Shown: positions 1 to 64,000, counted from the stretch's first letter. The stretch: 64,000 nucleotides of DNA from Methylococcales symbiont of Hymedesmia sp. n. MRB-2018 (GCA_003666385.1 QPIN01000063.1:62001-126000), one strand, 5' to 3'. Notes: generated by a model not told the origin, from the sequence alone. Numbers and translations: made by a program.

Positions 1-698
1 GATAGGCTGATTTCACCTCTGGCAACATCATCTACAGGGTTTAAGAACTGAACACCAAATAATTGCTGCATATAAGCAACAACTTTTTTCCAATCATTTG
101 GGGATTGTTCGTACAAAATAAAGCATAAATTTCTCAATACTTGTGCCGTCTGCCCCTCGCCAATCAATACATCTACTCTACCGGGTTGAATTTTTGGCTC
201 AACAACAGACAAACCCGACATAGCAGGCAAAAAACTAATATTAACCGCTTTAGCAATTTCAGTTATTTCGGTAGAATATTCGTCTACTGGTCTGCAATAA
301 ATAACTTCTGAGTTTTGATAATTAAACTCTACACCATAACGCCAAGGTTTATTTTCATGGTCAAAGCCCTCAAGAACAATTTTGATATAAATATTCTGAT
401 TGCCCTTTTTTTTAGTTATTTTGTTGTAAAACAATAAATCATTATGAGGCACAGGCAAAGCAATAAGATCTTTACGGTTAATTAGTGTGCCTGTTTTGGT
501 TATTCTTTTACCGCTTTTTTTCGCATACCAAGTTTTAAAACCGATATGCCATAAGCATAACGCTTGCAAGGCGGTGGTTTTTCCTGAATTATTTGGACCA
601 ATAAAAGCAAATGGATTATAAGTTAATTCATCAGATAACTTAATATCAACATCGTACTTAAATCCTTTGAAATTTTTAATAATAATCCTATTAATCAT
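1..698 (-). CDS. AAA-family ATPase, partial (N-terminal part)
   Basis: Open frame from an ATG at 698 that runs off the left edge, giving about 232 residues without a stop. The N-terminus reads INRIIIKNFKGFKYDVDIKL, as in RecF/OLD-like ABC ATPases, followed by a Walker A motif GPNNSGKTT near residue 34. The distal Walker B and any TOPRIM or nuclease domain lie outside the window. A good Shine-Dalgarno (TTAGGAGT) precedes the start. It begins 8 bp after the stop of the methyltransferase upstream, so the two are probably one operon. This suggests a role in DNA modification or phage defence, but the specific system cannot be named from the part present. Confidence 0.8.
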   Translation of the reverse strand, partial: MINRIIIKNFKGFKYDVDIKLSDELTYNPFAFIGPNNSGKTTALQALCLWHIGFKTWYAKKSGKRITKTGTLINRKDLIALPVPHNDLLFYNKITKKKGNQNIYIKIVLEGFDHENKPWRYGVEFNYQNSEVIYCRPVDEYSTEITEIAKAVNISFLPAMSGLSVVEPKIQPGRVDVLIGEGQTAQVLRNLCFILYEQSPNDWKKVVAYMQQLFGVQFLNPVDDVARGEISL

Positions 699-706
699 AT
701 TAACTC

Positions 707-2476
707 CTAAATAACTCGTAAATTAAAATTACGGGAAAAATTGACTTTTTGGGTGTCGGTTAAGGCACTGTCTAGGCATACCAAAATATCGTCTGTGGTT
801 AATTTTAAGGTTTCTATGGTGCTTGTGTTGATTTTTTTGGCTAAAGTGATTATTAGTGTGCGTTCTAATTCGAGGTCAATAATGGTATAAAAATCGTCTT
901 TTTTCTCGATGTTGCTAGTCAATGGGAAGCCTTGTTTTAGGGCGATTTCGTAGGCTAAATCTAAGGGGTCAAAGTTGGGGGTTAGTGGGTTTTTTATGGC
1001 GGATTTTTCGATGGTTAATAAGGCTTGTTCATCATCGCCGTCATAAGATTGGTTGATGGTGTAATGACTTGGGGCAAGGGAAAAAACTTTAAAGCCTGTT
1101 GGATAGTTGTTTTTGTCAATGGCACGTTTTAGGCGTTCAATACCAATCTCAGAAATGGTTTTATAGCCTGCTTTGGCGGCTGCGGATTTTTCATCCACAC
1201 TTTCGGGGATTTGCACTAAGATAAATTTGCGATTGCCGCCGTCTTGTTTGTTGAGATCCATCACCGCATGACCTGTTGTGGCACTGCCTGCGAAAAAGTC
1301 TAGGATAATTCCATCTTTCGAGAATAATGTTGCCCCTTGCACAATCTCTTTAATTAAAGAAATAGGTTTTGGATAGTCAAATAATGTTTCCATATTGATT
1401 GTTTTTAGAGAATCAATACCATTTTTATTGAGATGCTTGAGGATACTATAAAATTTTGAGCCATCCTCATCTATCGCTCTTAACCTACCGACAATATGCT
1501 TTCTTCCTTTTTTTATCAATCTATAATTATCTTTTTCTAAACCTAAATCAATTTCATTTTTTTTATTTATTCCTTTTATGGATGCAATATCTTCATAACA
1601 AAGCGTGCCGTATTTTCCAAACTCTTTTCTTAACCAATCTTCTTCAATCCAATATTTTTTTTCATTTTTTACAATAATTTTTCCTCTTATATCTTTTGGT
1701 TTGTAAATTCCTTTGAAATATGGAAGTGATTTTGCATAAACCAATAAATTATCGTGCCCTTTAATTACTTTCTTAGCAAGCCCTCCACCTTCCGCTCTAA
1801 TCACAACCATATCTGCAAAACAATTATCCTCCCCAAAAACCTCATTCATCAACATTTTTAAATGGTGCTGTTCGTTGTCGTCAATGCTGATAAAAATTAC
1901 GCCGTCATCTTTAAGTAATTGCTTGGCGAGGAATAAACGCGGATACATCATACTCAGCCACTGGGAATGGTATCTGCCGTGGGCATCAGAATTGGCTTCG
2001 AGTTTAATGCCGTTTTTAGTGGCACCAATGCGCTCAAAATAATCACTTTTGCCCTCGGTGAAGTTATCTTTATAGATGAAATCCTTGCCTGTGTTATAAG
2101 GTGGGTCAATGTAAATCATTTTGATTTTATGATGATAGTGCTTTTGTAGCAGTTTTAGCACCTCTAAATTATCGCCCTCAATAAATAGATTTTCACTGTT
2201 GTCAAAATCCACTGAGGCGGATTTTTGCGGCTTGAGGGTGGCAAAACTGGGGCGAGAAATGGCTTTGAATCCGTCATTTTTACCTGCCCAAGAAAAGGCG
2301 TAGCGGTCTTTGTCGTCTGCCAGTGCATCTTTATCTGCTAAAAACTGTTTTAATGCCTCAAAATCAATCTTTCCCTCACTGACAAACTGCGGAAACAGGG
2401 CGCTAAATTTGGCTAATTCATCGGCAAATATATCTTTTGAGGTGGTGGCAGTTTTTTCAACTTTACAGGAGGGCAT
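707..2476 (-). CDS. Site-specific DNA-methyltransferase, type III Mod-like
   Basis: 589-residue adenine-N6 or cytosine-N4 methyltransferase of the beta class. The catalytic motif IDPPYNTG is at residues 123-130 and precedes the SAM-binding motif DFFAGSATTGHA near residue 394, which is the beta order seen in type III Mod subunits. The variable middle (about 220-370) should hold the target-recognition domain. Start ATG at 2476 is supported by AGAGGA six bases upstream. Length matches Mod proteins. No res (helicase/nuclease) gene is next to it. An AAA ATPase follows after 8 bp and prfC lies on the other side. It could be an orphan modification enzyme or part of an ATPase-based restriction system. 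Confidence 0.9.
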   Translation of the reverse strand: MPSCKVEKTATTSKDIFADELAKFSALFPQFVSEGKIDFEALKQFLADKDALADDKDRYAFSWAGKNDGFKAISRPSFATLKPQKSASVDFDNSENLFIEGDNLEVLKLLQKHYHHKIKMIYIDPPYNTGKDFIYKDNFTEGKSDYFERIGATKNGIKLEANSDAHGRYHSQWLSMMYPRLFLAKQLLKDDGVIFISIDDNEQHHLKMLMNEVFGEDNCFADMVVIRAEGGGLAKKVIKGHDNLLVYAKSLPYFKGIYKPKDIRGKIIVKNEKKYWIEEDWLRKEFGKYGTLCYEDIASIKGINKKNEIDLGLEKDNYRLIKKGRKHIVGRLRAIDEDGSKFYSILKHLNKNGIDSLKTINMETLFDYPKPISLIKEIVQGATLFSKDGIILDFFAGSATTGHAVMDLNKQDGGNRKFILVQIPESVDEKSAAAKAGYKTISEIGIERLKRAIDKNNYPTGFKVFSLAPSHYTINQSYDGDDEQALLTIEKSAIKNPLTPNFDPLDLAYEIALKQGFPLTSNIEKKDDFYTIIDLELERTLIITLAKKINTSTIETLKLTTDDILVCLDSALTDTQKVNFSRNFNLRVI

Positions 2477-2538
2477 AGCGTTCCTCTTAATGATGTGAAT
2501 TCAAGTAAGATCAAGTTTGACCTCATATCAATAATTCT

Positions 2539-2566
2539 TATACCATTTTTAAAAATAAATGGTATT
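2539..2566. repeat. R5 short palindrome
   Basis: Imperfect palindrome with TACCATTT on one arm and AAATGGTA on the other, between prfC and the methyltransferase. Related copies occur at 15407, 16567, 22479, 48836 and 54311. It may form a short hairpin and act as a weak terminator for prfC. No transposase is linked to it. Confidence 0.6.
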
Positions 2567-2577
2567 AGATACTCTAT

Positions 2578-4173
2578 TTACAATTCTCGTGTTGCATTAA
2601 AGGTAATATCCGGCCATCGCTCTTGCGTTAATTGCAAATTAACCCGACTGGTCGCCAAATAAACCAGAAACCCACCACCATCTTCTGCCAGATTATCAAA
2701 CGCTTTTTTCTTAAATTCTTCCAGTTTTTTTGGGTCATCAGCACTCACCCAACGCACTGTATTTATACTCACAGCATCATAAACACATTCAACATTGTAT
2801 TCCGCTTTGAGCCTATGAGCAGTAACATCAAATTGAAGTACGCCTACTGCCCCTAAAATCAAGTTGTTATTTTTTAACGGCTTAAATAACTGCGTTGCTC
2901 CTTCTTCGGTTAATTGCACCAAACCTTTTTGTAAGGCCTTGGCTCGAAGCGGGTCTTTCAACACTACACGTCTAAATAATTCAGGAGCAAAAAATGGAAT
3001 CCCTCCAAATTTTAATTTTTCACCTTGAGTAAATGTATCTCCCACCGTAATAGTGCCATGATTATGTAAACCGATAATATCACCAGGATAGGCAATTTCT
3101 ATGTTTTTACGCGATGCTGCTTGAAAAGTAATCGCTGTACTCACTTGAATAAGCTTGCCTAATCGCACATGGTTCAACTTCATACCTTTATCAAACACGC
3201 CTGAACAGATACGCATAAAAGCCACACGATCTCTATGTGCAGGATCCATATTGGCTTGTACTTTAAAAACAAAACCAGAAAAATCTTCTTCTTCAGGTGA
3301 AACTTCCCTTTGTTCAGCCATTCTAGGTTTTGGAATTGGCGCATATTCAACAAAGGCATCTAACAACTCTATAATGCCAAAATTGTTAATCGCTGAACCA
3401 AAAAAGACTGGGGTTAAGTGACCGTTTAAATATTCATCCAGATCAAATTCATGACTTGCGCCCTGAACTAACGCTATCTCTTCCCTCATCTCATCAGCCT
3501 GATCACCCAGTAATTCATCTAACTTTGAGTTATCAAGCCCCTTAATCACTTCTGCTTTAACAATTTTCCCTGCATGTTGCGCACTAAACAATAGAGTTTC
3601 ATCTTTATAAAGATGATAGACCCCTTTAAATCGCTTTCCCATACCAATAGGCCAAGTCATCGGTGCGCATTTAATATCTAAAACCGTTTCGACTTCATCT
3701 AATAATTCAATGGGATCTTTTCCTTCCCTGTCCATTTTATTAATAAACGTCAAAATAGGCGTGGTTCTTAATCGACACACTTCCATTAATTTAATGGTTC
3801 TGTTTTCTACCCCTTTAGCGACATCAATCACCATTAAGGCTGAGTCCACAGCCGTTAATGTACGATAGGTATCTTCTGAGAAATCCTCATGCCCAGGGGT
3901 GTCCAATAAATTGAGTATGCAATCATTATGATCAAATTGCATGACTGAGGTAGTCACAGAAATCCCTCTTTCTTTTTCCATTTCCATCCAGTCAGATGTT
4001 GCATGTCGCGCTGCTTTACGACCTTTGACCGAGCCTGCCAACTGAATGGCACCGCCAAAAAGTAATAATTTTTCAGTAATGGTGGTTTTACCCGCATCGG
4101 GGTGAGAAATGATAGCAAATGTTCTACGCCTTGCTAGTTCACTGATATGTGATGGAGTTGTATAACGACTCAT
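2578..4173 (-). CDS. prfC: Peptide chain release factor 3 (RF3)
   Basis: 531-residue translational GTPase that recycles RF1/RF2 from the ribosome after peptide release. The G1 motif HPDAGKTT is near residue 24, then G2/G3 ([16 protein letters not shown]) and G4 (NKMDRE). The C-terminal half carries the RF3-type domains II and III. Length matches E. coli PrfC (529 aa), which separates it from EF-G. Start is ATG at 4173. The gene is monocistronic here; tRNA-Phe lies behind its start. Confidence 0.97.
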
Positions 4174-4324
4174 TAGTATTATGTGCTTGTATGTGTACTC
4201 AAAAGTGATGATGATTTATCAGATTGGAATTGTTTATCTCAAAACAAAAGCCGCTGGTAAGGAATTTGGCAACGGTTATAAGTTGCAGTTTCTGTGGGAT
4301 ATATACAAGAGGTAATTTAGGTGA

Positions 4325-4400
<76 letters not shown>

Positions 4401-4440
4401 ACTATGTTTTTGGTAAAACTTAAGATAAAGTTTAAATTAA

Positions 4441-4504
4441 TGGTGGTACCCAAGGGCGGAATCGAACCATCAACACGAAGATTTTCAGCCCTCTGCTCTA
4501 CCTA
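4441..4504 (-). pseudogene. Decayed 3' part of a tRNA-Phe
   Basis: About 60 nt match the D-stem to 3' end of the neighbouring tRNA-Phe, with the same anticodon loop (CTGAAAATC) and a T loop GGTTCGATTCC, ending in CCA. The 5' acceptor strand and D-loop start are missing and the acceptor does not pair. It therefore cannot fold as a tRNA. Best explained as a truncated tandem duplicate; an attachment-site relic is less likely because it lies on the 5' side of the intact tRNA. Confidence 0.75.
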
Positions 4505-4666
4505 GACAAGACACCAAAACCAGCTTATTAAACTAAGTTATTTGCTTTTAGTCAAGTAAAAAAACCCGTTGTTTTGGCAAGCTTACTATGACTGGGAATA
4601 ACTTTCTTTTTTCTCGAAGATGTTAAAAATAAAACGGCTTGAATCCACCTATGATTTACTTACCTA

Positions 4667-4711
4667 GTGGAAAACTAAAATTTAATGACACACTCTATTC
4701 AACATAAATCC
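4667..4711. repeat. R6 repeat copy
   Basis: Begins GTGGAAAACTAAAATTTAAT and continues with an ATAGACCCAA-like tail. Similar copies are at 6481 and 10337. Nature unknown. The stretch 4505-4977 holds no gene, only this repeat and an R2 copy. Confidence 0.55.
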
Positions 4712-4752
4712 AATTGTATTAAACTAAAGCTTAGCCGTACTGAATTAAATTT

Positions 4753-4914
4753 GTAACTCCTCAGCTTACCCTCTATTTTGTCCAATAGCTGCGTTGAAAG
4801 TGTGCATTTACACCTGTAAACTCCTCGCTTTCGCCTTGCTCTTGAACGCCTTGATCTTGAACAGAACAGAACAGAGGGCAATCTAAGTAGTTACGGAGTA
4901 CGCTGAGTAGTTGC
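4753..4914. repeat. R2 repeat element (about 160 bp)
   Basis: Nearly the same sequence as 16610-16763 in inverted orientation; a partial copy lies at 22066-22135. The ends are imperfect inverted repeats (GTAACTCCTCAGCTTAC against GTAACTACTTAG and GCAACTACTCAGCGTAC on the other strand). No reading frame is conserved between copies. MITE-like. Confidence 0.7.
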
Positions 4915-4977
4915 TTAAATTTAATCAATTGTCTATTCAATAGAGATTTGTAAGCTTCTACAAAACATGAGGAAATA

Positions 4978-6360
4978 ATGAAAAAACAATTAAGCTGCTT
5001 TAAAGCCTATGACATTAGAGGCGAACTTGATGTTGAACTTGATAATGATGTTGCTTATCGTATTGGACGCGCCTTTGCTCGGTCATTAAAACTAAAATCT
5101 GCTGTCGTAGGCGGCGATGTTAGAAAAACCAGTGAAAGTTTAAAAATGTCCTTGGCACAAGGCCTGCAAGATGAAGGCTGTGATGTGATAGATATTGGTA
5201 TGGTAGGTACAGAAGAAATTTATTTTGCCACCAGCCATTTAAGTGTTGATGGTGGTGTTGAGATAACCGCTTCTCATAACCCAATCAATTATAATGGAAT
5301 GAAACTTGTTCGAGAAAACAGCAAGCCAGTTTCTGCGGATACAGGTTTAAAAAAAATACAAGAACTGGCAGAACAACAACCTTGGTTAAATGAAACTACT
5401 CGCACTATTAAGTCGCAAGGACTTTATTCCACAACATCAATATTAGATGCTTTTGTTCAACATTTGCTGTGCTACATAAATATTGAAAATATTAAGCCTC
5501 TCAAACTCGTAGTTAATTCTGGTAATGGTGCCGCAGGTCATGTAATCGATGCTATAGAAAAACAATTCAAATCACTTTCTATAGCTATAGAATTTATTAA
5601 AGTACAACATCAACCTGATGCCAGTTTTCCTAATGGAATCCCTAATCCCTTACTGCCTGAAAACCGATCTGATACAAGTAATAAAGTTAAACAAGTTAAT
5701 GCTGATTTTGGTATTGCCTGGGATGGTGATTTTGATCGTTGCTTTCTATTTGATGAAAAGGGTGATTTTATTGAAGGCTACTATATTGTAGGTTTATTAG
5801 CTAATGTATTCCTTAAAAAACAAGCAAACGCTAAAATAATTCATGACCCACGGCTAACCTGGAATACCCAAGAAATCATTGAACAAGCAGGTGGCACAGC
5901 TATTATGTCGAAAACAGGTCATGCTTTTATTAAAGAACGTATGAGAAAAGAAGATGCCATATATGGGGGTGAAATGAGTGCCCATCATTATTTTAAAGAC
6001 TTTTTTTATTGTGACAGTGGCATGATTCCTTGGCTGTTAATTGCAGAACTTGTTTGTGTGCAAAATAAAACCTTGTCGTCAATGGTGACCGAACGTATCA
6101 ATAAGTTTCCATCATCAGGAGAAATAAATAGTCAACTTGCTGACCCACAAGCTGCAATAGATCGCGTGCTTAAAAAATACAAAGAAGATGCTATTCACAT
6201 TGATATGACCGATGGCATTGGTGTTGAATTCAGTGATTGGCGCTTTAATTTACGCACATCTAACACTGAACCAGTCGTCAGGCTCAATGTTGAATCTCGC
6301 TCAAATGTGCAATTAATGAAAAGCAAAACATCAGAATTATTAGAGTTGCTAAGACAATAG
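4978..6360 (+). CDS. manB: Phosphomannomutase (ManB/CpsG type)
   Basis: 460-residue alpha-D-phosphohexomutase that interconverts mannose 6-phosphate and mannose 1-phosphate for GDP-mannose synthesis. It opens with FKAYDIRG. The phosphoserine loop [13 protein letters not shown] lies near residue 99, the Mg-binding loop DGDFDRC near 251, the sugar-binding GEMSAHH near 325 and the C-terminal phosphate-binding RTSNTEP near 425. Length fits E. coli CpsG (456 aa). GAGGAA precedes the ATG. It stands alone between repeats. It may supply sugar nucleotides for surface glycans; specificity for glucose phosphate cannot be excluded. Confidence 0.9.
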
Positions 6361-6439
6361 CGTAGGTTTTAAAAGTAATATCGCAGATCAACTCGCAAAT
6401 GATCATCTTCCCAACATATATTAGAAAGGGTCATTTTTT

Positions 6440-6530
6440 AGATCTGCAACTTAGCTCACATAGCCTGCTATACTCCCTTTGTGGAAAACTAAAATTTAAT
6501 ACTCCACTCTATTTAACATAGACCCAAAAT
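6440..6530. repeat. R6 repeat copy with flanking shared segment
   Basis: 6481-6530 begins GTGGAAAACTAAAATTTAAT and ends ATAGACCCAAAAT, matching 4667 and 10337. The preceding bases (AGCTCACATAGCCTGCTATA) match, on the other strand, the loop of the hairpin at 10399-10497. The two loci thus share a composite element. No surA lies ahead of pdxA, unlike the common surA-pdxA-ksgA order. Confidence 0.5.
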
Positions 6531-6561
6531 AGAGCTATTCCAATCACATTTCATTCATACA

Positions 6562-7569
6562 GTGCAAAAAATTCAACGTATCGCTTTAACAGCAGGAGAA
6601 CCTGCGGGTATTGGCCCCGATCTATGTATTCAGCTTTCTCAGAAACAACTTTCATGTCAGCTTGTTGTTATCGCCGACCCAGAGCTTTTAATTGAACGTG
6701 CCAAACATTTAAAACTAAAAATTGATATTGAGATATTTAACCCTGACAAAGCAGCTCGACTCAATAATACAGGCATAATAACTGTTTGCCCTGTTTCATT
6801 AGCTGATAATGTCTATTGTGGGCAGCTTAATACTAACAACAGCCCCTATGTTATCGAGACTATAAAATTAGCAACCCAAGCTTGTATGGATGGCTTGTTT
6901 GATGCCATGGTTACTGCACCTGTTAATAAAGCGGTCATTAATGATGCCTGCATTCACTTTATCGGTCACACTGAATACATCGCCAATATAACAGGGGCGC
7001 ATCCTGTAATGATGTTAGCAACATCGGGTTTACGTGTCGCACTTGTGACAACACATATTCCTTTGTCAGAAGTCAGCCAGAACATTACCACGGAACGCTT
7101 AAAAACAGTTATTTCTATATTAGATAAAGATCTTCGTCGTCATTTTGGTTTAAGCAAGCCTGCAATTTTAGTTTGTGGACTTAATCCACATGCTGGTGAA
7201 GAGGGACATTTAGGTCGAGAAGAAATTGAGACTATTGCCCCAGCCTTAGCCGATCTATCCAGACAAGGTATTAATTTACAAGGGCCTCTGCCTGCTGACA
7301 CACTGTTCACCCCAAAATATTTAGCAACGGCCGATGCTGTTTTAGCTATGTACCATGATCAGGGTTTACCAGTACTTAAGAATATGGGCTTTGGACAGGC
7401 TGTTAATATAACCTTGGGATTACCCATTATCCGCACCTCTGTCGATCATGGCACTGCTCTTGATCTTGCCGGAACTGGTAAAGCGAATTTAGGTAGTCTT
7501 GAATTTGCGATTAAAACTGCACAGCAAATGGCAGAGTCCCACAATAAACAGGTAAAAAATGGCGCATAA
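6562..7569 (+). CDS. pdxA: 4-hydroxythreonine-4-phosphate dehydrogenase
   Basis: 335-residue NAD-dependent enzyme of pyridoxal 5'-phosphate synthesis that oxidises 4-phosphohydroxy-L-threonine. It shows TAGEPAGIGPDL near the start, TAPVNKAVI, the metal-ligand region FIGHTEYIA, GLNPHAGEEGHLG, MYHDQGLPVLK and VDHGTALDLAGTG, all typical of PdxA. The start is GTG at 6562; an ATG that keeps the N-terminal motif is absent. Its end overlaps ksgA by 11 bp, indicating translational coupling. Confidence 0.96.
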   Translation: MQKIQRIALTAGEPAGIGPDLCIQLSQKQLSCQLVVIADPELLIERAKHLKLKIDIEIFNPDKAARLNNTGIITVCPVSLADNVYCGQLNTNNSPYVIETIKLATQACMDGLFDAMVTAPVNKAVINDACIHFIGHTEYIANITGAHPVMMLATSGLRVALVTTHIPLSEVSQNITTERLKTVISILDKDLRRHFGLSKPAILVCGLNPHAGEEGHLGREEIETIAPALADLSRQGINLQGPLPADTLFTPKYLATADAVLAMYHDQGLPVLKNMGFGQAVNITLGLPIIRTSVDHGTALDLAGTGKANLGSLEFAIKTAQQMAESHNKQVKNGA

Positions 7570-8356
7570 AGCGCGCAAGCGATTCGGTCAAAATTTTTTG
7601 CAGGATGATAATATCATTTACCATATTCTGGCGAATATTCATGCTAATACAGGTGAGCGCTGGGTTGAAATTGGTCCAGGCTTAGGTGCTATCACAGAGC
7701 CATTGTTAAAAGAAGGTATTATTCTGGATGTGGTTGAACTCGATAGAGATTTGGTGAAATTTCTTGATGATAAATTCCGTCAATATAAGAATTTTACTCT
7801 TCACAGTGCTGATGCTTTAAATTTTGATTTTTCTGCACTGGCTAAAGAAAATGAAAAACTGCGTATTATAGGTAATTTACCCTATAACATTTCCACCCCT
7901 TTATTATTTCACTTATTAGACAATGCCTGCTGTATTCAATACATGTATTTCATGTTGCAAAAAGAAGTGGTGGATAGAATTTGTGCGGACGCGGGCAGTA
8001 AAAAGTATGGCCGTCTCAGTGTGATGATGCAATATTTTTGTGCAACTGAAAAAATATTTGAGGTGCCACCTGAAAGTTTTAACCCTATCCCAAAAGTCAT
8101 GTCAGCAATCGTCAAATTAACACCACACCAAAAAGCCCCAGTAAAAGTCAACGACCTTAAACTTTTAAACAAAGTAGTGACTACTGCTTTCTCACAACGT
8201 AGGAAGACTATCAGAAATTCTTTGAAACCCCTGATTTCTGAAGAACAGCTGAGTGCTATCAATATAGACCCGACCCTAAGAGCAGAATGTATCTCCCTTG
8301 CTGAATTTGCACTGATAAGCCAACATGTACAACCGCTGGATGAGATGCAAAAATAA
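7559..8356 (+). CDS. ksgA: 16S rRNA dimethyladenosine transferase
   Basis: 265-residue SAM-dependent methyltransferase that dimethylates two adjacent adenines near the 3' end of 16S rRNA (A1518/A1519 in E. coli). KARKRFGQNFLQD opens the protein, EIGPGLGAIT is the SAM loop, and GNLPYNIS is the catalytic NLPY motif. The C-terminal small domain has TTAFSQRRKTIRNSL. Length is normal. It overlaps pdxA. The usual downstream apaG/apaH are absent; a terminator and long hairpin follow. Confidence 0.97.
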   Translation: MAHKARKRFGQNFLQDDNIIYHILANIHANTGERWVEIGPGLGAITEPLLKEGIILDVVELDRDLVKFLDDKFRQYKNFTLHSADALNFDFSALAKENEKLRIIGNLPYNISTPLLFHLLDNACCIQYMYFMLQKEVVDRICADAGSKKYGRLSVMMQYFCATEKIFEVPPESFNPIPKVMSAIVKLTPHQKAPVKVNDLKLLNKVVTTAFSQRRKTIRNSLKPLISEEQLSAINIDPTLRAECISLAEFALISQHVQPLDEMQK

Positions 8357-8487
8357 GTTGCGACAAAATGTCACGCGTCGATTTGCCACATTTTCAAGAA
8401 AAGAGTTGTTCGGTAGAATAATCACAACTTAAATGCTTTCCCTTTTAAAAAGAGGGCTCATTATAGTCATCCTAAAAATATATCCTT

Positions 8488-8515
8488 TATGCGGCTTAAC
8501 AGCCGCATTTTTTTG
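8488..8515 (+). terminator. Rho-independent terminator after ksgA
   Basis: Perfect stem ATGCGGCT / AGCCGCAT with loop TAAC (8489-8508) followed by seven T. It lies about 130 bp beyond the ksgA stop on the same strand and likely ends the pdxA-ksgA transcript. Confidence 0.85.
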
Positions 8516-8516
8516 C

Positions 8517-8655
8517 CTGTTGTTTTTGTATACTCCGCGCGGTCACGGATGCGGATTTTATAGCGCGTTGATTTTTGCCTACATGGATGTAGGCAAAAAT
8601 CAACCGATAGAAAACCGCATCCGTGACCGCACGAAGTATATCTACAACAAACTAT
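8517..8655. repeat. Long inverted repeat (about 68-nt arms)
   Basis: The arms share GGTCACGGATGCGG with CCGCATCCGTGACC and TTTTTGCCTACAT with ATGTAGGCAAAAA around the centre at 8585. Pairing extends imperfectly outward through GTATACT and AGTATAT. This would form one very long hairpin in DNA or RNA. Frames read through it on both strands are artefacts of the palindrome. No copy was found elsewhere in the window. Confidence 0.85.
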
Positions 8656-8862
8656 ATTTTTTCCGAAAAACTCATTATTGCCAAGGTCTCTAATATTGCT
8701 ATCATGCGTTGCTTGTGCAACCAGTGTCTTTAATGCCCTACACCCTTGCACCTACAATATTAAAGAACCTTCAAATTTAATGATTGCGGAGATTAAAAGT
8801 AATAGGGACAAGCTGCTTTCATAAATTGTACTCATTTTTTTGTAATAAAAATGGCTGTATTG

Positions 8863-9465
8863 TTATGAAAATAGAGAAGGAACAACTCCACGAGATATCC
8901 AATAAACCATAACAGCCATTCCAAAAACAGCCATTATTTTTTTTACATATTTTATAACTATTGATGCTATATATACTGCTTTACTAGGCTGAAAAGCGAT
9001 TTTATCAAACTGTATAATATCGTTTTCTAGGTTCACTAGCTGTGTAAGAACATGTTCTAGCTCAGATGTTACATTCAAACCCTTGGTTTCATTTATGAAT
9101 GCGACCTTCTGATCCTTTGAAACTTGAAGCCTTTTCAGCATAATATCTTCTGATAAACCACCCTTAGCATAATGGACACTTTTTATATGATCAGAAATAT
9201 GTTCTTTCTTGCGGATTATAGCTAATTTTAAACAATCTCTTTTGGCTCTTTCAATATGCCCTTTTGCTCTTTCAACTTCTATATCTATTTTAGCCTTATC
9301 ATCAAAATATGCCGCACGTGAAAGATGGGTTAATGCATTACGAATCTGACTATCAGCCTGTTGAGGATAATACTCAGTTATACCGACACAAATACCAAGT
9401 ATTTCAATATAATCATTCAGATATTCATTTAATAGAATGCTTATAATTTTTTCATTTTTTCCCAT
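8863..9465 (-). CDS. Hypothetical protein with C-terminal membrane segment
   Basis: 200 residues. I do not recognise the family. The first 150 residues are charged and helix-prone, with a stretch rich in E, K and R (about 65-100). The last 35 residues contain a hydrophobic span (IMAVFGMAVMVYWISRG) that may anchor the protein in the membrane. The start ATG at 9465 lies 16 bp after the stop of the 103-residue gene upstream on the same strand, so they look like an operon headed by a now broken XRE-type regulator. Confidence 0.6.
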   Translation of the reverse strand: MGKNEKIISILLNEYLNDYIEILGICVGITEYYPQQADSQIRNALTHLSRAAYFDDKAKIDIEVERAKGHIERAKRDCLKLAIIRKKEHISDHIKSVHYAKGGLSEDIMLKRLQVSKDQKVAFINETKGLNVTSELEHVLTQLVNLENDIIQFDKIAFQPSKAVYIASIVIKYVKKIMAVFGMAVMVYWISRGVVPSLFS

Positions 9466-9481
9466 AAATACCTGTCAGCAG

Positions 9482-9793
9482 TCAATGTATTACTCGATGA
9501 ACAAAAGCAATTAAAGACTGGCTCGCAAGCCACCATAATGAAGGAGTAGAATGTGCGTACATCTTATTGATTTCCTCTGTACTAAGTGAGTTTCCAGCCT
9601 CTGAATATACGTTTCCTTCAAAAGGAACTATTTTTTCATGGTGTACCTCTGGTTTAAAGCTCTCATCAAAAACATGATCGGTCTCATACCCTACAGCCTC
9701 TTTCAGGTTTTCTCGTATTTCAAGCTGTTTTTCAGCGTTAAATATAGTTTTATTAACTTCCGAACTCATGGTTTTCTTTATTACATTAGTCAT
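9482..9793 (-). CDS. Hypothetical protein, 103 aa
   Basis: A small protein of unknown function. The N-terminal half is polar and charged; the C-terminus is more hydrophobic with two adjacent Trp (PSLWWLASQSLIAFVHR). A clear Shine-Dalgarno (AGAAGGAGT) lies just before the ATG at 9793, which supports expression. It sits 21 bp after the end of a decayed helix-turn-helix regulator and 16 bp before the 200-residue gene. It could be a small accessory or toxin-like unit; no motif proves this. Confidence 0.55.
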   Translation of the reverse strand: MTNVIKKTMSSEVNKTIFNAEKQLEIRENLKEAVGYETDHVFDESFKPEVHHEKIVPFEGNVYSEAGNSLSTEEINKMYAHSTPSLWWLASQSLIAFVHRVIH

Positions 9794-9814
9794 TCTTAAC
9801 TCCTTCTGAAATAT

Positions 9815-9983
9815 TTAGACAAAGGTATCAGCAACACTATATTCAGATTTGGATAGTTGATTTAGACCAAGAACAATTTTACTCATAGCTCTTGGTGCTG
9901 GCGTACGTTTGTTACTACACACTCGATTTATTGTTCCGTAGAAACCCCCGTTTCTTTAGATAAATCAGCTTGATTAATACCGT
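9815..9983 (-). pseudogene. XRE-type helix-turn-helix regulator, truncated and frameshifted
   Basis: On the minus strand the frame reads GINQADLSKETGVS and then stops. Shifting by one base continues YGTINRVCSNKRTPAPRAMS and then KIVLGLNQLSKSEYSVADTFV to a stop at 9815. Together these are a Cro/C1-like HTH with its second and recognition helices. One T appears lost in the TTTCTACGG stretch. The 5' end is cut off by an R1 element at 9984. It probably once regulated the two genes downstream. Confidence 0.75.
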
Positions 9984-10142
9984 GAGAACTCAGCATAACT
10001 CATGAACGGATAAAAAAAGCTAGAAGTTTTCCATCTTTCAGCAAAAATAACGCACAATAGCTCACTATTACACTTGTATTTTGACTAAAACCTGAAAAAT
10101 TCTATCACTTTTTTCTCATCGCCAGAGTTATGCTGAGGTCTC
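9984..10142. repeat. R1 MITE copy 1 (159 bp, variant)
   Basis: Ends GAGAACTCAGCATAACTC and (opposite strand) GAGACCTCAGCATAACTC form 18-bp inverted repeats with one mismatch. The left interior differs from the other copies, adding about 18 bp. No 5-bp target duplication is seen, suggesting recombination or deletion after insertion. It truncates the HTH gene. Confidence 0.85.
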
Positions 10143-10219
10143 TTAGAGTTTAAAAATAATTTATTTACAGCAGTTAGAGTTGGAAATGGGCGATTGTACT
10201 ACCTGATAATTTAAAATAC

Positions 10220-10310
10220 AAGACTAAAGACTAAAGATCAAAGCCGTGTAAGTTGGGTTACGAAAAGCATGTAACCCAACTTACACAGATCCCCAGCGAG
10301 GGAGGGCTAC
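10220..10310. repeat. R4 hairpin repeat copy
   Basis: GTGTAAGTTGGGTTACG and its complement CGTAACCCAACTTACAC-like arm (10246-10286) form a near-perfect hairpin. It is preceded by CTAAAGATCAAAGCCGTG and followed by CCCCAGCGAGGGAGGGCTAC. Related pieces occur at 20930-21000 and 21960-22030. Confidence 0.65.
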
Positions 10311-10336
10311 GGGGAAGAGGAAATCAAAGCCAAATA

Positions 10337-10388
10337 GTGGAAAACTGAAATTTGAGTACCCAGATGAAATGGCATAGACCCAAAATAA
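10337..10388. repeat. R6 repeat copy
   Basis: GTGGAAAACTGAAATTTGAG followed by ATAGACCCAAAATAAAC, matching 4667 and 6481. The stretch 10143-10646 has no gene, only repeats and hairpins. Confidence 0.55.
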
Positions 10389-10398
10389 ACTACCCAAT

Positions 10399-10497
10399 TT
10401 ACGCAGGATTTTATTCATCTTTAAGCTGCAACGAAGGGAGCATGGCAGGCTATGTGACCTAAGTTGCAACGCCTAAGATGAATAAAATCCTGCGTAA
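10399..10497. repeat. Inverted repeat with 23-bp perfect arms
   Basis: The outer arms begin TTACGCAGGATTTTATTCAT and end with the exact complement at 10475-10497. A second inner pairing of CTGCAAC-like bases follows. The loop (about 10432-10462) carries a segment also present at 6440-6480. The hairpin would be about 99 nt. Confidence 0.8.
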
Positions 10498-10646
10498 GAT
10501 AAGTGGGTTATTTGTTGCCAATTGCCTTAATATCTTTCCAGCTATTATGTAAGTGTAGCCATTCACCTCTTACAGCAAAATATTCAAATAGAAACCATGG
10601 TAAACAATCTTGTTCTTTCATCTGCATTTTAACTAAAGTATATTAA

Positions 10647-10788
10647 GAGAACTCAGCATAACTCATGAACGGATAAAAAAGGTCAGCCAAAATAACGCGC
10701 AATAGCTCACTATTACACTTGTATTTTGACTAAAACCTGAAAAATTCTATTACTTTTTTTATCCGTCCAGAGTTATGCTGAGGTCTCA
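10647..10788. repeat. R1 MITE copy 2 (142 bp)
   Basis: Full-length copy with 18-bp inverted ends, flanked on both sides by ATTAA (10642-10646 and 10789-10793), a 5-bp target duplication. It ends 35 bp before the msrA start and may affect its promoter. Confidence 0.9.
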
Positions 10789-10823
10789 TTAAGTAAGATT
10801 CTAATTATAGCTTTAAGTTGATT

Positions 10824-11447
10824 ATGCTTTCATCTAAAAACAGTATGCCTTCCATTACTGATGCTTTGCTGGGGCGATGCACGGCTATATCCATACCAAA
10901 GCCACATTTTGTCACCGCTAATATTATTGCCCCACCCTTCCCTGCTCATATTCATCAAGCCATGTTTGGTCTGGGTTGTTTTTGGGGAGCCGAAAGAAAA
11001 TTTTGGCAACAACCTGGTGTTTTTAGTACCGCTGTCGGATACAGTGGAGGCTATACAGAAAACCCCACTTACGATGAACTATGTACAGGATTAACTGGGC
11101 ACAATGAAGTCGTTAAAGTTTTCTTTGATCCTAGTCTTATTTCCTATCAACAACTATTGATTGTATTTTGGCAGTCTCATAATCCTACTCAAGGCATGCA
11201 ACAAGGCAACGATAAAGGTACTCAATATCGTTCAGGCATATATACCTTTACTGATGAACAACAAAGTAAAGCATTAGAATCAATGAAACATTACCAAAAT
11301 CAAATAAGTTTGTCGGGCTTCAAGAAAATTACTACAGAAATACAGAAGGCAACAACTTTTTACTATGCTGAAAACTATCATCAACAATATTTAGCAAAAA
11401 ACCCTCTGGGATATTGTGGTCTAGGTGGTGTAGGTATAGAGTATTAG
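10824..11447 (+). CDS. msrA: Peptide methionine sulfoxide reductase A
   Basis: Reduces methionine-S-sulfoxide in proteins and free methionine. The catalytic motif GCFWGAE has its Cys at residue 52. VGYSGGYTENPTY, HNEVVKVFFDP, QYRSGIY and FYYAENYHQQYL follow. The resolving Cys is near GYCGLGG at the C-terminus. ATG at 10824 is preferred to a TTG two codons earlier because the long N-terminal leader, including DALLGR, matches the longer E. coli type. Length is normal at 207 aa. Monocistronic. Confidence 0.95.
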   Translation: MLSSKNSMPSITDALLGRCTAISIPKPHFVTANIIAPPFPAHIHQAMFGLGCFWGAERKFWQQPGVFSTAVGYSGGYTENPTYDELCTGLTGHNEVVKVFFDPSLISYQQLLIVFWQSHNPTQGMQQGNDKGTQYRSGIYTFTDEQQSKALESMKHYQNQISLSGFKKITTEIQKATTFYYAENYHQQYLAKNPLGYCGLGGVGIEY

Positions 11448-11773
11448 TAACTATCTGCTTTAAAAACAATCAGGCAAAAAAAAAGCAGCTAATTAACTGC
11501 TTTAGAAAGTTTTTAGGGATAACATAAGGCAACTTTCGCTATTTAGCCATGAGGAACATGTCGAACACTTCCTAAAGCTTTAAAAGTTGGCTCAATCTTA
11601 GCAACACTTTTGTCAAATGAAAATGTGGCATATTGTCGCACTAGCAGAAAACGCAACTACTTATCGTATCACTGCTGATGATGCGTTTTTCATCTGATAT
11701 ATCAGAGCTAACCCGTGTTAGTTTTATTTGAATTCAAGTAATATAGAAGCTTTTTAGCCTCTATATTCTGGAT
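11448..11773. other. Intergenic region without a recognised gene
   Basis: Contains a hairpin AAAGCAG / CTGCTTT at about 11479-11503. It is flanked by an A-run that becomes a T-run on the minus strand. A 37-codon minus frame at 11543-11656 has no ATG start and no recognised family. No riboswitch pattern was found ahead of the 5-oxoprolinase gene. Confidence 0.5.
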
Positions 11774-14700
11774 ATGCAATCACAGCCTCCAAAGAAATGG
11801 CAATTCTGGATTGATCGAGGCGGTACCTTTACTGATATTGTTGCTCAATCACCCGATGGAAAAATCCAGTATCATAAGTTACTGTCAGAAAATCCTGAAT
11901 TGTATCAAGATGCGGCTTTACAAGGCATTCGATACTTTCTTGGTCTCAGCAATGATGCCCTCATTCCAGCAGAAAAAATCAATGTCATAAAAATGGGCAC
12001 GACTGTTGCCACTAATGCTTTATTAGAACGACAAGGTGAGAAAACAGTCTTACTGATTACACAAGGCTATGCTGATGCCTTAGAAATTGGATATCAGGCA
12101 AGACCTGATATTTTTGCCCGAGAAATCATCCTTCCAGAACCACTTTATCAACAGGTTATTGAAGTGAATGAACGTGTTAAAGCGGATGGAACTATTCTTA
12201 AAACATTAGCTATAAAAGATACTCGTTGTCAACTCCAGGCCTCTTACAATACGGGCATCCGATCCTGTGCCATCGTACTCATGCATGGTTATAAATTTCA
12301 TCAACACGAACAACAAATTGCTCAAATAGCTAAAAAAATCGGCTTCACTCAAGTCAGTGTATCTCATCAAGTCAGTCCAATGATGCGACTGATTGGACGA
12401 GGTGATACCTGTGTCGTTGATGCTTATTTATCACCGCTTCTAAAGCGTTATGTACAACAAGTATCTAAGGCATTAAACCACAGTAAACTTTTGTTTATGA
12501 AATCCAGTGGTGGTTTAACAGATGCCCGTTTTTTTGCCGGCAAGGATGCGATATTATCCGGTCCTGCTGGAGGTGTTGTCGCCTGTGCTGGCACTGGAAA
12601 ACAAGCAGGGTTCGATAAAATTATTGGCTTCGATATGGGCGGTACTTCAACCGATGTATGTCATTTTGATGGTGAATTTGAACACTGCTTTGAAACGATT
12701 GTAGCCGGTGTTCGTATGCGAGTGCCTATGATGCGTATTCATACTGTTGCAGCAGGTGGTGGCTCAATACTTCGCTTTGATGCGGGTCGTTATCAGGTCG
12801 GGACAGAATCTGCTGGAGCAAACCCTGGTCCCGCCTGTTATCAACGAGGTGGACCACTGACAGTCACTGACTGCAATGTGTTGTTAGGAAAAATTCAGGC
12901 ACAGCATTTTCCTAAGGTCTTTGGAAAAAAAGGCAATGAAGCTTTAGATAAAAACATAGTCGAACAACACTTTACAAAGATGGCTGAAGATATTTCGCTA
13001 ACAACAGGAAACAACAGTAGTTTGTATCACATTGCTGAAGGTTTTCTCCATGTTGCGGTTGATAAAATGGCTAATGCGGTAAAAAAAATCTCGGTACAAA
13101 GAGGCTATGACATTACCCAATACACATTGAATTGTTTTGGTGGTGCGGGCGGGCAACATGCTTGCCTAGTCGCTGATGCGCTGGGTATCACCCAAGTGTT
13201 ATTACATCCTTTAGCCAGCGTGTTATCAGCTTATGGTATGGGCTTAGCTAATATTTCAGCAATGCGTGAGCAAACAATTGAATTACTTTTAGATGATCAT
13301 GCTGTCGAGCAACTGGATAGTATATTCGGCTCGCTTAATGATGAGGCATTAATGGAATTAAGCGAACAAGGATTAGACTCGAAACACAGTCACTCGCTAC
13401 AAAAAATCCATATCAAATATCAAGGCACTGATAGCGCATTAATCATTAATTTTGGCACAATAACAGCCGTCACCAGACAATTTGAAAACGAACACAAAAA
13501 ACAATTTGGTTTTATTGCAGCAGAAAAAAAACTGATTATTGAAGCTATCTCTGTAGAAGTTATTATCAATAATAATGCGTCTGTTAATGAACCTGACTTG
13601 CCACTGTCCCGCTTATTGACCGCTAGACCATTAGAATTAGCTGAAATTTATATGGCAGGAAGTTTATGCTCCACGCCCGTCTATGACAGAGCGTTTTTAA
13701 AACCAGGGAACACAATCAATGGCCCAGCTATCATCATAGACTCTATTTCAACCATCGTAGTAGAACCTGGATGGCAAGCTAACATAAGTATTAAAAATCA
13801 TCTCATCCTAGAACGCATAGAGCAACTTTCTGATCAACACGTAGTAGGGACTACCGCAGACCCTGTCATGTTAGAAATTTTCAATAATCTGTTTATGTCC
13901 ATTGCTGAACAAATGGGCGTTACCCTGCAAAATACGGCATATTCAGCCAATATCAAAGAAAGACTGGATTTCTCCTGTGCTATTTTTGACAACACAGGCA
14001 ATCTGGTTGCCAATGCACCTCACGTTCCCGTTCATCTTGGCTCTATGGCTGAATCTGTCAACACCATTATTAATCGCAGAAAAGAGCATATTAAACCTGG
14101 CGATGCCTATATGCTTAATGATCCTTATAATGGAGGAACTCACTTACCCGACATCACCCTAGTAAGCCCTGTTTTTAACCATAATCAAACCAAGATATTG
14201 TTTTATGTAGCAAGCCGGGCACATCATGCAGATATTGGCGGTATAACACCAGGTTCTATGCCTCCAGAGAGTCAGTCTATCCATCAAGAAGGTATCCTCA
14301 TCGACAATTTCCAGGTGCTTGAGCAAGGTCATTTAAGAGAAAAAGAAATCAGCGAGTTACTGACAAATAATAAGTATCCCGTCAGAAACCTAGGACAAAA
14401 CTTGGCTGATCTTAAAGCACAATTAGCAGCTAATGAAAAAGGTCTGCAAGAACTTAAAAAAATAGTCTCTAATTTTGGCCTAGACGTTGTTTTTGCCTAT
14501 ATGCAACATGTGCAAAACAACGCCGAAGAACAAGTCCGCCAAATTCTGGATGTATTAAAAGAGGGACATTTTGTTCAAGAATTAGACAATGGCAGTCAAA
14601 TTCATGTGCAGATTAAAGTGGATAAAACCCATCGTTCAGCTATCATTGATTTTTCTGGCACCAGCCCACAGCAAACAGGAAACTTCAACGCCCCCTATTC

Positions 14701-15382
14701 TATTACTCGTGCCGCTGTACTCTATGTATTTCGTACACTGGTTAATGTTGACATACCCATGAATGAAGGTTGTGTCAGACCTTTAACGCTCATTATTCCA
14801 AAGGGTTCTATGTTAAGCCCTGTTTATCCTGCGGCTGTTGTTGCTGGTAACGTAGAAGTCAGCCAATGTATAGTTGATGCTTTATACGGTGCATTGGGTA
14901 TTATGGCCTCAGCCCAAGGCACTATGAATAACTTCACCTTTGGTAATGATCAATATCAATACTATGAAACCATTTGCGGTGGTGCTGGTGCAGGAAAAGG
15001 CTTTAACGGAGCATCAGCCGTCCATACCCATATGACAAACAGCCGCCTGACAGACCCCGAAGTTTTAGAATCGCGCTTTCCAGTATTACTGGAGTCTTTT
15101 GCAATTAGAGAAAACTCAGGTGGACGGGGGAAATGGAACGGTGGTGATGGTATCGAACGAAGAATTCGCTTTTTAGAAGCTATGACCGCTTCAATTTTAG
15201 CCAACCATCATCGAGTTCCACCTTTTGGCTTAAAAGGAGGTAAATCTGCCAAAACAGGAAAAGCCTGGATAGAACGATCTAATGGTACAGTAGAAAAATT
15301 GAAAGCTACTGATTCAGCTGAAATGGATGCAGATGATTTATTTGTCATTCAAACGCCAGGTGGAGGCGGCTTTGGTGTTTAA
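11774..15382 (+). CDS. 5-oxoprolinase (ATP-hydrolysing), HyuA-HyuB fusion
   Basis: 1202-residue single-chain enzyme that opens 5-oxo-L-proline to L-glutamate with ATP, as part of glutathione recycling. The hydantoinase A N-terminal domain starts with DRGGTFTDIVAQSPDGK (about 1-210). The HyuA core includes GFDMGGTSTDVCHFDG, with CFGGAGGQHACLVA (about 210-680). HyuB follows from DPVMLEIFNNLFMSIAEQMG (about 695-1200), ending in a Gly-rich TPGGGGFGV tail. Size matches eukaryotic OPLAH and bacterial one-chain forms. Acetone carboxylase and two-subunit hydantoinases are split, so they fit less well. Monocistronic. Confidence 0.92.
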   Translation: MQSQPPKKWQFWIDRGGTFTDIVAQSPDGKIQYHKLLSENPELYQDAALQGIRYFLGLSNDALIPAEKINVIKMGTTVATNALLERQGEKTVLLITQGYADALEIGYQARPDIFAREIILPEPLYQQVIEVNERVKADGTILKTLAIKDTRCQLQASYNTGIRSCAIVLMHGYKFHQHEQQIAQIAKKIGFTQVSVSHQVSPMMRLIGRGDTCVVDAYLSPLLKRYVQQVSKALNHSKLLFMKSSGGLTDARFFAGKDAILSGPAGGVVACAGTGKQAGFDKIIGFDMGGTSTDVCHFDGEFEHCFETIVAGVRMRVPMMRIHTVAAGGGSILRFDAGRYQVGTESAGANPGPACYQRGGPLTVTDCNVLLGKIQAQHFPKVFGKKGNEALDKNIVEQHFTKMAEDISLTTGNNSSLYHIAEGFLHVAVDKMANAVKKISVQRGYDITQYTLNCFGGAGGQHACLVADALGITQVLLHPLASVLSAYGMGLANISAMREQTIELLLDDHAVEQLDSIFGSLNDEALMELSEQGLDSKHSHSLQKIHIKYQGTDSALIINFGTITAVTRQFENEHKKQFGFIAAEKKLIIEAISVEVIINNNASVNEPDLPLSRLLTARPLELAEIYMAGSLCSTPVYDRAFLKPGNTINGPAIIIDSISTIVVEPGWQANISIKNHLILERIEQLSDQHVVGTTADPVMLEIFNNLFMSIAEQMGVTLQNTAYSANIKERLDFSCAIFDNTGNLVANAPHVPVHLGSMAESVNTIINRRKEHIKPGDAYMLNDPYNGGTHLPDITLVSPVFNHNQTKILFYVASRAHHADIGGITPGSMPPESQSIHQEGILIDNFQVLEQGHLREKEISELLTNNKYPVRNLGQNLADLKAQLAANEKGLQELKKIVSNFGLDVVFAYMQHVQNNAEEQVRQILDVLKEGHFVQELDNGSQIHVQIKVDKTHRSAIIDFSGTSPQQTGNFNAPYSITRAAVLYVFRTLVNVDIPMNEGCVRPLTLIIPKGSMLSPVYPAAVVAGNVEVSQCIVDALYGALGIMASAQGTMNNFTFGNDQYQYYETICGGAGAGKGFNGASAVHTHMTNSRLTDPEVLESRFPVLLESFAIRENSGGRGKWNGGDGIERRIRFLEAMTASILANHHRVPPFGLKGGKSAKTGKAWIERSNGTVEKLKATDSAEMDADDLFVIQTPGGGGFGV

Positions 15383-15406
15383 AAAAGCAAAAAAGCCTAT
15401 TGTTTT

Positions 15407-15432
15407 ATACCATTTTCAAGAATAAATGCTGT
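15407..15432. repeat. R5 short palindrome
   Basis: TACCATTTTCAAGAATAAAT, a diverged copy of the R5 repeat, just after the 5-oxoprolinase gene. A second hairpin of CCCTCTCC / GGAGAGGG follows at about 15494-15512 and may end transcription. The rest of 15383-15615 shows nothing else. Confidence 0.55.
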
Positions 15433-15615
15433 GATATAGCCCCCATCTTGTTGCAGGTTAAGCAAAAGCAAATCAATTGCACTATTCTGTAAAAGCCCTC
15501 TCCGAAGGGAGAGGGTTGGAGGGTAACTTTAGAAATATAGTTATAACTAACTGTGCTTAGTTAATGCTCACGAAATTTTATGGTTACTATGCTTTTATTT
15601 ATCTGTTTTTTTGGC

Positions 15616-16263
15616 TCAAATTAAGTTCGTACGAAATTGCTCGATAGTCTGCTCAGTTAGTGGTTGCCTGTTATGATCTAAAATAACACCTTTTATTTGA
15701 CCTGCTATTAACTGCATGGTTTCTATTAGTTCATCAAAAATAATTAATGGCTTATCCAATTCACCAGCCTGTAGAAAAAAAACAATACCAGGAAAATCAT
15801 ACAACTCAAAATCTGCATCAGGAAAAGTTCCAGGCTCAACCATACTGGCTACTGCATAATCCACTCTATTTTTTTCATCCAGACGCTCAAAAACTTTCAT
15901 GCTACCGTATTGAAGACCGACTAATTGAAACGCATCAGCCAAGTCCCTGCCATTAAATTTTTGATCTGTCTCGGCAACAATACTGAATTGAATAATTTTA
16001 GGTAAGACAAAATCAGAAGAATTTTCACCGGTTTCTGAAATTTGATCACTATCAATAGCAGACCCTAAAGGAACAATATCAAAATCATCCTTCTCTGTAT
16101 TAACAACTAAAGAGCTACTCGTATTATCTAGCGGATTTCCTTCATCGTAAAAACCAATCGAGCGTTTCGGTCTTTTACTCTTAAAGACACCCCATAAAAC
16201 CATGCCTAAAAATACGATGCCGCCAATGGCAATAATAACTATTCTTAATAAATCTTTATCCAT
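15616..16263 (-). CDS. zipA: Cell division protein ZipA
   Basis: 215-residue inner-membrane protein that ties FtsZ filaments to the membrane during septation. A single N-terminal membrane span (LLRIVIIAIGGIVFLGMVLW) is followed by a short basic patch (KSKRPKR), a short acidic linker, and the C-terminal FtsZ-binding domain from about residue 88. That domain includes FNGRDLADAFQLVGLQYG and GTFPDADFELYDFPG. The linker is much shorter than in E. coli ZipA (328 aa). Its place downstream of smc on the same strand matches the common gammaproteobacterial smc-zipA-ligA order, although ligA is absent and an R1 insert separates smc and zipA. Confidence 0.9.
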   Translation of the reverse strand: MDKDLLRIVIIAIGGIVFLGMVLWGVFKSKRPKRSIGFYDEGNPLDNTSSSLVVNTEKDDFDIVPLGSAIDSDQISETGENSSDFVLPKIIQFSIVAETDQKFNGRDLADAFQLVGLQYGSMKVFERLDEKNRVDYAVASMVEPGTFPDADFELYDFPGIVFFLQAGELDKPLIIFDELIETMQLIAGQIKGVILDHNRQPLTEQTIEQFRTNLI

Positions 16264-16299
16264 TGTATTGATATATTGATTGTTCTATTTTATTGTTAA

Positions 16300-16440
16300 G
16301 AGACCTCAGCATAACTCTGGACGGATAAAAAAAGTAATAGAATTTTTCAGGTTTTAGTCAAAATACAAGTGTAATAGTGAGCTATTGCGCGTTATTTTGG
16401 CTGACCTTTTTTATCCGTTCATGCGTTATGCTGAGTTCTC
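16300..16440. repeat. R1 MITE copy 3 (141 bp, inverted orientation)
   Basis: Full-length R1, reversed relative to copies 1, 2 and 4. GTTAA occurs directly on both sides (16295-16299 and 16441-16445), a 5-bp target duplication. It sits between smc and zipA, 37 bp before the zipA start, and so interrupts the usual gene pair. Confidence 0.9.
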
Positions 16441-16566
16441 GTTAAACCATTATAGCTTAACTTAATTCAAAATAATCAAGTAGAAAGGAATTAGCTAGGA
16501 TAAAAATGAGGGAACTGTTAATTTAATATGGCTGAATATTTAAGCATTTTTCTTGCTAAACACCTA

Positions 16567-16593
16567 ATACCATTTTCAAAAATAAATGCTATA
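16567..16593. repeat. R5 short palindrome
   Basis: TACCATTTTCAAAAATAAAT, close to the copy at 15407. It lies next to an R2 element in the smc-zipA gap. Confidence 0.55.
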
Positions 16594-16609
16594 AACATGA
16601 TTAATTTGG

Positions 16610-16763
16610 GACCTCAGCATACTCCGTAACTGCTTAGATTGCCCTCTGTTCTGTTCAAGATTAAGGCGTTCAAGAGCAAGGCGAAAGCGCGGAGTTTACT
16701 AGGTGTAAATGCACACTTTCAACGCGGCTATTGGACAAAATAGAGGGTAAGCTGAGTAGTTAC
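16610..16763. repeat. R2 repeat element
   Basis: Inverted copy of the element at 4753-4914, sharing about 150 bp including GCATTTACACCT (opposite strand) and GTTCAAGAGCAAGGCGAAAG. It ends 9 bp after the smc stop and may hold its transcription end. Confidence 0.7.
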
Positions 16764-16772
16764 ATTTAATAT

Positions 16773-19700
16773 TTAGTTTTCTGCCATCTCCACAGCTTCA
16801 TCAATATCTACTAACACCATTCGCGACACCCCTGGCTCCTTCATGGTCACTCCTGATAATTGTCTGGCAATCTCTATGGTCACTTTATTATGAGAGATAT
16901 ATAAAAACTGCACTGTTTCTGACATTTCTTCAACCATTTGTGAAAAACGGACTACGTTGGCATCATCTAACGGTGCATCTACTTCGTCTAATAAACAAAA
17001 TGGTGCGGGGTTTAAGTCAAAAATTGAAAATACCAAGGCAACCGCTGTTAATGCTTTTTCTCCACCTGATAATAAATGGATTGAGCTATTTCGTTTTCCT
17101 GGCGGTCTGGCAATAATATTAACCTCGGCTTCTAACAAATCTTGTTCCGTTAATTCCAGATAAGCTTGGCCACCACCAAATAATTTAGGGAATTTTGTTT
17201 GTAAACCTTGATTGATTTTATCAAAGGTTTCTTTAAATCGAATCCGGCTTTCTTTATCTATTTTACTGATGGCCTGATCCAAGGTATTCAATGCTTGCAT
17301 TAAATCTTCACGTTGCTCATTTAAAAAATCAATGCGCTCAGATTGGGTTTTATACTCTTCTATGGCAGTTAAATTAATAGAACCTAGCCGTTCTATTTGT
17401 TTTGCAACCGTTTCTACATGAATATTCCATTCTTGCTCTTCTGCTTCTGGCGATAAGGTTTCTAGCGCCTGTTCTAGGTTTGTTTCAATTTCTTCTAACT
17501 GTTCTGTAATGGTTTGCTGTCTTACATTACTTTCTTGCTGCTCAAACCTGACCTTATCCAAATGTTCTTTTTGTTGCTCCATTTGCCGTTGAAATTGAAC
17601 ATGCTTCTCTGATAATTCGCTCGTTTCTTGTTCTGTTTCTTGTTGCTGACTTCGCTCTTGTTGTAACTTGTTTTCCAGTTGTTCTTTTTTATCTTTAAAT
17701 TCATCCAATTGCAATTTTTCATCATCTAATGGGGTTAGTGTTGAATGCAATCTGGTTTCCAGTTCAGCAATACGTTCTACGGATTGCTGTTTTTGCAGAT
17801 ACAGTCGTTCAATTTGTTTACTGGTTAAAGCGGCTGTGGCTTTTAACGATTCTATTTGTCCTTGAACAGTATGACTGTTTTTCTGAGCCTCATTAATACT
17901 CAAATCAATTGTATATTGCCTAGTTTGTAGTTCCAGCCCTTGCTGGTCTAAACTTTGTTTTGTATCCGCCAGATGAACAAGGCTCTGTTCAGCCTGGTCT
18001 TTTAACTGTTCTGACACATCAACGGTTTTAGCGATGTCTGCGGTTTCTGCCATAATCTCTTCGACTTCATGGCTCACCTGGTTTAGCCGTTGTTGCTGTT
18101 GTTCTTGTTTAGCGGAATAGGCACTAAATTGTGCGCTTTTAGCAGAATATTCAGAGCCTAAAATATTATCTCTTTGCTGTAAATTTTCCCTGCTATTTTC
18201 TGCCTCTTTTAATGATTGCTCTGTCTCAATAACGTGTGTTTCCAGACCTTCAATTTCATCTTGTAACTTAATTTTTCTTTGTTTTAAATCACGTAATTCT
18301 TTTTCGCGCTGTAACACACCGGTTTTGTTATCAGTACTACGCGATATTTTAATCCAGTCTCGCCCTAGCCAATCACCTTCTGGGGTAACAATCGACTCAT
18401 AGGCTTTAAATTCTAAACTCTGTGTTTTAGCAATTTCAATATTATCTGCACAATAAATACCTGTTAACAAGCCACTTAGTTGGTAAGGCGCATTGATTTT
18501 ATTAAGTAATGAATTTTTATGACTACTTGCTTGTGCTGCTTGCTGTTCATCAGTCTGAAACAAGGTAATTGATTGTTCTTTAAGCGATTGCAAACCTTGT
18601 ATTAGCTCAGCGGTGTTATCTACACAAATGGCATCTAGATAGCTGTTTAATACGATTTCTACGGCTGTTTCCCATCCATCTTCAACCTGAAGAAACTCGG
18701 CTAAGCGTTGATTTTTTGACAAATCCATAGAGTCCAGCCATTGCAACAAATCCTTTTTATCTTTGCCCATAGCATGTTGTTGCAAAAGCTCTAAGGATGT
18801 AATTTTACCGCTTATTAGATGTAATTCAGAACGTTGCTGGTGTAATTGATTTTGCTGTTGTTTCAGTTGTTGCCTTTGATCAATGATTTGTTGATAGATC
18901 AGTTCCAATTGTTGTTGCAAGTCTTTTCTATCGGTTTCAATCAATTCAATACTACGGCCCAGCGACTCAATTTCATCCTTTAGGTCAGTATTGGATAACT
19001 CACTGCGTTCGCTCTGTAATTTTTCTAAACGCTGTTGTAATTGTTGCGACTGATTATTCAAATGAGAAAGCTTAACGCGCTGCACTTCTGCTTGCTCTTT
19101 ACTTTCTGAGCTTTGTGTTAAATAATCTTCCCACTGTATTTGCCAGGCTGCTTTGCTTTCTAACACAGACTCTTTCGTTAACAGCTTTTTTTCTAATTGT
19201 TCTTCTACAACTTCTCTTTGTTCTTCAGCTTCCAGCAATGTTTGTGTTATTGTTTCTAATTGCAATTTATCTTGCTCACATTCATTATTTGAATGCTCTG
19301 CCTGTTGTTTTAAGCGATTAATTTCTGCCACAGTCTCTTCATGACTGCTTTCATTATGCTGGATCGTCTGTTGCAAACGACTGACTTCTGCTACAGCATG
19401 ATAATAATTTTCCTGTACTGAATCTAACTGCTGTTGCTGTTGTTTTTGCTCGATTCGTTTAGCATCAATCAATTTATCGGTTTCTCTTAATAACACAAAC
19501 AGGCGATTATGTTCAGTAGCAATGTCTTTTAATTTGCTTTCTAGTTTTTCTGAATTTTGATGATGGCTATTCCAGCGAATCGCCAACAGATCACGCTTAT
19601 ATTGTCGTTCCTGTTTTTTTAGATCAGTGAATTTTTGCGCTTTTTCTGATTGTTTTTTTAAATTAACCCGTTGCTTTTCAACTTCTTCTCTTAAATCATC

Positions 19701-20282
19701 CAGTCGTTCAAGGTTCTCGCGGGTATGCCTCATCCGCGTTTCTGTCTCGTGTCTGCGTTCTTTATATTTTGATATGCCAGCAGCTTCTTCAATGTAAACA
19801 CGTAGCTCTTCAGGTTTTGACTCAACCATTCTGGATATAGTCCCCTGCTCGATAATTGCGTAACTTCTAGCGCCTAAGCCTGTGCCTAAAAATAAATCAG
19901 CAATATCTTTACGCCGGCATTTAGTGCCATTTAAAGAATATTGTGACAAGCCATCACGGTTAACTTGTCTTTTAATAGAGATACTGCTGTATTTTGCATA
20001 CTCGCCACCGACCTTGCCTTCACTATTATCAAAAATCAATTCAACCGTTGCCATACTGACCGGTTTGCGCGTTGATGAGCCATTAAAAATAACATCTGCC
20101 ATCTGACCACCGCGTAAATGCTTGGCAGAACTCTCCCCCATGACCCAGCGTACAGCATCAATGACATTTGATTTACCACATCCATTAGGTCCCACAACAG
20201 CGGTTAGATTACCTTTGATGTGTATTGTGGTTTGGTCGGCAAAGGATTTAAATCCAGAAAGTTTGATTTTATCCAGCTTCAT
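16773..20282 (-). CDS. smc: Chromosome segregation protein SMC
   Basis: 1169-residue SMC ATPase that organises and condenses the chromosome. Walker A GPNGCGKSN is at residues 31-39, followed by WVMGESSAKHLRGG. Two long coiled coils rich in Q, E and K flank a hinge at roughly residues 500-650. The C-terminal head has the signature LLSGGEKALTAVAL and Walker B LLDEVDAPLDD. This is the full-length bacterial SMC type rather than MukB. Start ATG at 20282 gives MKLDKIKLSGFKSF, as in the family. It is divergent from queF. Confidence 0.97.
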   Translation of the reverse strand: MKLDKIKLSGFKSFADQTTIHIKGNLTAVVGPNGCGKSNVIDAVRWVMGESSAKHLRGGQMADVIFNGSSTRKPVSMATVELIFDNSEGKVGGEYAKYSSISIKRQVNRDGLSQYSLNGTKCRRKDIADLFLGTGLGARSYAIIEQGTISRMVESKPEELRVYIEEAAGISKYKERRHETETRMRHTRENLERLDDLREEVEKQRVNLKKQSEKAQKFTDLKKQERQYKRDLLAIRWNSHHQNSEKLESKLKDIATEHNRLFVLLRETDKLIDAKRIEQKQQQQQLDSVQENYYHAVAEVSRLQQTIQHNESSHEETVAEINRLKQQAEHSNNECEQDKLQLETITQTLLEAEEQREVVEEQLEKKLLTKESVLESKAAWQIQWEDYLTQSSESKEQAEVQRVKLSHLNNQSQQLQQRLEKLQSERSELSNTDLKDEIESLGRSIELIETDRKDLQQQLELIYQQIIDQRQQLKQQQNQLHQQRSELHLISGKITSLELLQQHAMGKDKKDLLQWLDSMDLSKNQRLAEFLQVEDGWETAVEIVLNSYLDAICVDNTAELIQGLQSLKEQSITLFQTDEQQAAQASSHKNSLLNKINAPYQLSGLLTGIYCADNIEIAKTQSLEFKAYESIVTPEGDWLGRDWIKISRSTDNKTGVLQREKELRDLKQRKIKLQDEIEGLETHVIETEQSLKEAENSRENLQQRDNILGSEYSAKSAQFSAYSAKQEQQQQRLNQVSHEVEEIMAETADIAKTVDVSEQLKDQAEQSLVHLADTKQSLDQQGLELQTRQYTIDLSINEAQKNSHTVQGQIESLKATAALTSKQIERLYLQKQQSVERIAELETRLHSTLTPLDDEKLQLDEFKDKKEQLENKLQQERSQQQETEQETSELSEKHVQFQRQMEQQKEHLDKVRFEQQESNVRQQTITEQLEEIETNLEQALETLSPEAEEQEWNIHVETVAKQIERLGSINLTAIEEYKTQSERIDFLNEQREDLMQALNTLDQAISKIDKESRIRFKETFDKINQGLQTKFPKLFGGGQAYLELTEQDLLEAEVNIIARPPGKRNSSIHLLSGGEKALTAVALVFSIFDLNPAPFCLLDEVDAPLDDANVVRFSQMVEEMSETVQFLYISHNKVTIEIARQLSGVTMKEPGVSRMVLVDIDEAVEMAEN

Positions 20283-20382
20283 TACTGGTAGAATATCCTA
20301 TATATTTTTAAAACGAAGCGCACATTATTCACCAAATGGATGCAATTTTCGACATTTTTTTTAATCTTTTTTATTTTTCAAC

Positions 20383-20772
20383 ATGAGTACTCAACCCAGC
20401 AAAAATATTGATACCTTTGATAACCCTAAACCAGAGCGTGATTTCACTATTCGTATTGATATTCCTGAGTTTACTTGCCTGTGTCCAATGACTGGACAAC
20501 CTGATTTTGCCACCATTACTATTGAATATGTGCCCAACAAACTCTGTATTGAATTAAAAGCCCTTAAACTGTATATGTGGTCATTTCGGGAACAAGGTAG
20601 CTTTCATGAAGCGGTAACTAATGAAATGCTGGATGATATTGTTAAAGTCACCTCCCCCAATTTTATCCGTATACGCGCTGAATTTAATGTGCGTGGTGGC
20701 ATCTATACCAGCGTTATTGCAGAACATAAAGATGATAACTGGAAAGCACCTGAATTAGTTAATTTGCCATAA
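20383..20772 (+). CDS. queF: NADPH-dependent 7-cyano-7-deazaguanine reductase (short type)
   Basis: 129 residues. Reduces preQ0 to preQ1 in queuosine synthesis. The catalytic Cys lies in [17 protein letters not shown]. The QueF motif [20 protein letters not shown] combines the nucleotide-binding segment and the substrate Glu. Length fits the unimodular QueF (B. subtilis-like), not the long E. coli form. It is divergent from smc with a 100-bp gap that must hold both promoters. A copy of its last codons is repeated at 50074. Confidence 0.95.
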
Positions 20773-20778
20773 GAACAG

Positions 20779-20804
20779 TAGAGACAGGGCATGCCCTGTC
20801 TCTA
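20779..20804. repeat. R3 26-nt perfect palindrome
   Basis: TAGAGACAGGGCA and its exact complement TGCCCTGTCTCTA. It lies 7 bp after queF. Related palindromes are at 22042 and 50115. Confidence 0.85.
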
Positions 20805-20929
20805 TCCCAATTATTTTGATTTTAAATCAGAAGAGGGCTACAATTATTTTCGTTTAATTAAATTCCCATTAAAACCAAAAAATAAGGAACCCAGCCTAGC
20901 TGGCACAGTCGGTGTAAATTATAACTTTT

Positions 20930-21000
20930 AATAAAATGTTGAGTTGCAAAAAGCACGTAACCCAACCCACACGGCTTTAGTCTTGAGTCCTTAGTCCTTA
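20930..21000. repeat. R4 repeat copy, reversed
   Basis: Holds CGTAACCCAACCCACACGGC followed by TTTAGTCTTGAG, the reverse of the segment at 10220-10270. One hairpin arm is degraded. It lies just ahead of psd. Confidence 0.55.
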
Positions 21001-21010
21001 TAACAATATT

Positions 21011-21871
21011 ATGACTTTTAAAGAAATACTGACTACCCTGCCTCAATATATTCTACCCCATCACTTTCTTTCTATGTTGATGTCTAAATTCACTCACTCG
21101 GAAATTAAGGCGTTGAAGAACTTGAGCATTACTCAAACTATCAAGATTTATGGCGTTAATATGTCTGAGGTCAAAGAACAAGACATTAATAATTTTGCCA
21201 GTTTTAACCATTTTTTTACCCGTAAACTAAAAGATGATGCCAGACCTGTGACAGCAGATATCAATAGCATAGCCTGTCCAGCCGATGGCACAGTAAGTCA
21301 AGCAGGTTTGATTGAACAAGGTGATATTTTTCAGGCCAAAGGAAAGTCTTTTACAACTATTGATTTATTAGGCGGAGATGAAAAAACAGCGGCTGCTTTT
21401 GAAAATGGGTGTTTTACCACGATTTATCTATCTCCTAAAGACTACCACCGCTTACATATGCCAATAAAAGGGACTTTAACTAAGATGATACATATACCTG
21501 GCAGCTTATTCAGTGTGAATACGGCGACTACAAATTCAGTGCCTAGACTTTTTGCCAGAAATGAACGTGTTGCCTGTGTCTTTGATACTGAAATCGGGCC
21601 AATGGCATTAATACTTGTCGGTGCTATTTTTGTTTCAAGTATTGAAACCACTTGGCACGGTGTCGTTACCCCACCGACCATTGAATCAGTCCGTAGTTGG
21701 CAATATCAGGATGATGCGCCAGTCATAGAAAAAGGCGAGGAAATGGGACGCTTTAATATGGGATCAACCATTATCGTGCTATTTGCTAAAGATAAGGTTG
21801 AATGGGATGCTACATTTGAAGCGGGGAAAACTGTTAAGTTAGGTGAAATGATAGGCAAATCTTTCTCTTAA
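21011..21871 (+). CDS. psd: Phosphatidylserine decarboxylase proenzyme
   Basis: 286-residue membrane-associated enzyme that makes phosphatidylethanolamine from phosphatidylserine. Characteristic motifs are YLSPKDYHRLHMPIKG with the catalytic His, FARNERVACVFDT, and the self-cleavage site FNMGSTIIVLF. There Gly-Ser is cut to form the pyruvoyl group; the usual LGST reads MGST here. Length matches E. coli Psd short of its tail. The ATG at 21011 follows repeat DNA without a strong Shine-Dalgarno. pssA is not nearby. Confidence 0.95.
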   Translation: MTFKEILTTLPQYILPHHFLSMLMSKFTHSEIKALKNLSITQTIKIYGVNMSEVKEQDINNFASFNHFFTRKLKDDARPVTADINSIACPADGTVSQAGLIEQGDIFQAKGKSFTTIDLLGGDEKTAAAFENGCFTTIYLSPKDYHRLHMPIKGTLTKMIHIPGSLFSVNTATTNSVPRLFARNERVACVFDTEIGPMALILVGAIFVSSIETTWHGVVTPPTIESVRSWQYQDDAPVIEKGEEMGRFNMGSTIIVLFAKDKVEWDATFEAGKTVKLGEMIGKSFS

Positions 21872-21959
21872 AATATATCCCCTCAAACCTGAGTCAATAT
21901 ACTTAAAAATTTCAGAATCCACGACTTCAGTGCAGTACTAAAAATATAACTATCTACAT

Positions 21960-22135
21960 TCCCCAGCAAGGGAGGGCTACAAATCCGCGTAGGTTAGGTT
22001 ACATTTTTTCGTAACCCAACATTCACCTAAAAATGTTGGGATAGAGACAGGGCATGCCCCGTCTCTACACCTGTAAACTCCGCGCTTTCGCCTTGCTCTT
22101 GAACAAAGCAGTTACGGAGTACGTTGAGTAGTTAC
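21960..22135. repeat. Composite of R4, R3 and partial R2 repeats
   Basis: Contains CCCCAGCAAGGGAGGGCTAC with an R4-like hairpin (GTTAGGTTAC / GTAACCCAAC, 21985-22030). An R3 palindrome follows at 22042-22067 (TAGAGACAGGGCA with one mismatched pair). Then come about 70 bp matching the right half of R2, to GAGTAGTTAC at 22135. Three families have stacked in one 270-bp gap, which holds no gene. Confidence 0.65.
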
Positions 22136-22144
22136 AAATAAATA

Positions 22145-22306
22145 TTATTTCATTTCAATGAACATCGCTTTTACAGCGCCACATTTAGGGCATTCCCAAT
22201 CATCAGGCACGTCAGCCCAAGTTGTTCCAGGAGCAACTCCACTTCTTGCATCACCCGTTGCTTCATCATAAATATGTCCACAAAGCTTACATTTATACTT
22301 TTTCAT
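22145..22306 (-). CDS. Rubredoxin
   Basis: A 53-residue protein, short enough to be missed by length filters. It reads [19 protein letters not shown] at the N-terminus and ends [18 protein letters not shown]. The two CxxC pairs (CKLCG and CPKCG) bind a single iron, and the Tyr/Trp residues around [11 protein letters not shown] are typical. It transfers electrons in the cytoplasm to oxygenases or peroxide-reducing enzymes. AGGAAT precedes the ATG by eight bases. Its partner reductase is not in the window. Its gene is convergent with psd. Confidence 0.95.
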
Positions 22307-22478
22307 TTTTTAATTCCTGTTGTTAATAATTTCAGAGCAAAAACCAATAGCTTGATTATTTAAGCCATTAAATTGATTTTACCTGATGACAGCTCCCATT
22401 CAAAAAAAAACTGTATTTTCTTTCAAACTAAACAACCATCTGTGATAAACCTGCATGCCTGAAAGGCGAATATTTTAA

Positions 22479-22500
22479 CATTTATTTTTAAAAATGGTAC
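22479..22500. repeat. R5 short palindrome
   Basis: ACATTTATTTTTAAAAATGG, overlapping the first codons of the thioredoxin-like gene. Its proximity makes the exact start of that gene uncertain. Confidence 0.5.
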
Positions 22501-23168
22501 TAAACCAAACGATGACTCTAATCGGTAAAACAGCTAAAGAATTGCAACTGGATCAATGGGTACAAGGAGATCCTGTGAAGTTAAAACAATTATTGGGAAC
22601 AGTGATTTTAATCGAAGTATTTCAAGTCAATTGCCCAGGCTGTTTTTTACACAGTCTGCCTCAAGCTATAGATTTGTACCAAAGGTATTCTAACAAAGGT
22701 TTAAACGTACTAGGTATCGCTACCGCTTTTGAAGACTATGACAAAAATACATTGAATAACTTGAAGCGATTAGTTGAGAACAATGAAGTATTTGGTGAAA
22801 CATTAAAGGTATTGCAGCAACAGAACAAGTTGGTTGCTGATCGACTGGCTTATCATATTCCATTCCCTGTAGCGATGGATAAAATCAACAAACACCACAC
22901 CAAAATCAGTAATGCTGAAATAACACACTTTATAAATCAACAATTACCCGACTTTAGGCGGTATAATTCACTGCAACAGAAACAAATTCAGCAGCAAGCA
23001 TTCAATTATTTAGAATCTCGTTTGTATACCGCCGAAACCTTTAGACTGTATGCGTTACAAGGCACGCCATCTCATATTATTATCGACAAAAAAGGTATTA
23101 TACGCGGCTGTGAATTTGGCTATTTTACTGAGCTGGAATGGCTGATAACGACTTTACTAGAAGAATAA
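22494..23168 (+). CDS. Thioredoxin-fold redox protein
   Basis: 224 residues. EVFQVNCPGCFLHSLPQA shows a CxxC-like CPGC active site in a thioredoxin/TlpA context. The tail LQGTPSHIIIDKKGIIRG is the cis-Pro and last strand region of that fold. An inserted helical stretch lies between about 85 and 170. No clear signal peptide, so it is probably cytoplasmic. The start is either ATG 22494 (within an R5 repeat) or ATG 22512; neither has a clear Shine-Dalgarno. It is followed 21 bp later by a BolA-family gene, hinting at a shared redox or iron-sulfur role. The exact substrate is unknown. Confidence 0.8.
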   Translation: MVLNQTMTLIGKTAKELQLDQWVQGDPVKLKQLLGTVILIEVFQVNCPGCFLHSLPQAIDLYQRYSNKGLNVLGIATAFEDYDKNTLNNLKRLVENNEVFGETLKVLQQQNKLVADRLAYHIPFPVAMDKINKHHTKISNAEITHFINQQLPDFRRYNSLQQKQIQQQAFNYLESRLYTAETFRLYALQGTPSHIIIDKKGIIRGCEFGYFTELEWLITTLLEE

Positions 23169-23189
23169 TTAACCTTTAGGAAATTTTTA

Positions 23190-23432
23190 ATGATGCTCGA
23201 TTTAACAACAGCAATAAAGCAACGTATTGAAACAAAAATACCCGGCGCACAGGTTGAAGTTATACAAGGTGGCAATGGACACTTCTCTTTAAAAGTCATC
23301 GCAGAAGTTTTTGATGGACTGACGCAGGTCAAACAACATCAACTGGTTTATTCTGCCTTTACTGACTTAATGTCTGGGGCTATGCCGCCTGTTCACGCCA
23401 TAGATAAAATGGATTTGCGAGTGCCCAATTAA
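23190..23432 (+). CDS. BolA/IbaG-family protein
   Basis: 80 residues with the BolA fold. The family signature appears as VIQGGNGHFSLKVIAEVFDG, then VKQHQLVYSAFTDLMSG with the conserved His. Short BolA proteins of this kind act with monothiol glutaredoxins in iron-sulfur trafficking. A Shine-Dalgarno-like TTAGGA lies ahead of the start, with ATG 23190 or the next ATG both possible. It forms a unit with the thioredoxin-like gene. Confidence 0.88.
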   Translation: MMLDLTTAIKQRIETKIPGAQVEVIQGGNGHFSLKVIAEVFDGLTQVKQHQLVYSAFTDLMSGAMPPVHAIDKMDLRVPN

Positions 23433-23512
23433 CCGTTGCATTAAGGGGTTGCATGGTTCAACCATATCTTTTATTAGCAAACCCTTTTACAAATAATCTA
23501 TTACTTTATAAA

Positions 23513-23588
23513 TGGCGTCCCCAGGGGGGTTCGAACCCCCGTTACCGCCGTGAAAGGGCGGTGTCCTAGGCCTCTAGACGATGGGGAC
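23513..23588 (-). tRNA. tRNA-Glu (TTC)
   Basis: 76 nt with encoded CCA. Acceptor GTCCCCA pairs with TGGGGAC. The anticodon loop reads CCTTTCACG (TTC). Lies 27 bp from tRNA-Ala on the same strand, probably co-transcribed. Confidence 0.97.
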
Positions 23589-23615
23589 TAAGACTTTTTT
23601 ACTATGGTACCAATT

Positions 23616-23691
23616 TGGTGGAGCCAGGCGGGATCGAACCGCCGACCTCAACACTGCCAGTGTTGCGCTCTCCCAATTGAGCTATGGCCCC
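23616..23691 (-). tRNA. tRNA-Ala (GGC)
   Basis: 76 nt with encoded CCA. Acceptor GGGGCCA pairs with TGGCTCC with a G-T pair. The anticodon loop is ACTGGCAGT (GGC). It lies directly downstream of gltX, followed by tRNA-Glu. Confidence 0.97.
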
Positions 23692-23732
23692 TTAGTTGAT
23701 CTCGCTAATTATACAGTGATATTTTTTCTTGT

Positions 23733-25139
23733 CTAGATTTTGTTTTTTTCTTTTATAAAACTTATTGCTTTAGCCATTCTCTCCAAAGTTTTCTCTCTCC
23801 CCAATAGAGATAAGGTAATATCAATAGCTGGTGAAACACCTGCACCAGAAATAGCTACGCGTAATGGTTGCGCTACTTTGCCTAATTTAAACTCCAAATT
23901 TTCTGCTGTATCTAAAACAATTTGATGTAACTTTTTACCATCCCATTCCTGCAAGCGACTAAATTGGTCTAGTAAAGTTTGTAGAACTTCATCAGAACCC
24001 AATTTAAAGTTCTTCTTTGCAGCTTTTTCATCATAACTATCAAATTCCTGATAAAAATATTGACTTGCAACTGCCATTTCTACAAGTGTCTTACAGCGCT
24101 CACGTTGTGCCTTAACAATTTTAACTAATTCAGGCCCATCATTGATATCCACCCCCTGCTGAGTCATATGCCACTGCAAATGATGAGCTATATGCTCAGG
24201 ATCACTATTCATAATATAGTGATGATTAAGCCACAGTAACTTTTTTGGATTAAATGTAGACGCTGATACATTGACATCTTTCAAATCAAACAATGCTATC
24301 ATTTCATCTAGGGAGAAAATTTCCCGATCACCCTGCGACCAGCCTAACCGCACCAGATAATTAAGCAAAGCATCTGGTAAATAACCTTCATCTCGGTATT
24401 GCATAACACTTACTGCGCCATGTCGCTTGGATAATCTGGCACCGTCAGAACCTAAAATCATCGGTAGATGGGCATACTGAGGCAAGGCTGCCTGCAAAGC
24501 TTTTAAAATGTTAATTTGTCGAGGTGTATTATTAATATGATCATCACCTCTAATAACATGCGTCACCCCCATATCCATATCATCTACCACAACAGTCAAG
24601 TTATAGGTGGGTGTGCCGTCTGATCGAGCAATAATTAAATCATCCAGTTCCTTGTTAGCAACGACAATATCACCTTTAACCAAGTCCTTTATTATCACTT
24701 CGCCATTTTCAGGGTTTTTAAAACGAATCACCGCTTCAGTATCTGCTGTAATTTCAGCTAATCTACATTTTCCGTTATATCGTGGCTTTTCTTTATTCGC
24801 TTTCTGCTGTTCTCTCAATTGTTCCAGATCTTCACGACTACAGGTACAGTAATAGGCATCACCCTGATCAAGCAATTGCTGAATAATTTCTTTGTAGCGA
24901 TCAAATCGCTGAGTCTGAAAAAAAGGCTCTTCATCATAAGATAAACCTAACCAATTCATTCCATCAAAAATAGCATCAACCGATGCTTGTGTTGATCGTT
25001 CTAAGTCAGTATCTTCAATTCTTAATATGAACTGCCCTTCCTTTTTACGCGCATATAACCAAGAAAATAAAGCAGTTCGAGCACCCCCTACATGTAAATA
25101 CCCTGTTGGGCTTGGGGCAAAGCGTGTTTTTATTGTCAT
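23733..25139 (-). CDS. gltX: Glutamyl-tRNA synthetase
   Basis: 468-residue class I synthetase that charges tRNA-Glu. The HIGH-type motif [11 protein letters not shown] is at residues 9-19. The zinc-region Cys set [10 protein letters not shown] follows, and the KMSKS-type loop is [10 protein letters not shown] near residue 240. The C-terminal helical anticodon-binding domain is complete. Length is standard. tRNA-Ala and tRNA-Glu follow on the same strand, so enzyme and cognate tRNA are adjacent. Confidence 0.97.
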
Positions 25140-25257
25140 TTTTATTTTTTCTTTAAAAATCGTTTAAGACATTCTCTGGGGATAAATTTAGATGCATTTA
25201 AACGCATAGGTTTGTAACTCAATTGAACACTACCACTAGCAGATTCAACCACTTTCT

Positions 25258-26361
25258 TTACCTTAAATATTTTGAGCGAATAATTTTTGCAACACGGTGA
25301 GCCGCACCTTTGTCTCGCTCGCCAAAAACAAACTCAAAATAATCTCGCCTATTCTTCGCGTATTCGCTTTCTTCAAGCAATGCTTTATCAACCGTCTCAC
25401 TCCAATCCAAACCCTTTTCATCCGCAAAAACAAGACCGCAACTAAAAATTCTTAAGCGATCTTCAATATCTTCTTCATCCAGATTTAAGGTTAGGTTGGC
25501 TTTTCTAATTTCCCCATAAGAGCTTTTCCCTAAGCCAGTGAGTATTTGTGGTGTATCGTAGAACAAGGATTCTTCTGCTGGGGAGTTTGCATCTGAAATC
25601 AATAAATCAGCAATCATTAATAGATCAGGAAAGTGAACCTCTGCCATGTCAATCAATGTATTACCTCTTTTTTTTGCTATAGTCTGCAAATTTCTTATAG
25701 ATGACTTTTCATGCCACCTCAGGTTCATCGACTGGCTTGGGTGCGGCCGTAAAATTAGATTATACTTAGCAGACAAACTGTCGATCAAAGCCTCTACACA
25801 TAACTCCCAAGACCCAGATTCTCGCCTGGTAGGACAATATACAACCGTTTTAAGCGATACATCCAACCCTAGATATTTTAGTACCAAACGTCTGTTTTCC
25901 TTATTTTTATCAGGGAAATTAGCGAAGGGTAAAAAGCCTGTCTTTGTATATTTGAAGTCAAGTTGCTGTTTATATCTAAGCAACATTTTCTCCATCCTAT
26001 TACCAATCAAAAAAAGGTGATCAAAGTGCCTTAACTGTTCCAGTACATTTGCCGTTAAACCAGAATATGTCCCATGAAAAACCATCACCTTCTTTGCTTC
26101 GTATGGCGATAGTAGTTTCTTATAAGGTGAACCCGTCACAATACAGTCCGCATTCAACATGGCTTTATGCCCAGCACTAAAGCGTTTCAGACGCTTATTA
26201 AAGTGTGCAAAGTCTAATTCAGGGTATTTCTTTCTAAAATAACGTGTTGTGCTTCCTCTGCCGCAAACAAACGTCCCACCCAGATCACGCTGAATAGTTA
26301 CCAACGAAGGAATCGCTTGATACATCTGAGAGAAAAAACAAATTTTATTGTTCATCAACAT
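25258..26361 (-). CDS. CDP-glycerol glycerophosphotransferase-like protein
   Basis: 367 residues with the GT-B pattern of the TagB/TagF family: VFHGTYSGLTANV, then YCPTRRESGSWE, LRPHPSQ and LLISDANSPAEESLFYDTP. Such enzymes transfer polyol phosphate or sugars in surface polymers. In gammaproteobacteria they often sit in O-antigen or capsule loci, as here at the 3' end of a pseudaminic acid cluster. No membrane span is evident. ATG 26361 has GGAAT close by; ATG 26355 is also possible. The alternative frame beyond its stop stays open for another 38 codons (to 25142). Confidence 0.78.
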   Translation of the reverse strand: MLMNNKICFFSQMYQAIPSLVTIQRDLGGTFVCGRGSTTRYFRKKYPELDFAHFNKRLKRFSAGHKAMLNADCIVTGSPYKKLLSPYEAKKVMVFHGTYSGLTANVLEQLRHFDHLFLIGNRMEKMLLRYKQQLDFKYTKTGFLPFANFPDKNKENRRLVLKYLGLDVSLKTVVYCPTRRESGSWELCVEALIDSLSAKYNLILRPHPSQSMNLRWHEKSSIRNLQTIAKKRGNTLIDMAEVHFPDLLMIADLLISDANSPAEESLFYDTPQILTGLGKSSYGEIRKANLTLNLDEEDIEDRLRIFSCGLVFADEKGLDWSETVDKALLEESEYAKNRRDYFEFVFGERDKGAAHRVAKIIRSKYLR

Positions 26362-26394
26362 AATTCCGTGGAAGCTACCGCTTTCCTTAAGTAA

Positions 26395-27023
26395 TTAATC
26401 TGTACCCACTAAAGTTGCGCGCCATTTTTTTATTGCCATTGAGTGAATAATTCCAACCTCTATTGGGATTATTCGAAGATTAAGAATTTTCGCTATTGCT
26501 AGACGGTGGCAACCACCACCCCCAAACACGGGAGAACCTTCTCTATCAAAGTGTACATATACCCCCCCCTGTTCCTAAACCATTGTTTCCCAAGCATTTC
26601 TTTCCGAGTTTTAAACGCACCCCCTTTTTTCAAAAAAACATATAGCTCATCTAACTTTGCATACCGCTTATAGATATCTTCTTCATTCACACAACGATCC
26701 GCTTTAGAATAACGCGATATCAATAGCTGCATATTTTTAATTGCTCCCGCATCATCCCAAGACAAACCTTTCACAAAATGCCTTAAACATATTTGATATT
26801 TCTCAAGCTTTTCCAAACCAATTTGACCACTATCCCAATCACCTTCTAAAACACCTCCTGTATCTTTTCGAGTAATACCTGTGGATACATGCAGCTTTGT
26901 CTTAATCTTGGCGGGATCAATAAAGCAGAGTTCCGAAGACTTTGGCGCATCACTCCCATAGCGAAGATAATTTAACAAATCTCTTGAGTAATACCTGATT
27001 CTCTTCACTTCAAGAAATCCCAT
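26395..27023 (-). pseudogene. Sugar-locus protein with ParB/Srx-like end, frameshifted at a homopolymer
   Basis: The current frame makes 174 residues (stop at 26499), with GGVLEGDWDSG, FVKGLSWDDAGAIKNM and LDELYVFLKKGGAFKTRKEM. After FRNRGG the sequence becomes meaningless. A one-base shift at a run of eight C (26562-26569; G on the coding strand) restores VYVHFDREGSPVFGGGGCHR, then LAIAKILNLRIIP, to a stop at 26395. HRLAIAKIL is the conserved end of this protein family from surface-sugar clusters. With nine bases the product would be 209 aa. This is either a phase-off state, a pseudogene or a sequencing error. The start overlaps pseI by 19 bp. Confidence 0.8.
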
Positions 27024-28042
27024 CTCAAAGCGTGACCTTTTTGAACATTCTCCCTGACAGTTTTACCGAGTACTGATTCATAAAACTTTGGAGCCAGTCC
27101 AAAACCAGGTCGAATACTTTTTATGTGCTCTTTTGTAATAATTTCACCCGCTTTAATATCTTTTACAAAATATAACGACCGACGAAACTTAACATTGCCT
27201 TCTTCACTGGATTTACGACCATAATCAACTTTTCCTAATGCCTGCCAAGCCGTTGTAGCACCTTTGCATAACGCCTCTAGCTCAGGAGCTTGCAAAGAAA
27301 AACTATCATCGGCGCCACCCGCGCTTCTATCCAGCGTTACATGCTTTTCTATAATCGACGCACCTAACGCGACACTCGTAATAGCTGTTGTATTATCAAG
27401 CGTATGGTCAGACAAACCCGTAACCAAGCCAAAACGTTTCTGCATATCAACCATTGTTTTCAAATTATAATCTTCGGCTGGTGCAGGATAACCACTTACA
27501 CAATGTAAAATAGCTAACTCCTTACAACCACCCTCTTTAGCTGCTTGAACGGCCTCCCCAATCTCTTCTACATCCGCCATGCCGGTTGAAATAATCATCG
27601 GCTTTCCAGTGCTGGCTACATATTTTATTAATGGCAGATCAACGACTTCAAAAGAAGCTATTTTATAAGCAGGCGTATTCAAGTCTTCCAGTAAATCAAC
27701 GGCACTATTATCAAAGGGCGAACTAAAAATGGTAATCCCTAGTTTTCGTGCATAATCGAATAATGGTTTATGCCATTCCCACGGCATATATGCACTCTGA
27801 TACAACTCATACAAACTTTGGCCATCCCATAAACCACCCTCAATCATGAACTCCGGTTCACGACTGTCCAAGGTAATGGTGTCTGGTTTATAGGTTTGTA
27901 GCTTTACAGCATCGGCACCAGCGTTTTTCGCCATTTCAATTATTTTGAGGGCATTATTGATGTCGCCATTATGGTTGGCCGACATTTCGGCAATGATGTA
28001 GGGCGGTTGCTGTGAATCGATGATTCTATTGTTGATTTTCAT
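27005..28042 (-). CDS. pseI: Pseudaminic acid synthase
   Basis: 345 residues of the NeuB family. Condenses phosphoenolpyruvate with 2,4-diacetamido-2,4,6-trideoxy-L-altrose to give pseudaminic acid. The TIM barrel has IAEMSANHNGD, KLQTYKPDTI and IIEKHVTLDR. The C-terminal antifreeze-like SAF domain contains RRSLYFVKDIKAGEIIT. GGLWDGQSLYELYQSAYMPW is typical of PseI rather than sialic or legionaminic acid synthases. Its ATG lies inside the end of a HEPN gene (17-bp overlap) and its stop overlaps the next gene by 19 bp. Translation is thus tightly coupled along this operon. Confidence 0.94.
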   Translation of the reverse strand: MKINNRIIDSQQPPYIIAEMSANHNGDINNALKIIEMAKNAGADAVKLQTYKPDTITLDSREPEFMIEGGLWDGQSLYELYQSAYMPWEWHKPLFDYARKLGITIFSSPFDNSAVDLLEDLNTPAYKIASFEVVDLPLIKYVASTGKPMIISTGMADVEEIGEAVQAAKEGGCKELAILHCVSGYPAPAEDYNLKTMVDMQKRFGLVTGLSDHTLDNTTAITSVALGASIIEKHVTLDRSAGGADDSFSLQAPELEALCKGATTAWQALGKVDYGRKSSEEGNVKFRRSLYFVKDIKAGEIITKEHIKSIRPGFGLAPKFYESVLGKTVRENVQKGHALRWDFLK

Positions 28043-28514
28043 TGTTGTAGATTTTAAATTTCTTTAAGCAAAATTGTTTAACAGTCTGATAAACAACCAA
28101 TAGTTCATCACTGCTATTAAATATATCAGTAATATTTTCTACCACCTCAGTAGTATTGAATGAATACTCGTGTGCTATTTGATTTCTAACCTCTCTCAAA
28201 TTTAGCCATTGTGTTTTATTAATAATTTCTAGTTCCTCTAGTCTATTCAAGATGTCAATAAAAGTTTTTCGCTTAACATCTTCTTTTGATAGTATCAAAA
28301 TAGCTGGTAATACTCTTTCACCTAGAGTGTCTTGTAGTTTTGAAAATCTAAACACTAGTTGGTCAGCAAAACTAATTAACACATCATCAAATTTTTCATA
28401 ATCGCTAGTAGATAATGGCATTGTGTGCTTTAAATATTTTTTAGCAGCGATGATCCTTAAAATATGTTGATCACATTCATAAAGTTTTTCTTTAAGACTG
28501 TTATTGGGGTTCAT
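28026..28514 (-). CDS. HEPN-domain protein B, HepT-like
   Basis: 162-residue all-helical protein. Near the C-terminus LREVRNQIAHEY contains the full RX4HXY motif (RNQIAHEY) of HepT/HEPN ribonuclease toxins. In HepT-MntA systems the Tyr is the residue adenylylated by the partner. The start overlaps the nucleotidyltransferase stop by 4 bp (ATGA). The end overlaps pseI by 17 bp. A toxin, or a nucleotidyltransferase-dependent regulator within the sugar operon, are both possible. The paralogue HEPN-A precedes it. Confidence 0.85.
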   Translation of the reverse strand: MNPNNSLKEKLYECDQHILRIIAAKKYLKHTMPLSTSDYEKFDDVLISFADQLVFRFSKLQDTLGERVLPAILILSKEDVKRKTFIDILNRLEELEIINKTQWLNLREVRNQIAHEYSFNTTEVVENITDIFNSSDELLVVYQTVKQFCLKKFKIYNNENQQ

Positions 28515-28798
28515 AGCAATATTCCATGCTTTAAAGCCTCTTGCTCTATTGGTCTTGTTGCATCTTTAGCAACCACAATATCAATTTTTTGATCGCCAAT
28601 TTTATGCTTTAAATCTACCAAAAAATCAATTTTCTTTTTATTTAAGTGTTTTCTATTGTCTGTAACGATATACAAATCAATATCTCCACCCTTTATATTA
28701 TCATCCACTCTACTACCAAAAAGGAACACGCTACCTGTTTTAAAGGTTTTATCAAAGCTGTGTTTGATTGCATTGATTTCAGTTTTATTGATTCTCAT
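28511..28798 (-). CDS. Minimal nucleotidyltransferase B, MntA-like
   Basis: 95 residues of the DNA polymerase beta superfamily. VFLFGSRVDDNIKGGDIDLY carries the GSX10DXD metal and nucleotide site, with a second acidic residue in KIDIVVAKD. In MntA-HepT modules such proteins add AMP to the HEPN partner and neutralise it. It overlaps HEPN-A upstream by 14 bp and HEPN-B downstream by 4 bp, so the order is MNT-A, HEPN-A, MNT-B, HEPN-B, pseI. Confidence 0.9.
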   Translation of the reverse strand: MRINKTEINAIKHSFDKTFKTGSVFLFGSRVDDNIKGGDIDLYIVTDNRKHLNKKKIDFLVDLKHKIGDQKIDIVVAKDATRPIEQEALKHGILL

Positions 28799-29252
28799 TT
28801 AGTGTATTTTTAGCTTTTAAATAGCTATTGTGTAATTGCGTATATGATTTTTTGGCTAATAATAAATGGGTTAATAACTCTGATATATCATCAACATACT
28901 CATCAACCAATTTATTTCTAAGTAAACGAATATCTAGCCAATCATTAACATTGTCAACAATATTTAGGCGTTCCAGTTTATTCAAATTATTAATGGCACT
29001 AGAACTAATTTCACCTAGTTTAATTAATAAAAGTGGTGTGAGTTTGTCAATAAAAGTATCTTGCATACGGCAAAATTTACTACCAAATGACTCTAATTTA
29101 TCAATGCCTTCAGGTTTTTCTAGAATGTTTTTTAACCAGCTTTCATCTAAATTTTGTTGATTAAATAACCTTTGGGAAACATCAAATAACAAAACATCTT
29201 CTTTTGCTAATACGCCCATAATTTGTTTGATTCTTGTATCAATCTCATTCAT
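28785..29252 (-). CDS. HEPN-domain protein A, degenerate active site
   Basis: 155 residues, of the same helical build and position as HEPN-B. The motif region reads IRLLRNKLVDEY. Arg, Asn and Tyr are kept, but the catalytic His of RX4HXY is Asp. The Tyr that a nucleotidyltransferase would modify remains. It overlaps the MNT-A stop by 4 bp and MNT-B by 14 bp. This suggests loss of ribonuclease activity with retention of partner binding; that is inference. Confidence 0.8.
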   Translation of the reverse strand: MNEIDTRIKQIMGVLAKEDVLLFDVSQRLFNQQNLDESWLKNILEKPEGIDKLESFGSKFCRMQDTFIDKLTPLLLIKLGEISSSAINNLNKLERLNIVDNVNDWLDIRLLRNKLVDEYVDDISELLTHLLLAKKSYTQLHNSYLKAKNTLNENQ

Positions 29253-29548
29253 AGGGTAATACCAGTCCTTAGTGCTTCTTTGTGAATATTGGCTAATTTT
29301 TGCCCATGATACCTAGTAATAATATCTATTTTTTGCTCACCTAATTTTTGCTGTATATTGGAATTTAATCTTAATGCTTTACGCCATAAATCATCGTCCT
29401 GCTCAACAACATTTATCATTAAATCAATATCACCACCTTTTGCATTATCATCCACTTTTGAGCCAAATAATATCACCGTGGCTGAATTTCCAAAAATGGC
29501 AATAGCTTCTGCTTTTATGGTTTTTATTTGTAGTTGGCTAAGACGCAT
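29249..29548 (-). CDS. Minimal nucleotidyltransferase A, MntA-like
   Basis: 99 residues from the ATG at 29548 (MRLSQLQIKTIK). This start is preferred to one 81 bases upstream because paralogues B and C begin at the same place. VILFGSKVDDNAKGGDIDLM holds the GSX10DXD motif; the C-terminal EQKIDIITRY supplies a further acid. It pairs with HEPN-A through a 4-bp overlap. A broken relative lies at 31424-31524. Confidence 0.88.
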   Translation of the reverse strand: MRLSQLQIKTIKAEAIAIFGNSATVILFGSKVDDNAKGGDIDLMINVVEQDDDLWRKALRLNSNIQQKLGEQKIDIITRYHGQKLANIHKEALRTGITL

Positions 29549-29653
29549 AACCATTGATTTTATACTAATAGAGATCTTTGCATAAATATGAATAATCACC
29601 AAAATGCCAATTTTTACCAACTTGGGCATAATCTTTTATTTTGGTAATTAGTA

Positions 29654-29713
29654 TTAGCTGACAATTATATATGGTGCTTGTTGTGCGTTAATGATTCTAT
29701 TATTGATTATCAT
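29654..29713 (-). pseudogene. Vestigial pseI 5' end
   Basis: A 19-codon frame MIINNRIINAQQAPYIIVS, nearly the start of pseI (MKINNRIIDSQQPPYIIAE), then a stop. It overlaps the end of the AAA/PD-(D/E)XK gene exactly as real pseI overlaps HEPN-B: the last codons of that gene contain its ATG. It shows that another pseI-like gene once followed here, or that the module border was copied. Confidence 0.8.
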
Positions 29714-31256
29714 TATTTATTTGCTCCCACACAAACTCAGTAATATTTTTTGCTTTACTGTCAAAACAAATACCCACTATAAAAATATCTCTACTGTCAT
29801 TTAGGTATTTTTGATAATATTTTCTCTGCTTTATTTGGGTTAAAGCGGCTTCTTTTATATCCACTTTAAACTCAATAATAACAATCTTATTAGTTAGTTT
29901 TAAGGTTAAATCAATTCTACCAGTATTGGTATTATCCTCTTGTATTAACTCAAAACCTAATGATGCAAAATAGGTAAAAACCACACTGGCATAATAACCT
30001 TCATAATTAGCTATATTATTTTTTTTGTAGTTTTCATAAGATATTGAGGCAAATAGTGCATTTAAACTTGACTGTAAATGGCTTAAATCATCATTTTCCA
30101 AACTATCAATCAGCGCATCCTGATATTGCAGTCTTTTGTTGACATTATTGGTTAGATAGTCAATAAATAATGAGTTTAATGCGTGTTGAATTTCCTTATT
30201 AGGAATACGCATTTTATATTTGATGAAGTCATTCTTAATAATGTATTTATCAAAGGTTAAATAACCTGTTTGCCATAATAAAGCGACTAGGTCTATTTTT
30301 TCCACATCAAAGGTGTTGAGTATTTCTTCAGTGGTAATGATATTTTCTAATTGCGGGATGTTGTAGGTGTTTTGTTTTAGTAAATCCACCAAGAATTTGG
30401 GATTACCAGTTTCCCACCAGTAGTTTTTGTATAAACAGCCATTGGCGACAAATAGCAAAATATCATAAGGGTTATAAACAGGGTCGCCAAAATAATTATA
30501 ACCGTTATACCAAATCTTTAACTTTTCTAAATCAACACCTTGTAAATGTTCAATAAAAGTAGTTTTTATATCATTATGTGTATAACCACAAATTGTGGCA
30601 TATTGTGGGTTGATAGTGATATCTTGAATGTTGTTTAAGCCACTAAATGAGTTAAGTTTGGAGAATTTGGACACACCTGTCATCAACACAAACTTTAGGT
30701 ATTGATCACAGCTTTTAATCACGCCATAAAACACCCTTAAAATATGCCTGGCTTGGGTCGCTATTTCTGGGTTGGTGATATTATCTAAAATTGGTTTGTC
30801 GTATTCATCAATCAGAATAACAACTTTTTGATTGTGTTTTTTGTAAGTTGCAACAATCAAATCATTAAAACAACGCGGTATATCCTCAGTTACTTCACAA
30901 GTCACCCCTAGTGTTTTACTGATATTATCTAAAATAGCAAAAACTCTATTTTCAATACCTTTTACAGTAGCAAAATCACCTACATTAAAATCAATCCTAA
31001 TAACAGGATATTTGGTGCTCCAATCCCATTTATCATAAATATATAAGCCCTTAAATAAATCTTTATTAGCGCAAAATATATTATCCAAGGTATCTAAAAA
31101 CAGGCTTTTACCAAAACGCCTTGGTCTGGATAGAAAGTAGTATTCCGCACTGGTAATCAGTTTATATGCAATATCAGTCTTATCAATATACAAATAATTT
31201 TGTTGCTCGTCTCTTATTTTGGCAAAAGTCGTAATACCTATAGGAAGTTTTTTCAT
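29700..31256 (-). CDS. AAA-ATPase-like protein with PD-(D/E)XK nuclease domain
   Basis: 518 residues. The N-terminus MKKLPIGITTFAKIRD and P-loop SRPRRFGKS (residues 43-51) with LIDEYDKPI identify the AAA-ATPase_like family, formerly DUF1703. The C-terminus has GRIDLTLKL and IVIIEFKVD, the D...ExK core of PD-(D/E)XK nucleases. Such genes are multicopy in some bacteria and their role is unresolved; mobile or defence roles have been suggested. It follows a HEPN remnant and ends over a vestigial pseI start. A 14-codon copy of its start sits at 42949-42992. Confidence 0.88.
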   Translation of the reverse strand: MKKLPIGITTFAKIRDEQQNYLYIDKTDIAYKLITSAEYYFLSRPRRFGKSLFLDTLDNIFCANKDLFKGLYIYDKWDWSTKYPVIRIDFNVGDFATVKGIENRVFAILDNISKTLGVTCEVTEDIPRCFNDLIVATYKKHNQKVVILIDEYDKPILDNITNPEIATQARHILRVFYGVIKSCDQYLKFVLMTGVSKFSKLNSFSGLNNIQDITINPQYATICGYTHNDIKTTFIEHLQGVDLEKLKIWYNGYNYFGDPVYNPYDILLFVANGCLYKNYWWETGNPKFLVDLLKQNTYNIPQLENIITTEEILNTFDVEKIDLVALLWQTGYLTFDKYIIKNDFIKYKMRIPNKEIQHALNSLFIDYLTNNVNKRLQYQDALIDSLENDDLSHLQSSLNALFASISYENYKKNNIANYEGYYASVVFTYFASLGFELIQEDNTNTGRIDLTLKLTNKIVIIEFKVDIKEAALTQIKQRKYYQKYLNDSRDIFIVGICFDSKAKNITEFVWEQINNDNQ

Positions 31257-31268
31257 ATTGCTAAGCTT

Positions 31269-31340
31269 TTAATTTTTAAAAAAATACTTAACCATCTGAT
31301 AAATAGCCACTAATTCATCAGTATTGAGCAGGTCATGCAT
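31269..31340 (-). pseudogene. HEPN gene 3' remnant
   Basis: 24 codons (MHDLLNTDELVAIYQMVKYF then FKN) resembling the C-terminus of HEPN-B (SSDELLVVYQTVKQFCLKKF). It lies 12 bp before the AAA gene start. A near-identical remnant is at 43012-43080, also before an AAA gene start, so HEPN-AAA was once a unit. Confidence 0.7.
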
Positions 31341-31423
31341 TTATGATGTAAGTTCAAGAAAAATAAAATTTGAATTTTTTTATGGCGTTCAAAATCTGTT
31401 TTATTTTCAGTTGTAAAAAAATA

Positions 31424-31524
31424 CCTTTTGAGCCAAATAATATCACCTTGGTTGAATTTCCAAAAAGAGCAGTAGTTTCTGCTTTGATGATTTTTACTTG
31501 TAATAGACTAAGACGCATAACCAT
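31424..31524 (-). pseudogene. MntA-like nucleotidyltransferase 5' fragment
   Basis: MVMRLSLLQVKIIKAETTAL then FGNSTKVILFGSK, matching the first third of MNT-A and ending in the GS motif. The rest of the gene is missing. The surrounding 31341-31666 contains no other gene. Confidence 0.75.
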
Positions 31525-31666
31525 TAATTTTATAGCAAATAGGCTAAATTCAAAGCAACGGTGTTGTTATTTATTTTCATATCTGGTTTGCTGATATTTC
31601 AGCTATAACGAAGAGTTTTTTATTTTTACCTACCATACATTTTTCCAATTTTTATTTCATTCATCA

Positions 31667-32020
31667 TTAACCAAAATCATCATGGACAGACTTAAAAACT
31701 TCTTTCATAAACCAATCGCGAGTATTGTTTTTACCGTGTAAGGACACGTTTTTAAAACTCTTTTTAGCCAACTCATATTGATACTTTCCAGTCGCCACAA
31801 ACTCATGGCTTAAAACTGGGAATCCTTGAGGAATAGTCTGTGCGTCTTGGTACAAGACATTCACATTCTTACAAAATATATCCATTCTTTTTAAATCATC
31901 AAGCACTTTGACTTGCATCTTTTTCAAGTCTAAGGGGGTGCTACTTAATACTTCAACCGTCACTCTATGGCGGTTCGCTTTTTCCGCCACATCAGGCTGA
32001 ATATTAGAATACAGAGTCAC
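31667..32020 (-). pseudogene. C-terminal fragment of an unidentified enzyme
   Basis: 117 codons without a natural 5' end (cut at a mosaic junction near 32025). The sequence RHRVTVEVLSSTPLDLKKMQ and VLSHEFVATGKYQYELAKKS resembles tails of FAD-dependent oxidoreductases found in polysaccharide clusters, but this is a weak resemblance. A RAYT fragment starts directly at the junction on the opposite strand. It could still be translated from the ATG at 32020; a functional protein is unlikely. Confidence 0.45.
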
Positions 32021-32040
32021 TCTAAAGGGGCTATATTTCG

Positions 32041-32275
32041 GATCATAGCAAAAAGAGTCTTTAAAAACCGCACATTATTACACGAACCTTACATACAACT
32101 TGATAACTGGGTGGATTATGTAAATACACCACAGACTCAAAAAGAATTAGATAAAGTGTTAATAGACAAGCACCGATTGGCAGTAAAGATTGGGTGGTTA
32201 AAATAGCACAGAAATATGGGTTATTATCAACCTTGAAAGCAAGAGGAAAACCGAAAAAAGAGAAAAAGTTATGAT
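32041..32275 (+). pseudogene. REP-associated tyrosine transposase (RAYT) C-terminal fragment 1
   Basis: RVFKNRTLLHEPYIQLDNWV continues as DYVNTPQTQKELDKV; then an 11-bp deletion shifts the frame, and the end resumes as AQKYGLLSTLKARGKPKKEK. The pattern of W..YVN.P...EL and a basic ARG.PKK tail is that of Y1-type RAYT transposases. A second, also broken copy is at 34379. The catalytic HUH and Tyr region is missing from both. Confidence 0.75.
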
Positions 32276-32299
32276 AAAAATAGCCTGTCCCTATACTCT

Positions 32300-32792
32300 C
32301 CCAGGTTGCGGTTGATATTGACCTGTCAAAATTCTTTCCAATTTTTTAGGCTTCAGTTTTAAAGGCAAAACTATTGTTTGGCATCCCAAAAGTTTGGAAA
32401 AGTTCAAACACCGAGTGCGAGAACTGACCAATCGAATATAGGGCGTGTCAATGCAAGTCAAAATCCAAAAGTTAAGTATTTATTTACGAGGCTGGATAAA
32501 CTACTTTGGGATAGCGAATCAATATCAACAAACCGTTGAATTAGACGGCTGGATAAGGTGCAGAATTAGGATGTGTTATTGGAAACAGTGGCGAAAACCA
32601 CGGACGAAAATACGCAAGCTAATGAAATTAGGGATTGAAAAACACGGTGCAATTTTAACTGGATTAAGCAGTAAATCCTACTGGATAAACGCAAAAACCC
32701 CTTGTATTAATAAGGGGTTAGGAAAAGAATATCTGGAAAATCAAAGGCTATACTCATTAAGAGATGGCTGGATTAAGTATCACTACGGTTAG
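32300..32792 (+). pseudogene. Group II intron reverse transcriptase/maturase remnant
   Basis: VDIDLSKFF (reverse transcriptase motif) is joined by a deletion to LGFSFKGKTIVWHPKSLEKF. After ELTNRI an in-frame TAG replaces what is usually a Trp before GVSM. The maturase-specific domain follows (LSIYLRGWINYFGIANQYQQ, LDGWIRCRIR, WKQWRKPRTK). Several lesions make it inactive. Intron domains V-VI follow it. Confidence 0.85.
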
Positions 32793-32868
32793 TGAAACGC
32801 CCTGTGCGGAGCCGCACGCAGGGTGTTGTGGGGGCTGAGGGTGAGAGACCCTTGGTTACCCGATTATG
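32793..32868 (+). ncRNA. Group II intron domains V-VI (3' end)
   Basis: After the maturase remnant, CGCCCTGTGCG GAGC CGCACGCAGGG can fold as the domain V hairpin. A second stem GAGGGT GAGAG ACCCTT follows, as domain VI, ending near CCCGATTAT. This is the expected 3' end of a bacterial group II intron. The 5' half of the intron is absent. Confidence 0.65.
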
Positions 32869-32899
32869 TGGTTGTTTTTCACACTCACCTTAGAAAGGT

Positions 32900-33964
32900 T
32901 TATATTTCAGCTCCAGTTTGTTCTTTTAGTTTATTAATAGATCGCTCAACCATTCCTGTAACTTCATTGTTTGCATTTGAATAAAATAAGCTAACACTTG
33001 GGTTAGCTTTGGCATATACGCGGAATATTTCATCTGCGAATGCTTGACCTACTTTTTCTACTCCTTGGAAATCTAGCCAAACCTCTTTGAATTTTGTAAA
33101 CCTTGTAAGTACACGTTTTGCAGCTGATCTTGAAACTAACTGATCGTTATCGTAACTAGCTAGAAAAACAGGTACGTGTGTTTTGGAAAAAGCATGGTCA
33201 TCGTCATCAGCAGTGAATCTATTAAATACCTCAGTGCTATCTCGTGTGCAATCAAGTTCGATAATCATATGAATTGCTGTGCCGGTAACGAATATCTTAT
33301 CAAGAGATTCAAATAAATAATCTTCATTACTAGGCATGCACATGTACGTCATTTTTCCCGAACGAATAATAAATTTATCAAACATTCTTGAGGTGAAAAA
33401 TATCCCCTCACCAGAGTGATTATCGGAATCACTAGTTAACTTACCTTTTGACAATTCAAGTAGCGCTTGGCGCTGGTCATCTAAGTCAAAATCCCTTTGG
33501 ATTTTTTTAAAAATACCAATACCCTTATCCGTAATGCTCATAACTATAGAAACAGCAGTACGTCGAAGATGAATCCTAGCCACTTTAGAATCAGAATGGT
33601 CAATAACATTATTCATCATTTCGGTGAAACCGTAGTGACATATTTCCATTACATTTTTTTCTACATCCGTAACATGTGGTCTAACTAACTTAGTCCATAT
33701 ACTGTCTTCTTCGGTTTCTGGTAAAATTTCAATATCTTCACTAATACTGAATTTCGTTGCAAGTCCATACTTACGTGATTTTGTTTCACCTTGTGCAAGT
33801 ACATCAGCACTATCAACCAAAGCTTTTAGATGACGACTCACAGTTTGGCGTGTAAGACCAAACTCCTCTACGGTGTCATGTATTACTGTCCTTGAATTAT
33901 TTATCAGTCGATGAAGAATAAAGTTACGTATGATAATAACTTTTTTATTTGTTGATCTAGTCAT
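32900..33964 (-). CDS. HTH - GHKL ATPase - STAS-like (DUF4325) fusion regulator
   Basis: 354 residues. An N-terminal winged HTH (LTRQTVSRHLKALVDSADVL, about 10-70) is followed by a GHKL ATP-binding domain: N-box FTEMMNNVIDHS near 113, G1 DKGIGIF near 146, G2 HSGEGIFFT near 183. The C-terminal STAS-like DUF4325 (about 265-345) contains VWLDFQGVEKVGQAFADEIF. This joins in one chain parts that act as anti-sigma kinase and antagonist in partner-switching systems, together with a DNA-binding domain. No partner is evident nearby. It sits between a group II intron relic and RAYT debris in the sugar locus. Cytosolic. Confidence 0.85.
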   Translation of the reverse strand: MTRSTNKKVIIIRNFILHRLINNSRTVIHDTVEEFGLTRQTVSRHLKALVDSADVLAQGETKSRKYGLATKFSISEDIEILPETEEDSIWTKLVRPHVTDVEKNVMEICHYGFTEMMNNVIDHSDSKVARIHLRRTAVSIVMSITDKGIGIFKKIQRDFDLDDQRQALLELSKGKLTSDSDNHSGEGIFFTSRMFDKFIIRSGKMTYMCMPSNEDYLFESLDKIFVTGTAIHMIIELDCTRDSTEVFNRFTADDDDHAFSKTHVPVFLASYDNDQLVSRSAAKRVLTRFTKFKEVWLDFQGVEKVGQAFADEIFRVYAKANPSVSLFYSNANNEVTGMVERSINKLKEQTGAEI

Positions 33965-34378
33965 TGAGTGATTGTAGCGGTTAGCCGCACTATTTGTATT
34001 AGTTTATGCGATTAATTGTAACACTTTAGTTATTTAATTGTAACGCTTTATATTTTTATTGTAATAGTTTATTAGGGAATGCTGATAAACAGTGTCTTTT
34101 GAGGATGTAAGCATCTGATAAGCCCTCAGGTTAAGATTGTATATTTTAATGCTTGTTCTTACACAACATAACGCCTTGCTAAGCGGCAGACAAAGTGACA
34201 GGGCTTTTGTGTGATAATTTGCGCAGCAAATGCACAAAATAACTGGCGCTTTGTCTGTCCAGTGGAGGCGCGTCTTTTTTGTGCCCTAAGGTGTTTATAT
34301 AGCCGCCCATTTTGTTTTTTATCAGGAAGAATAAGGCGATAGACTGTTGCACTTATGATGTGAATCTAGGAAAGCTTT
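33965..34378. other. Intergenic region with a hairpin
   Basis: No credible gene. An imperfect inverted repeat (GCAGACAAAGT / CTTTGTCTG, with inner TTTTGTG / CACAAAA) spans about 34183-34262, just upstream of the RAYT fragment. It could be a REP-like target of that transposase. AT-rich DNA at 33970-34080 is the likely promoter region of the HTH gene. Confidence 0.45.
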
Positions 34379-34745
34379 ATGGTTGAACAAGAGAGTTATT
34401 ATTTAACGCTACTTCGTTACATAGAGGCAAATGCATTCAGAGCAAATCTAAGCAAAAAAGCACAAGATTGGTGCTATGGCTCGTTAGCAGAAAGGGTCTT
34501 TAAAAACCGCACATTATTACATGAACCTTACATACAACTTGATAACTGGGTGGATTATGTAAACATACCACAGACTCAAAAAGAATTAGATAAAGTTAGA
34601 AACAGTGTTAATAGACAAGCACCGATTGGCAGTAAAGATTGGGTGGTTAAAAATAGTGCAGAAATATGGTTTATTATCAACCTTGAAAGCAAGAGGAAGA
34701 CCGAAAAAAGAGAAAAAGTTACGATAAAAGTAGCCTGTCTCTATT
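34379..34745 (+). pseudogene. REP-associated tyrosine transposase (RAYT) C-terminal fragment 2
   Basis: YYLTLLRYIEANAFRANLSK, QDWCYGSLAERVFKN, WVDYVNIPQTQKELDK and VRNSVNRQAPIGSKDWVVKN match the C-terminal half of RAYT proteins. One G is missing after GAAATATGG, which throws the last 20 codons out of frame relative to fragment 1. The N-terminal catalytic half is absent, so it is inactive. Confidence 0.8.
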
Positions 34746-34775
34746 ACTCTGTCAAGGTAATAACACTACAAGTTT

Positions 34776-35708
34776 TTAGCATAATTTTTCATTATTTATT
34801 ATGTTGCCTTTTATTTTTGCTAGACCTCGCTCGTCTAAATCTATTCGTGTTCGTATTGGCACTAAATTCCCCTTTATTTTTTCATTAATTTTATCAATTC
34901 CAGTCATGTTCTTATTTGAATTTGATTTTCCAATTAAGTATCTCAAAGATAGTCTAAAATTTTCAGTTTCAGACTTTACTGGCATAGTGCCATGCAATGT
35001 GCAATTATGCCAAATACCAGAATAACCTGTTCTCCCCGTCAAAACCTTTTCTTCAACCCTAATTTCGCGCCCATCATCCTTGTAACTCCACAAATTCCCA
35101 TCTTTTTTTAATTTATGAGGAAACAAGGTGGCACCGAATTTGTGAGTCTTGGGTAAAATATATAATGGCGAGTCAAACTCGCTAACATCATGTAAATATA
35201 CATAAAGTGTTAAAAAGGTGGAGGGATCTAAATCTGTAGACCCTTTTGGCCAATCAATAATATCTTGATGAAAATCAATACCTCTAAAATAAGTTATATC
35301 TCTATATTCCGGCTTAACATAAGCACCCAAGTTAGCCACATTGATATTGTTTATCTTCTTCTTAATCCATTTGGGTAGCCATGTATCTGGTACACCACAG
35401 ACTGCCTTTTTTAAAACAATTTCATAATCATCTCCCAGCATTTCTTGAATAGTTTTTAAGATAATTTCATTATTTTCTATACAACTCAACTCTTCTTTAA
35501 ATTGATTTAAAAAGTTAAACTCTACAGTTGGATTTGCTTTCAAATTATTCTTTTGAAGCTTGTATGTTTTCTCATCCATAAATATATTTTTATCAAACTT
35601 TCTGTTGGTGATCATTTTTTTATACAAGGCATTTACCTTATTAACATCAAGAATCTCTCCAAAATAAAAAAGACCATCTTCTATCAAATTTTCTAGTTTA
35701 CTGTCCAT
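34776..35708 (-). CDS. Phytanoyl-CoA dioxygenase (PhyH)-like Fe(II)/2OG oxygenase
   Basis: 310 residues. The metal triad appears as GIDFHQDIIDWP (His147, Asp149) and NCTLHGTMP (His239), with a 2-oxoglutarate-binding Arg in FRLSLRYLI (about 252-256). LYVYLHDVSEFDSPLYILPK is typical of the PhyH fold. Its start overlaps pseH by 11 bp, so it belongs to the sugar operon. It may hydroxylate a pseudaminic acid precursor, the finished glycan or its attached acyl group; this is inference. Its 3' end lies next to RAYT debris. Confidence 0.82.
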   Translation of the reverse strand: MDSKLENLIEDGLFYFGEILDVNKVNALYKKMITNRKFDKNIFMDEKTYKLQKNNLKANPTVEFNFLNQFKEELSCIENNEIILKTIQEMLGDDYEIVLKKAVCGVPDTWLPKWIKKKINNINVANLGAYVKPEYRDITYFRGIDFHQDIIDWPKGSTDLDPSTFLTLYVYLHDVSEFDSPLYILPKTHKFGATLFPHKLKKDGNLWSYKDDGREIRVEEKVLTGRTGYSGIWHNCTLHGTMPVKSETENFRLSLRYLIGKSNSNKNMTGIDKINEKIKGNLVPIRTRIDLDERGLAKIKGNIINNEKLC

Positions 35709-36195
35709 AATATTTATCCTTTGTCAATAGCATTTTTATTACTGTTTTTTTATCATTACCTCTAATGATTTTATATTTTTGTATTGGTTTAAATCCAAAG
35801 TTAGTATGCATCTTTATGACAGCAGTATTAAAATCAAGTATTTCACATAACAATGAACCAAAATTCTTAACATCAAAAGCATATTTAAGGGCTTCTGACT
35901 CAAGAACCTTAAATAAATAAATTTTTTTTCTATTACTAAGGTGATCTAAATTTTTAAAATAGAATCCCCAATAATTATCGCACTTAGATTGATTAAAACA
36001 AACAACACCATAATCAGTGGAGTCATGGGAAAATATAAAATATTGCCTAGAAGTATCGTTTTTAATTTTCCCCCACCAATTTAAATGCTCATCTAAATCA
36101 ATAACATGATTATCAAACATAACCATTCTATTTCTAGCTAGATTTCTCCATTGTAAAATTGTTTCTAAATCATTATTTTTTATCTCTCTTAACAT
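35698..36195 (-). CDS. pseH: UDP-4-amino-4,6-dideoxy-N-acetyl-beta-L-altrosamine N-acetyltransferase
   Basis: 165-residue GNAT-fold enzyme, third step of the pseudaminic acid pathway, acetylating the 4-amino group. It begins LREIKNNDLETILQWRN. HLNWWGKIKND and the end DFNTAVIKMHTNFGFKPIQ follow the PseH pattern. The acetyl-CoA loop is weakly conserved, as is common in PseH. It lies 15 bp after pseG and overlaps the PhyH gene. Confidence 0.88.
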   Translation of the reverse strand: MLREIKNNDLETILQWRNLARNRMVMFDNHVIDLDEHLNWWGKIKNDTSRQYFIFSHDSTDYGVVCFNQSKCDNYWGFYFKNLDHLSNRKKIYLFKVLESEALKYAFDVKNFGSLLCEILDFNTAVIKMHTNFGFKPIQKYKIIRGNDKKTVIKMLLTKDKYYGQ

Positions 36196-36210
36196 GTCTA
36201 AATTTGAATC

Positions 36211-37104
36211 CTAAAGTAATTTATCAATATATTCACTGAGTTTAATTATTTTATTTTTACTTAAAATCATATAATTATAATCTTGTAAATACTCAGAGAT
36301 ATATCGTTGATTATCGGCAGTTTTAATAGCAACAAATTGCAGTTTTAAATACATCACTTCATACACAATTACACTTGGGGTAATTATAGCAAAATCGCTA
36401 TTATCCATTAATGCGGCAATATTAGAGTGGTTGATATGTATATTTACTTTTTTATGTTGTTTGGCAAAAGCAAGCAGGCTGTCGATATTAAGATTAGCGT
36501 TAGTGGTGGCTAAATTAACAGTTATATGGCTAAATTCAGTTAATACTTTTAGCACTTTTAGGCTTATATTCGCAGTGTCAGCACCACCCATTGCCACAAA
36601 GACGATTGGATTTTGTTTGTTAATTTGGCGTTTTTTGGGTTGTATGTTTCTAAATTCATCACGAATCAGGGTGTATTTTGCACCGCATCTTATTTCACAA
36701 AAATCAGGCACTAGATTTTTATATTGTTCTGTTTTGGCGTAAATATTATGGTTTAGCAAAATATCGCAATAATGTTTATCATAAACATCATCAAAACTTA
36801 GAATTTTTACTGCGGTTTTTTCTTTAATGGCTTTTTCAAATTTATGGTCAATGCCATAATGGTCAAAAACCAGCATATTGATTGCTAGTTGTTTGATATT
36901 GTGTGTTAATTCATCAATGCAATTGGTTTTTAATGTAAGCAATTTATAACCCTTATCAATGATTTTCTGATTAACGTTGCCGTCTAAATTTTGAGCTGCA
37001 AAGATAATATTATCAACCTCATATTGCTCCGCTAATACTAGGCATCGCATTAAATGCCCTAAGCCGATTGTTGAGGATGAATCAACTCTGAATAATATAT
37101 TCAT
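36211..37104 (-). CDS. pseG: UDP-2,4-diacetamido-2,4,6-trideoxy-beta-L-altropyranose hydrolase
   Basis: 297 residues. Releases UDP to give the free diacetamido-trideoxy-altrose that PseI uses. The N-terminus RVDSSSTIGLGHLMRCLVLA is the PseG/MurG-like glycine-rich loop with the catalytic His region. FDDVYDKHYCDILLNHN and FVAMGGADTANIS follow. Length is close to C. jejuni PseG. It is followed by pseH. Upstream (37105-37371) is about 270 bp of AT-rich DNA with no gene, probably its promoter, next to insertion-sequence debris. Confidence 0.92.
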   Translation of the reverse strand: MNILFRVDSSSTIGLGHLMRCLVLAEQYEVDNIIFAAQNLDGNVNQKIIDKGYKLLTLKTNCIDELTHNIKQLAINMLVFDHYGIDHKFEKAIKEKTAVKILSFDDVYDKHYCDILLNHNIYAKTEQYKNLVPDFCEIRCGAKYTLIRDEFRNIQPKKRQINKQNPIVFVAMGGADTANISLKVLKVLTEFSHITVNLATTNANLNIDSLLAFAKQHKKVNIHINHSNIAALMDNSDFAIITPSVIVYEVMYLKLQFVAIKTADNQRYISEYLQDYNYMILSKNKIIKLSEYIDKLL

Positions 37105-37371
37105 TATCTACACGCCGGCTTTAATGTTTAACACATCAATTTGACACGTGGAATATTTAAGTTTGCGATACCCTCCCCCTGTTGTGTCAGTAAATATTTT
37201 TTCGTTTTCAAATATAATCATGAACAATTTTATTTCTAATATTACGGATACATCCGAATCAGTGTGCTACTAATCAATCCATTTTTTTCCATAATGTTTA
37301 AGGTATCTCGCAAACTATTTGATTTATTGGCAAAGTAAAAATATTGATGTGTTTTAAAATATTTCACGGAT

Positions 37372-37567
37372 TCAACTCGTTAGTGCAATTATTGGGTTAA
37401 TCCCAAACAATACTTGATTGGGTGTTTTAAAGTCCAGACATTTTCTTGGACGTTCTACGCTGTCATACCGCCAAAACTGGAACCCTTTGGGGCATACGGA
37501 CGAATTAAACCATTTGTGTTTTCATTTAATCCGCGCTCCCACGAATGGTATGGATGCGCAAAATATT
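37372..37567 (-). pseudogene. IS30-family transposase C-terminal remnant
   Basis: FAHPYHSWERGLNENTNGLI and RPYAPKGSSFGG match the IS30 DDE region. The frame then breaks and resumes as ERPRKCLDFKTPNQVLFG to a stop at 37372. GATTCAACTCG at the end resembles an IS30-type inverted repeat. The N-terminal part is gone and an internal segment is missing. Confidence 0.85.
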
Positions 37568-37735
37568 AGACGACAATTAGCTTGGTCGGTTCGCGACAAT
37601 TAGCTTGGCTGGTTCGGGTAAACTTCAGGCATGTTTAATCATCAAGAGATTTTTTATGGCTGGAACCCTCATAACCCCAGAAAAGGTTAATTTATATATG
37701 TCTTATCGTAAGAACCCTATGCACGGAAGACTATA
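37565..37735 (+). mobile_element. IS21-like 5' remnant with tandem end repeats
   Basis: CGACAATTAGCTTGG occurs twice in tandem, 23 bases apart (about 37568-37612), as in the multiple-repeat ends of IS21 elements. After an AAGAGA Shine-Dalgarno, ATG 37656 begins MAGTLITPEKVNLYMSYRKN, resembling the first residues of IstA transposases. The match then ends at a junction. The assignment rests on short similarity. Confidence 0.4.
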
Positions 37736-37739
37736 TTCA

Positions 37740-38216
37740 TTATTTATGCTTCACCTTATTATTATTGAAGTGAATCAATTTTTGATAAATTTTTTCTATT
37801 GTTTGTTTTTTATTAAAAACAGCATTAATTGCAATACTCATTTCTTCGGGTTCATCTTCATAAGTATGAGACAAGGCGTTTCTAATCTGTCTTAGTTCGA
37901 CCCATTGTTTAGCACTTTCTAAAATATTAAGTTTTTCTAATCGATTTAATAGGTCAATAAAGGGAATGTCTTCTAAGTCTTCTTCTAACGCCATGGCGAT
38001 TACTTTAAAAAGTCTCTTTCCTATTGCATCTTGCAACTTTGTAAACCGAAATAAATATTGATCGATATGCTCTACTTGGTCTTCATTAAGGTTTTTATAT
38101 TTATCTCCGTCTAAGGGTAATGTCGCTGCTATTTTTTTATGCGCACTGTTCATCCTTAAAATATGTTTGTCACATTCACTGATGATTTTTTGTAATTTTA
38201 GCTGATAAATACTCAT
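37740..38216 (-). CDS. HEPN-domain protein C, HepT-like
   Basis: 158 residues. KLQKIISECDKHILRMNSAH and the C-terminal LRQIRNALSHTY carry the full RX4HXY motif (RNALSHTY), so the ribonuclease and the modifiable Tyr may both be intact. Similar throughout to HEPN-B (for example FRFTKLQDAIGKR against FRFSKLQDTLGER). The start overlaps MNT-C by 4 bp. Its end abuts IS debris instead of a pse gene. Confidence 0.87.
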   Translation of the reverse strand: MSIYQLKLQKIISECDKHILRMNSAHKKIAATLPLDGDKYKNLNEDQVEHIDQYLFRFTKLQDAIGKRLFKVIAMALEEDLEDIPFIDLLNRLEKLNILESAKQWVELRQIRNALSHTYEDEPEEMSIAINAVFNKKQTIEKIYQKLIHFNNNKVKHK

Positions 38217-38512
38217 AGCTTCACCCCTGTTCTTATTGCTTCTTTTTCTATGGGTCTATTTCTATCTTTGGCAAGAATGACATCAACTTGTTGTTCACCA
38301 ATGACTAACTGCAAAGCTACCAAGAATTTAATTTTTCTTTCGTAGAGTTCCCGAGTACTACTTGTATGCTCAGGGATGATATATAAGTCTATATCCCCAC
38401 CTTTTTTATCGTCATCCACTCGTGAGCCAAATAGATAAACCTCTGCGCCTTTATCAAAATATTGCTGCGTTATGTTTACAATGGCTTTTCGATCAACACT
38501 CGATACTCTCAT
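38213..38512 (-). CDS. Minimal nucleotidyltransferase C, MntA-like
   Basis: 99 residues. EVYLFGSRVDDDKKGGDIDL gives the GSX10DXD site, and QQVDVILAKD the later acid. It starts 2 bp after the pseF stop, so it is translated from the sugar operon mRNA. It is paired with HEPN-C. Family and arrangement match pair B, next to pseI. Confidence 0.9.
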   Translation of the reverse strand: MRVSSVDRKAIVNITQQYFDKGAEVYLFGSRVDDDKKGGDIDLYIIPEHTSSTRELYERKIKFLVALQLVIGEQQVDVILAKDRNRPIEKEAIRTGVKL

Positions 38513-38514
38513 TA

Positions 38515-39213
38515 TTATAAGGCTCCTTCTTTGTTAAGCACCTGAGCCATTATCTCTGCTCTTACCCAATCTTCTGGTGTATCTATGTCTTGCACCAGAT
38601 GCCTTGGCAAAGGGTACGGACTGGCAAGTTCTGAGAAAACAGGCTTCATTTCCCTAAAGGCTTCTGATGTACCCCAATAAAATTGCCCTGCATCGTGAAA
38701 TGCTTCTTCTAAATCTTGTGAACGCTGATCCAACTGCTCTATTTGAAACATTTCAACTCTGTTATTAGCCGTTATTTTAATGGCACGCTGAATAGGGAAA
38801 GGGAAACTGGTTACTGTAAAACAGTATTCAGCCCCTGTATTTTTCATCTGTTGATAAGCTTTTTGTAGTGCTTCTGCCCGCGTAAGAGGAGCCGTTGCAT
38901 ACAGGCAGCAAACTTCATTAGGGCGTTCATCATTATTATCAAACCACTCAATAGCTTGTTTTATAACGGGCAAGGTTCCTGCATAATCATCGGCCAGTGC
39001 TTTAGGTCGTATAAAAGGAACTTCCGCACCATAACTTTTAGCGACTTCAGCTATTTCTTGATCATCTGTTGAGACAATAATGCGGTCAAAACAGTTGCTT
39101 TTTAAAGCCACTCCAATGGAGTATGCGATTATTGGACTGCCATTGAAGTCCTTAATGTTTTTCCTTGGGATACGTTTACTACCACCTCTAGCAGGGATTA
39201 CGCAGAGCTTCAT
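38515..39213 (-). CDS. pseF: Pseudaminic acid cytidylyltransferase
   Basis: About 232 residues. Activates pseudaminic acid to CMP-pseudaminic acid, the last cytoplasmic step before transfer. The nucleotide loop is IPARGGSKRIPRKN; IVSTDDQEIAEVAKSYGAEV and YATAPLTRAEAL follow. ATG at 39213 is chosen over the GTG two codons earlier because AAGGTG lies six bases before it. An 85-bp gap separates it from the GT2 gene upstream. MntA-like gene C follows directly. Confidence 0.93.
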   Translation of the reverse strand: MKLCVIPARGGSKRIPRKNIKDFNGSPIIAYSIGVALKSNCFDRIIVSTDDQEIAEVAKSYGAEVPFIRPKALADDYAGTLPVIKQAIEWFDNNDERPNEVCCLYATAPLTRAEALQKAYQQMKNTGAEYCFTVTSFPFPIQRAIKITANNRVEMFQIEQLDQRSQDLEEAFHDAGQFYWGTSEAFREMKPVFSELASPYPLPRHLVQDIDTPEDWVRAEIMAQVLNKEGAL

Positions 39214-39298
39214 TAGCACACCTTTGTTAAAATATACTGAACATCATTAAGCCTTGTAAAAAGCAGGCGGTAAGATCCACGCTTTATGCACATCGTCA

Positions 39299-40276
39299 TT
39301 AAAGCCTCCACCACCACCTCATCACTTTAGGGAATCTCTCAAGTAAATAAAGCTCTCTCTTTTTCCGGGATTTAACTCCCTCCTTAAAATAAATGTTACG
39401 TCGATAATCTGGGCACAATAATTTAACTTTATCTAATAGATTTAGCAGTTCTAACTCACTAAATTTTCTTACAATTTTTCTATATGAATTCAGATAATAG
39501 AACCCAACAAAACGCCACTCTACCTCTGGCTTGAATGCGTCATAAAAACCGCGTTTTTTATATTCATTTAAGAATAATTGAGCTGAATGCAATCTATCCA
39601 AATAACTGTCATCGACTTTGTGAATAGTAGAGTTGGGGGTATCTCTGTAGAAATAAAGCCCTTCGTCTACTTTCGCTAGTTTCTTAGTGTACATTAGGTG
39701 CAAGCTAGCAATCGCATTATCTTCATAGCTAATCCCCTCAGGGTATTGAATATTATTATTTATCCAAATACTCCTTTTTACTATCTTTGTAACCATTCGC
39801 CCCCCTCTCAGAATCAACCTTTTTCGCTTATTCTGGTCAAGGCAACCCGTTTGCCCCTTATCATAACTAACTTCATATCTTTTACTCCCATCTGAACGCA
39901 GTTGAATAAGATCACAATCAACAATATCTGCCTTTTTTACTTTTGCCAATGTATAAAGTTTTTCATACATATCTAAAGCAATATAATCATCCGAATCAAC
40001 GAGACCGATATACTCTCCTTGAGAAACTTTTATCCCCATATTTCTTGCAGCCCCCTGCCTTCTATTGAAGGGGAAGCGAATAAGTTTGATTTTATCTGGG
40101 AACCTAGCTGAAATTTTTTCACAAATCCTTTGTGTTTGTCTATCCGATCCATCATCGACAATAATTACTTCAATATTGTTAAGCGTCTGAGCAAGTAACG
40201 ACCTCAAACATGGAAATAGTAACTTGCCAGTATTAAATACAGGCACTATGACACTAACACTAATTTTTTTAGTCAC
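39299..40276 (-). CDS. Family 2 glycosyltransferase
   Basis: 325 residues with a GT-A fold: SVIVPVFNTGKLLFPCLRSL, IVDDGSD for nucleotide binding, and GLVDSDDYIA as the DXD-type metal site. A basic C-terminal tail (KEGVKSRKKRELYLLERFP) may bind the membrane; no span is seen. It overlaps pseC by 4 bp, so the product likely adds a sugar to the same glycan. Donor and acceptor cannot be predicted. Confidence 0.9.
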   Translation of the reverse strand: MTKKISVSVIVPVFNTGKLLFPCLRSLLAQTLNNIEVIIVDDGSDRQTQRICEKISARFPDKIKLIRFPFNRRQGAARNMGIKVSQGEYIGLVDSDDYIALDMYEKLYTLAKVKKADIVDCDLIQLRSDGSKRYEVSYDKGQTGCLDQNKRKRLILRGGRMVTKIVKRSIWINNNIQYPEGISYEDNAIASLHLMYTKKLAKVDEGLYFYRDTPNSTIHKVDDSYLDRLHSAQLFLNEYKKRGFYDAFKPEVEWRFVGFYYLNSYRKIVRKFSELELLNLLDKVKLLCPDYRRNIYFKEGVKSRKKRELYLLERFPKVMRWWWRL

Positions 40277-41430
40277 AATAAAACCTTGGTTAATATTTTA
40301 ATAACTTGGTCTTGCTTATCCAATGTAAGCCCTTGATATAAAGGAATGCTTATCGCACGGCTATAGTAATGCTCAGCGTTGGGATAATCACCTTGTTTAA
40401 ACCCCATTGTTTGATAGTAGGGCTGAGTATGCACAGGAATGTAGTGCAAGTTCACACCTAAACCACTACTGCGCAATTCATCAAAAACTTGCTTGTGCGT
40501 TTTGCCAAGGTTTTTAAGTTTAAGCTGTATTGGGTAAAGATGTAGTGCTGAATAGACTTCACTTGATTGATAAGGTAGTTTAATAGGTAAGCCTTTTAAC
40601 AGCTTATGATAGCGTTGTTGGAGAACATGACGTTTTTTTACAAACTTATCCAAGCGTTGCATTTGGCTAATGCCTAGTGCCGCTTGTAGTTCGGTCATAC
40701 GGTAATTAAAGCCCAGATCAACTTGCTGATAGTACCAGCCACCGTCCGCCTGTTTTGTCATTAATGTAGGGTCACGGGTAATGCCATGGCTGCGTAATAA
40801 TTGCATTTTTTCTGCTAACGCTGGCTGATTAGTAGTGGCTAAGCCGCCCTCTGCCGTTGTGATGATTTTTACTGGGTGGAAACTGAAAACCGCTATATCC
40901 GAGTAGTTACAGCTTCCCACTGGCTGATCTAAATATTGGCCACCAATGGCATGACTGGCATCTTCAATAATATTAAAACCGTATTCTTCACTTAACTGAT
41001 GAATCCTATCCATACCACAAGACTGCCCCGCAAAGTGAACAGGGAGGACAACTTTAGGTAACTTGCCGTTCTTTTTGGCTACAATTAACTTTTCCTCAAG
41101 TGCCTTGGGGCATAAGTTATAGGTTTGAGGGTCAATATCAACAAAATCTACCTTTGCCCCACAATAAAGCCCACAATTCGCAGAAGCAACGAATGTAATG
41201 GGGGTTGTCCATAAGCAATCGCCTTTGCCTAAACCAAGTGCAAGGCAAGCAAGGTGGAGTGCCGAGGTAGCACTATTCGTTGCTACCGCATAATCCGCAT
41301 TTACTCTTTTACTGACGACAGTTTCAAACAAGGGAACTTTTGGCCCTTGCGTCAGAAAATCTGATCGCAGCACCTCAATAACCGCATCAATGTCTGCTTG
41401 GTTTATATCTTGCCTGCCATATGGAATCAA
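40273..41430 (-). CDS. pseC: UDP-4-amino-4,6-dideoxy-N-acetyl-beta-L-altrosamine transaminase
   Basis: 385-residue PLP enzyme of the DegT/DnrJ/EryC1 family, second step of the pathway. It opens IPYGRQDINQADIDAVIEVL, has TNSATSALHLACLALGLGKG, and the PLP Lys188 sits in FSFHPVKIITTAEGG. The full length and ELQAALGISQMQRLD are as in PseC. It is linked by 4-bp overlaps to the gene before and the gene after. A truncated near-identical copy lies at 43083-43537. Confidence 0.94.
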   Translation of the reverse strand: MIPYGRQDINQADIDAVIEVLRSDFLTQGPKVPLFETVVSKRVNADYAVATNSATSALHLACLALGLGKGDCLWTTPITFVASANCGLYCGAKVDFVDIDPQTYNLCPKALEEKLIVAKKNGKLPKVVLPVHFAGQSCGMDRIHQLSEEYGFNIIEDASHAIGGQYLDQPVGSCNYSDIAVFSFHPVKIITTAEGGLATTNQPALAEKMQLLRSHGITRDPTLMTKQADGGWYYQQVDLGFNYRMTELQAALGISQMQRLDKFVKKRHVLQQRYHKLLKGLPIKLPYQSSEVYSALHLYPIQLKLKNLGKTHKQVFDELRSSGLGVNLHYIPVHTQPYYQTMGFKQGDYPNAEHYYSRAISIPLYQGLTLDKQDQVIKILTKVLL

Positions 41431-42626
41431 CTTACTAACTCTTTTAATTTTTGGCTGATTTTACTACTGGAAGCTTCAGGAAAATATTTTTTAATAGCGT
41501 CAAATTGTGCTTCCCCAATTAATTTTAATTTCATTTCATCAAGTAAAACATCCAGAGTCTCCAACCTCTCTTGCACACCAATTTCTATCAAGTCATGTGT
41601 CAATTGACCCTTTTCATCTTCAAAATGAAATGATAACGGTTTTCCTCGTTTTATATTTAAGTACGGCGTTATATCAAATACTGGCACTTGACGAGCAGTC
41701 AAAAATAAGCCAGAAGTTGAAAACATTGAAAGGCAAGCTCTCAACTTAATATCAATGATTGTTAAAGAGTCACTAAACTCTTTGACACACGAGTATTTCT
41801 TTTGAATATCTCGGTACTCATGAATATCATTTTCACGAGGGTGATGCTTTATATATACGTTAAATTTTTTCTGGTCGCAAAATTCTAATACTTGTGAAAA
41901 CACCTTCAACGCCATTTCTCGAGTTGACCCGTATGGGGTGTATTTATTTCTAGTATTAACCAGAACATTCATTGATGAAGCATCAAACAAACTGGGCTTA
42001 TCATAACTAGAGGATAAACTAGGGGCACCCGATACAAAAAAAACGTCTTTATATGTTACTACCCACCTAGTGGATAATATAGAGTTCTCCAACCATAAAT
42101 CAGCCTTTACAGCTGGCTCAATATTAAGTAACTCCTCTCCTTTTTTGGCTTTTTGCAAGCCTACCGCATGTGGAAATATTACCATTTTTGCTTCTTTATT
42201 TACTTTGAACGCACTAAGCAACTGAAAACTATCGTGCAACTGATAATCTCTAAATATAAAATCAAAGTTCTGATTAAAACCTAATTTTGTACCACAGAAA
42301 TCATGAATAGACTGCATCCTGTTTTTAAAATACCTTATTTTATTCAAATGTTTGCCTAAAACTTTACACAGCCCCTTCCTTATATAGCTAGGCTCAAGTA
42401 AAGTCACATTTGCTTTATCCAAACCATAGCTTTCATAAATCTGTTTATTCTCTCTAGCGCTTTTCCCAACCTTATTTAAGTAGATAAATATATCGAAGCT
42501 TTCTGCCTCACTTGATTTAATAAAGCCAGAAATCCAATCAAGTTCACCTAATGACTTGTGAATAAATATTAACAGTTTAAATCTAGTCGAGACCTCAGTA
42601 TAACCAACAACTTTATCCACCTTCAT
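41427..42626 (-). CDS. GT-B-like surface glycan transferase, copy 2
   Basis: 399 residues, paralogous to the gene at 43534-44712. Shared features are IFIHKSLGELDWI at the start, YIKHHPRENDIHEYRDIQKK, and FSTSGLFLTARQVPVFDITP, which recall TagB/TagF-type polyol phosphate transferases or polysialyltransferase-like GT-B proteins. The exact reaction is unknown. The first 16 residues (through GYTEVSTRF) have no match in the paralogue and are encoded by DNA resembling an R1 end. GGAGAAG lies before the ATG. It overlaps pseC by 4 bp. Confidence 0.72.
   Translation of the reverse strand: MKVDKVVGYTEVSTRFKLLIFIHKSLGELDWISGFIKSSEAESFDIFIYLNKVGKSARENKQIYESYGLDKANVTLLEPSYIRKGLCKVLGKHLNKIRYFKNRMQSIHDFCGTKLGFNQNFDFIFRDYQLHDSFQLLSAFKVNKEAKMVIFPHAVGLQKAKKGEELLNIEPAVKADLWLENSILSTRWVVTYKDVFFVSGAPSLSSSYDKPSLFDASSMNVLVNTRNKYTPYGSTREMALKVFSQVLEFCDQKKFNVYIKHHPRENDIHEYRDIQKKYSCVKEFSDSLTIIDIKLRACLSMFSTSGLFLTARQVPVFDITPYLNIKRGKPLSFHFEDEKGQLTHDLIEIGVQERLETLDVLLDEMKLKLIGEAQFDAIKKYFPEASSSKISQKLKELVS
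42589..42605. repeat. Possible R1 MITE end remnant
   Basis: GAGACCTCAGTATAACC matches the R1 terminal GAGACCTCAGCATAACTC over most positions. It lies inside the first codons of the transferase copy 2. A chance match is possible. Confidence 0.4.
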
Positions 42627-42733
42627 GAGACTTCTCCTATTTTTCCGTCAATTACGCTGTTTTTAGGTCATTTAATGCCTAAAAAATCGATTTCATGCCT
42701 GTTTTTAGTGCTTTTCCCTGATTTTTGACACAG

Positions 42734-42948
42734 TTACCCCGCATAACTTGGTTCTGGTATACCGTAGAGCGTTAAAAACTTAGCTCCTTTGCGAATGTTC
42801 GCAGCCATGGCAGCTAAACCATAAACGGTTGCATTTTTGCCCAGCCCCATAAATCGTGTTCTGCCAAGCCCATAATGTCTCTTATACGTGGCAAAGGGTC
42901 GCTCACCACCTGCTCGAGTGACCTCAATGGCTTTGTTGCGGGCTTGCT
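42734..42948 (-). pseudogene. IS5/IS1182-type transposase C-terminal remnant
   Basis: The frame reads QARNKAIEVTRAGGERPFAT, then YKRHYGLGRTRFMGLGKNAT, VYGLAAMAANIRKGAKFLTL and ends YGIPEPSYAG. This is the E-containing C-terminal region of IS5-type DDE transposases. The upstream end breaks abruptly into an AAA-gene fragment at 42949. The N-terminal three quarters are absent. Confidence 0.8.
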
Positions 42949-42992
42949 CTTATTTTGGCAAAAGTCGTAATACCTATAGGAAGTTTTTTCAT
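42949..42992 (-). pseudogene. AAA/PD-(D/E)XK gene 5' fragment
   Basis: MKKLPIGITTFAKIR, identical to the start of the gene at 29700-31256, before fusing to the IS5-type remnant. A HEPN remnant precedes it, as at 31269. Confidence 0.8.
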
Positions 42993-43011
42993 ATTGTTAA
43001 ATTTTAAATCT

Positions 43012-43080
43012 TTAAAAACAAAAATACTTAACCATCTGATAAATAGCCACTAATTCATCAGTATCGAGTAAGTCATGCAT
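43012..43080 (-). pseudogene. HEPN gene 3' remnant
   Basis: 23 codons MHDLLDTDELVAIYQMVKYF then CF and stop, nearly identical to the remnant at 31269-31340. It is joined on the other side to truncated pseC at about 43083. Confidence 0.7.
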
Positions 43081-43082
43081 TT

Positions 43083-43537
43083 ATACCGTATTCTTCACTT
43101 AACTGATGAATTCTAGCCATATCACAAGATTGCCCTGCAAAGTGAACAGGGATGACAACTTTAGGTAACTTACCGTTCTTTTGGGCTACAATTAACTTTT
43201 TCTCAAGTCTATTGGGCCATAAGTTATAGGTTTGAGGGTCAATATCAACAAAATCTACTTTTGCCCCACAATAAAGCCCACAATTCGCAGAAGCAACGAA
43301 TGTAATGGGGGTTGTCCATAAGCAATCGCCTTTGCCTAAACCAAGTGCAAGGCAAGCAAGGTGGAGTGCTGAGGTAGCACTATTCGTTGCTACCGCATAA
43401 TCCGCATTTACTCTTTTACTGACGACAGTTTCAAACAAGGGAACTTTTGGCCCCTGCGTCAGAAAATCCGAGTGCCGCACCTCAATAACCGCATCAATGT
43501 CTGCTTGGTTTATCTCTTGCCTGCCATACGGGATCAA
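43083..43537 (-). pseudogene. Truncated pseC copy
   Basis: The first 151 residues of PseC (MIPYGRQEINQADIDAVIEV onward) are nearly identical to the intact gene, then cut at EEYG by the mosaic junction. The frame runs on to a stop at 43073. The PLP Lys and the rest are missing, so it is inactive. It is attached to a paralogous transferase by the same 4-bp overlap as the intact pair. Confidence 0.93.
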
Positions 43538-44712
43538 TTTGATAATTCCTCAAGCTTGTTATAAATCAAATTATTAGAGTTTGCTGGAAAGTGTTTTATT
43601 AATGAATCAAATTGTTTTTTTGAAAGACTTGTCAAGACCTCTGCTATAAATACATCATCCAAATCGACCAACCTTTCCTGCACCCCTATTTCCATTAGGT
43701 CATTCGTAAGCCGGCCTTGTTTATCACCATAGTGTAGAGAATTAACTGATGATGGCTTAGATTTAAATTCATTTAAAGTGACATAAGGCGTTATATCAAA
43801 CACAGGAACTTTTCTAGCTGTAAGAAACAAACCAGATGTTGAAAAGAATGATAAGCAAGCTCTAAACTCCATGCTGATATTTGTTAATGTGCCAGTATAT
43901 TCAACCGCACAGCTATATTTTTTTTGAATATCACGATATAAATAAAGCTCATGGTCACGCGGATGATGTTTTATATGTGCCGTTAAACCTTTTCGTTCAC
44001 AATAACTCAGAATTTGGTCAAACCTTTCTAACACTGCCTCCTTAGTGCAACCATGTAAATCAAACTCATTCCTTGTATTAACCAATACATTACAAGAACT
44101 AGGGTTAAACAATCCCTCTAAGTCATAAAAAGATGATAGCCCAGGTGCTCCTGTTGCATAAAACACATCGGGCATCCACTGGTATGCTAAGGTGCAGTTT
44201 TCAAGCCATAAGTCAATTTTCACTCGTGGAGGATGCCCATAAACAATAAAGCCCGCATTCCTTTTTGGAATAGAAACCGCATGTGGAAACGCAACAACTT
44301 TTGCTTTTCTATTAGCCCTTAAAAAACAAGACAACTCAAACGCGTACCTTAGTTGGCACTCCCTAAATATAAAGTCGTAGTCTTCCTCATAGCCTAGCTC
44401 TTTCACATTCTTCAAACGAAAGTATTTAGCCAATGGCTTAAAAAAATCAACTTTTTTCTTTAGCTTTATAAGCCGCCTATCTATCAACTTATAAAGTTTT
44501 TTGGAATAATTTTTATTATTAAGTAGCGTTACGTTTTCTTTATCTAAGCCGTACTTATCAAGAATATCTTTTTTATCTTCATAACTAGAACCCATCTTAT
44601 TAAGATAAACAAAGAAGTCTAAAGTCTCCGCTTCCTCCGACTTAATAAACGGAGCAATCCAATCAAGTTCACCCAATGATTTATGAATAAAAATTAAAAC
44701 CTTTTTTCTCAT
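43534..44712 (-). CDS. GT-B-like surface glycan transferase, copy 1
   Basis: 392 residues from ATG 44712 (MRKKVLIFIHKSLGELDWI), preferred to a start 60 bases upstream because it overlaps the HAD stop as ATGA. HIKHHPRDHELYLYRDIQKK and FSTSGLFLTARKVPVFDITP are shared with copy 2. CDP-polyol or sugar transfer to a surface polymer is the likely role; the donor is not known. It heads into the truncated pseC. Confidence 0.75.
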   Translation of the reverse strand: MRKKVLIFIHKSLGELDWIAPFIKSEEAETLDFFVYLNKMGSSYEDKKDILDKYGLDKENVTLLNNKNYSKKLYKLIDRRLIKLKKKVDFFKPLAKYFRLKNVKELGYEEDYDFIFRECQLRYAFELSCFLRANRKAKVVAFPHAVSIPKRNAGFIVYGHPPRVKIDLWLENCTLAYQWMPDVFYATGAPGLSSFYDLEGLFNPSSCNVLVNTRNEFDLHGCTKEAVLERFDQILSYCERKGLTAHIKHHPRDHELYLYRDIQKKYSCAVEYTGTLTNISMEFRACLSFFSTSGLFLTARKVPVFDITPYVTLNEFKSKPSSVNSLHYGDKQGRLTNDLMEIGVQERLVDLDDVFIAEVLTSLSKKQFDSLIKHFPANSNNLIYNKLEELSN

Positions 44713-45356
44713 CTTTTCAATAACTCTTTTAAATTTTGCACCGACTCTAGTTCTGATGAAACTCCAACCCACTCACTCCATTCTGAGATAAATAAAAAAT
44801 CCATTTCTGCTTGAACTGCCACCTGATAATCATATTGGCTATCACCTAAGAAAAGTCCTTTCTCTTTAATATTTCCGTTAGCCGCTTCTCTTCTTAAAAT
44901 TAACTCTTTATTGTCTGGGCTACCGAAAATGCCGCCATCAAAAAGGTGGGCTATATTCCTTAATGAAAATATTTCTCTTAATTCCTTTTCGTCGCTGCCT
45001 GAAACAATTAGCCAACAAGTGCCCTTGGTCTGCTCCCGTAGTGCATCAAGTCCTTCGGCAACACCACAAGTCAACAATCCCTTTCGTACTTTTTGGGCAA
45101 AGAGTTGCAACAAATTATCAAGCTCTTCTTTTTCAATGTTTTTATTCAAAACAACCTGAATAAAGTATTCAAATTTCTTATAGCGAGACATGCCTCCATG
45201 CAACATATGGTATTCCACTAATTTATTTGCCGCTTCCAAACCATATTGTTTAGCCACATCAAAAAAAGCCTGCGTCTTAACCTGGTTTGAGTTAAGCACC
45301 ACCCCATCACAATCAAAAACCAGTGTTTCATATTGGCTCAAAAAGGTATTTTTCAT
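44709..45356 (-). CDS. HAD-family phosphatase
   Basis: 215 residues from ATG 45356. LVFDCDGVVLNSN is motif I with the nucleophile Asp; IVSGSDEKELRE is motif II; LFLGDSQYDYQVAVQA is motif IV. A helical cap follows motif I (type C1). It is coupled by ATGA overlaps to a CMP-sugar synthetase upstream and a transferase downstream. In this position it may act like KdsC, removing phosphate from a keto sugar acid before activation. Confidence 0.88.
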   Translation of the reverse strand: MKNTFLSQYETLVFDCDGVVLNSNQVKTQAFFDVAKQYGLEAANKLVEYHMLHGGMSRYKKFEYFIQVVLNKNIEKEELDNLLQLFAQKVRKGLLTCGVAEGLDALREQTKGTCWLIVSGSDEKELREIFSLRNIAHLFDGGIFGSPDNKELILRREAANGNIKEKGLFLGDSQYDYQVAVQAEMDFLFISEWSEWVGVSSELESVQNLKELLKR

Positions 45357-46090
45357 AGCCACCGCTCTCTAAGCGCCGCCTCAACGATATCCACATCTTC
45401 TGGTATATCTACAGCAAAGCTACTTGCTTGGGTTTCGACCATCAGGATTACTTTATCCCATTCAAAAAACCGAATAATTTCGATATCTTCACTTTGCTCT
45501 AGGGTACTTTTACGCCCAAACTTTGCATACCCATCCAATTCTTCTTTATTAAACGCATAAATACAAACTTGCTTATGGTAGTTTTCAGGCTGATTCTTAT
45601 TGCCTTTATACCCTGGAATGGATGCCCTAGACATATAAACTAAACGCTGACCTTCTGTAACAATCACTTTGGGAATGTTTACATTCTCGGGGTTTTCCTT
45701 TCTATCTAAACTCGTATAAGCATTGATTACACAGTTAAGATGTTGTTTTTTTAACTCAATAACTTTAATGATGTCTTCAGGGTTAACTAACGGTTCATCA
45801 CCTTGCACATTGACATAAATATCAGCACTCAGCTTTGCTGCCACTTCTGCCAGTCTATCTGTTCCTGTTAAGCACTTATCACTCGTCATCTCAACATTAA
45901 AGCCCGCCTTTAGCACCACGCTGGCTATTCGTTCATCATCCGTTGCAATATAAACATTGGCCAAGCCAACAGCCACAGCACTTAACTCGGCAACCCAAAG
46001 AATCATTTCTTTACCCAACAATTTGACTAAAGGCTTACCTGGAAAACGTGATGATTTATAACGTGCAGGAATAACAACGATTGCCCTCAT
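45353..46090 (-). CDS. KdsB-like CMP-sugar synthetase
   Basis: 245 residues. IPARYKSSRFPGKPLVKLLG, CLTGTDRLAEVA, NVQGDEPLVNPEDI and VYMSRASIPGY follow the 3-deoxy-manno-octulosonate cytidylyltransferase family. The genes around it are not Kdo synthesis genes. It overlaps an aldolase and a HAD phosphatase gene by 4 bp each. Therefore it may activate another ulosonic acid. Housekeeping kdsB cannot be excluded, since no other copy is visible here. Confidence 0.83.
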   Translation of the reverse strand: MRAIVVIPARYKSSRFPGKPLVKLLGKEMILWVAELSAVAVGLANVYIATDDERIASVVLKAGFNVEMTSDKCLTGTDRLAEVAAKLSADIYVNVQGDEPLVNPEDIIKVIELKKQHLNCVINAYTSLDRKENPENVNIPKVIVTEGQRLVYMSRASIPGYKGNKNQPENYHKQVCIYAFNKEELDGYAKFGRKSTLEQSEDIEIIRFFEWDKVILMVETQASSFAVDIPEDVDIVEAALRERWL

Positions 46091-47727
46091 TTTTCCATTC
46101 CATAAATTGATTTGGTTGCTATGTCATATTTAGTTGGCGTAATTGAAGTTAAATTCACAGTATTAGGGTTAATCTTATACGCATCAAAAATATCATCTAC
46201 TTCATGCCGCCTAGAGTCATCTAATGTGTAGCCATCAAAACCAGCTAAAAGAACCTCGCTTACCTTTCCGCTATTAACTACGGCCAGTGCATAAGCTAAA
46301 ACTAGTGGGCTAGGTAAGGTACAGTTTTCTTTAGAAAACTCAAATACTCCAGGTTTCACACACATACCAAAATTAAATAGCTCTTTCATCGCTAGTTCTT
46401 GTTGGACATCAGCAGATAGCATATTAACTGGGACGACTAGTGGCTGTAATAAATTTGCATACTCTTGATAATCTGCCAACAGCCTGATGGGGTGACAAGC
46501 CACACGCAGATCTATCAAGCTCCCATCAATATTATTTTGTGTATTTAAGGCAATGACAAAGGGCTTATTTAGCGCTATGTGTCGCTCAATTTCACACTTA
46601 TACCTTAATATGCTTGGCCCATTGCCTAGGATAAGAACCTTTTTACTTTTCATTAAATCAACAGGTGCCCAGTCCCCACCGCCTTCTTTAGCAGCAAAAG
46701 ACTTAGCACTGTTCAATGTATCCCAACTAAACTTTCTGGCTCCATCGATCTTTAAATGATCGATGACTGCCATAATATCTTCATTGCTATAACGTTTATC
46801 TGCCAACATTTCTTGGATGTAAGACGGGTGAATATTGTATTTTCCAGCCAAGTAATAATATGGGTTTACCCCCCAGCCAAAGTGATTCTTCATTTCGTTG
46901 AATTTACCACTAATTAATTCAAACAGTTTTATTGGGCTTGACTTTATATCCCTAAACTCATCGACAATCATTGTTAAGTATTCTGTTTGCGCATTACCTG
47001 CACCTCGCCCCATCCCTGTTACTGTCCCGTCCAACCAACAGACCCCATCTTTTATAGCCTGTTTACTGTTAGAGATAGCCTGCCCCATATTGTCATGGGT
47101 ATGTATACCCAAGTCGCCTGCCCAGCCTGCTCGAAATGAACTTATTATTTTACTTGTTCTTTCTGGCGTTAAGCTTCCCATACTATCCGCAAAATACAGT
47201 ACATCTATCGGGTATTCGCTTGCAAGAGAGGCTAAATCGGTTAACTCATCACTCGTGCACTCCGCTACTTGCATTAAGTTAAAGCCAACCAAATAACCCT
47301 TCTTTTTAAGCCATGTTGCGGCAGGCAAACAAGCACTAAACTCTTTCACATGACAGGCAATTCGAACAAGCGTGACAGGGGAGTCTTCTTTAGAATAAAA
47401 CAAGTACTCTAAGGTCTTTTCCAAATAAGCCGCCTGATCTTCTTTCCCGCTAAAGTCACCTGGCAACATTAACTCCGCCCCATTAATCATTACACCAATA
47501 CGCTCTTTCAAACCATTGGGGATAACTAAGTTGTTAATAAATGTATCGGTACTGTATGCACAGCCACCCTTGAACCCCTCGTTCTTTAATGTACGCAGAC
47601 CTATTTCAACAAAGTCGATATTCAACGCATCCATTGCTAACAGATATTCTGCTATTAGCTCTTGCGAAAAGTCCCAGTTATTGTAGTAACCACCGTCTCT
47701 TAATGTGCAATCAAGCAACTTCACCAT
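46087..47727 (-). CDS. HMGL-like aldolase fused to a LGNGPS-type domain
   Basis: About 546 residues from ATG 47727. The N-terminal TIM barrel has LLDCTLRDGGYYNNWDF (metal site), GLRTLKNEGFKGG, and LGIHTHDNMGQAISNS, as in 4-hydroxy-2-oxovalerate aldolase and isopropylmalate synthase-type DRE-TIM enzymes. After about residue 350 a second domain starts with KKVLILGNGPSILRY and contains LAGFDGYTLDD, recalling DUF115-type or sialyltransferase-like Rossmann domains. Such fusions occur in O-antigen loci. A role in making a keto sugar acid by aldol addition is inference. Confidence 0.8.
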   Translation of the reverse strand: MVKLLDCTLRDGGYYNNWDFSQELIAEYLLAMDALNIDFVEIGLRTLKNEGFKGGCAYSTDTFINNLVIPNGLKERIGVMINGAELMLPGDFSGKEDQAAYLEKTLEYLFYSKEDSPVTLVRIACHVKEFSACLPAATWLKKKGYLVGFNLMQVAECTSDELTDLASLASEYPIDVLYFADSMGSLTPERTSKIISSFRAGWAGDLGIHTHDNMGQAISNSKQAIKDGVCWLDGTVTGMGRGAGNAQTEYLTMIVDEFRDIKSSPIKLFELISGKFNEMKNHFGWGVNPYYYLAGKYNIHPSYIQEMLADKRYSNEDIMAVIDHLKIDGARKFSWDTLNSAKSFAAKEGGGDWAPVDLMKSKKVLILGNGPSILRYKCEIERHIALNKPFVIALNTQNNIDGSLIDLRVACHPIRLLADYQEYANLLQPLVVPVNMLSADVQQELAMKELFNFGMCVKPGVFEFSKENCTLPSPLVLAYALAVVNSGKVSEVLLAGFDGYTLDDSRRHEVDDIFDAYKINPNTVNLTSITPTKYDIATKSIYGMEK

Positions 47728-47775
47728 CCCTAACAAACCTCTTGAATTTTCTTTAACATCTATTAAATCGAACGG

Positions 47776-48774
47776 TTAAATCGCTCCGATATTCTCTTGA
47801 TTGGTAGCAATCCATGCTTTAAAAGCACTGTCACTCATCCAGTCATCATTACTATCACTAGCATAAACAAAACCTTCTTTTACCTTCACCCCATCTTTAA
47901 TACGTACTTCATCTGCTGCCCAATTATTAATCGTTGGCAGAATTTTAAAATGCTTTGGGTATTCATAAGTATAAGCGGCATCTTCGGCACTAATCATCTC
48001 TTCGTGTAGTTTTTCACCTGAGCGAATACCTATTATTTTCTGTTTGGCTTCTGGCGCAATAACTCTTGCAAGGTCTGTTACTTTCATTGACGGGATTTTT
48101 TTTACATAAACTTCCCCGCCTTCCATATCGTGAAAGGCATGCCAAACCAAATCTACGCCGTCTTCCAGTGAAATCATAAAGCGCGTCATTCGTTCATCTG
48201 TTATCGGCAAAACACCTTTATCTTTAATTGACATAAAGAAGGGAATCACCGAGCCGCGTGAACCCATAACATTGCCATAACGTACAACAGAAAAACGGGT
48301 AGCGTGCGATCCTGAATAGGAGTTACCCGCTACAAATAATTTATCTGAAACAAGTTTTGTTGCTCCATAAAGATTAATTGGACTACTGGCCTTATCGGTT
48401 GAGAGCGCAACTACTCCTTTAATATCTTTATCAATACAGGCATCAATCAGGTTCATCGCGCCGTTAATGTTTGTTTTCACACATTCAAATGGGTTGTATT
48501 CAGCCGTTGGAACAATTTTTGTTGCCGCAGCATGTACCACATAATCAACCCCATCTAACGCACGATAAAGCCGGTCTTTATCTCGCACATCTCCAATAAA
48601 AAAACGAACACGAGAGTCGCCTTCAAATTTCTTAGCCATTTCCCACTGCTTCATTTCATCACGTGAATAAATGATAATTTTTTTAGGATTAAATTTATCA
48701 AGCGTCATTGGCACAAAGGTATTGCCAAATGATCCTGTTCCACCAGTAAGAAGAATTGTTTTATTACTCAACAT
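47776..48774 (-). CDS. pseB: UDP-N-acetylglucosamine 4,6-dehydratase (inverting)
   Basis: 332-residue short-chain dehydrogenase/reductase, first step of pseudaminic acid synthesis. NAD loop LLTGGTGSFGNTF, then YSRDEMKQWEMAKKF, LSTDKASSPINLYGATK in the YxxxK region (YGATK) and VRYGNVMGSRGSVIPFF are as in PseB. It is the first gene of the sugar locus, with a 138-bp gap upstream holding an R5 palindrome and probably the promoter. A 48-bp gap separates it from the aldolase gene. Confidence 0.94.
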   Translation of the reverse strand: MLSNKTILLTGGTGSFGNTFVPMTLDKFNPKKIIIYSRDEMKQWEMAKKFEGDSRVRFFIGDVRDKDRLYRALDGVDYVVHAAATKIVPTAEYNPFECVKTNINGAMNLIDACIDKDIKGVVALSTDKASSPINLYGATKLVSDKLFVAGNSYSGSHATRFSVVRYGNVMGSRGSVIPFFMSIKDKGVLPITDERMTRFMISLEDGVDLVWHAFHDMEGGEVYVKKIPSMKVTDLARVIAPEAKQKIIGIRSGEKLHEEMISAEDAAYTYEYPKHFKILPTINNWAADEVRIKDGVKVKEGFVYASDSNDDWMSDSAFKAWIATNQENIGAI

Positions 48775-48835
48775 TGACTATATATTCCTATATTGTAGTG
48801 ATCTAATAATCATGCAGTAAATTATAGCCATGTAA

Positions 48836-48860
48836 CACCATTTATTCTTAAAAATAATAT
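48836..48860. repeat. R5 short palindrome, degenerate
   Basis: ACCATTTATTCTTAAAAATA, one arm altered. It lies between dapD and pseB. Confidence 0.45.
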
Positions 48861-48912
48861 AATTTATGGACGATAACCCGTTAAATCTCAACATCGTTAT
48901 TTGTGTTTTGTA

Positions 48913-49731
48913 TTAGTCCCGTAATAATTCATTCAGTCCTGTTTTACTACGTGTTCTTTCATCGACCTGTTTAATAATAACAGCACAATACAAACTATAA
49001 GCACCCTCTTTGGAGGGTAAGTTTCCTGGAACAACAACCGACCTAGCAGGAACTCGACCGTAAATAATTTCTCCTGTCATACGATTGAATATTTTAGTGC
49101 TTTGACCAATATAGACACCCATTGAAATCACTGCACCCTCTTCAACCACAACCCCTTCAACAATTTCTGAACGTGCGCCAATAAAGCAGTTGTCTTCAAT
49201 AATAGTAGGGCCTGCTTGTAAGGGTTCAAGGACTCCACCAATACCCACACCACCAGATAAATGTACATTTTTACCAATTTGGGCACAAGAACCTACGGAT
49301 GCCCAAGTATCTACCATGGTGCCACTACCCACATAACTGCCAATATTAACAAAGGAAGGCATTAAAACAGCACCTGGTGCAATATAAGACCCATGACGAA
49401 CGACAGCATTAGGTACTATGCGTACACCGCCGTTGACAAAATCTTCTGGGGAATGGGTTGCAAATTTTGCTTCAACTTTATCGTAATAACGTGTATTTCC
49501 GCCTTCAATCACACGATTTTCGTTGATTTTAAATGAGAGTAAAACTGCTTTTTTCAGCCATTGATTAACTACCCATTCACCGTTAGTTTTTTCCGCAACA
49601 CGAGCCTTACCAGCGTCGAGCATGTTAATAGCTTCTTCAACTGCTGAACGAATATCGGCAGAGACAGTCGCTGGAGAAATTTCAGCACGATTTTCAAAGG
49701 CTTGATTAATAATATTTTCTAAGTTTGACAT
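48913..49731 (-). CDS. dapD: 2,3,4,5-tetrahydropyridine-2,6-dicarboxylate N-succinyltransferase
   Basis: 272-residue trimeric enzyme of the succinylase branch of lysine and diaminopimelate synthesis. It has an N-terminal helical domain and then a left-handed beta helix of hexapeptide repeats ([56 protein letters not shown]). Length matches E. coli DapD (274 aa). A good match over the full length. Monocistronic; not functionally linked to the pse genes downstream of it. Confidence 0.96.
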
Positions 49732-49779
49732 ATTTTTAATTTTAATGGTTAATGCAGTTTTTTAATTTGATTTGCAGCT

Positions 49780-49971
49780 CTATGTGTTCTTTAACAGCTG
49801 CGAGCAACGCGATTCTGACAGGGTTTTCTCCATGATTAATAGCAGGCACAACGATAAAAGACTGCCTAGTAAAACGGTAATATTTTTTTGTGTAGATGTT
49901 ATACCTTGGTTTAGTTGATTTAGTTTTTCAAACAGATAAGGGTGTAGTAACTGTTCTGAATTTGGATTCAT
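49780..49971 (-). CDS. Possible small membrane protein
   Basis: 63 codons with one hydrophobic stretch (ITVLLGSLLSLCLLLIM) after a polar N-terminus. No family recognised and no strong Shine-Dalgarno. It lies 48 bp before dapD on the same strand. It could be a real small protein or a chance frame. Confidence 0.35.
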   Translation of the reverse strand: MNPNSEQLLHPYLFEKLNQLNQGITSTQKNITVLLGSLLSLCLLLIMEKTLSESRCSQLLKNT

Positions 49972-50073
49972 TAAAGTACTATTTATGCAGCGAGGTTTTT
50001 TGATAAACTAACTATATTCTAACGTAACTTACTGCTTATTTACAGCGAAGTGTAACTTGTTAAGCGTTAGCGT

Positions 50074-50142
50074 ACTGGAAAGCAGATGAATTAGTTAATT
50101 TGCCATAAGGACAGTAGAGGCAGGGCATGCCCTGCCTCTATC
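50074..50142. repeat. Duplicated queF 3' tail with R3 palindrome
   Basis: ACTGGAAAGCA, GAATTAGTTAATTTGCCATA and a following ACAGTAG match the end of queF and its spacer (20738-20780), with small changes. They run into a 26-nt perfect palindrome (TAGAGGCAGGGCA and complement, 50115-50140). The copy carries about nine codons of queF. It was likely moved with the palindrome. Confidence 0.8.
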
Positions 50143-50242
50143 TCAGCATTTTTTAATAATTTGGTCTGGACAATGGGAAGCACTATAAAGTACTACTTGG
50201 TTTTTGTTTGTTCTATATGGAAATCAGGAGATAACTTCTTTT

Positions 50243-50274
50243 GCTAAATCTACACTAATCATAGTATTCTTCAT
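50243..50274 (-). pseudogene. IS110-family transposase start fragment
   Basis: MKNTMISVDLAKEVIS, then stop. This resembles the N-terminal DEDD start of IS110 transposases (ISVDLAK). The rest is missing. A run of ten C lies at 50317-50326. The interval 49972-50458 holds nothing else recognisable. Confidence 0.45.
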
Positions 50275-50458
50275 GTATATGCCCCTTTAGTATTTTGTTT
50301 GAGAGCTACTATATTACCCCCCCCCCACCTGATTAGGGTGAAAGAGTCCAATTATCTATTTTATTGGTGCTTCTGTGGGCTTAGAAGGCAAGCCATAATC
50401 GGGAAGTTATTAAGTCCTCAGTTCTTCAGTGTAGAAAAATTGGTTTTAGCCAGAATAG

Positions 50459-51922
50459 ATGCAAACATTACCTGAAAAATTATATCTTGCAGCACAAATA
50501 AGAGAGATGGATCGACTCAGCATTGAAGAGTATGGCATTGCTGGGATTGAGTTAATGCGTAGAGCAGGTCAAGTACTATTTGATGTTATTCAAAAGTACA
50601 ATTCAACAAAATATCTTGTTGTTTTTTGCGGTGCGGGTAATAACGCAGGAGATGGTTATGTGCTTGCAAAACTGGCATTACAAGCAGGGTTTAAAGTCGA
50701 TATTTATTATTTAACGCATCCTGAAAAATTACCAGATGACGCATTGTTAGCATATCAAGATTACCTTAAAGTTAAAGGTTGCTTGATGCCATTCAATTCT
50801 GATCTTGTATTCAATAAAGGCATTATTGTTGATGCCTTATTAGGTACTGGCTTAAATCGTGATGTTACAGGGAGTTATGCGGATGCTATAGACTTAATCA
50901 ATGCTTCAAATAATTCAGTGCTATCTGTAGATATTCCTTCTGGATTGAATGCAGATACTGGAAAGCTGATGGGCAAAGCTGTTAAATCAAATCACACGGT
51001 AAGCTTTATCGGTTTAAAGCAAGGCATGTTTACTGGTATGGCTGCCGAATATTGTGGTGAAATTATTTATGCATCACTGGCTATTCCTGAACCGATTTTT
51101 CAACAAGTTAACAATAGTTCCCGTTTAATCAACTCATGCACTTTAGCAAAACGGCATCGATGTTCACATAAAGGACATAATGGACATGTACTTTTGGTCG
51201 GTGGGGATGAAGGTTATTGTGGTGCTATAACGCTGGCAGCTGAAGCAGCACTTCGTATAGGTGCAGGTTTAGTAAGTATTGCAAGCAGAAAAAGCCACGC
51301 AGCTATGCTGAATAATGGCCGACCAGAATTAATGTGTCATGGCATAGAGACAGTTTCTGAATTAGATGTATTGCTGAACAAAGCGACTATCATAGTTATT
51401 GGTCCTGGTTTAGGTCAATCTCAATGGGCTATTGATTTGTTTAAACAGGTCATTGAAACTGATAAACCTTTAGTGCTAGATGCAGATGCGCTTAATTTAT
51501 TGGCAAAACATAATTACTATAACCATCAATGGGTCTTAACACCGCATCCTGGAGAAGCTGCTGGTTTATTGCAAACCACCACTGGTGAAATTGCTAATGA
51601 CCGGTTTTTAAGTATTACAGCGTTACAAAAGAAATATGGTGGTGTGGCAATATTAAAAGGTGCAGGGACTTTAATTAATGATGGCAGCACTATTAGCATT
51701 TCAACGACAGGCAATCCTGGCATGGCAAGTGGTGGTATGGGGGATGTGTTGTCAGGAATGATCGCAGGGCTAATTGCACAAGGCTTTAATTTGGGTAAAG
51801 CTGCCTCATCTGCTGTCTATCTGCATGGTAAGGCTGCTGATTTATCAGCACAGCAAGATGGAGAAGTAGGAATGGTGGCTGGTGATTTAATGCCTTATAT
51901 CAGAAAATTGGTTAATCAATGA
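50459..51922 (+). CDS. nnrDE: Bifunctional NAD(P)H-hydrate epimerase / dehydratase
   Basis: 487 residues. Repairs damaged NADH and NADPH hydrates. The N-terminal YjeF_N epimerase (about 1-210) has FCGAGNNAGDGYVLAKLA and VDALLGTGLNRDV. The C-terminal ADP-dependent dehydratase (about 225-485) has HNGHVLLVGGDEGYCGAI, LTPHPGEAAGL and GNPGMASGGMGDVLSGMIAG. Fused as in E. coli NnrDE/YjeF. tsaE overlaps its end by 4 bp and amiB follows, the conserved gammaproteobacterial order. Confidence 0.95.
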   Translation: MQTLPEKLYLAAQIREMDRLSIEEYGIAGIELMRRAGQVLFDVIQKYNSTKYLVVFCGAGNNAGDGYVLAKLALQAGFKVDIYYLTHPEKLPDDALLAYQDYLKVKGCLMPFNSDLVFNKGIIVDALLGTGLNRDVTGSYADAIDLINASNNSVLSVDIPSGLNADTGKLMGKAVKSNHTVSFIGLKQGMFTGMAAEYCGEIIYASLAIPEPIFQQVNNSSRLINSCTLAKRHRCSHKGHNGHVLLVGGDEGYCGAITLAAEAALRIGAGLVSIASRKSHAAMLNNGRPELMCHGIETVSELDVLLNKATIIVIGPGLGQSQWAIDLFKQVIETDKPLVLDADALNLLAKHNYYNHQWVLTPHPGEAAGLLQTTTGEIANDRFLSITALQKKYGGVAILKGAGTLINDGSTISISTTGNPGMASGGMGDVLSGMIAGLIAQGFNLGKAASSAVYLHGKAADLSAQQDGEVGMVAGDLMPYIRKLVNQ

Positions 51923-52380
51923 AAATAGAGTTATTTAACGAGCAAGAAACTGAACAATTAGGTGCTGAACTATGGAAAATTTTACCTGAAAAATTTCTAG
52001 TCTTTTTAAGCGGTGATTTAGGTGCAGGAAAAACAACCTTAACCCGTGGTTTTTTGAGGGCAGCAGGACATACAAGTGCGGTTAAAAGCCCTACTTATAC
52101 TTTGGTAGAAGAATATGAATTATCAACAAGAAAATTATATCACTTTGATTTATATAGAATAAAATACCCTGAAGAGCTGGAATGGATGGGTATGCAAGAT
52201 TATTTAGCAGAACAAAGTTTATGTTTTATAGAATGGCCAGAAAATGGGAAATGTTTCTTGCCTACTGCGGACTTAGACATATCCATTTCTGGCGAAGGTA
52301 ACCGTCGATGGGTTGAAATTAAAAACTTATCTAATATTAATTTAAAACTACACTGGAAAAACAAAGACATATTGCTATAA
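51919..52380 (+). CDS. tsaE: tRNA threonylcarbamoyladenosine biosynthesis protein TsaE
   Basis: 153-residue ATPase that supports TsaD in making t6A37 on tRNAs reading ANN codons. Walker A SGDLGAGKTT (residues 31-40), switch-like VKSPTYTLVEEY, and FIEWPENG are the family hallmarks. It overlaps nnrDE by 4 bp and precedes amiB by 33 bp. Confidence 0.96.
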   Translation: MKIELFNEQETEQLGAELWKILPEKFLVFLSGDLGAGKTTLTRGFLRAAGHTSAVKSPTYTLVEEYELSTRKLYHFDLYRIKYPEELEWMGMQDYLAEQSLCFIEWPENGKCFLPTADLDISISGEGNRRWVEIKNLSNINLKLHWKNKDILL

Positions 52381-52413
52381 TCTAAACTAGAGTATCGTTT
52401 TGCTTATATCCTT

Positions 52414-53742
52414 ATGTTAAAAAACAAAAAAATCTTGATAACCTTTGGGCTGTTGCTACTATCGCTATCAGTGTATGCGCAGCCGATCAGTGTTAATTCT
52501 TTACGGTACTGGACTGCACCTGACCACACACGGATGGTTTTTGATGTGACTAATACAGCAACACATCAAATTTCTTTACTAGATAAGCCCGCCCGTCTAG
52601 TCATTGATTTCCATGATGCAAAATTAAAGTCGCTATTAAAACAGCCGCCTAAAGATCACCCTTTATTCAGTCGTGTTCGCAGTGCGCCGCGTAATACAAA
52701 GGATTTACGTGTTGTGGTTGATTTAAAAACAGCAGTCAATCCAAAAAGTTTCTCTCTAAATCCAAATAAAACCTATGGTCATCGCCTGGTTGTCGATTTA
52801 TATGACAAAACTTCAAAATCAAATAAATATTCAGCAAGAGCGGTAAACAGTAGCAAGCAGGTAACAAAATCAGTCACTAGCAAAGTCCGGGATATTGTCA
52901 TTGCCATTGATGCTGGTCATGGTGGGGAAGATCCTGGTGCACGTGGGCCACGAGGAACACAAGAGAAAAAGGTTGTTTTTGATATTTCTAAAAGACTGGC
53001 TGCACTGATTAACAAAAAACCAGGGATGAAAGCGGTATTAGTACGCAAGGGCGACTATTATATTAAACTCATAAAACGCATGGAAATAGCGCGTGCTGCG
53101 AAAGCAGACCTTTTTGTCTCTATCCATGCTGATGCATTTAAGAACCCTAAGGTCAAAGGTGCTTCTGTTTTTACTGTGTCTAAACGAGGTGCCTCAAGTA
53201 AAGTGGCAAGACGGTTGGCACAACATGAAAATGCAGCAGATTTGGTAGGCGGTGTTAAATTATCGGATAAAAAATATTTGACTACTATATTAATGGACTT
53301 AGTGCAACCTGACACTAAAAGATTCAGTAGAAATGTGGCAGGAAAGATTCTGCAAAATTTTAAAAATATTGGTCATCTACATAGCCAAAACGTACAAAAA
53401 GCTGGGTTCATGGTATTAAAATCACCATACATTCCATCCATTTTAGTTGAAACAGCATTTATATCTAATCCAGATGAAGAGAGAAAATTAAGAAGTGCTA
53501 AGCATCAGCAGAAAATGGCGAGGGCTATTTTTAAAGGCATAGTAAATCATTTTGAGCAATACCCCCCTGGCAACACCTATTTTGCTTTAAACAATACTAA
53601 CAAGCATATTATTTCACGCGGAGATACCTTGTCGGGTATAGCTTCTCAATATGGTGTAAGCATGAGGTCTATTAAAACAGCCAATGCTTTAGCGAGTAAT
53701 AAGATTCAAATAGGACAGGTTTTAAAAATACCGAGGGGATGA
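52414..53742 (+). CDS. amiB: N-acetylmuramoyl-L-alanine amidase, AmiB type
   Basis: 442 residues. A signal peptide (KKILITFGLLLLSLSVYAQP) is followed by an AMIN domain (about 24-130) and the zinc amidase-3 domain (about 160-385) with AIDAGHGGEDPGARG, FVSIHADAF and LVETAFISNPDEE. A C-terminal LysM domain (HIISRGDTLSGIASQYG) binds peptidoglycan. It splits septal peptidoglycan during daughter-cell separation in the periplasm. The tsaE-amiB order is as in E. coli, but mutL does not follow. Confidence 0.95.
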   Translation: MLKNKKILITFGLLLLSLSVYAQPISVNSLRYWTAPDHTRMVFDVTNTATHQISLLDKPARLVIDFHDAKLKSLLKQPPKDHPLFSRVRSAPRNTKDLRVVVDLKTAVNPKSFSLNPNKTYGHRLVVDLYDKTSKSNKYSARAVNSSKQVTKSVTSKVRDIVIAIDAGHGGEDPGARGPRGTQEKKVVFDISKRLAALINKKPGMKAVLVRKGDYYIKLIKRMEIARAAKADLFVSIHADAFKNPKVKGASVFTVSKRGASSKVARRLAQHENAADLVGGVKLSDKKYLTTILMDLVQPDTKRFSRNVAGKILQNFKNIGHLHSQNVQKAGFMVLKSPYIPSILVETAFISNPDEERKLRSAKHQQKMARAIFKGIVNHFEQYPPGNTYFALNNTNKHIISRGDTLSGIASQYGVSMRSIKTANALASNKIQIGQVLKIPRG

Positions 53743-53802
53743 AAATATTTTAGAATTAAGGCTTTGATCTTTTAATCTCTCCCTTGATGGAGAGCAATAT
53801 TT

Positions 53803-54225
53803 TTAAAGATTGTATAACACGTTATTATCTCTATCTCTATCCACTTGCTCTTTACTTTTTCTACCCTGATCAAGTCGTTCCTGAGTAAATTTGGTAATCA
53901 TTTGTTCCCAGCTAGTGTATTTTTCATAACCTTTAAAGCCAGATTTTTTACGCTGTTTGAAGTTTTCTTTACCCAGAACAACCATTTCAGGTGCTGTTTT
54001 ACCATCCACTAAATCAAGAAACTCTTTATTATTTCTTACTGTATCACGTACTGTCCAGTAAGAGACTTCAAATTCAATACGTTGTTCAGTAGGCAAACGA
54101 TCTTTAATCATACTGACAGATCTATTAGCCGTTTTAACACTTCGACCGTTTATCTTACTTCCTGATGTGCAACCCATCATAAAGACAGTTGTTATTAAAA
54201 CAAAAAGTGTGAATAAACATTTCAT
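53803..54225 (-). CDS. Small lipoprotein of unknown function
   Basis: 140 residues from ATG 54225 (MKCLFTLFVLITTVFMMGCT), chosen over an upstream start because GAGG precedes it and it yields a lipoprotein signal with lipobox MMGC. The mature part is polar (SVSMIKDRLPTEQRIEFEVS) and ends with charged residues (RKSKEQVDRDRDNNVLYNL). Its first part recalls small gammaproteobacterial lipoproteins with a repeated helix, but I cannot name the family. Convergent with amiB; a CTCTCCCTTGATGGAGAG hairpin lies between. Confidence 0.75.
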   Translation of the reverse strand: MKCLFTLFVLITTVFMMGCTSGSKINGRSVKTANRSVSMIKDRLPTEQRIEFEVSYWTVRDTVRNNKEFLDLVDGKTAPEMVVLGKENFKQRKKSGFKGYEKYTSWEQMITKFTQERLDQGRKSKEQVDRDRDNNVLYNL

Positions 54226-54310
54226 AAAACCAACCTCAAAAAAAGATTTAAGAATAAATACCCGTCGTTTTTTTATAAGCACACAAGGGACAAAAATAGG
54301 CACTATATCA

Positions 54311-54335
54311 CACCATTTATTCTTGAAAATGGCAC
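54311..54335. repeat. R5 short palindrome
   Basis: ACCATTTATTCTTGAAAATG, upstream of the lipoprotein gene. Divergent space to the GTPase gene, 54336-54464, shows no other element. Confidence 0.5.
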
Positions 54336-54464
54336 TACCTATTCTCTACTAATACCAAACCTGATTTTTAATATATACTTTCCCAACTGAAAAGCGTGAT
54401 TAATCACATCAGATTTTTAAACAAAGTAAACTAACCGTCCATTATAAACCCAAGCTCATCTTTT

Positions 54465-56204
54465 ATGCTGGAATTTATCCAATTATTAAATCAAAGATAT
54501 CAAGCCGTACGCACAAGTCTAAATAACAATGATCCACGTTGCTTAATATTCCAACAACGCATAGAACAGCTACTCTTGATGGAAGCCTTCATAAGGAAAG
54601 GTATATTGATTGATTCAGATTCAAAAACGCCATTACAAATTGCCATTTTAGGACCGACACAAACAGGGAAGAGTACTGTATCAAACTTGATTCTTAATAG
54701 TCATAAGGCAGGTATCAGTCCATTGGCTGGATATACCGCACATCCGCAAGGTTTTTGTTATCAAACTACATTAAGTCAAAGACAGGGCTTACAGAGCTTT
54801 TATGGACGCTTTCAACAAGTATCACAAAGTGAATTAAATAACGAACGCTATGATTGCTATTCATTAACAGAAAGCAATGAACAAACAAGGTTATTACCTA
54901 GCTGTGTTTTTTGGGATACCCCCGATTTTGATTCAATTGACTCCGCTGATTATAGAGAAGGGGTTATCAGAACCATTGCATTGGCTGATATAGTAGTTTT
55001 AGTGGTAAGTAAGGAAAAATATGCCGATCAATCTGTCTGGGAAATGATGTCAACAATAGAATTATTTCATCAACCTAGCGTAATTTGTGTCAATAAATTA
55101 ATAGCAGGTAATGAAGAAATAATTATTCGTTCACTGAAAGATAAATGGCTACAAGCAAGAACCGATGAATTCCCTTCCGTTATACCTTTATATTATCAAA
55201 AACAAACAGCTATGCCTGTTTGGCCTGCATCAGAAAATAAGCTGTTTTTTCAGTTACAAAAAAAAGTATCGCTAAAAAAACATTTTGTTTATGAACGGGA
55301 AATATTAAACAAATATTGGCACAACTGGTTAGACCCTATCGTTATAGAACATGAAATGGTTAAAACCTGGCATACTTTGGTCGATAAAAATATAGAGCAA
55401 ATCATACAAGAGTATCAACGTGATTTTCTTGATCACCCTCATTATTACAACACCTTTCAAAATGCATTAATCGAATTACTCAACTTATTAGAAATACCGG
55501 GTATTTCAAGAATCATAACAAAAACTAGGCGTGTATTAACTTGGCCAATTAGAAAGATATTTGGCATTGGTAGAAAACCAAAATCAGCATTGAGCCAAGA
55601 AGAAGCAATATTGGCACAATTAGGCGAACACCTGTTAATTCAATTAGCTGATCAATTACTAGAAAAAATTGATACCGACGGCAAACAAAACAAGTGGTGG
55701 AATGATTGTTATTGTCGCTTACGACAACAGCGCAATGAAATATTAGAAGACTATCAACAATCCATTAATCAGTATTGTACAACTTTCCAGCAAGATGTTG
55801 ATGCAACGGCCAATAAGCTTTATCACAAATTAGCAGAGCAACCCATTATCTTAAATAGCTTAAGAGCAACACGTGCTTCAACAGATGCGGCAGCTATGGC
55901 ATTAATGATAGCAACAGGCGGCATAGGCGTTCATGATCTGGTCATTACTCCCGCCATGCTGTCAATCACTTCCATGCTGACAGAAAGTGCTATAGGTAGT
56001 CATCTGAAAGGAGTGAAAAACGAGTTAAAACAACATCAAATGGAAGTTGTTAAAAAGGATTTATTCATAGCGTGTCTTAAACACGCACTATCCCTTATAC
56101 CCGAGCAACTGTCAGAAACTAGCGGATTCAACATTTCTATCGAACAAGTACAACAAGCAGAAAGCCAACGTAAAGAGAAAAAACATGGCATACGATTACT
56201 CTGA
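54465..56204 (+). CDS. Dynamin-like GTPase, copy 1
   Basis: 579 residues. P-loop ILGPTQTGKSTVSN (residues 61-74), a G3-like WDTPDFDSIDSADYREG and G4 CVNKLIAG. The C-terminal two thirds are helical and charged, with a mildly hydrophobic AAAMALMIATGGIGVHDLVI near residue 485 that may touch membrane. This is the build of bacterial dynamin-like or Era-like large GTPases that work in pairs. It overlaps the second GTPase by 20 bp. Function unknown; membrane remodelling is a guess. Confidence 0.78.
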   Translation: MLEFIQLLNQRYQAVRTSLNNNDPRCLIFQQRIEQLLLMEAFIRKGILIDSDSKTPLQIAILGPTQTGKSTVSNLILNSHKAGISPLAGYTAHPQGFCYQTTLSQRQGLQSFYGRFQQVSQSELNNERYDCYSLTESNEQTRLLPSCVFWDTPDFDSIDSADYREGVIRTIALADIVVLVVSKEKYADQSVWEMMSTIELFHQPSVICVNKLIAGNEEIIIRSLKDKWLQARTDEFPSVIPLYYQKQTAMPVWPASENKLFFQLQKKVSLKKHFVYEREILNKYWHNWLDPIVIEHEMVKTWHTLVDKNIEQIIQEYQRDFLDHPHYYNTFQNALIELLNLLEIPGISRIITKTRRVLTWPIRKIFGIGRKPKSALSQEEAILAQLGEHLLIQLADQLLEKIDTDGKQNKWWNDCYCRLRQQRNEILEDYQQSINQYCTTFQQDVDATANKLYHKLAEQPIILNSLRATRASTDAAAMALMIATGGIGVHDLVITPAMLSITSMLTESAIGSHLKGVKNELKQHQMEVVKKDLFIACLKHALSLIPEQLSETSGFNISIEQVQQAESQRKEKKHGIRLL

Positions 56205-57759
56205 AATACAATCAAAAATAGACCACTGGGTACAACATGCAACAGCAGAAGGCTGGATAGAAAAAACGCTTGCTCAAACCTTAGTTAAGCAGAAGAATAA
56301 CTCAGCTAATGACTTGTTTACAACAGCTAATGCAAGACCTCTGCTTGTCTCTTTTATGGGCGGCACTGGTGTTGGAAAAAGCTCCTTACTCAACAAATTA
56401 GCGGGGCAATCTATTGCTAAAGCTGGTGTAGAAAGACCTACTTCTCGTGAGGTAACACTGTATTATCACCAATCGGTCTCCTTACATTTACTAGAAGAAA
56501 CATTTCCAGTGCATCAGATTAAACTGGCTCAGCATAGTGAAGATGCCAATAAACACATTATCTGGATGGATATGCCTGATTTTGATAGTACAGAACAAAA
56601 AAATAAAGACATTGTTTTGCAATGGCTACCCTTTGTAGATGTGCTCATTTATGTTGTTAGTCCAGAGCGTTATCGTGATAATAAAGCTTGGCAAATGTTA
56701 TTAGCAGAAGGTGCCAGCCATGCTTGGGTTTTTGTTTTAAATCAGTGGGATAAAGGGGTTGCTGCTCAGTATGATGATTTTAAACAGCAACTGGCATTAG
56801 CAGACTTTAATGACCCTCTGGTCTTTAAGACCGTTTGCACAGAACAAATAACAGATGAGTTTTCTCAACTACAGTCCGCGATAGAAAATATCGCCACAGA
56901 AAAAACTATTGATCAGCTGGAATCAAGAGGGCTACAGCAACGAAAAGATGAGACAAAAAATAACTTAGAAAACTGTTTAAAAACATTGGGTAGGCAACAG
57001 GAATTTTCATTATTAGCTGATTATCAAAATAGTAGCTGGTTGCAAACTCAGAAAGTATTAAAGCAAGGGTTTGAATGGTCTGTTCAACAAGCCGCAAAAC
57101 ACTATTCAGAAGCAAAAATAGATGGCAGTATTGAAATCTGGGATGCGTGGGCGCAGAGCCGGTTCAATGATTATCTTGATGACTTGATTGTGGCTATTAA
57201 CCAACATGGACTGCCAACCACACCGATAAGAAAAACCTTGATGGATAGTCGTACCAATGCAAAAAAAATACTCCACATTCGTGCAGAATTAGGCTGTCGT
57301 CAATCATTAGTCAATCCAGGGAATGGCATACAGCGAATGCTACTAAAAATAGCGACTATCAGCGAAATCATGTTACCGCTGATAGCAATGAGCGTAGTCG
57401 GTTATGAAGTATTGCAGGGTTATTATAATAGTTCGACTTCCAATACAGCCTTTTTAGGAGCAGACTTTGCAGTTCATAGTGGACTTTTAATTTTAATCAG
57501 CTGGCTATTTCCATTTTCCATCAGAAAAAAAATGCAACCCTCTCTGGAAAAAGCCGCGTTGAAAGGTCTGCATAATGGTTTAGACGAGGCAATAAGGATG
57601 ATAAACAGCGAAGTGATTCAAACCCTCAAAGACTTTAAAATGCAGCAGAATGAAAAAATAGCGGAATTAAATCTACTAATAATGGCCTGTGATAACGACA
57701 AGCATAAAATGGATTTAACTAATACTAATCAGCAGCTCAATAGAATGTTGGTGCGCTAA
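56185..57759 (+). CDS. Dynamin-like GTPase, copy 2 with membrane segment
   Basis: 524 residues. P-loop FMGGTGVGKSSLLN (57-70), G2 Thr in ERPTSREVTL, G3 MDMPDFDSTEQ, G4 NQWDKG. Two hydrophobic spans near residues 390-440 (ISEIMLPLIAMSVVGYEVL and HSGLLILISWLFPF) suggest a membrane hairpin. It is distinct in sequence from copy 1 but shares its layout, and the genes overlap, as in two-component bacterial dynamins. R1 and ssrA follow. Confidence 0.8.
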   Translation: MAYDYSEIQSKIDHWVQHATAEGWIEKTLAQTLVKQKNNSANDLFTTANARPLLVSFMGGTGVGKSSLLNKLAGQSIAKAGVERPTSREVTLYYHQSVSLHLLEETFPVHQIKLAQHSEDANKHIIWMDMPDFDSTEQKNKDIVLQWLPFVDVLIYVVSPERYRDNKAWQMLLAEGASHAWVFVLNQWDKGVAAQYDDFKQQLALADFNDPLVFKTVCTEQITDEFSQLQSAIENIATEKTIDQLESRGLQQRKDETKNNLENCLKTLGRQQEFSLLADYQNSSWLQTQKVLKQGFEWSVQQAAKHYSEAKIDGSIEIWDAWAQSRFNDYLDDLIVAINQHGLPTTPIRKTLMDSRTNAKKILHIRAELGCRQSLVNPGNGIQRMLLKIATISEIMLPLIAMSVVGYEVLQGYYNSSTSNTAFLGADFAVHSGLLILISWLFPFSIRKKMQPSLEKAALKGLHNGLDEAIRMINSEVIQTLKDFKMQQNEKIAELNLLIMACDNDKHKMDLTNTNQQLNRMLVR

Positions 57760-57794
57760 TTTTAATAACATTATTTTATTTATTATTGTAAAAT

Positions 57795-57934
57795 GAGAAC
57801 TCAGCATAACTCATGAACGGATAAAAAAGGTCAGCCAAAATAACGTGCAATAGCTCACTATTACACTTGTATTTTAACTAAAACCTGAAAATTCTATCAC
57901 TTTTTTCTCATCTCCAGAGTTATGCTGAAGTCTC
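57795..57934. repeat. R1 MITE copy 4 (140 bp)
   Basis: Complete R1 with inverted ends, flanked by AAAAT (57790-57794 and 57935-57939) as a 5-bp target duplication. Its right end is 15 bp before the first base of ssrA, so the ssrA promoter must lie within it or be supplied by it. Confidence 0.9.
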
Positions 57935-57949
57935 AAAATAAACCAACAC

Positions 57950-58334
57950 GGGGGCGACTTGGCTTCGACGTGGGTAGCAAAACTTAGAGTGCATGCCGTG
58001 GACAGTACACCACGTAAAATCTACTGACATTAAAGTATTCGCAAATGACGAAAACTACTCAATGGCTTTAGCTGCTTAAACACAGCACCATTCTTCTGAC
58101 TATATGTGCTTATGCGTGTAGAGTTGATTCTTCGGAAAAGACGCTCAGAAGTCACTTAACATAAGATCGCGCTAGGACTTAGTTCGGAGTCCAAAACGCT
58201 AAACCAATCGAAATCGCTGATAGTTTTCTTGGCTCGTCGGGTAGCTATTAGCTAAATTAAAAGAGCGAGATAAGCGTGTAGACCTTTAAGCGGAGTGCTT
58301 ACGGACGCGGGTTCAATTCCCGCCGCCTCCACCA
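57950..58334 (+). ncRNA. ssrA: tmRNA (10Sa RNA)
   Basis: 385 nt, starting GGGGGCGACTTGGCTTCGAC and ending in the tRNA-like GTTCAATTCCCGCCGCCTCC plus ACCA. The 5' and 3' ends pair as an alanine acceptor (GGGGGC/GCCTCC). The tag frame near 58041 encodes ANDENYSMALAA then TAA. Rescues stalled ribosomes with SmpB. It is the one-piece form. Confidence 0.97.
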
Positions 58335-58796
58335 ATAAAACGGTACCACCCCCACCCATAACATCCTATAGACCTTACCACGCCCCGTCTCAGGGGCATA
58401 TATCTTACCTCACTTGTCTTGCAAAGTACTAGCATATCGCGTTATAATCCGAGTACGGTAGAGGGTACGCCCATAAATTCTATAAAACCATAAAAAAACA
58501 TACTCAATATTTATCAACACCCCCTATAATAAAAACACTTGTTGAAAGGGGAGAGAAAACGCCTTGTATTTAAGCCCAAGGGTAATTCGTTCTTAGGCTA
58601 GGCACTATACTAAACAAGGCTTTGTTTTGTTATTTGTAATCTTTAAATAATCCAGAACGGTTCTCATTTTCTTGTTCAGCTACCTCATTTTTTTGAAATA
58701 CCCTTAATTCCCTTTGCTTTAATGAGTCCAATTTATGTGCCAATCCTATGCTATATCTGAGTCGTGCTAGAAGAACAAATTAGCCCTACGCGTCCA
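58335..58796. other. Intergenic region after ssrA, possible small RNA
   Basis: No gene is assured. GCCCC / GGGGC at 58382-58396 may form the ssrA terminator. At 58561-58625 GCCTTGT pairs with ACAAGGC followed by TTTGTTTTG, enclosing a second AGCC / GGCT stem, a possible structured small RNA. A minus frame of about 40 codons (58630-58755) ends ENENRSGLFKDYK but has no clear start. Confidence 0.4.
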
Positions 58797-59708
58797 CTAC
58801 TGATGCCTATAATCGTTTAATAAATGTTCACCCGTCAACGCTTCAATGATTTGCAAATCTGGTGTAAGCAACTCAAATAATTTCTTTTCTGTAGATTGAC
58901 TTAAACTATTGTTTTTAATATCACCCTTGTTGTGAATTTCTGTAAGAGCGATATTTTCCATCTCTAAATTTAAAAATCCGAGCAATTGATTGAATGCATT
59001 CTGTGGTTCTTTTGCCAATACCTCAAGACGCATAAAGTAAATATTCTCTTTATCAAAAATCTGATACACCGCTTTAATGTATGGACTTGAATACAAACGA
59101 TAGCCAAAAATATGGGAGGCACAATCGTTATACAACCCAGTATTATTAATAATTTGAATTACATAGTCTTCTAATGAGATCTGTTCAAGCTCTTTTTGTC
59201 TGCGATATTTAAGCTTCTGGTAGTAAGATGAAATAATTCGCTGTAACGGGTTTCTAAATAGAATAATAATTTTGGCATGTTTGTTGTGTTGATGGATTTT
59301 TAATAAACTTTCACGATGATATATGTAATTTGGTGTTGTATCTAACAAGTAAGTCTCATTTATGTGCTTTTTGAAAGCATATCGATAGTTCAACCAATAT
59401 CTCATCCCCAACTTTCGATTAACTAAAGCTGTATATTTGTAACTAAAATGCGCTAACTCTTTGTCTTTAGCACTCATAATTTCAGTGTGCTGACATAGAT
59501 AGGTATGCAAAGAGCTTGTGCCACATTTTGGCAGTCCAACAATAAATAAATTGGATTTTGCAATACTGGCAATCTTAGATTTTTTAAATAAAAGCAAATA
59601 AAGATATTGAATAAACCCCCATGTTTCTAGACGTAAATTTCTCTGGTAGCGTTTAAATATTTGGATAAGCTTAAACATTGTGATAAATTTTATTCCTACT
59701 TTATACAT
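58797..59708 (-). CDS. Sulfotransferase-domain protein
   Basis: 303 residues. LFIVGLPKCGTSSLHTYLCQ (residues 54-73) is the PAPS 5'-phosphosulfate loop and IILFRNPLQRIISSYYQ the 3'-phosphate-binding segment. It is probably a cytoplasmic or membrane-associated enzyme that sulfates a carbohydrate or lipid. The start may be ATG 59708 or ATG 59678 (MFKLIQIFKRY); neither has a clear Shine-Dalgarno. Base composition is more AT-rich than aroC next to it, a possible sign of transfer. It may decorate the surface glycan made by the pse locus. Confidence 0.85.
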   Translation of the reverse strand: MYKVGIKFITMFKLIQIFKRYQRNLRLETWGFIQYLYLLLFKKSKIASIAKSNLFIVGLPKCGTSSLHTYLCQHTEIMSAKDKELAHFSYKYTALVNRKLGMRYWLNYRYAFKKHINETYLLDTTPNYIYHRESLLKIHQHNKHAKIIILFRNPLQRIISSYYQKLKYRRQKELEQISLEDYVIQIINNTGLYNDCASHIFGYRLYSSPYIKAVYQIFDKENIYFMRLEVLAKEPQNAFNQLLGFLNLEMENIALTEIHNKGDIKNNSLSQSTEKKLFELLTPDLQIIEALTGEHLLNDYRHQ

Positions 59709-59728
59709 GAGGGGCGAATTCGCAGTCC

Positions 59729-60817
59729 TTAGCGTAAAAATGGCAAGCCTGAGTCGACATCCATATTTTGTGCTCGATGACGTAATAAATGATCCATAAT
59801 AGTAATTGCCATCATTGCTTCAGCAATAGGTGTTGCCCTAATGCCAACACAGGGATCGTGACGCCCTTCTGTTATCACTTCAATAGCTTCACCTTTGGTA
59901 TTAATGCTCTTACCAGGTATACGCAAACTGGAAGTGGGTTTTAAAGCAATACTGGCGACTATATCCTGTCCTGTAGAAATGCCACCTAATATACCGCCAG
60001 CATGGTTGCTTAAAAAACCACTGGGGGTTATTTCATCTCTAAAATAAGTGCCTTTACTGGCAATACAGTCAAAACCATCTCCAATTTCCACTCCTTTTAC
60101 CGCATTAATACTCATCAGACTATGCGCTAATTCTGCATCCAGACGATCAAAGATGGGCTCGCCTAAACCAGGGGGAACATGCGTAGCTATGACTTTAACT
60201 TCTGCCCCAATGGAATCCCCCTCTTTTCTCAAGGCATCCATATAGCTTTCCATTTCAGCAATTTTATTAGCATCAGGACAAAAAAATGGATTGGTTGCTA
60301 CAATATTCAAATCAACTATTTCCACTTTAATAGGCCCTAATTGCGATAAATAGCCGCGTATTTCAATATCATATTTCTCTTTCAAATATTTTTTGGCAAT
60401 GGCTCCTGCTGCCACTCGCATTGCCGTTTCTCTAGCAGAAGAGCGCCCTCCTCCACGGTAATCCCGAAAACCATATTTCTGCTGATAGGAATAATCGGCA
60501 TGACCTGGACGAAAAGATTCGGCAATTTTGGAATAATCTTTAGATCGTTGATCAGTATTTTCAATAATCAATCCAATCGGTGTCCCTGTCGTTTTACCTT
60601 CAAAAACACCAGACAAAATTTTCACCTGATCCGCTTCTCTTCGCTGCGTAGTATGTCTGGATGTACCTGGTTTTCTCCTAGCCAAATCACCCTGAATATC
60701 GGCTTCTGTTAATGCTATTCCTGGGGGACAGCCATCCACTGTACAACCTAGAGCAAGTCCATGGCTTTCACCAAAAGTAGTGACTGTGAATAATTTACCA
60801 ATACTGTTACCAGACAT
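59729..60817 (-). CDS. aroC: Chorismate synthase
   Basis: 362 residues. The last step of the shikimate pathway, converting EPSP to chorismate with reduced [42 protein letters not shown], and [13 protein letters not shown] with the C-terminal [17 protein letters not shown] are family signatures. Complete length. Lies 68 bp downstream of the oxidoreductase gene, across a short tandem repeat. Confidence 0.97.
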
Positions 60818-60840
60818 ATTAAATACTTTGTTTAAATTGT

Positions 60841-60900
60841 TTAATTTCTTAATTTCTTAATTTCTCAATTTTCAATTTTCAATTTTCAATTTTCAATTTT
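60841..60900. repeat. Short tandem repeats (8-mer x3 then 7-mer x5)
   Basis: TTAATTTC occurs three times (60841-60864), then CAATTTT five times without error (60866-60900). The second block covers the last codons and the stop of the Gfo/Idh/MocA gene, which therefore ends KIEN. Changes in unit number would alter its C-terminus. Confidence 0.9.
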
Positions 60901-61908
60901 TATATGCCTATTTTGTTTGACTGATTCAAGCACTGCATTAATGATCTGACAATTTTCTTTGGCATCATCTAAAGAAAGGCTAGGTTTCTCATTATTCAGA
61001 ACACATTGGCTAAAGTGTTCTACTTCAAGACAGAAATGATTGGCTAGTTCCAGCGTTTCCTGTTCTTGCTGACCGGCTTCTGTCCACCATGAAATCAGAG
61101 GGGTTTCGGCTGATTTAGCCCAGACATTATGACATTTTAAGCCCCCTTTGCTACCAATAACTTCGTATTCAGCACGGCGAGCGTGTTCAAAACCAAAATC
61201 AAATTGTGCATATTTACCATCACCAAAATCAATAATGCCGGTACAGCTGACATCAGCACCGCTATCAATATGTTTTGCCATAGCCGAAACAGAAACAGCT
61301 GCTACGCCATAAAATGGCAGTCTGGCTGCATGTATGGCATAACAGCCAATATCCCACATGGCACCACTGCCATTTTCTATGGAGTCTGCAATGCGATAAT
61401 GACGGGCAGTTTGCATCATATAAGAAAAACAGGATCGTACTGAGCGCACTTCGCCAATAATTCCAGAATCAATAATTTCTTTAACACGAGCATGTTGCGG
61501 GTGAAAACGATACATAAAGCCTTCCATCACAGTCACATTATTGTTTTTTGCAGCGGCTACAATGGTATCAATGTCACTGACATTTAATGCCATGGGTTTT
61601 TCACATAATACATGTTTACCTTTTTCTATGGCACGCAAAGTCCATGCGGTATGCTCATTTGTGGCTAAAGGAATGTAAACAGCTTGAATACTATCGTCTT
61701 CAAGCAAGGCTTCTGGATTGTCATAAATAGTGACATTCTCTTGATTCGGTGCATATTGTGCCAATGTTTTTGCAGCAGCACCTGGGCGACGACTCGCTAT
61801 AGCGACAAATTCACTGTTTTTAGCTTCTACAATAGCTGGCATTAATTGTTGATTAATGCGGGCTGCACCTAATATTCCCCAGCGTAGTTTTGCAGTTTTA
61901 TTCATCAT
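60886..61908 (-). CDS. Gfo/Idh/MocA family oxidoreductase
   Basis: 340 residues. N-terminal NAD(P)-binding Rossmann domain with WGILGAARINQQLMP, and the family motif HVLCEKPMALN near residue 93 (catalytic Lys). The C-terminal alpha/beta domain has DIGCYAIHAARLPFYG. Substrate cannot be assigned; such enzymes act on sugars, inositols or dipicolinate-like compounds. It overlaps bioA by 4 bp. Its last codons lie in a heptamer repeat. Confidence 0.9.
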   Translation of the reverse strand: MMNKTAKLRWGILGAARINQQLMPAIVEAKNSEFVAIASRRPGAAAKTLAQYAPNQENVTIYDNPEALLEDDSIQAVYIPLATNEHTAWTLRAIEKGKHVLCEKPMALNVSDIDTIVAAAKNNNVTVMEGFMYRFHPQHARVKEIIDSGIIGEVRSVRSCFSYMMQTARHYRIADSIENGSGAMWDIGCYAIHAARLPFYGVAAVSVSAMAKHIDSGADVSCTGIIDFGDGKYAQFDFGFEHARRAEYEVIGSKGGLKCHNVWAKSAETPLISWWTEAGQQEQETLELANHFCLEVEHFSQCVLNNEKPSLSLDDAKENCQIINAVLESVKQNRHIKIEN

Positions 61909-63200
61909 GTTTCCTGATCTAGTGTTGAAACTATTTTAGTAATAGCCATAGTTAAAATCTTTAATTCACGTTGTTCTATTATATAAGGTGGCATTAAATA
62001 AATTAAGCGATTAAATGGGCGTATCCACACACCCGCATTTACAAATTGAACTTGTAATGTTTGTAGATCAATTTCATGATGCAATTCGACAACACCAATA
62101 GCCCCTAAAACACGCACATCTTTAACCTGTGGAAGTTGTTTGCAAGGTGCTAAACCTGTTTTTAGATGTGTTTCTATTTGTTTGATTTGTTGCTGCCAAG
62201 GAGAGTCTAGCAGTATTTTAAGACTGGCTAAAGCAACACTACAGGCTAGTGGGTTAGCCATAAATGTTGGGCCGTGCATAAAAAGCCCTGGTTCTCCATT
62301 GCTGATGGTTTGGGCAATATGCTTTGTGCTTAATGTGGCAGCCAGTGTCATGTATCCGCCAGTGAGTGCTTTGCCTAGACAGAGAATGTCAGGTTCAATA
62401 TCTGCATGTTCACAGGCAAATAACTTACCAGTACGACCAAAGCCCGTAGCAATTTCATCCAGAATCAGTAAAACATCATATTGCTTGCATAATATTTTGA
62501 CTCGTTTTAAATATTCTGGCGAATAAAAATTCATACCACCAGCACCTTGTACAATCGGTTCTAAGATAATAGCGGCAATCTGCCGATGATGGTTTTTTAA
62601 TTGTAAAGCAAGCGGTGCAATATCACTTTCTGAACAAGCTTGATCAAATCGGCAGGTGGGCGAATCTGCAAAAAACTGGGGGCATAAAGTGTTAGCAAAT
62701 AAACTATGCATACCATTAACAGGATCACTAACAGACATCGCAGCAAAAGTATCACCATGATAACCTTGTCGAATAGTTAAAAACTTGTTTTTAATAGCCA
62801 GGTTTTTTGCATACCAATATTGAATAGCCATTTTCATCGCCACTTCTACTGATACAGAGCCAGAATCAACAAAAAATACGGTTTGTAGACTTTTTGGGGT
62901 AATGTCAACTAATTGAGTCGCCAAATCAACCGCAGGTTGATGGGTCAAACCACCAAACATAATATGCGCCATTTTTTGCAGTTGTTCAGTTATCGCCTGA
63001 TTTATCTGTGGATGGTTATAACCATGAATGGCACTCCACCAAGATGACATACCATCAATTAATATACGACCATCAAGTAATTTGATATGCACACCATCTG
63101 CAGATTCAACAGGATAAATTGGCTGATTAGAATCAATAGCACTGTAGGGGTGCCACACATATTGCTGGTCGTTTTTTAGTATTGATGAACGGTTTGTCAT
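61905..63200 (-). CDS. bioA: Adenosylmethionine-8-amino-7-oxononanoate aminotransferase
   Basis: 431-residue PLP enzyme of biotin synthesis that makes 7,8-diaminopelargonate using SAM as the amino donor. YVWHPYSAI, GMSSWWSAIHGYNHP, FFVDSGSVSVEVAMK, LILDEIATGFGRTGKLFACE and LCLGKALTGGYMTLAATLST (PLP Lys) identify BioA. Full length. The next bio genes are not in the window. It is translationally coupled to the oxidoreductase gene. Confidence 0.95.
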   Translation of the reverse strand: MTNRSSILKNDQQYVWHPYSAIDSNQPIYPVESADGVHIKLLDGRILIDGMSSWWSAIHGYNHPQINQAITEQLQKMAHIMFGGLTHQPAVDLATQLVDITPKSLQTVFFVDSGSVSVEVAMKMAIQYWYAKNLAIKNKFLTIRQGYHGDTFAAMSVSDPVNGMHSLFANTLCPQFFADSPTCRFDQACSESDIAPLALQLKNHHRQIAAIILEPIVQGAGGMNFYSPEYLKRVKILCKQYDVLLILDEIATGFGRTGKLFACEHADIEPDILCLGKALTGGYMTLAATLSTKHIAQTISNGEPGLFMHGPTFMANPLACSVALASLKILLDSPWQQQIKQIETHLKTGLAPCKQLPQVKDVRVLGAIGVVELHHEIDLQTLQVQFVNAGVWIRPFNRLIYLMPPYIIEQRELKILTMAITKIVSTLDQET

Positions 63201-63334
63201 TATTGACTATTATTTGGGCTGGTAAATTAGTGACGCTTTAAGTGGTCATCTGGATTTCTTGGTTAGCATTTTTCTTTGATTTGCAACCTATTCATCAAGT
63301 AATTGCCTAATGATTTTTTGATATTGCAATAAAT

Positions 63335-63370
63335 AAAACCGAACTAGATTAGGCTTCTAGTTCGGTTTTT
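63335..63370. terminator. Rho-independent terminator, bidirectional
   Basis: AAAACCGAACTAGA pairs exactly with TCTAGTTCGGTTTT around a 7-nt loop. T-runs occur on both strands. It lies between bioA and the lipoprotein pseudogene and would stop the transcript of the latter from entering bioA. Confidence 0.85.
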
Positions 63371-63470
63371 ATGCTAACGCCCAGAGTAATTTAGCGATTT
63401 TATTGCGTTTCTTTGTAATTACAAGTGCCAAATCACGGAGTCTGGTGGGGATGTTGGTTATGTTAAAGTT

Positions 63471-63845
63471 TTAGCACTGAGGATCAATCACATAGCTAGT
63501 TTGAGTAAATTCCTGCCAAGCACCAGTTATTGCGCCATCAACAACGAGAATAGAAATGATTCCCCAGTCAAGGAGAATACCTAGCAAGGTTGTAGGATCA
63601 AATGATTTTTCTGGCGTAAATATACTGGTTTTACAGCCTTCTTTTTCAGCACGTATTACATAATTTTGTTTTTCTTGAATGTATAAACCGTACTTTCTTT
63701 GCCCATATACTGCTCATTAACAAAAATTTTAGCCTCTGAATCATTACTCCGAATATTAACTATGAGTCGTACCATTAAACATTGAGGCGCATCCTGTTGC
63801 AATAACACTAACTAATGCCATACTTGCTAAAGCTGATTTTTTCAT
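63471..63845 (-). pseudogene. Lipoprotein gene with two frameshifts
   Basis: Starts MKKSALASMALVSVIATGCA, a lipoprotein signal with lipobox ATGC, followed by SMFNGTT and an early stop. A shifted frame continues VNIRSNDSEAKIFVNEQYMG (PEGA-like). After a second shift it reads KYGLYIQEKQNYVIRAEKEG, then DPTTLLGILLDWGIISILVV, to a stop at 63471. Apparently a small surface lipoprotein now broken, or two sequencing errors. Confidence 0.75.
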
Positions 63846-63911
63846 AACTATCCATTGGTTGATTTTAAAAAACATAATGCGGTGTTCTGCTGGCTTCCAG
63901 TCAACTACGCA

Positions 63912-63951
63912 TTATCAGGATGCTGGAGCGGAGCGGAAGCATCCTGATAAC
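63912..63951. repeat. Perfect hairpin
   Basis: TTATCAGGATGCT and AGCATCCTGATAA enclose a GGAGCGGAGCGGA loop. No second copy is visible in the window. It lies upstream of the lipoprotein pseudogene. Beyond it (63952-64000) nothing is recognised. Confidence 0.7.
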
Positions 63952-64000
63952 CATTGATTAACAGGCATGCTTTCCCTACCAAGCATATATTAACTAGTAA

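Follow-up and report, generated by a model that had tools for sequence, protein, structure and literature searches.

The window, that is, the whole stretch of 64,000 nucleotides analysed from the Methylococcales symbiont of Hymedesmia sp. n. MRB-2018 (GCA_003666385.1, QPIN01000063.1:62001-126000), carries on its minus strand the genes of a two-domain aldolase (ALD), a CMP-sugar synthetase (CKS) and a HAD phosphatase, together with genes assigned to the pseudaminic acid pathway:

46087..47727, minus strand: ALD, two-domain aldolase, 546 aa, with an HMGL/DmpG-type barrel and a predicted Maf/CstII-like C-terminal domain
46693..47727, minus strand: N-terminal domain of ALD, residues 1-345, a TIM barrel like that of class II pyruvate aldolases
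46090..46671, minus strand: C-terminal domain of ALD, residues 353-546, predicted MptE/Maf/GT42-like fold
45353..46090, minus strand: CKS, KdsB-like CMP-sugar synthetase, 245 aa, with an altered presumptive sugar pocket
44709..45356, minus strand: HAD phosphatase of the HAD_2 type, not of the KdsC family, in which the motifs DxD, S, K and GDSxxD are conserved
43534..44712, minus strand: PST1, weakly polysialyltransferase-like (PF07388, E 0.007), candidate CMP-sugar transferase
41427..42626, minus strand: PST2, paralogue of PST1 in the same gene run (PF07388, E 7.5e-7)
47776..48774, minus strand: PseB of the pseudaminic acid pathway, the gene immediately upstream of ALD
40273..41430, minus strand: PseC-like aminotransferase, named by eye from the sequence
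38515..39219, minus strand: PseF, CMP-pseudaminate synthetase
36211..37104, minus strand: PseG
35698..36195, minus strand: GNAT acetyltransferase, probable PseH
27005..28042, minus strand: NeuB-family synthase, probable PseI

ALD, which starts at the ATG at 47727 or the TTG at 47736, meets CKS in a 4-bp ATGA overlap (46087-46090), and CKS meets HAD in a second one (45353-45356) if HAD starts at its ATG. The initial annotation, which had described three genes linked by such overlaps, was correct in positions, strand and both junctions, and Pfam confirmed its family assignments (HMGL for ALD, 7e-25; cytidylyltransferase for CKS, 2e-37; HAD, 9e-10). A third ATGA overlap joins HAD to PST1 (44709-44712), and the translationally coupled unit consists of four genes (ALD, CKS, HAD and PST1), extending to 43534. 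Against the PF07388 gathering cut-off of 23.3 bits, PST2 scores above (29.4 bits) and PST1 below (16.4 bits); the two are 50% identical to each other. A tandem duplication is present in the locus of the host. In addition, the pseudaminic acid genes of the same locus look like a full set.

We found 80 loci by scanning 84,980 species genomes for ALD only, nearly all of them matched across the entire two-domain protein; two from a further genome search and that of the window bring the number to 83, including a few near-duplicates. Neighbouring genes were called by six-frame HMM searches on the same strand within 4 kb downstream, and these counts are used because ORF-based labels miss CKS in GC-rich pseudomonads, where long antisense ORFs mask it. 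Within 4 kb, ALD is followed by a CMP-sugar synthetase in 70 of the 83 loci and by a HAD in 59, and 55 loci have the two together; the 24 loci that lack a HAD within this distance include some at contig ends. Two gene orders exist, ALD-CKS-HAD and, in many Vibrio, Shewanella and Brenneria-type loci, ALD-HAD-CKS, and the cassette occurs in Gamma- and Alphaproteobacteria, Campylobacterota, SAR11 and Prochlorococcus. It is a genuine, conserved gene set, and since the linkage recurs across phyla it is not a product of chance. The aldolase does not belong to an unrelated pathway, a case that the initial annotation had considered, since a CMP-sugar synthetase is linked to it in most of these loci.

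About a dozen loci have, in place of the KdsB-like enzyme, another CTP_transf_3 protein, located downstream or just upstream of ALD, which scores far under the PseF and KdsB cut-offs. Such an exchange of one cytidylyltransferase type for another is what would be expected if the ALD product is what gets activated, and it thus supports CMP activation of that product. No further neighbour family approaches the cassette genes in frequency around ALD, and the first genes downstream of the cassette are assorted glycan genes, so that central metabolism is the probable source of the aldehyde. The distribution is patchy, with the two-domain ALD in only 2 of 60 relatives of the host and in none of the eight of the same genus. 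Among 273 further genomes sampled from the class, five have the C-domain, each time within a frame of at least 538 aa. Three Leisingera plasmids encode the two-domain ALD, and in the one examined in detail the complete cassette is part of a polysaccharide locus; apart from these, searches of plasmids and phages returned mostly single-domain HMGL enzymes.

CKS is KdsB-like and not PseF-like (28.6 bits with the PseF model, cut-off 205.7). It scores 139.6 bits with the KdsB equivalog TIGR00466, under the curated cut-off of 155.2, and 275.6 bits with the KdsB subfamily PRK13368 (NF009905), above the cut-off of 255. Of 20 cassette-bearing genomes, 18 have a true KdsB at 221-398 bits, and the cassette-type synthetases cluster narrowly at 123-154 bits, below 155.2. 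In a tree of 90 sequences, the CKS proteins make up one side of a branch (99/94) against 34 KdsB; KpsU lies nearest to the CKS clade, and both KpsU and the Aquifex KdsB are on long branches, which leaves the deep placement unsure. The CTP and metal residues R10, S13, K19, R79, Q96, D98 and D228 are identical in CKS and KdsB, and five of them (Q96, D98, D228, R10 and K19) are kept in 55 of 55 CKS; the first three are equivalent to E. coli Gln98, Asp100 and Asp235, the metal residues of KdsB being named in PMC2901514.

In contrast, several residues that are invariant in 34 of 34 KdsB, KpsU included, are changed in nearly all CKS. His is replaced by Q174 (53/55), Gly by C176 (53/55) and Gln by I205 (49/55), and further such changes are Arg to K162, Phe to M153, Ala to L150 and Gly to A226. 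The CKS clade also adds K194 and D202. Most of the altered KdsB-invariant positions fall in the C-terminal part, and the C-terminal domain of KdsB is involved in Kdo binding and dimerisation (PMC3149649). Judged from these residues, the sugar pocket of CKS is presumptively reshaped. As the E. coli KdsB is stringent about C7 of its substrate Kdo (PMC12409901), a different substrate is a plausible consequence of the changes. If the cassette is indeed a route of its own, the databases give the name 'KdsB' to a clade that probably does not produce CMP-Kdo.

The genome of the host has a separate kdsA (403 bits), kdsC (178 bits) and kdsB, all on other contigs, and this kdsB adjoins lpxK (lpxK named by eye). 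These are the three housekeeping genes that the initial annotation had proposed to look for, and its reservation that CKS might be the sole kdsB does not hold. We also examined nine cassette-bearing Prochlorococcus genomes, which are single-cell assemblies and partly incomplete; in all nine, KdsA has no match and KdsB none above the cut-off. In seven of them, a CKS-type protein at 132-147 bits is the only one to match, and the other two yield nothing beyond fragments or weak matches. It is unlikely that incomplete assembly alone accounts for nine such absences out of nine, and the LPS of cyanobacteria is reported to be free of Kdo (PMC4515613). With neither a KdsA match nor a KdsB above the cut-off in these nine genomes, the cassette apparently operates independently of KdsA.

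The genes could instead make ordinary Kdo by an aldolase route for a capsule or O-antigen, with CKS as a capsule-type CMP-Kdo synthetase like KpsU. It would fit this explanation that E. coli KpsU (1gq9) is the best PDB match of CKS as well as its nearest branch in the tree, and that the cassette could be the sole source of Kdo in Prochlorococcus. However, the His, Gly, Gln, Arg and Phe that KpsU shares with all the other KdsB compared are lost in the CKS clade, and the host already possesses kdsA, kdsB and kdsC; we regard ordinary Kdo as an unlikely product.

The HAD phosphatase retains the DxD, Ser, Lys and GDSxxD motifs and does not match the KdsC model TIGR01670; that it is not a KdsC had been missed by the initial annotation. 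The presence of a phosphatase in the cassette suggests that the aldol product is phosphorylated.

In the AlphaFold2 model of ALD, calculated with 49 sequences (pLDDT 92), the barrel matches 3dxi first and then the DmpG-type pyruvate aldolases (1nvm). R10, D11, H209 and H211 are invariant in 49 of 49 sequences and correspond to R17, D18, H200 and H202 of DmpG. All 49 sequences have a tyrosine, Tyr14, at the position of the catalytic base of DmpG, His21. ALD scores 95.8 bits with the 4-hydroxy-2-oxovalerate aldolase equivalog TIGR03217 (cut-off 286) and is not a member of it. The family marker motif is LDCTLRDGGYYNNWDF. By the predicted fold and the conserved metal site, ALD is like a class II pyruvate aldolase, and the replacement of the DmpG base His by an invariant tyrosine leaves its pyruvate chemistry not certain.

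A competing explanation is that ALD is another HMGL-type C-C enzyme, for example one of the acetyl-CoA Claisen type or one acting on another keto acid, that the product is a different carboxylated sugar, and that HpaI performs the pyruvate step in some strains. Tyr14 and the GGYYNNWDF motif, which is nearly invariant in ALD and unlike DmpG, are in keeping with it. In M. buryatense and a Methyloprofundus MAG, an HpcH/HpaI aldolase is inserted in the operon between ALD and an alternative cytidylyltransferase, so that ALD might catalyse another step there. However, an HpaI gene is rare (5 of 82 loci, two of which are the same site), and the best-scoring HMGL models for ALD are the hydroxy-oxovalerate aldolases, at 110 bits versus 70 for homocitrate synthase. 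A different C-C chemistry is, in our judgement, quite improbable. That unrelated genes of a shuffled glycan locus came to lie side by side by chance is hardly credible: surface-glycan loci are mosaic and a tandem duplication is found in this one, but the recurrence of the three families together, in two orders and over many phyla, contradicts it, and the pairwise distances of ALD, CKS and HAD correlate (r 0.67-0.78, confounded by species phylogeny and not main evidence).

The C-terminal domain of ALD, folded alone, gives a pLDDT of 95.9. The LGNGPS sequence to which the initial annotation had drawn attention as part of an extra domain is located at about residues 367-372 of the 546, inside this separate, confidently folded domain; the Maf/CstII-like fold of the domain and the coupled putative CMP-sugar transferase were not part of that description. 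The best structural match of the predicted fold is the Maf flagellin glycosyltransferase 5mu5 (Z 14.3 over 182 residues), with further matches to SteA, archaeal HPPK, CstII (1ro8, Z 10.9) and further enzymes of the GT42 type (Z about 10.7); mammalian sialyltransferases match at a Z of about 8. PF01973 (MptE-like) matches 21 of 49 members at E <= 0.1 (best 1.5e-5) and not the member in the window. N395, Y479, D498, G499 and T530 are invariant, and position 412 is mostly His or Asn; this pattern suggests a live site. The Maf_flag10 domain resembles CstII, and a Maf is able to use CMP-Kdo and CMP-Neu5Ac (PMC11339370). On the strength of the predicted fold, the C-domain may bind or transfer the CMP-activated product. 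HPPK and thiamine pyrophosphokinase share the fold; because of the operon context, a kinase is less likely than a CMP-sugar site.

The explanation that we favour, and consider probable, is that the cassette suffices by itself for making a CMP-activated ulosonic acid, a 2-keto-3-deoxy sugar acid different from Kdo. The proposal of the initial annotation, a variant of the Kdo logic in which a pyruvate-type aldolase leads to a different CMP-activated ulosonic acid, is supported, with the gene linkage, the divergence of CKS and the Prochlorococcus genomes with no KdsA match and no KdsB above the cut-off arguing for it. We infer the reactions, pyruvate use and transfer among them, and the identity of the sugar as follows. 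The ALD barrel would bind a divalent metal via D11, H209 and H211 and form the pyruvate enolate with the assistance of R10; the enolate would attack an aldehyde, most likely a phosphorylated aldose (C3-C5) of central metabolism, to yield a 3-deoxy-2-ulosonate phosphate. HAD would remove the phosphate, and CKS would join the free sugar acid to CMP by the standard two-metal KdsB chemistry in a reshaped sugar pocket. A transferase, for which PST1 and the Maf/CstII-like domain of ALD are the candidates, would then pass the sugar to a surface glycan. Tyr14, the additional HpcH/HpaI aldolase of some operons, the 24 of 83 loci without a HAD within 4 kb and the partial incompleteness of the Prochlorococcus assemblies count against this route. 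ALD could even be a make-and-transfer fusion, which condenses pyruvate with an aldose phosphate to a hitherto undescribed 3-deoxy-ulosonic acid and whose Maf/CstII-like domain then uses the CMP form of it; we hold this more far-reaching version to be doubtful. If true, CMP-ulosonic acids would have a third lineage in addition to those of Kdo and the nonulosonic acids, in the ocean-dominant SAR11 and Prochlorococcus.

The known CMP-activated ulosonic acids are essentially those of two kinds, Kdo and nonulosonic acids. If true, a third route based on an aldolase would supply a new acidic sugar for bacterial surface chemistry, and SAR11 and Prochlorococcus of the sea would have a surface sugar that may never have been sought. 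The cassette is apparently a widely shared, unstudied gene set: we found no description of it in the open-access literature, which is weak evidence of novelty as the search was limited to open-licence papers, and such an aldolase is absent from the papers on the capsule of Vibrio KMM 8419 and on K-typing of E. coli. The three enzymes are small and probably soluble, which makes the pathway directly testable in vitro.

ALD shares with the 4-hydroxy-2-oxovalerate aldolases DmpG and BphI the fold and the R, D, H, H metal/pyruvate residues; it differs from them in having Tyr14 for the catalytic His and an extra Maf/CstII-like domain fused to the barrel, and the partner aldehyde dehydrogenase of the DmpG/BphI systems was not seen with ALD. 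BVU_2661, a putative aldolase of Bacteroides vulgatus (PDB 3dxi, the entry title of which reports no function), belongs to the same N-domain subfamily with the motif LDCTLRDGGYY.NWDF, and only its N-terminal domain is solved. The Maf flagellin glycosyltransferases and the GT42 sialyltransferases such as CstII have the fold predicted for the C-domain of ALD, which, unlike them, is fused to an aldolase and is about 13-16% identical to them. The nonulosonic acid pathways (NeuB/PseI/LegI with NeuA/PseF/LegF) also activate a 2-keto-3-deoxy acid with CMP, whereas the cassette has no NeuB-type synthase and its CKS is KdsB-like instead of PseF-like; a complete-looking Pse set is located in the same locus. 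In the case of the Kdo pathway (KdsA, KdsC and KdsB), the sequence of condensation, dephosphorylation and CMP activation by a KdsB-fold enzyme is alike, but the PEP-dependent KdsA is replaced by an HMGL/DmpG-type barrel, KdsC by a HAD_2-type phosphatase and KdsB by a synthetase with a changed presumptive sugar pocket, and the genes of the cassette form one operon within a variable glycan locus.

The transferase-PseC unit is duplicated in tandem within the minus-strand gene run of the window: each of the paralogous polysialyltransferase-like genes, PST1 and PST2, is followed by a PseC-type aminotransferase gene, and the truncated and intact copies share 95% identity across 459 bp. Scattered among the pseudaminic acid pathway genes of the window are two MNT-nucleotidyltransferase/HEPN-type gene pairs and a lone HEPN-like gene (all named by eye). 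A fragment at 32445-32792 resembles, by eye, the C-terminus of a group II intron maturase.

Features of the window
43073-43537, truncated PseC-type copy, after PST1
40273-41430, intact PseC-type copy, after PST2
37740-38512, 28026-28514 and 28785-29629, MNT/HEPN-type pairs and lone HEPN-like gene

In Leisingera caerulea, the cassette is carried by a plasmid (L099:9986-12988), where the existing label of the KdsB-like synthetase, 3-deoxy-manno-octulosonate cytidylyltransferase, is probably a misannotation. Methylotuvimicrobium buryatense and a Methyloprofundus MAG (L017 and L018) carry an HpcH/HpaI-family aldolase gene immediately after the gene for the two-domain aldolase, ALD; L070 and L079 have related genes close to the cassette. 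The genes after ALD in Marinobacter encode a protein in which sialyltransferase-like motifs were recognized by eye, and a kinase that is weakly WaaP/Kdo-kinase-like.

Genes downstream of ALD or the cassette
L017:9602-10363 and L018:9602-10363, HpcH/HpaI-family aldolase
L029:9600-11602, Marinobacter genes after ALD
L019:11493-12392 and L094:11003-11902, separate MptE-like (PF01973) protein

Such a separate MptE-like protein, encoded by six of the 55 first downstream genes, belongs to the same fold class as the C-domain of ALD.
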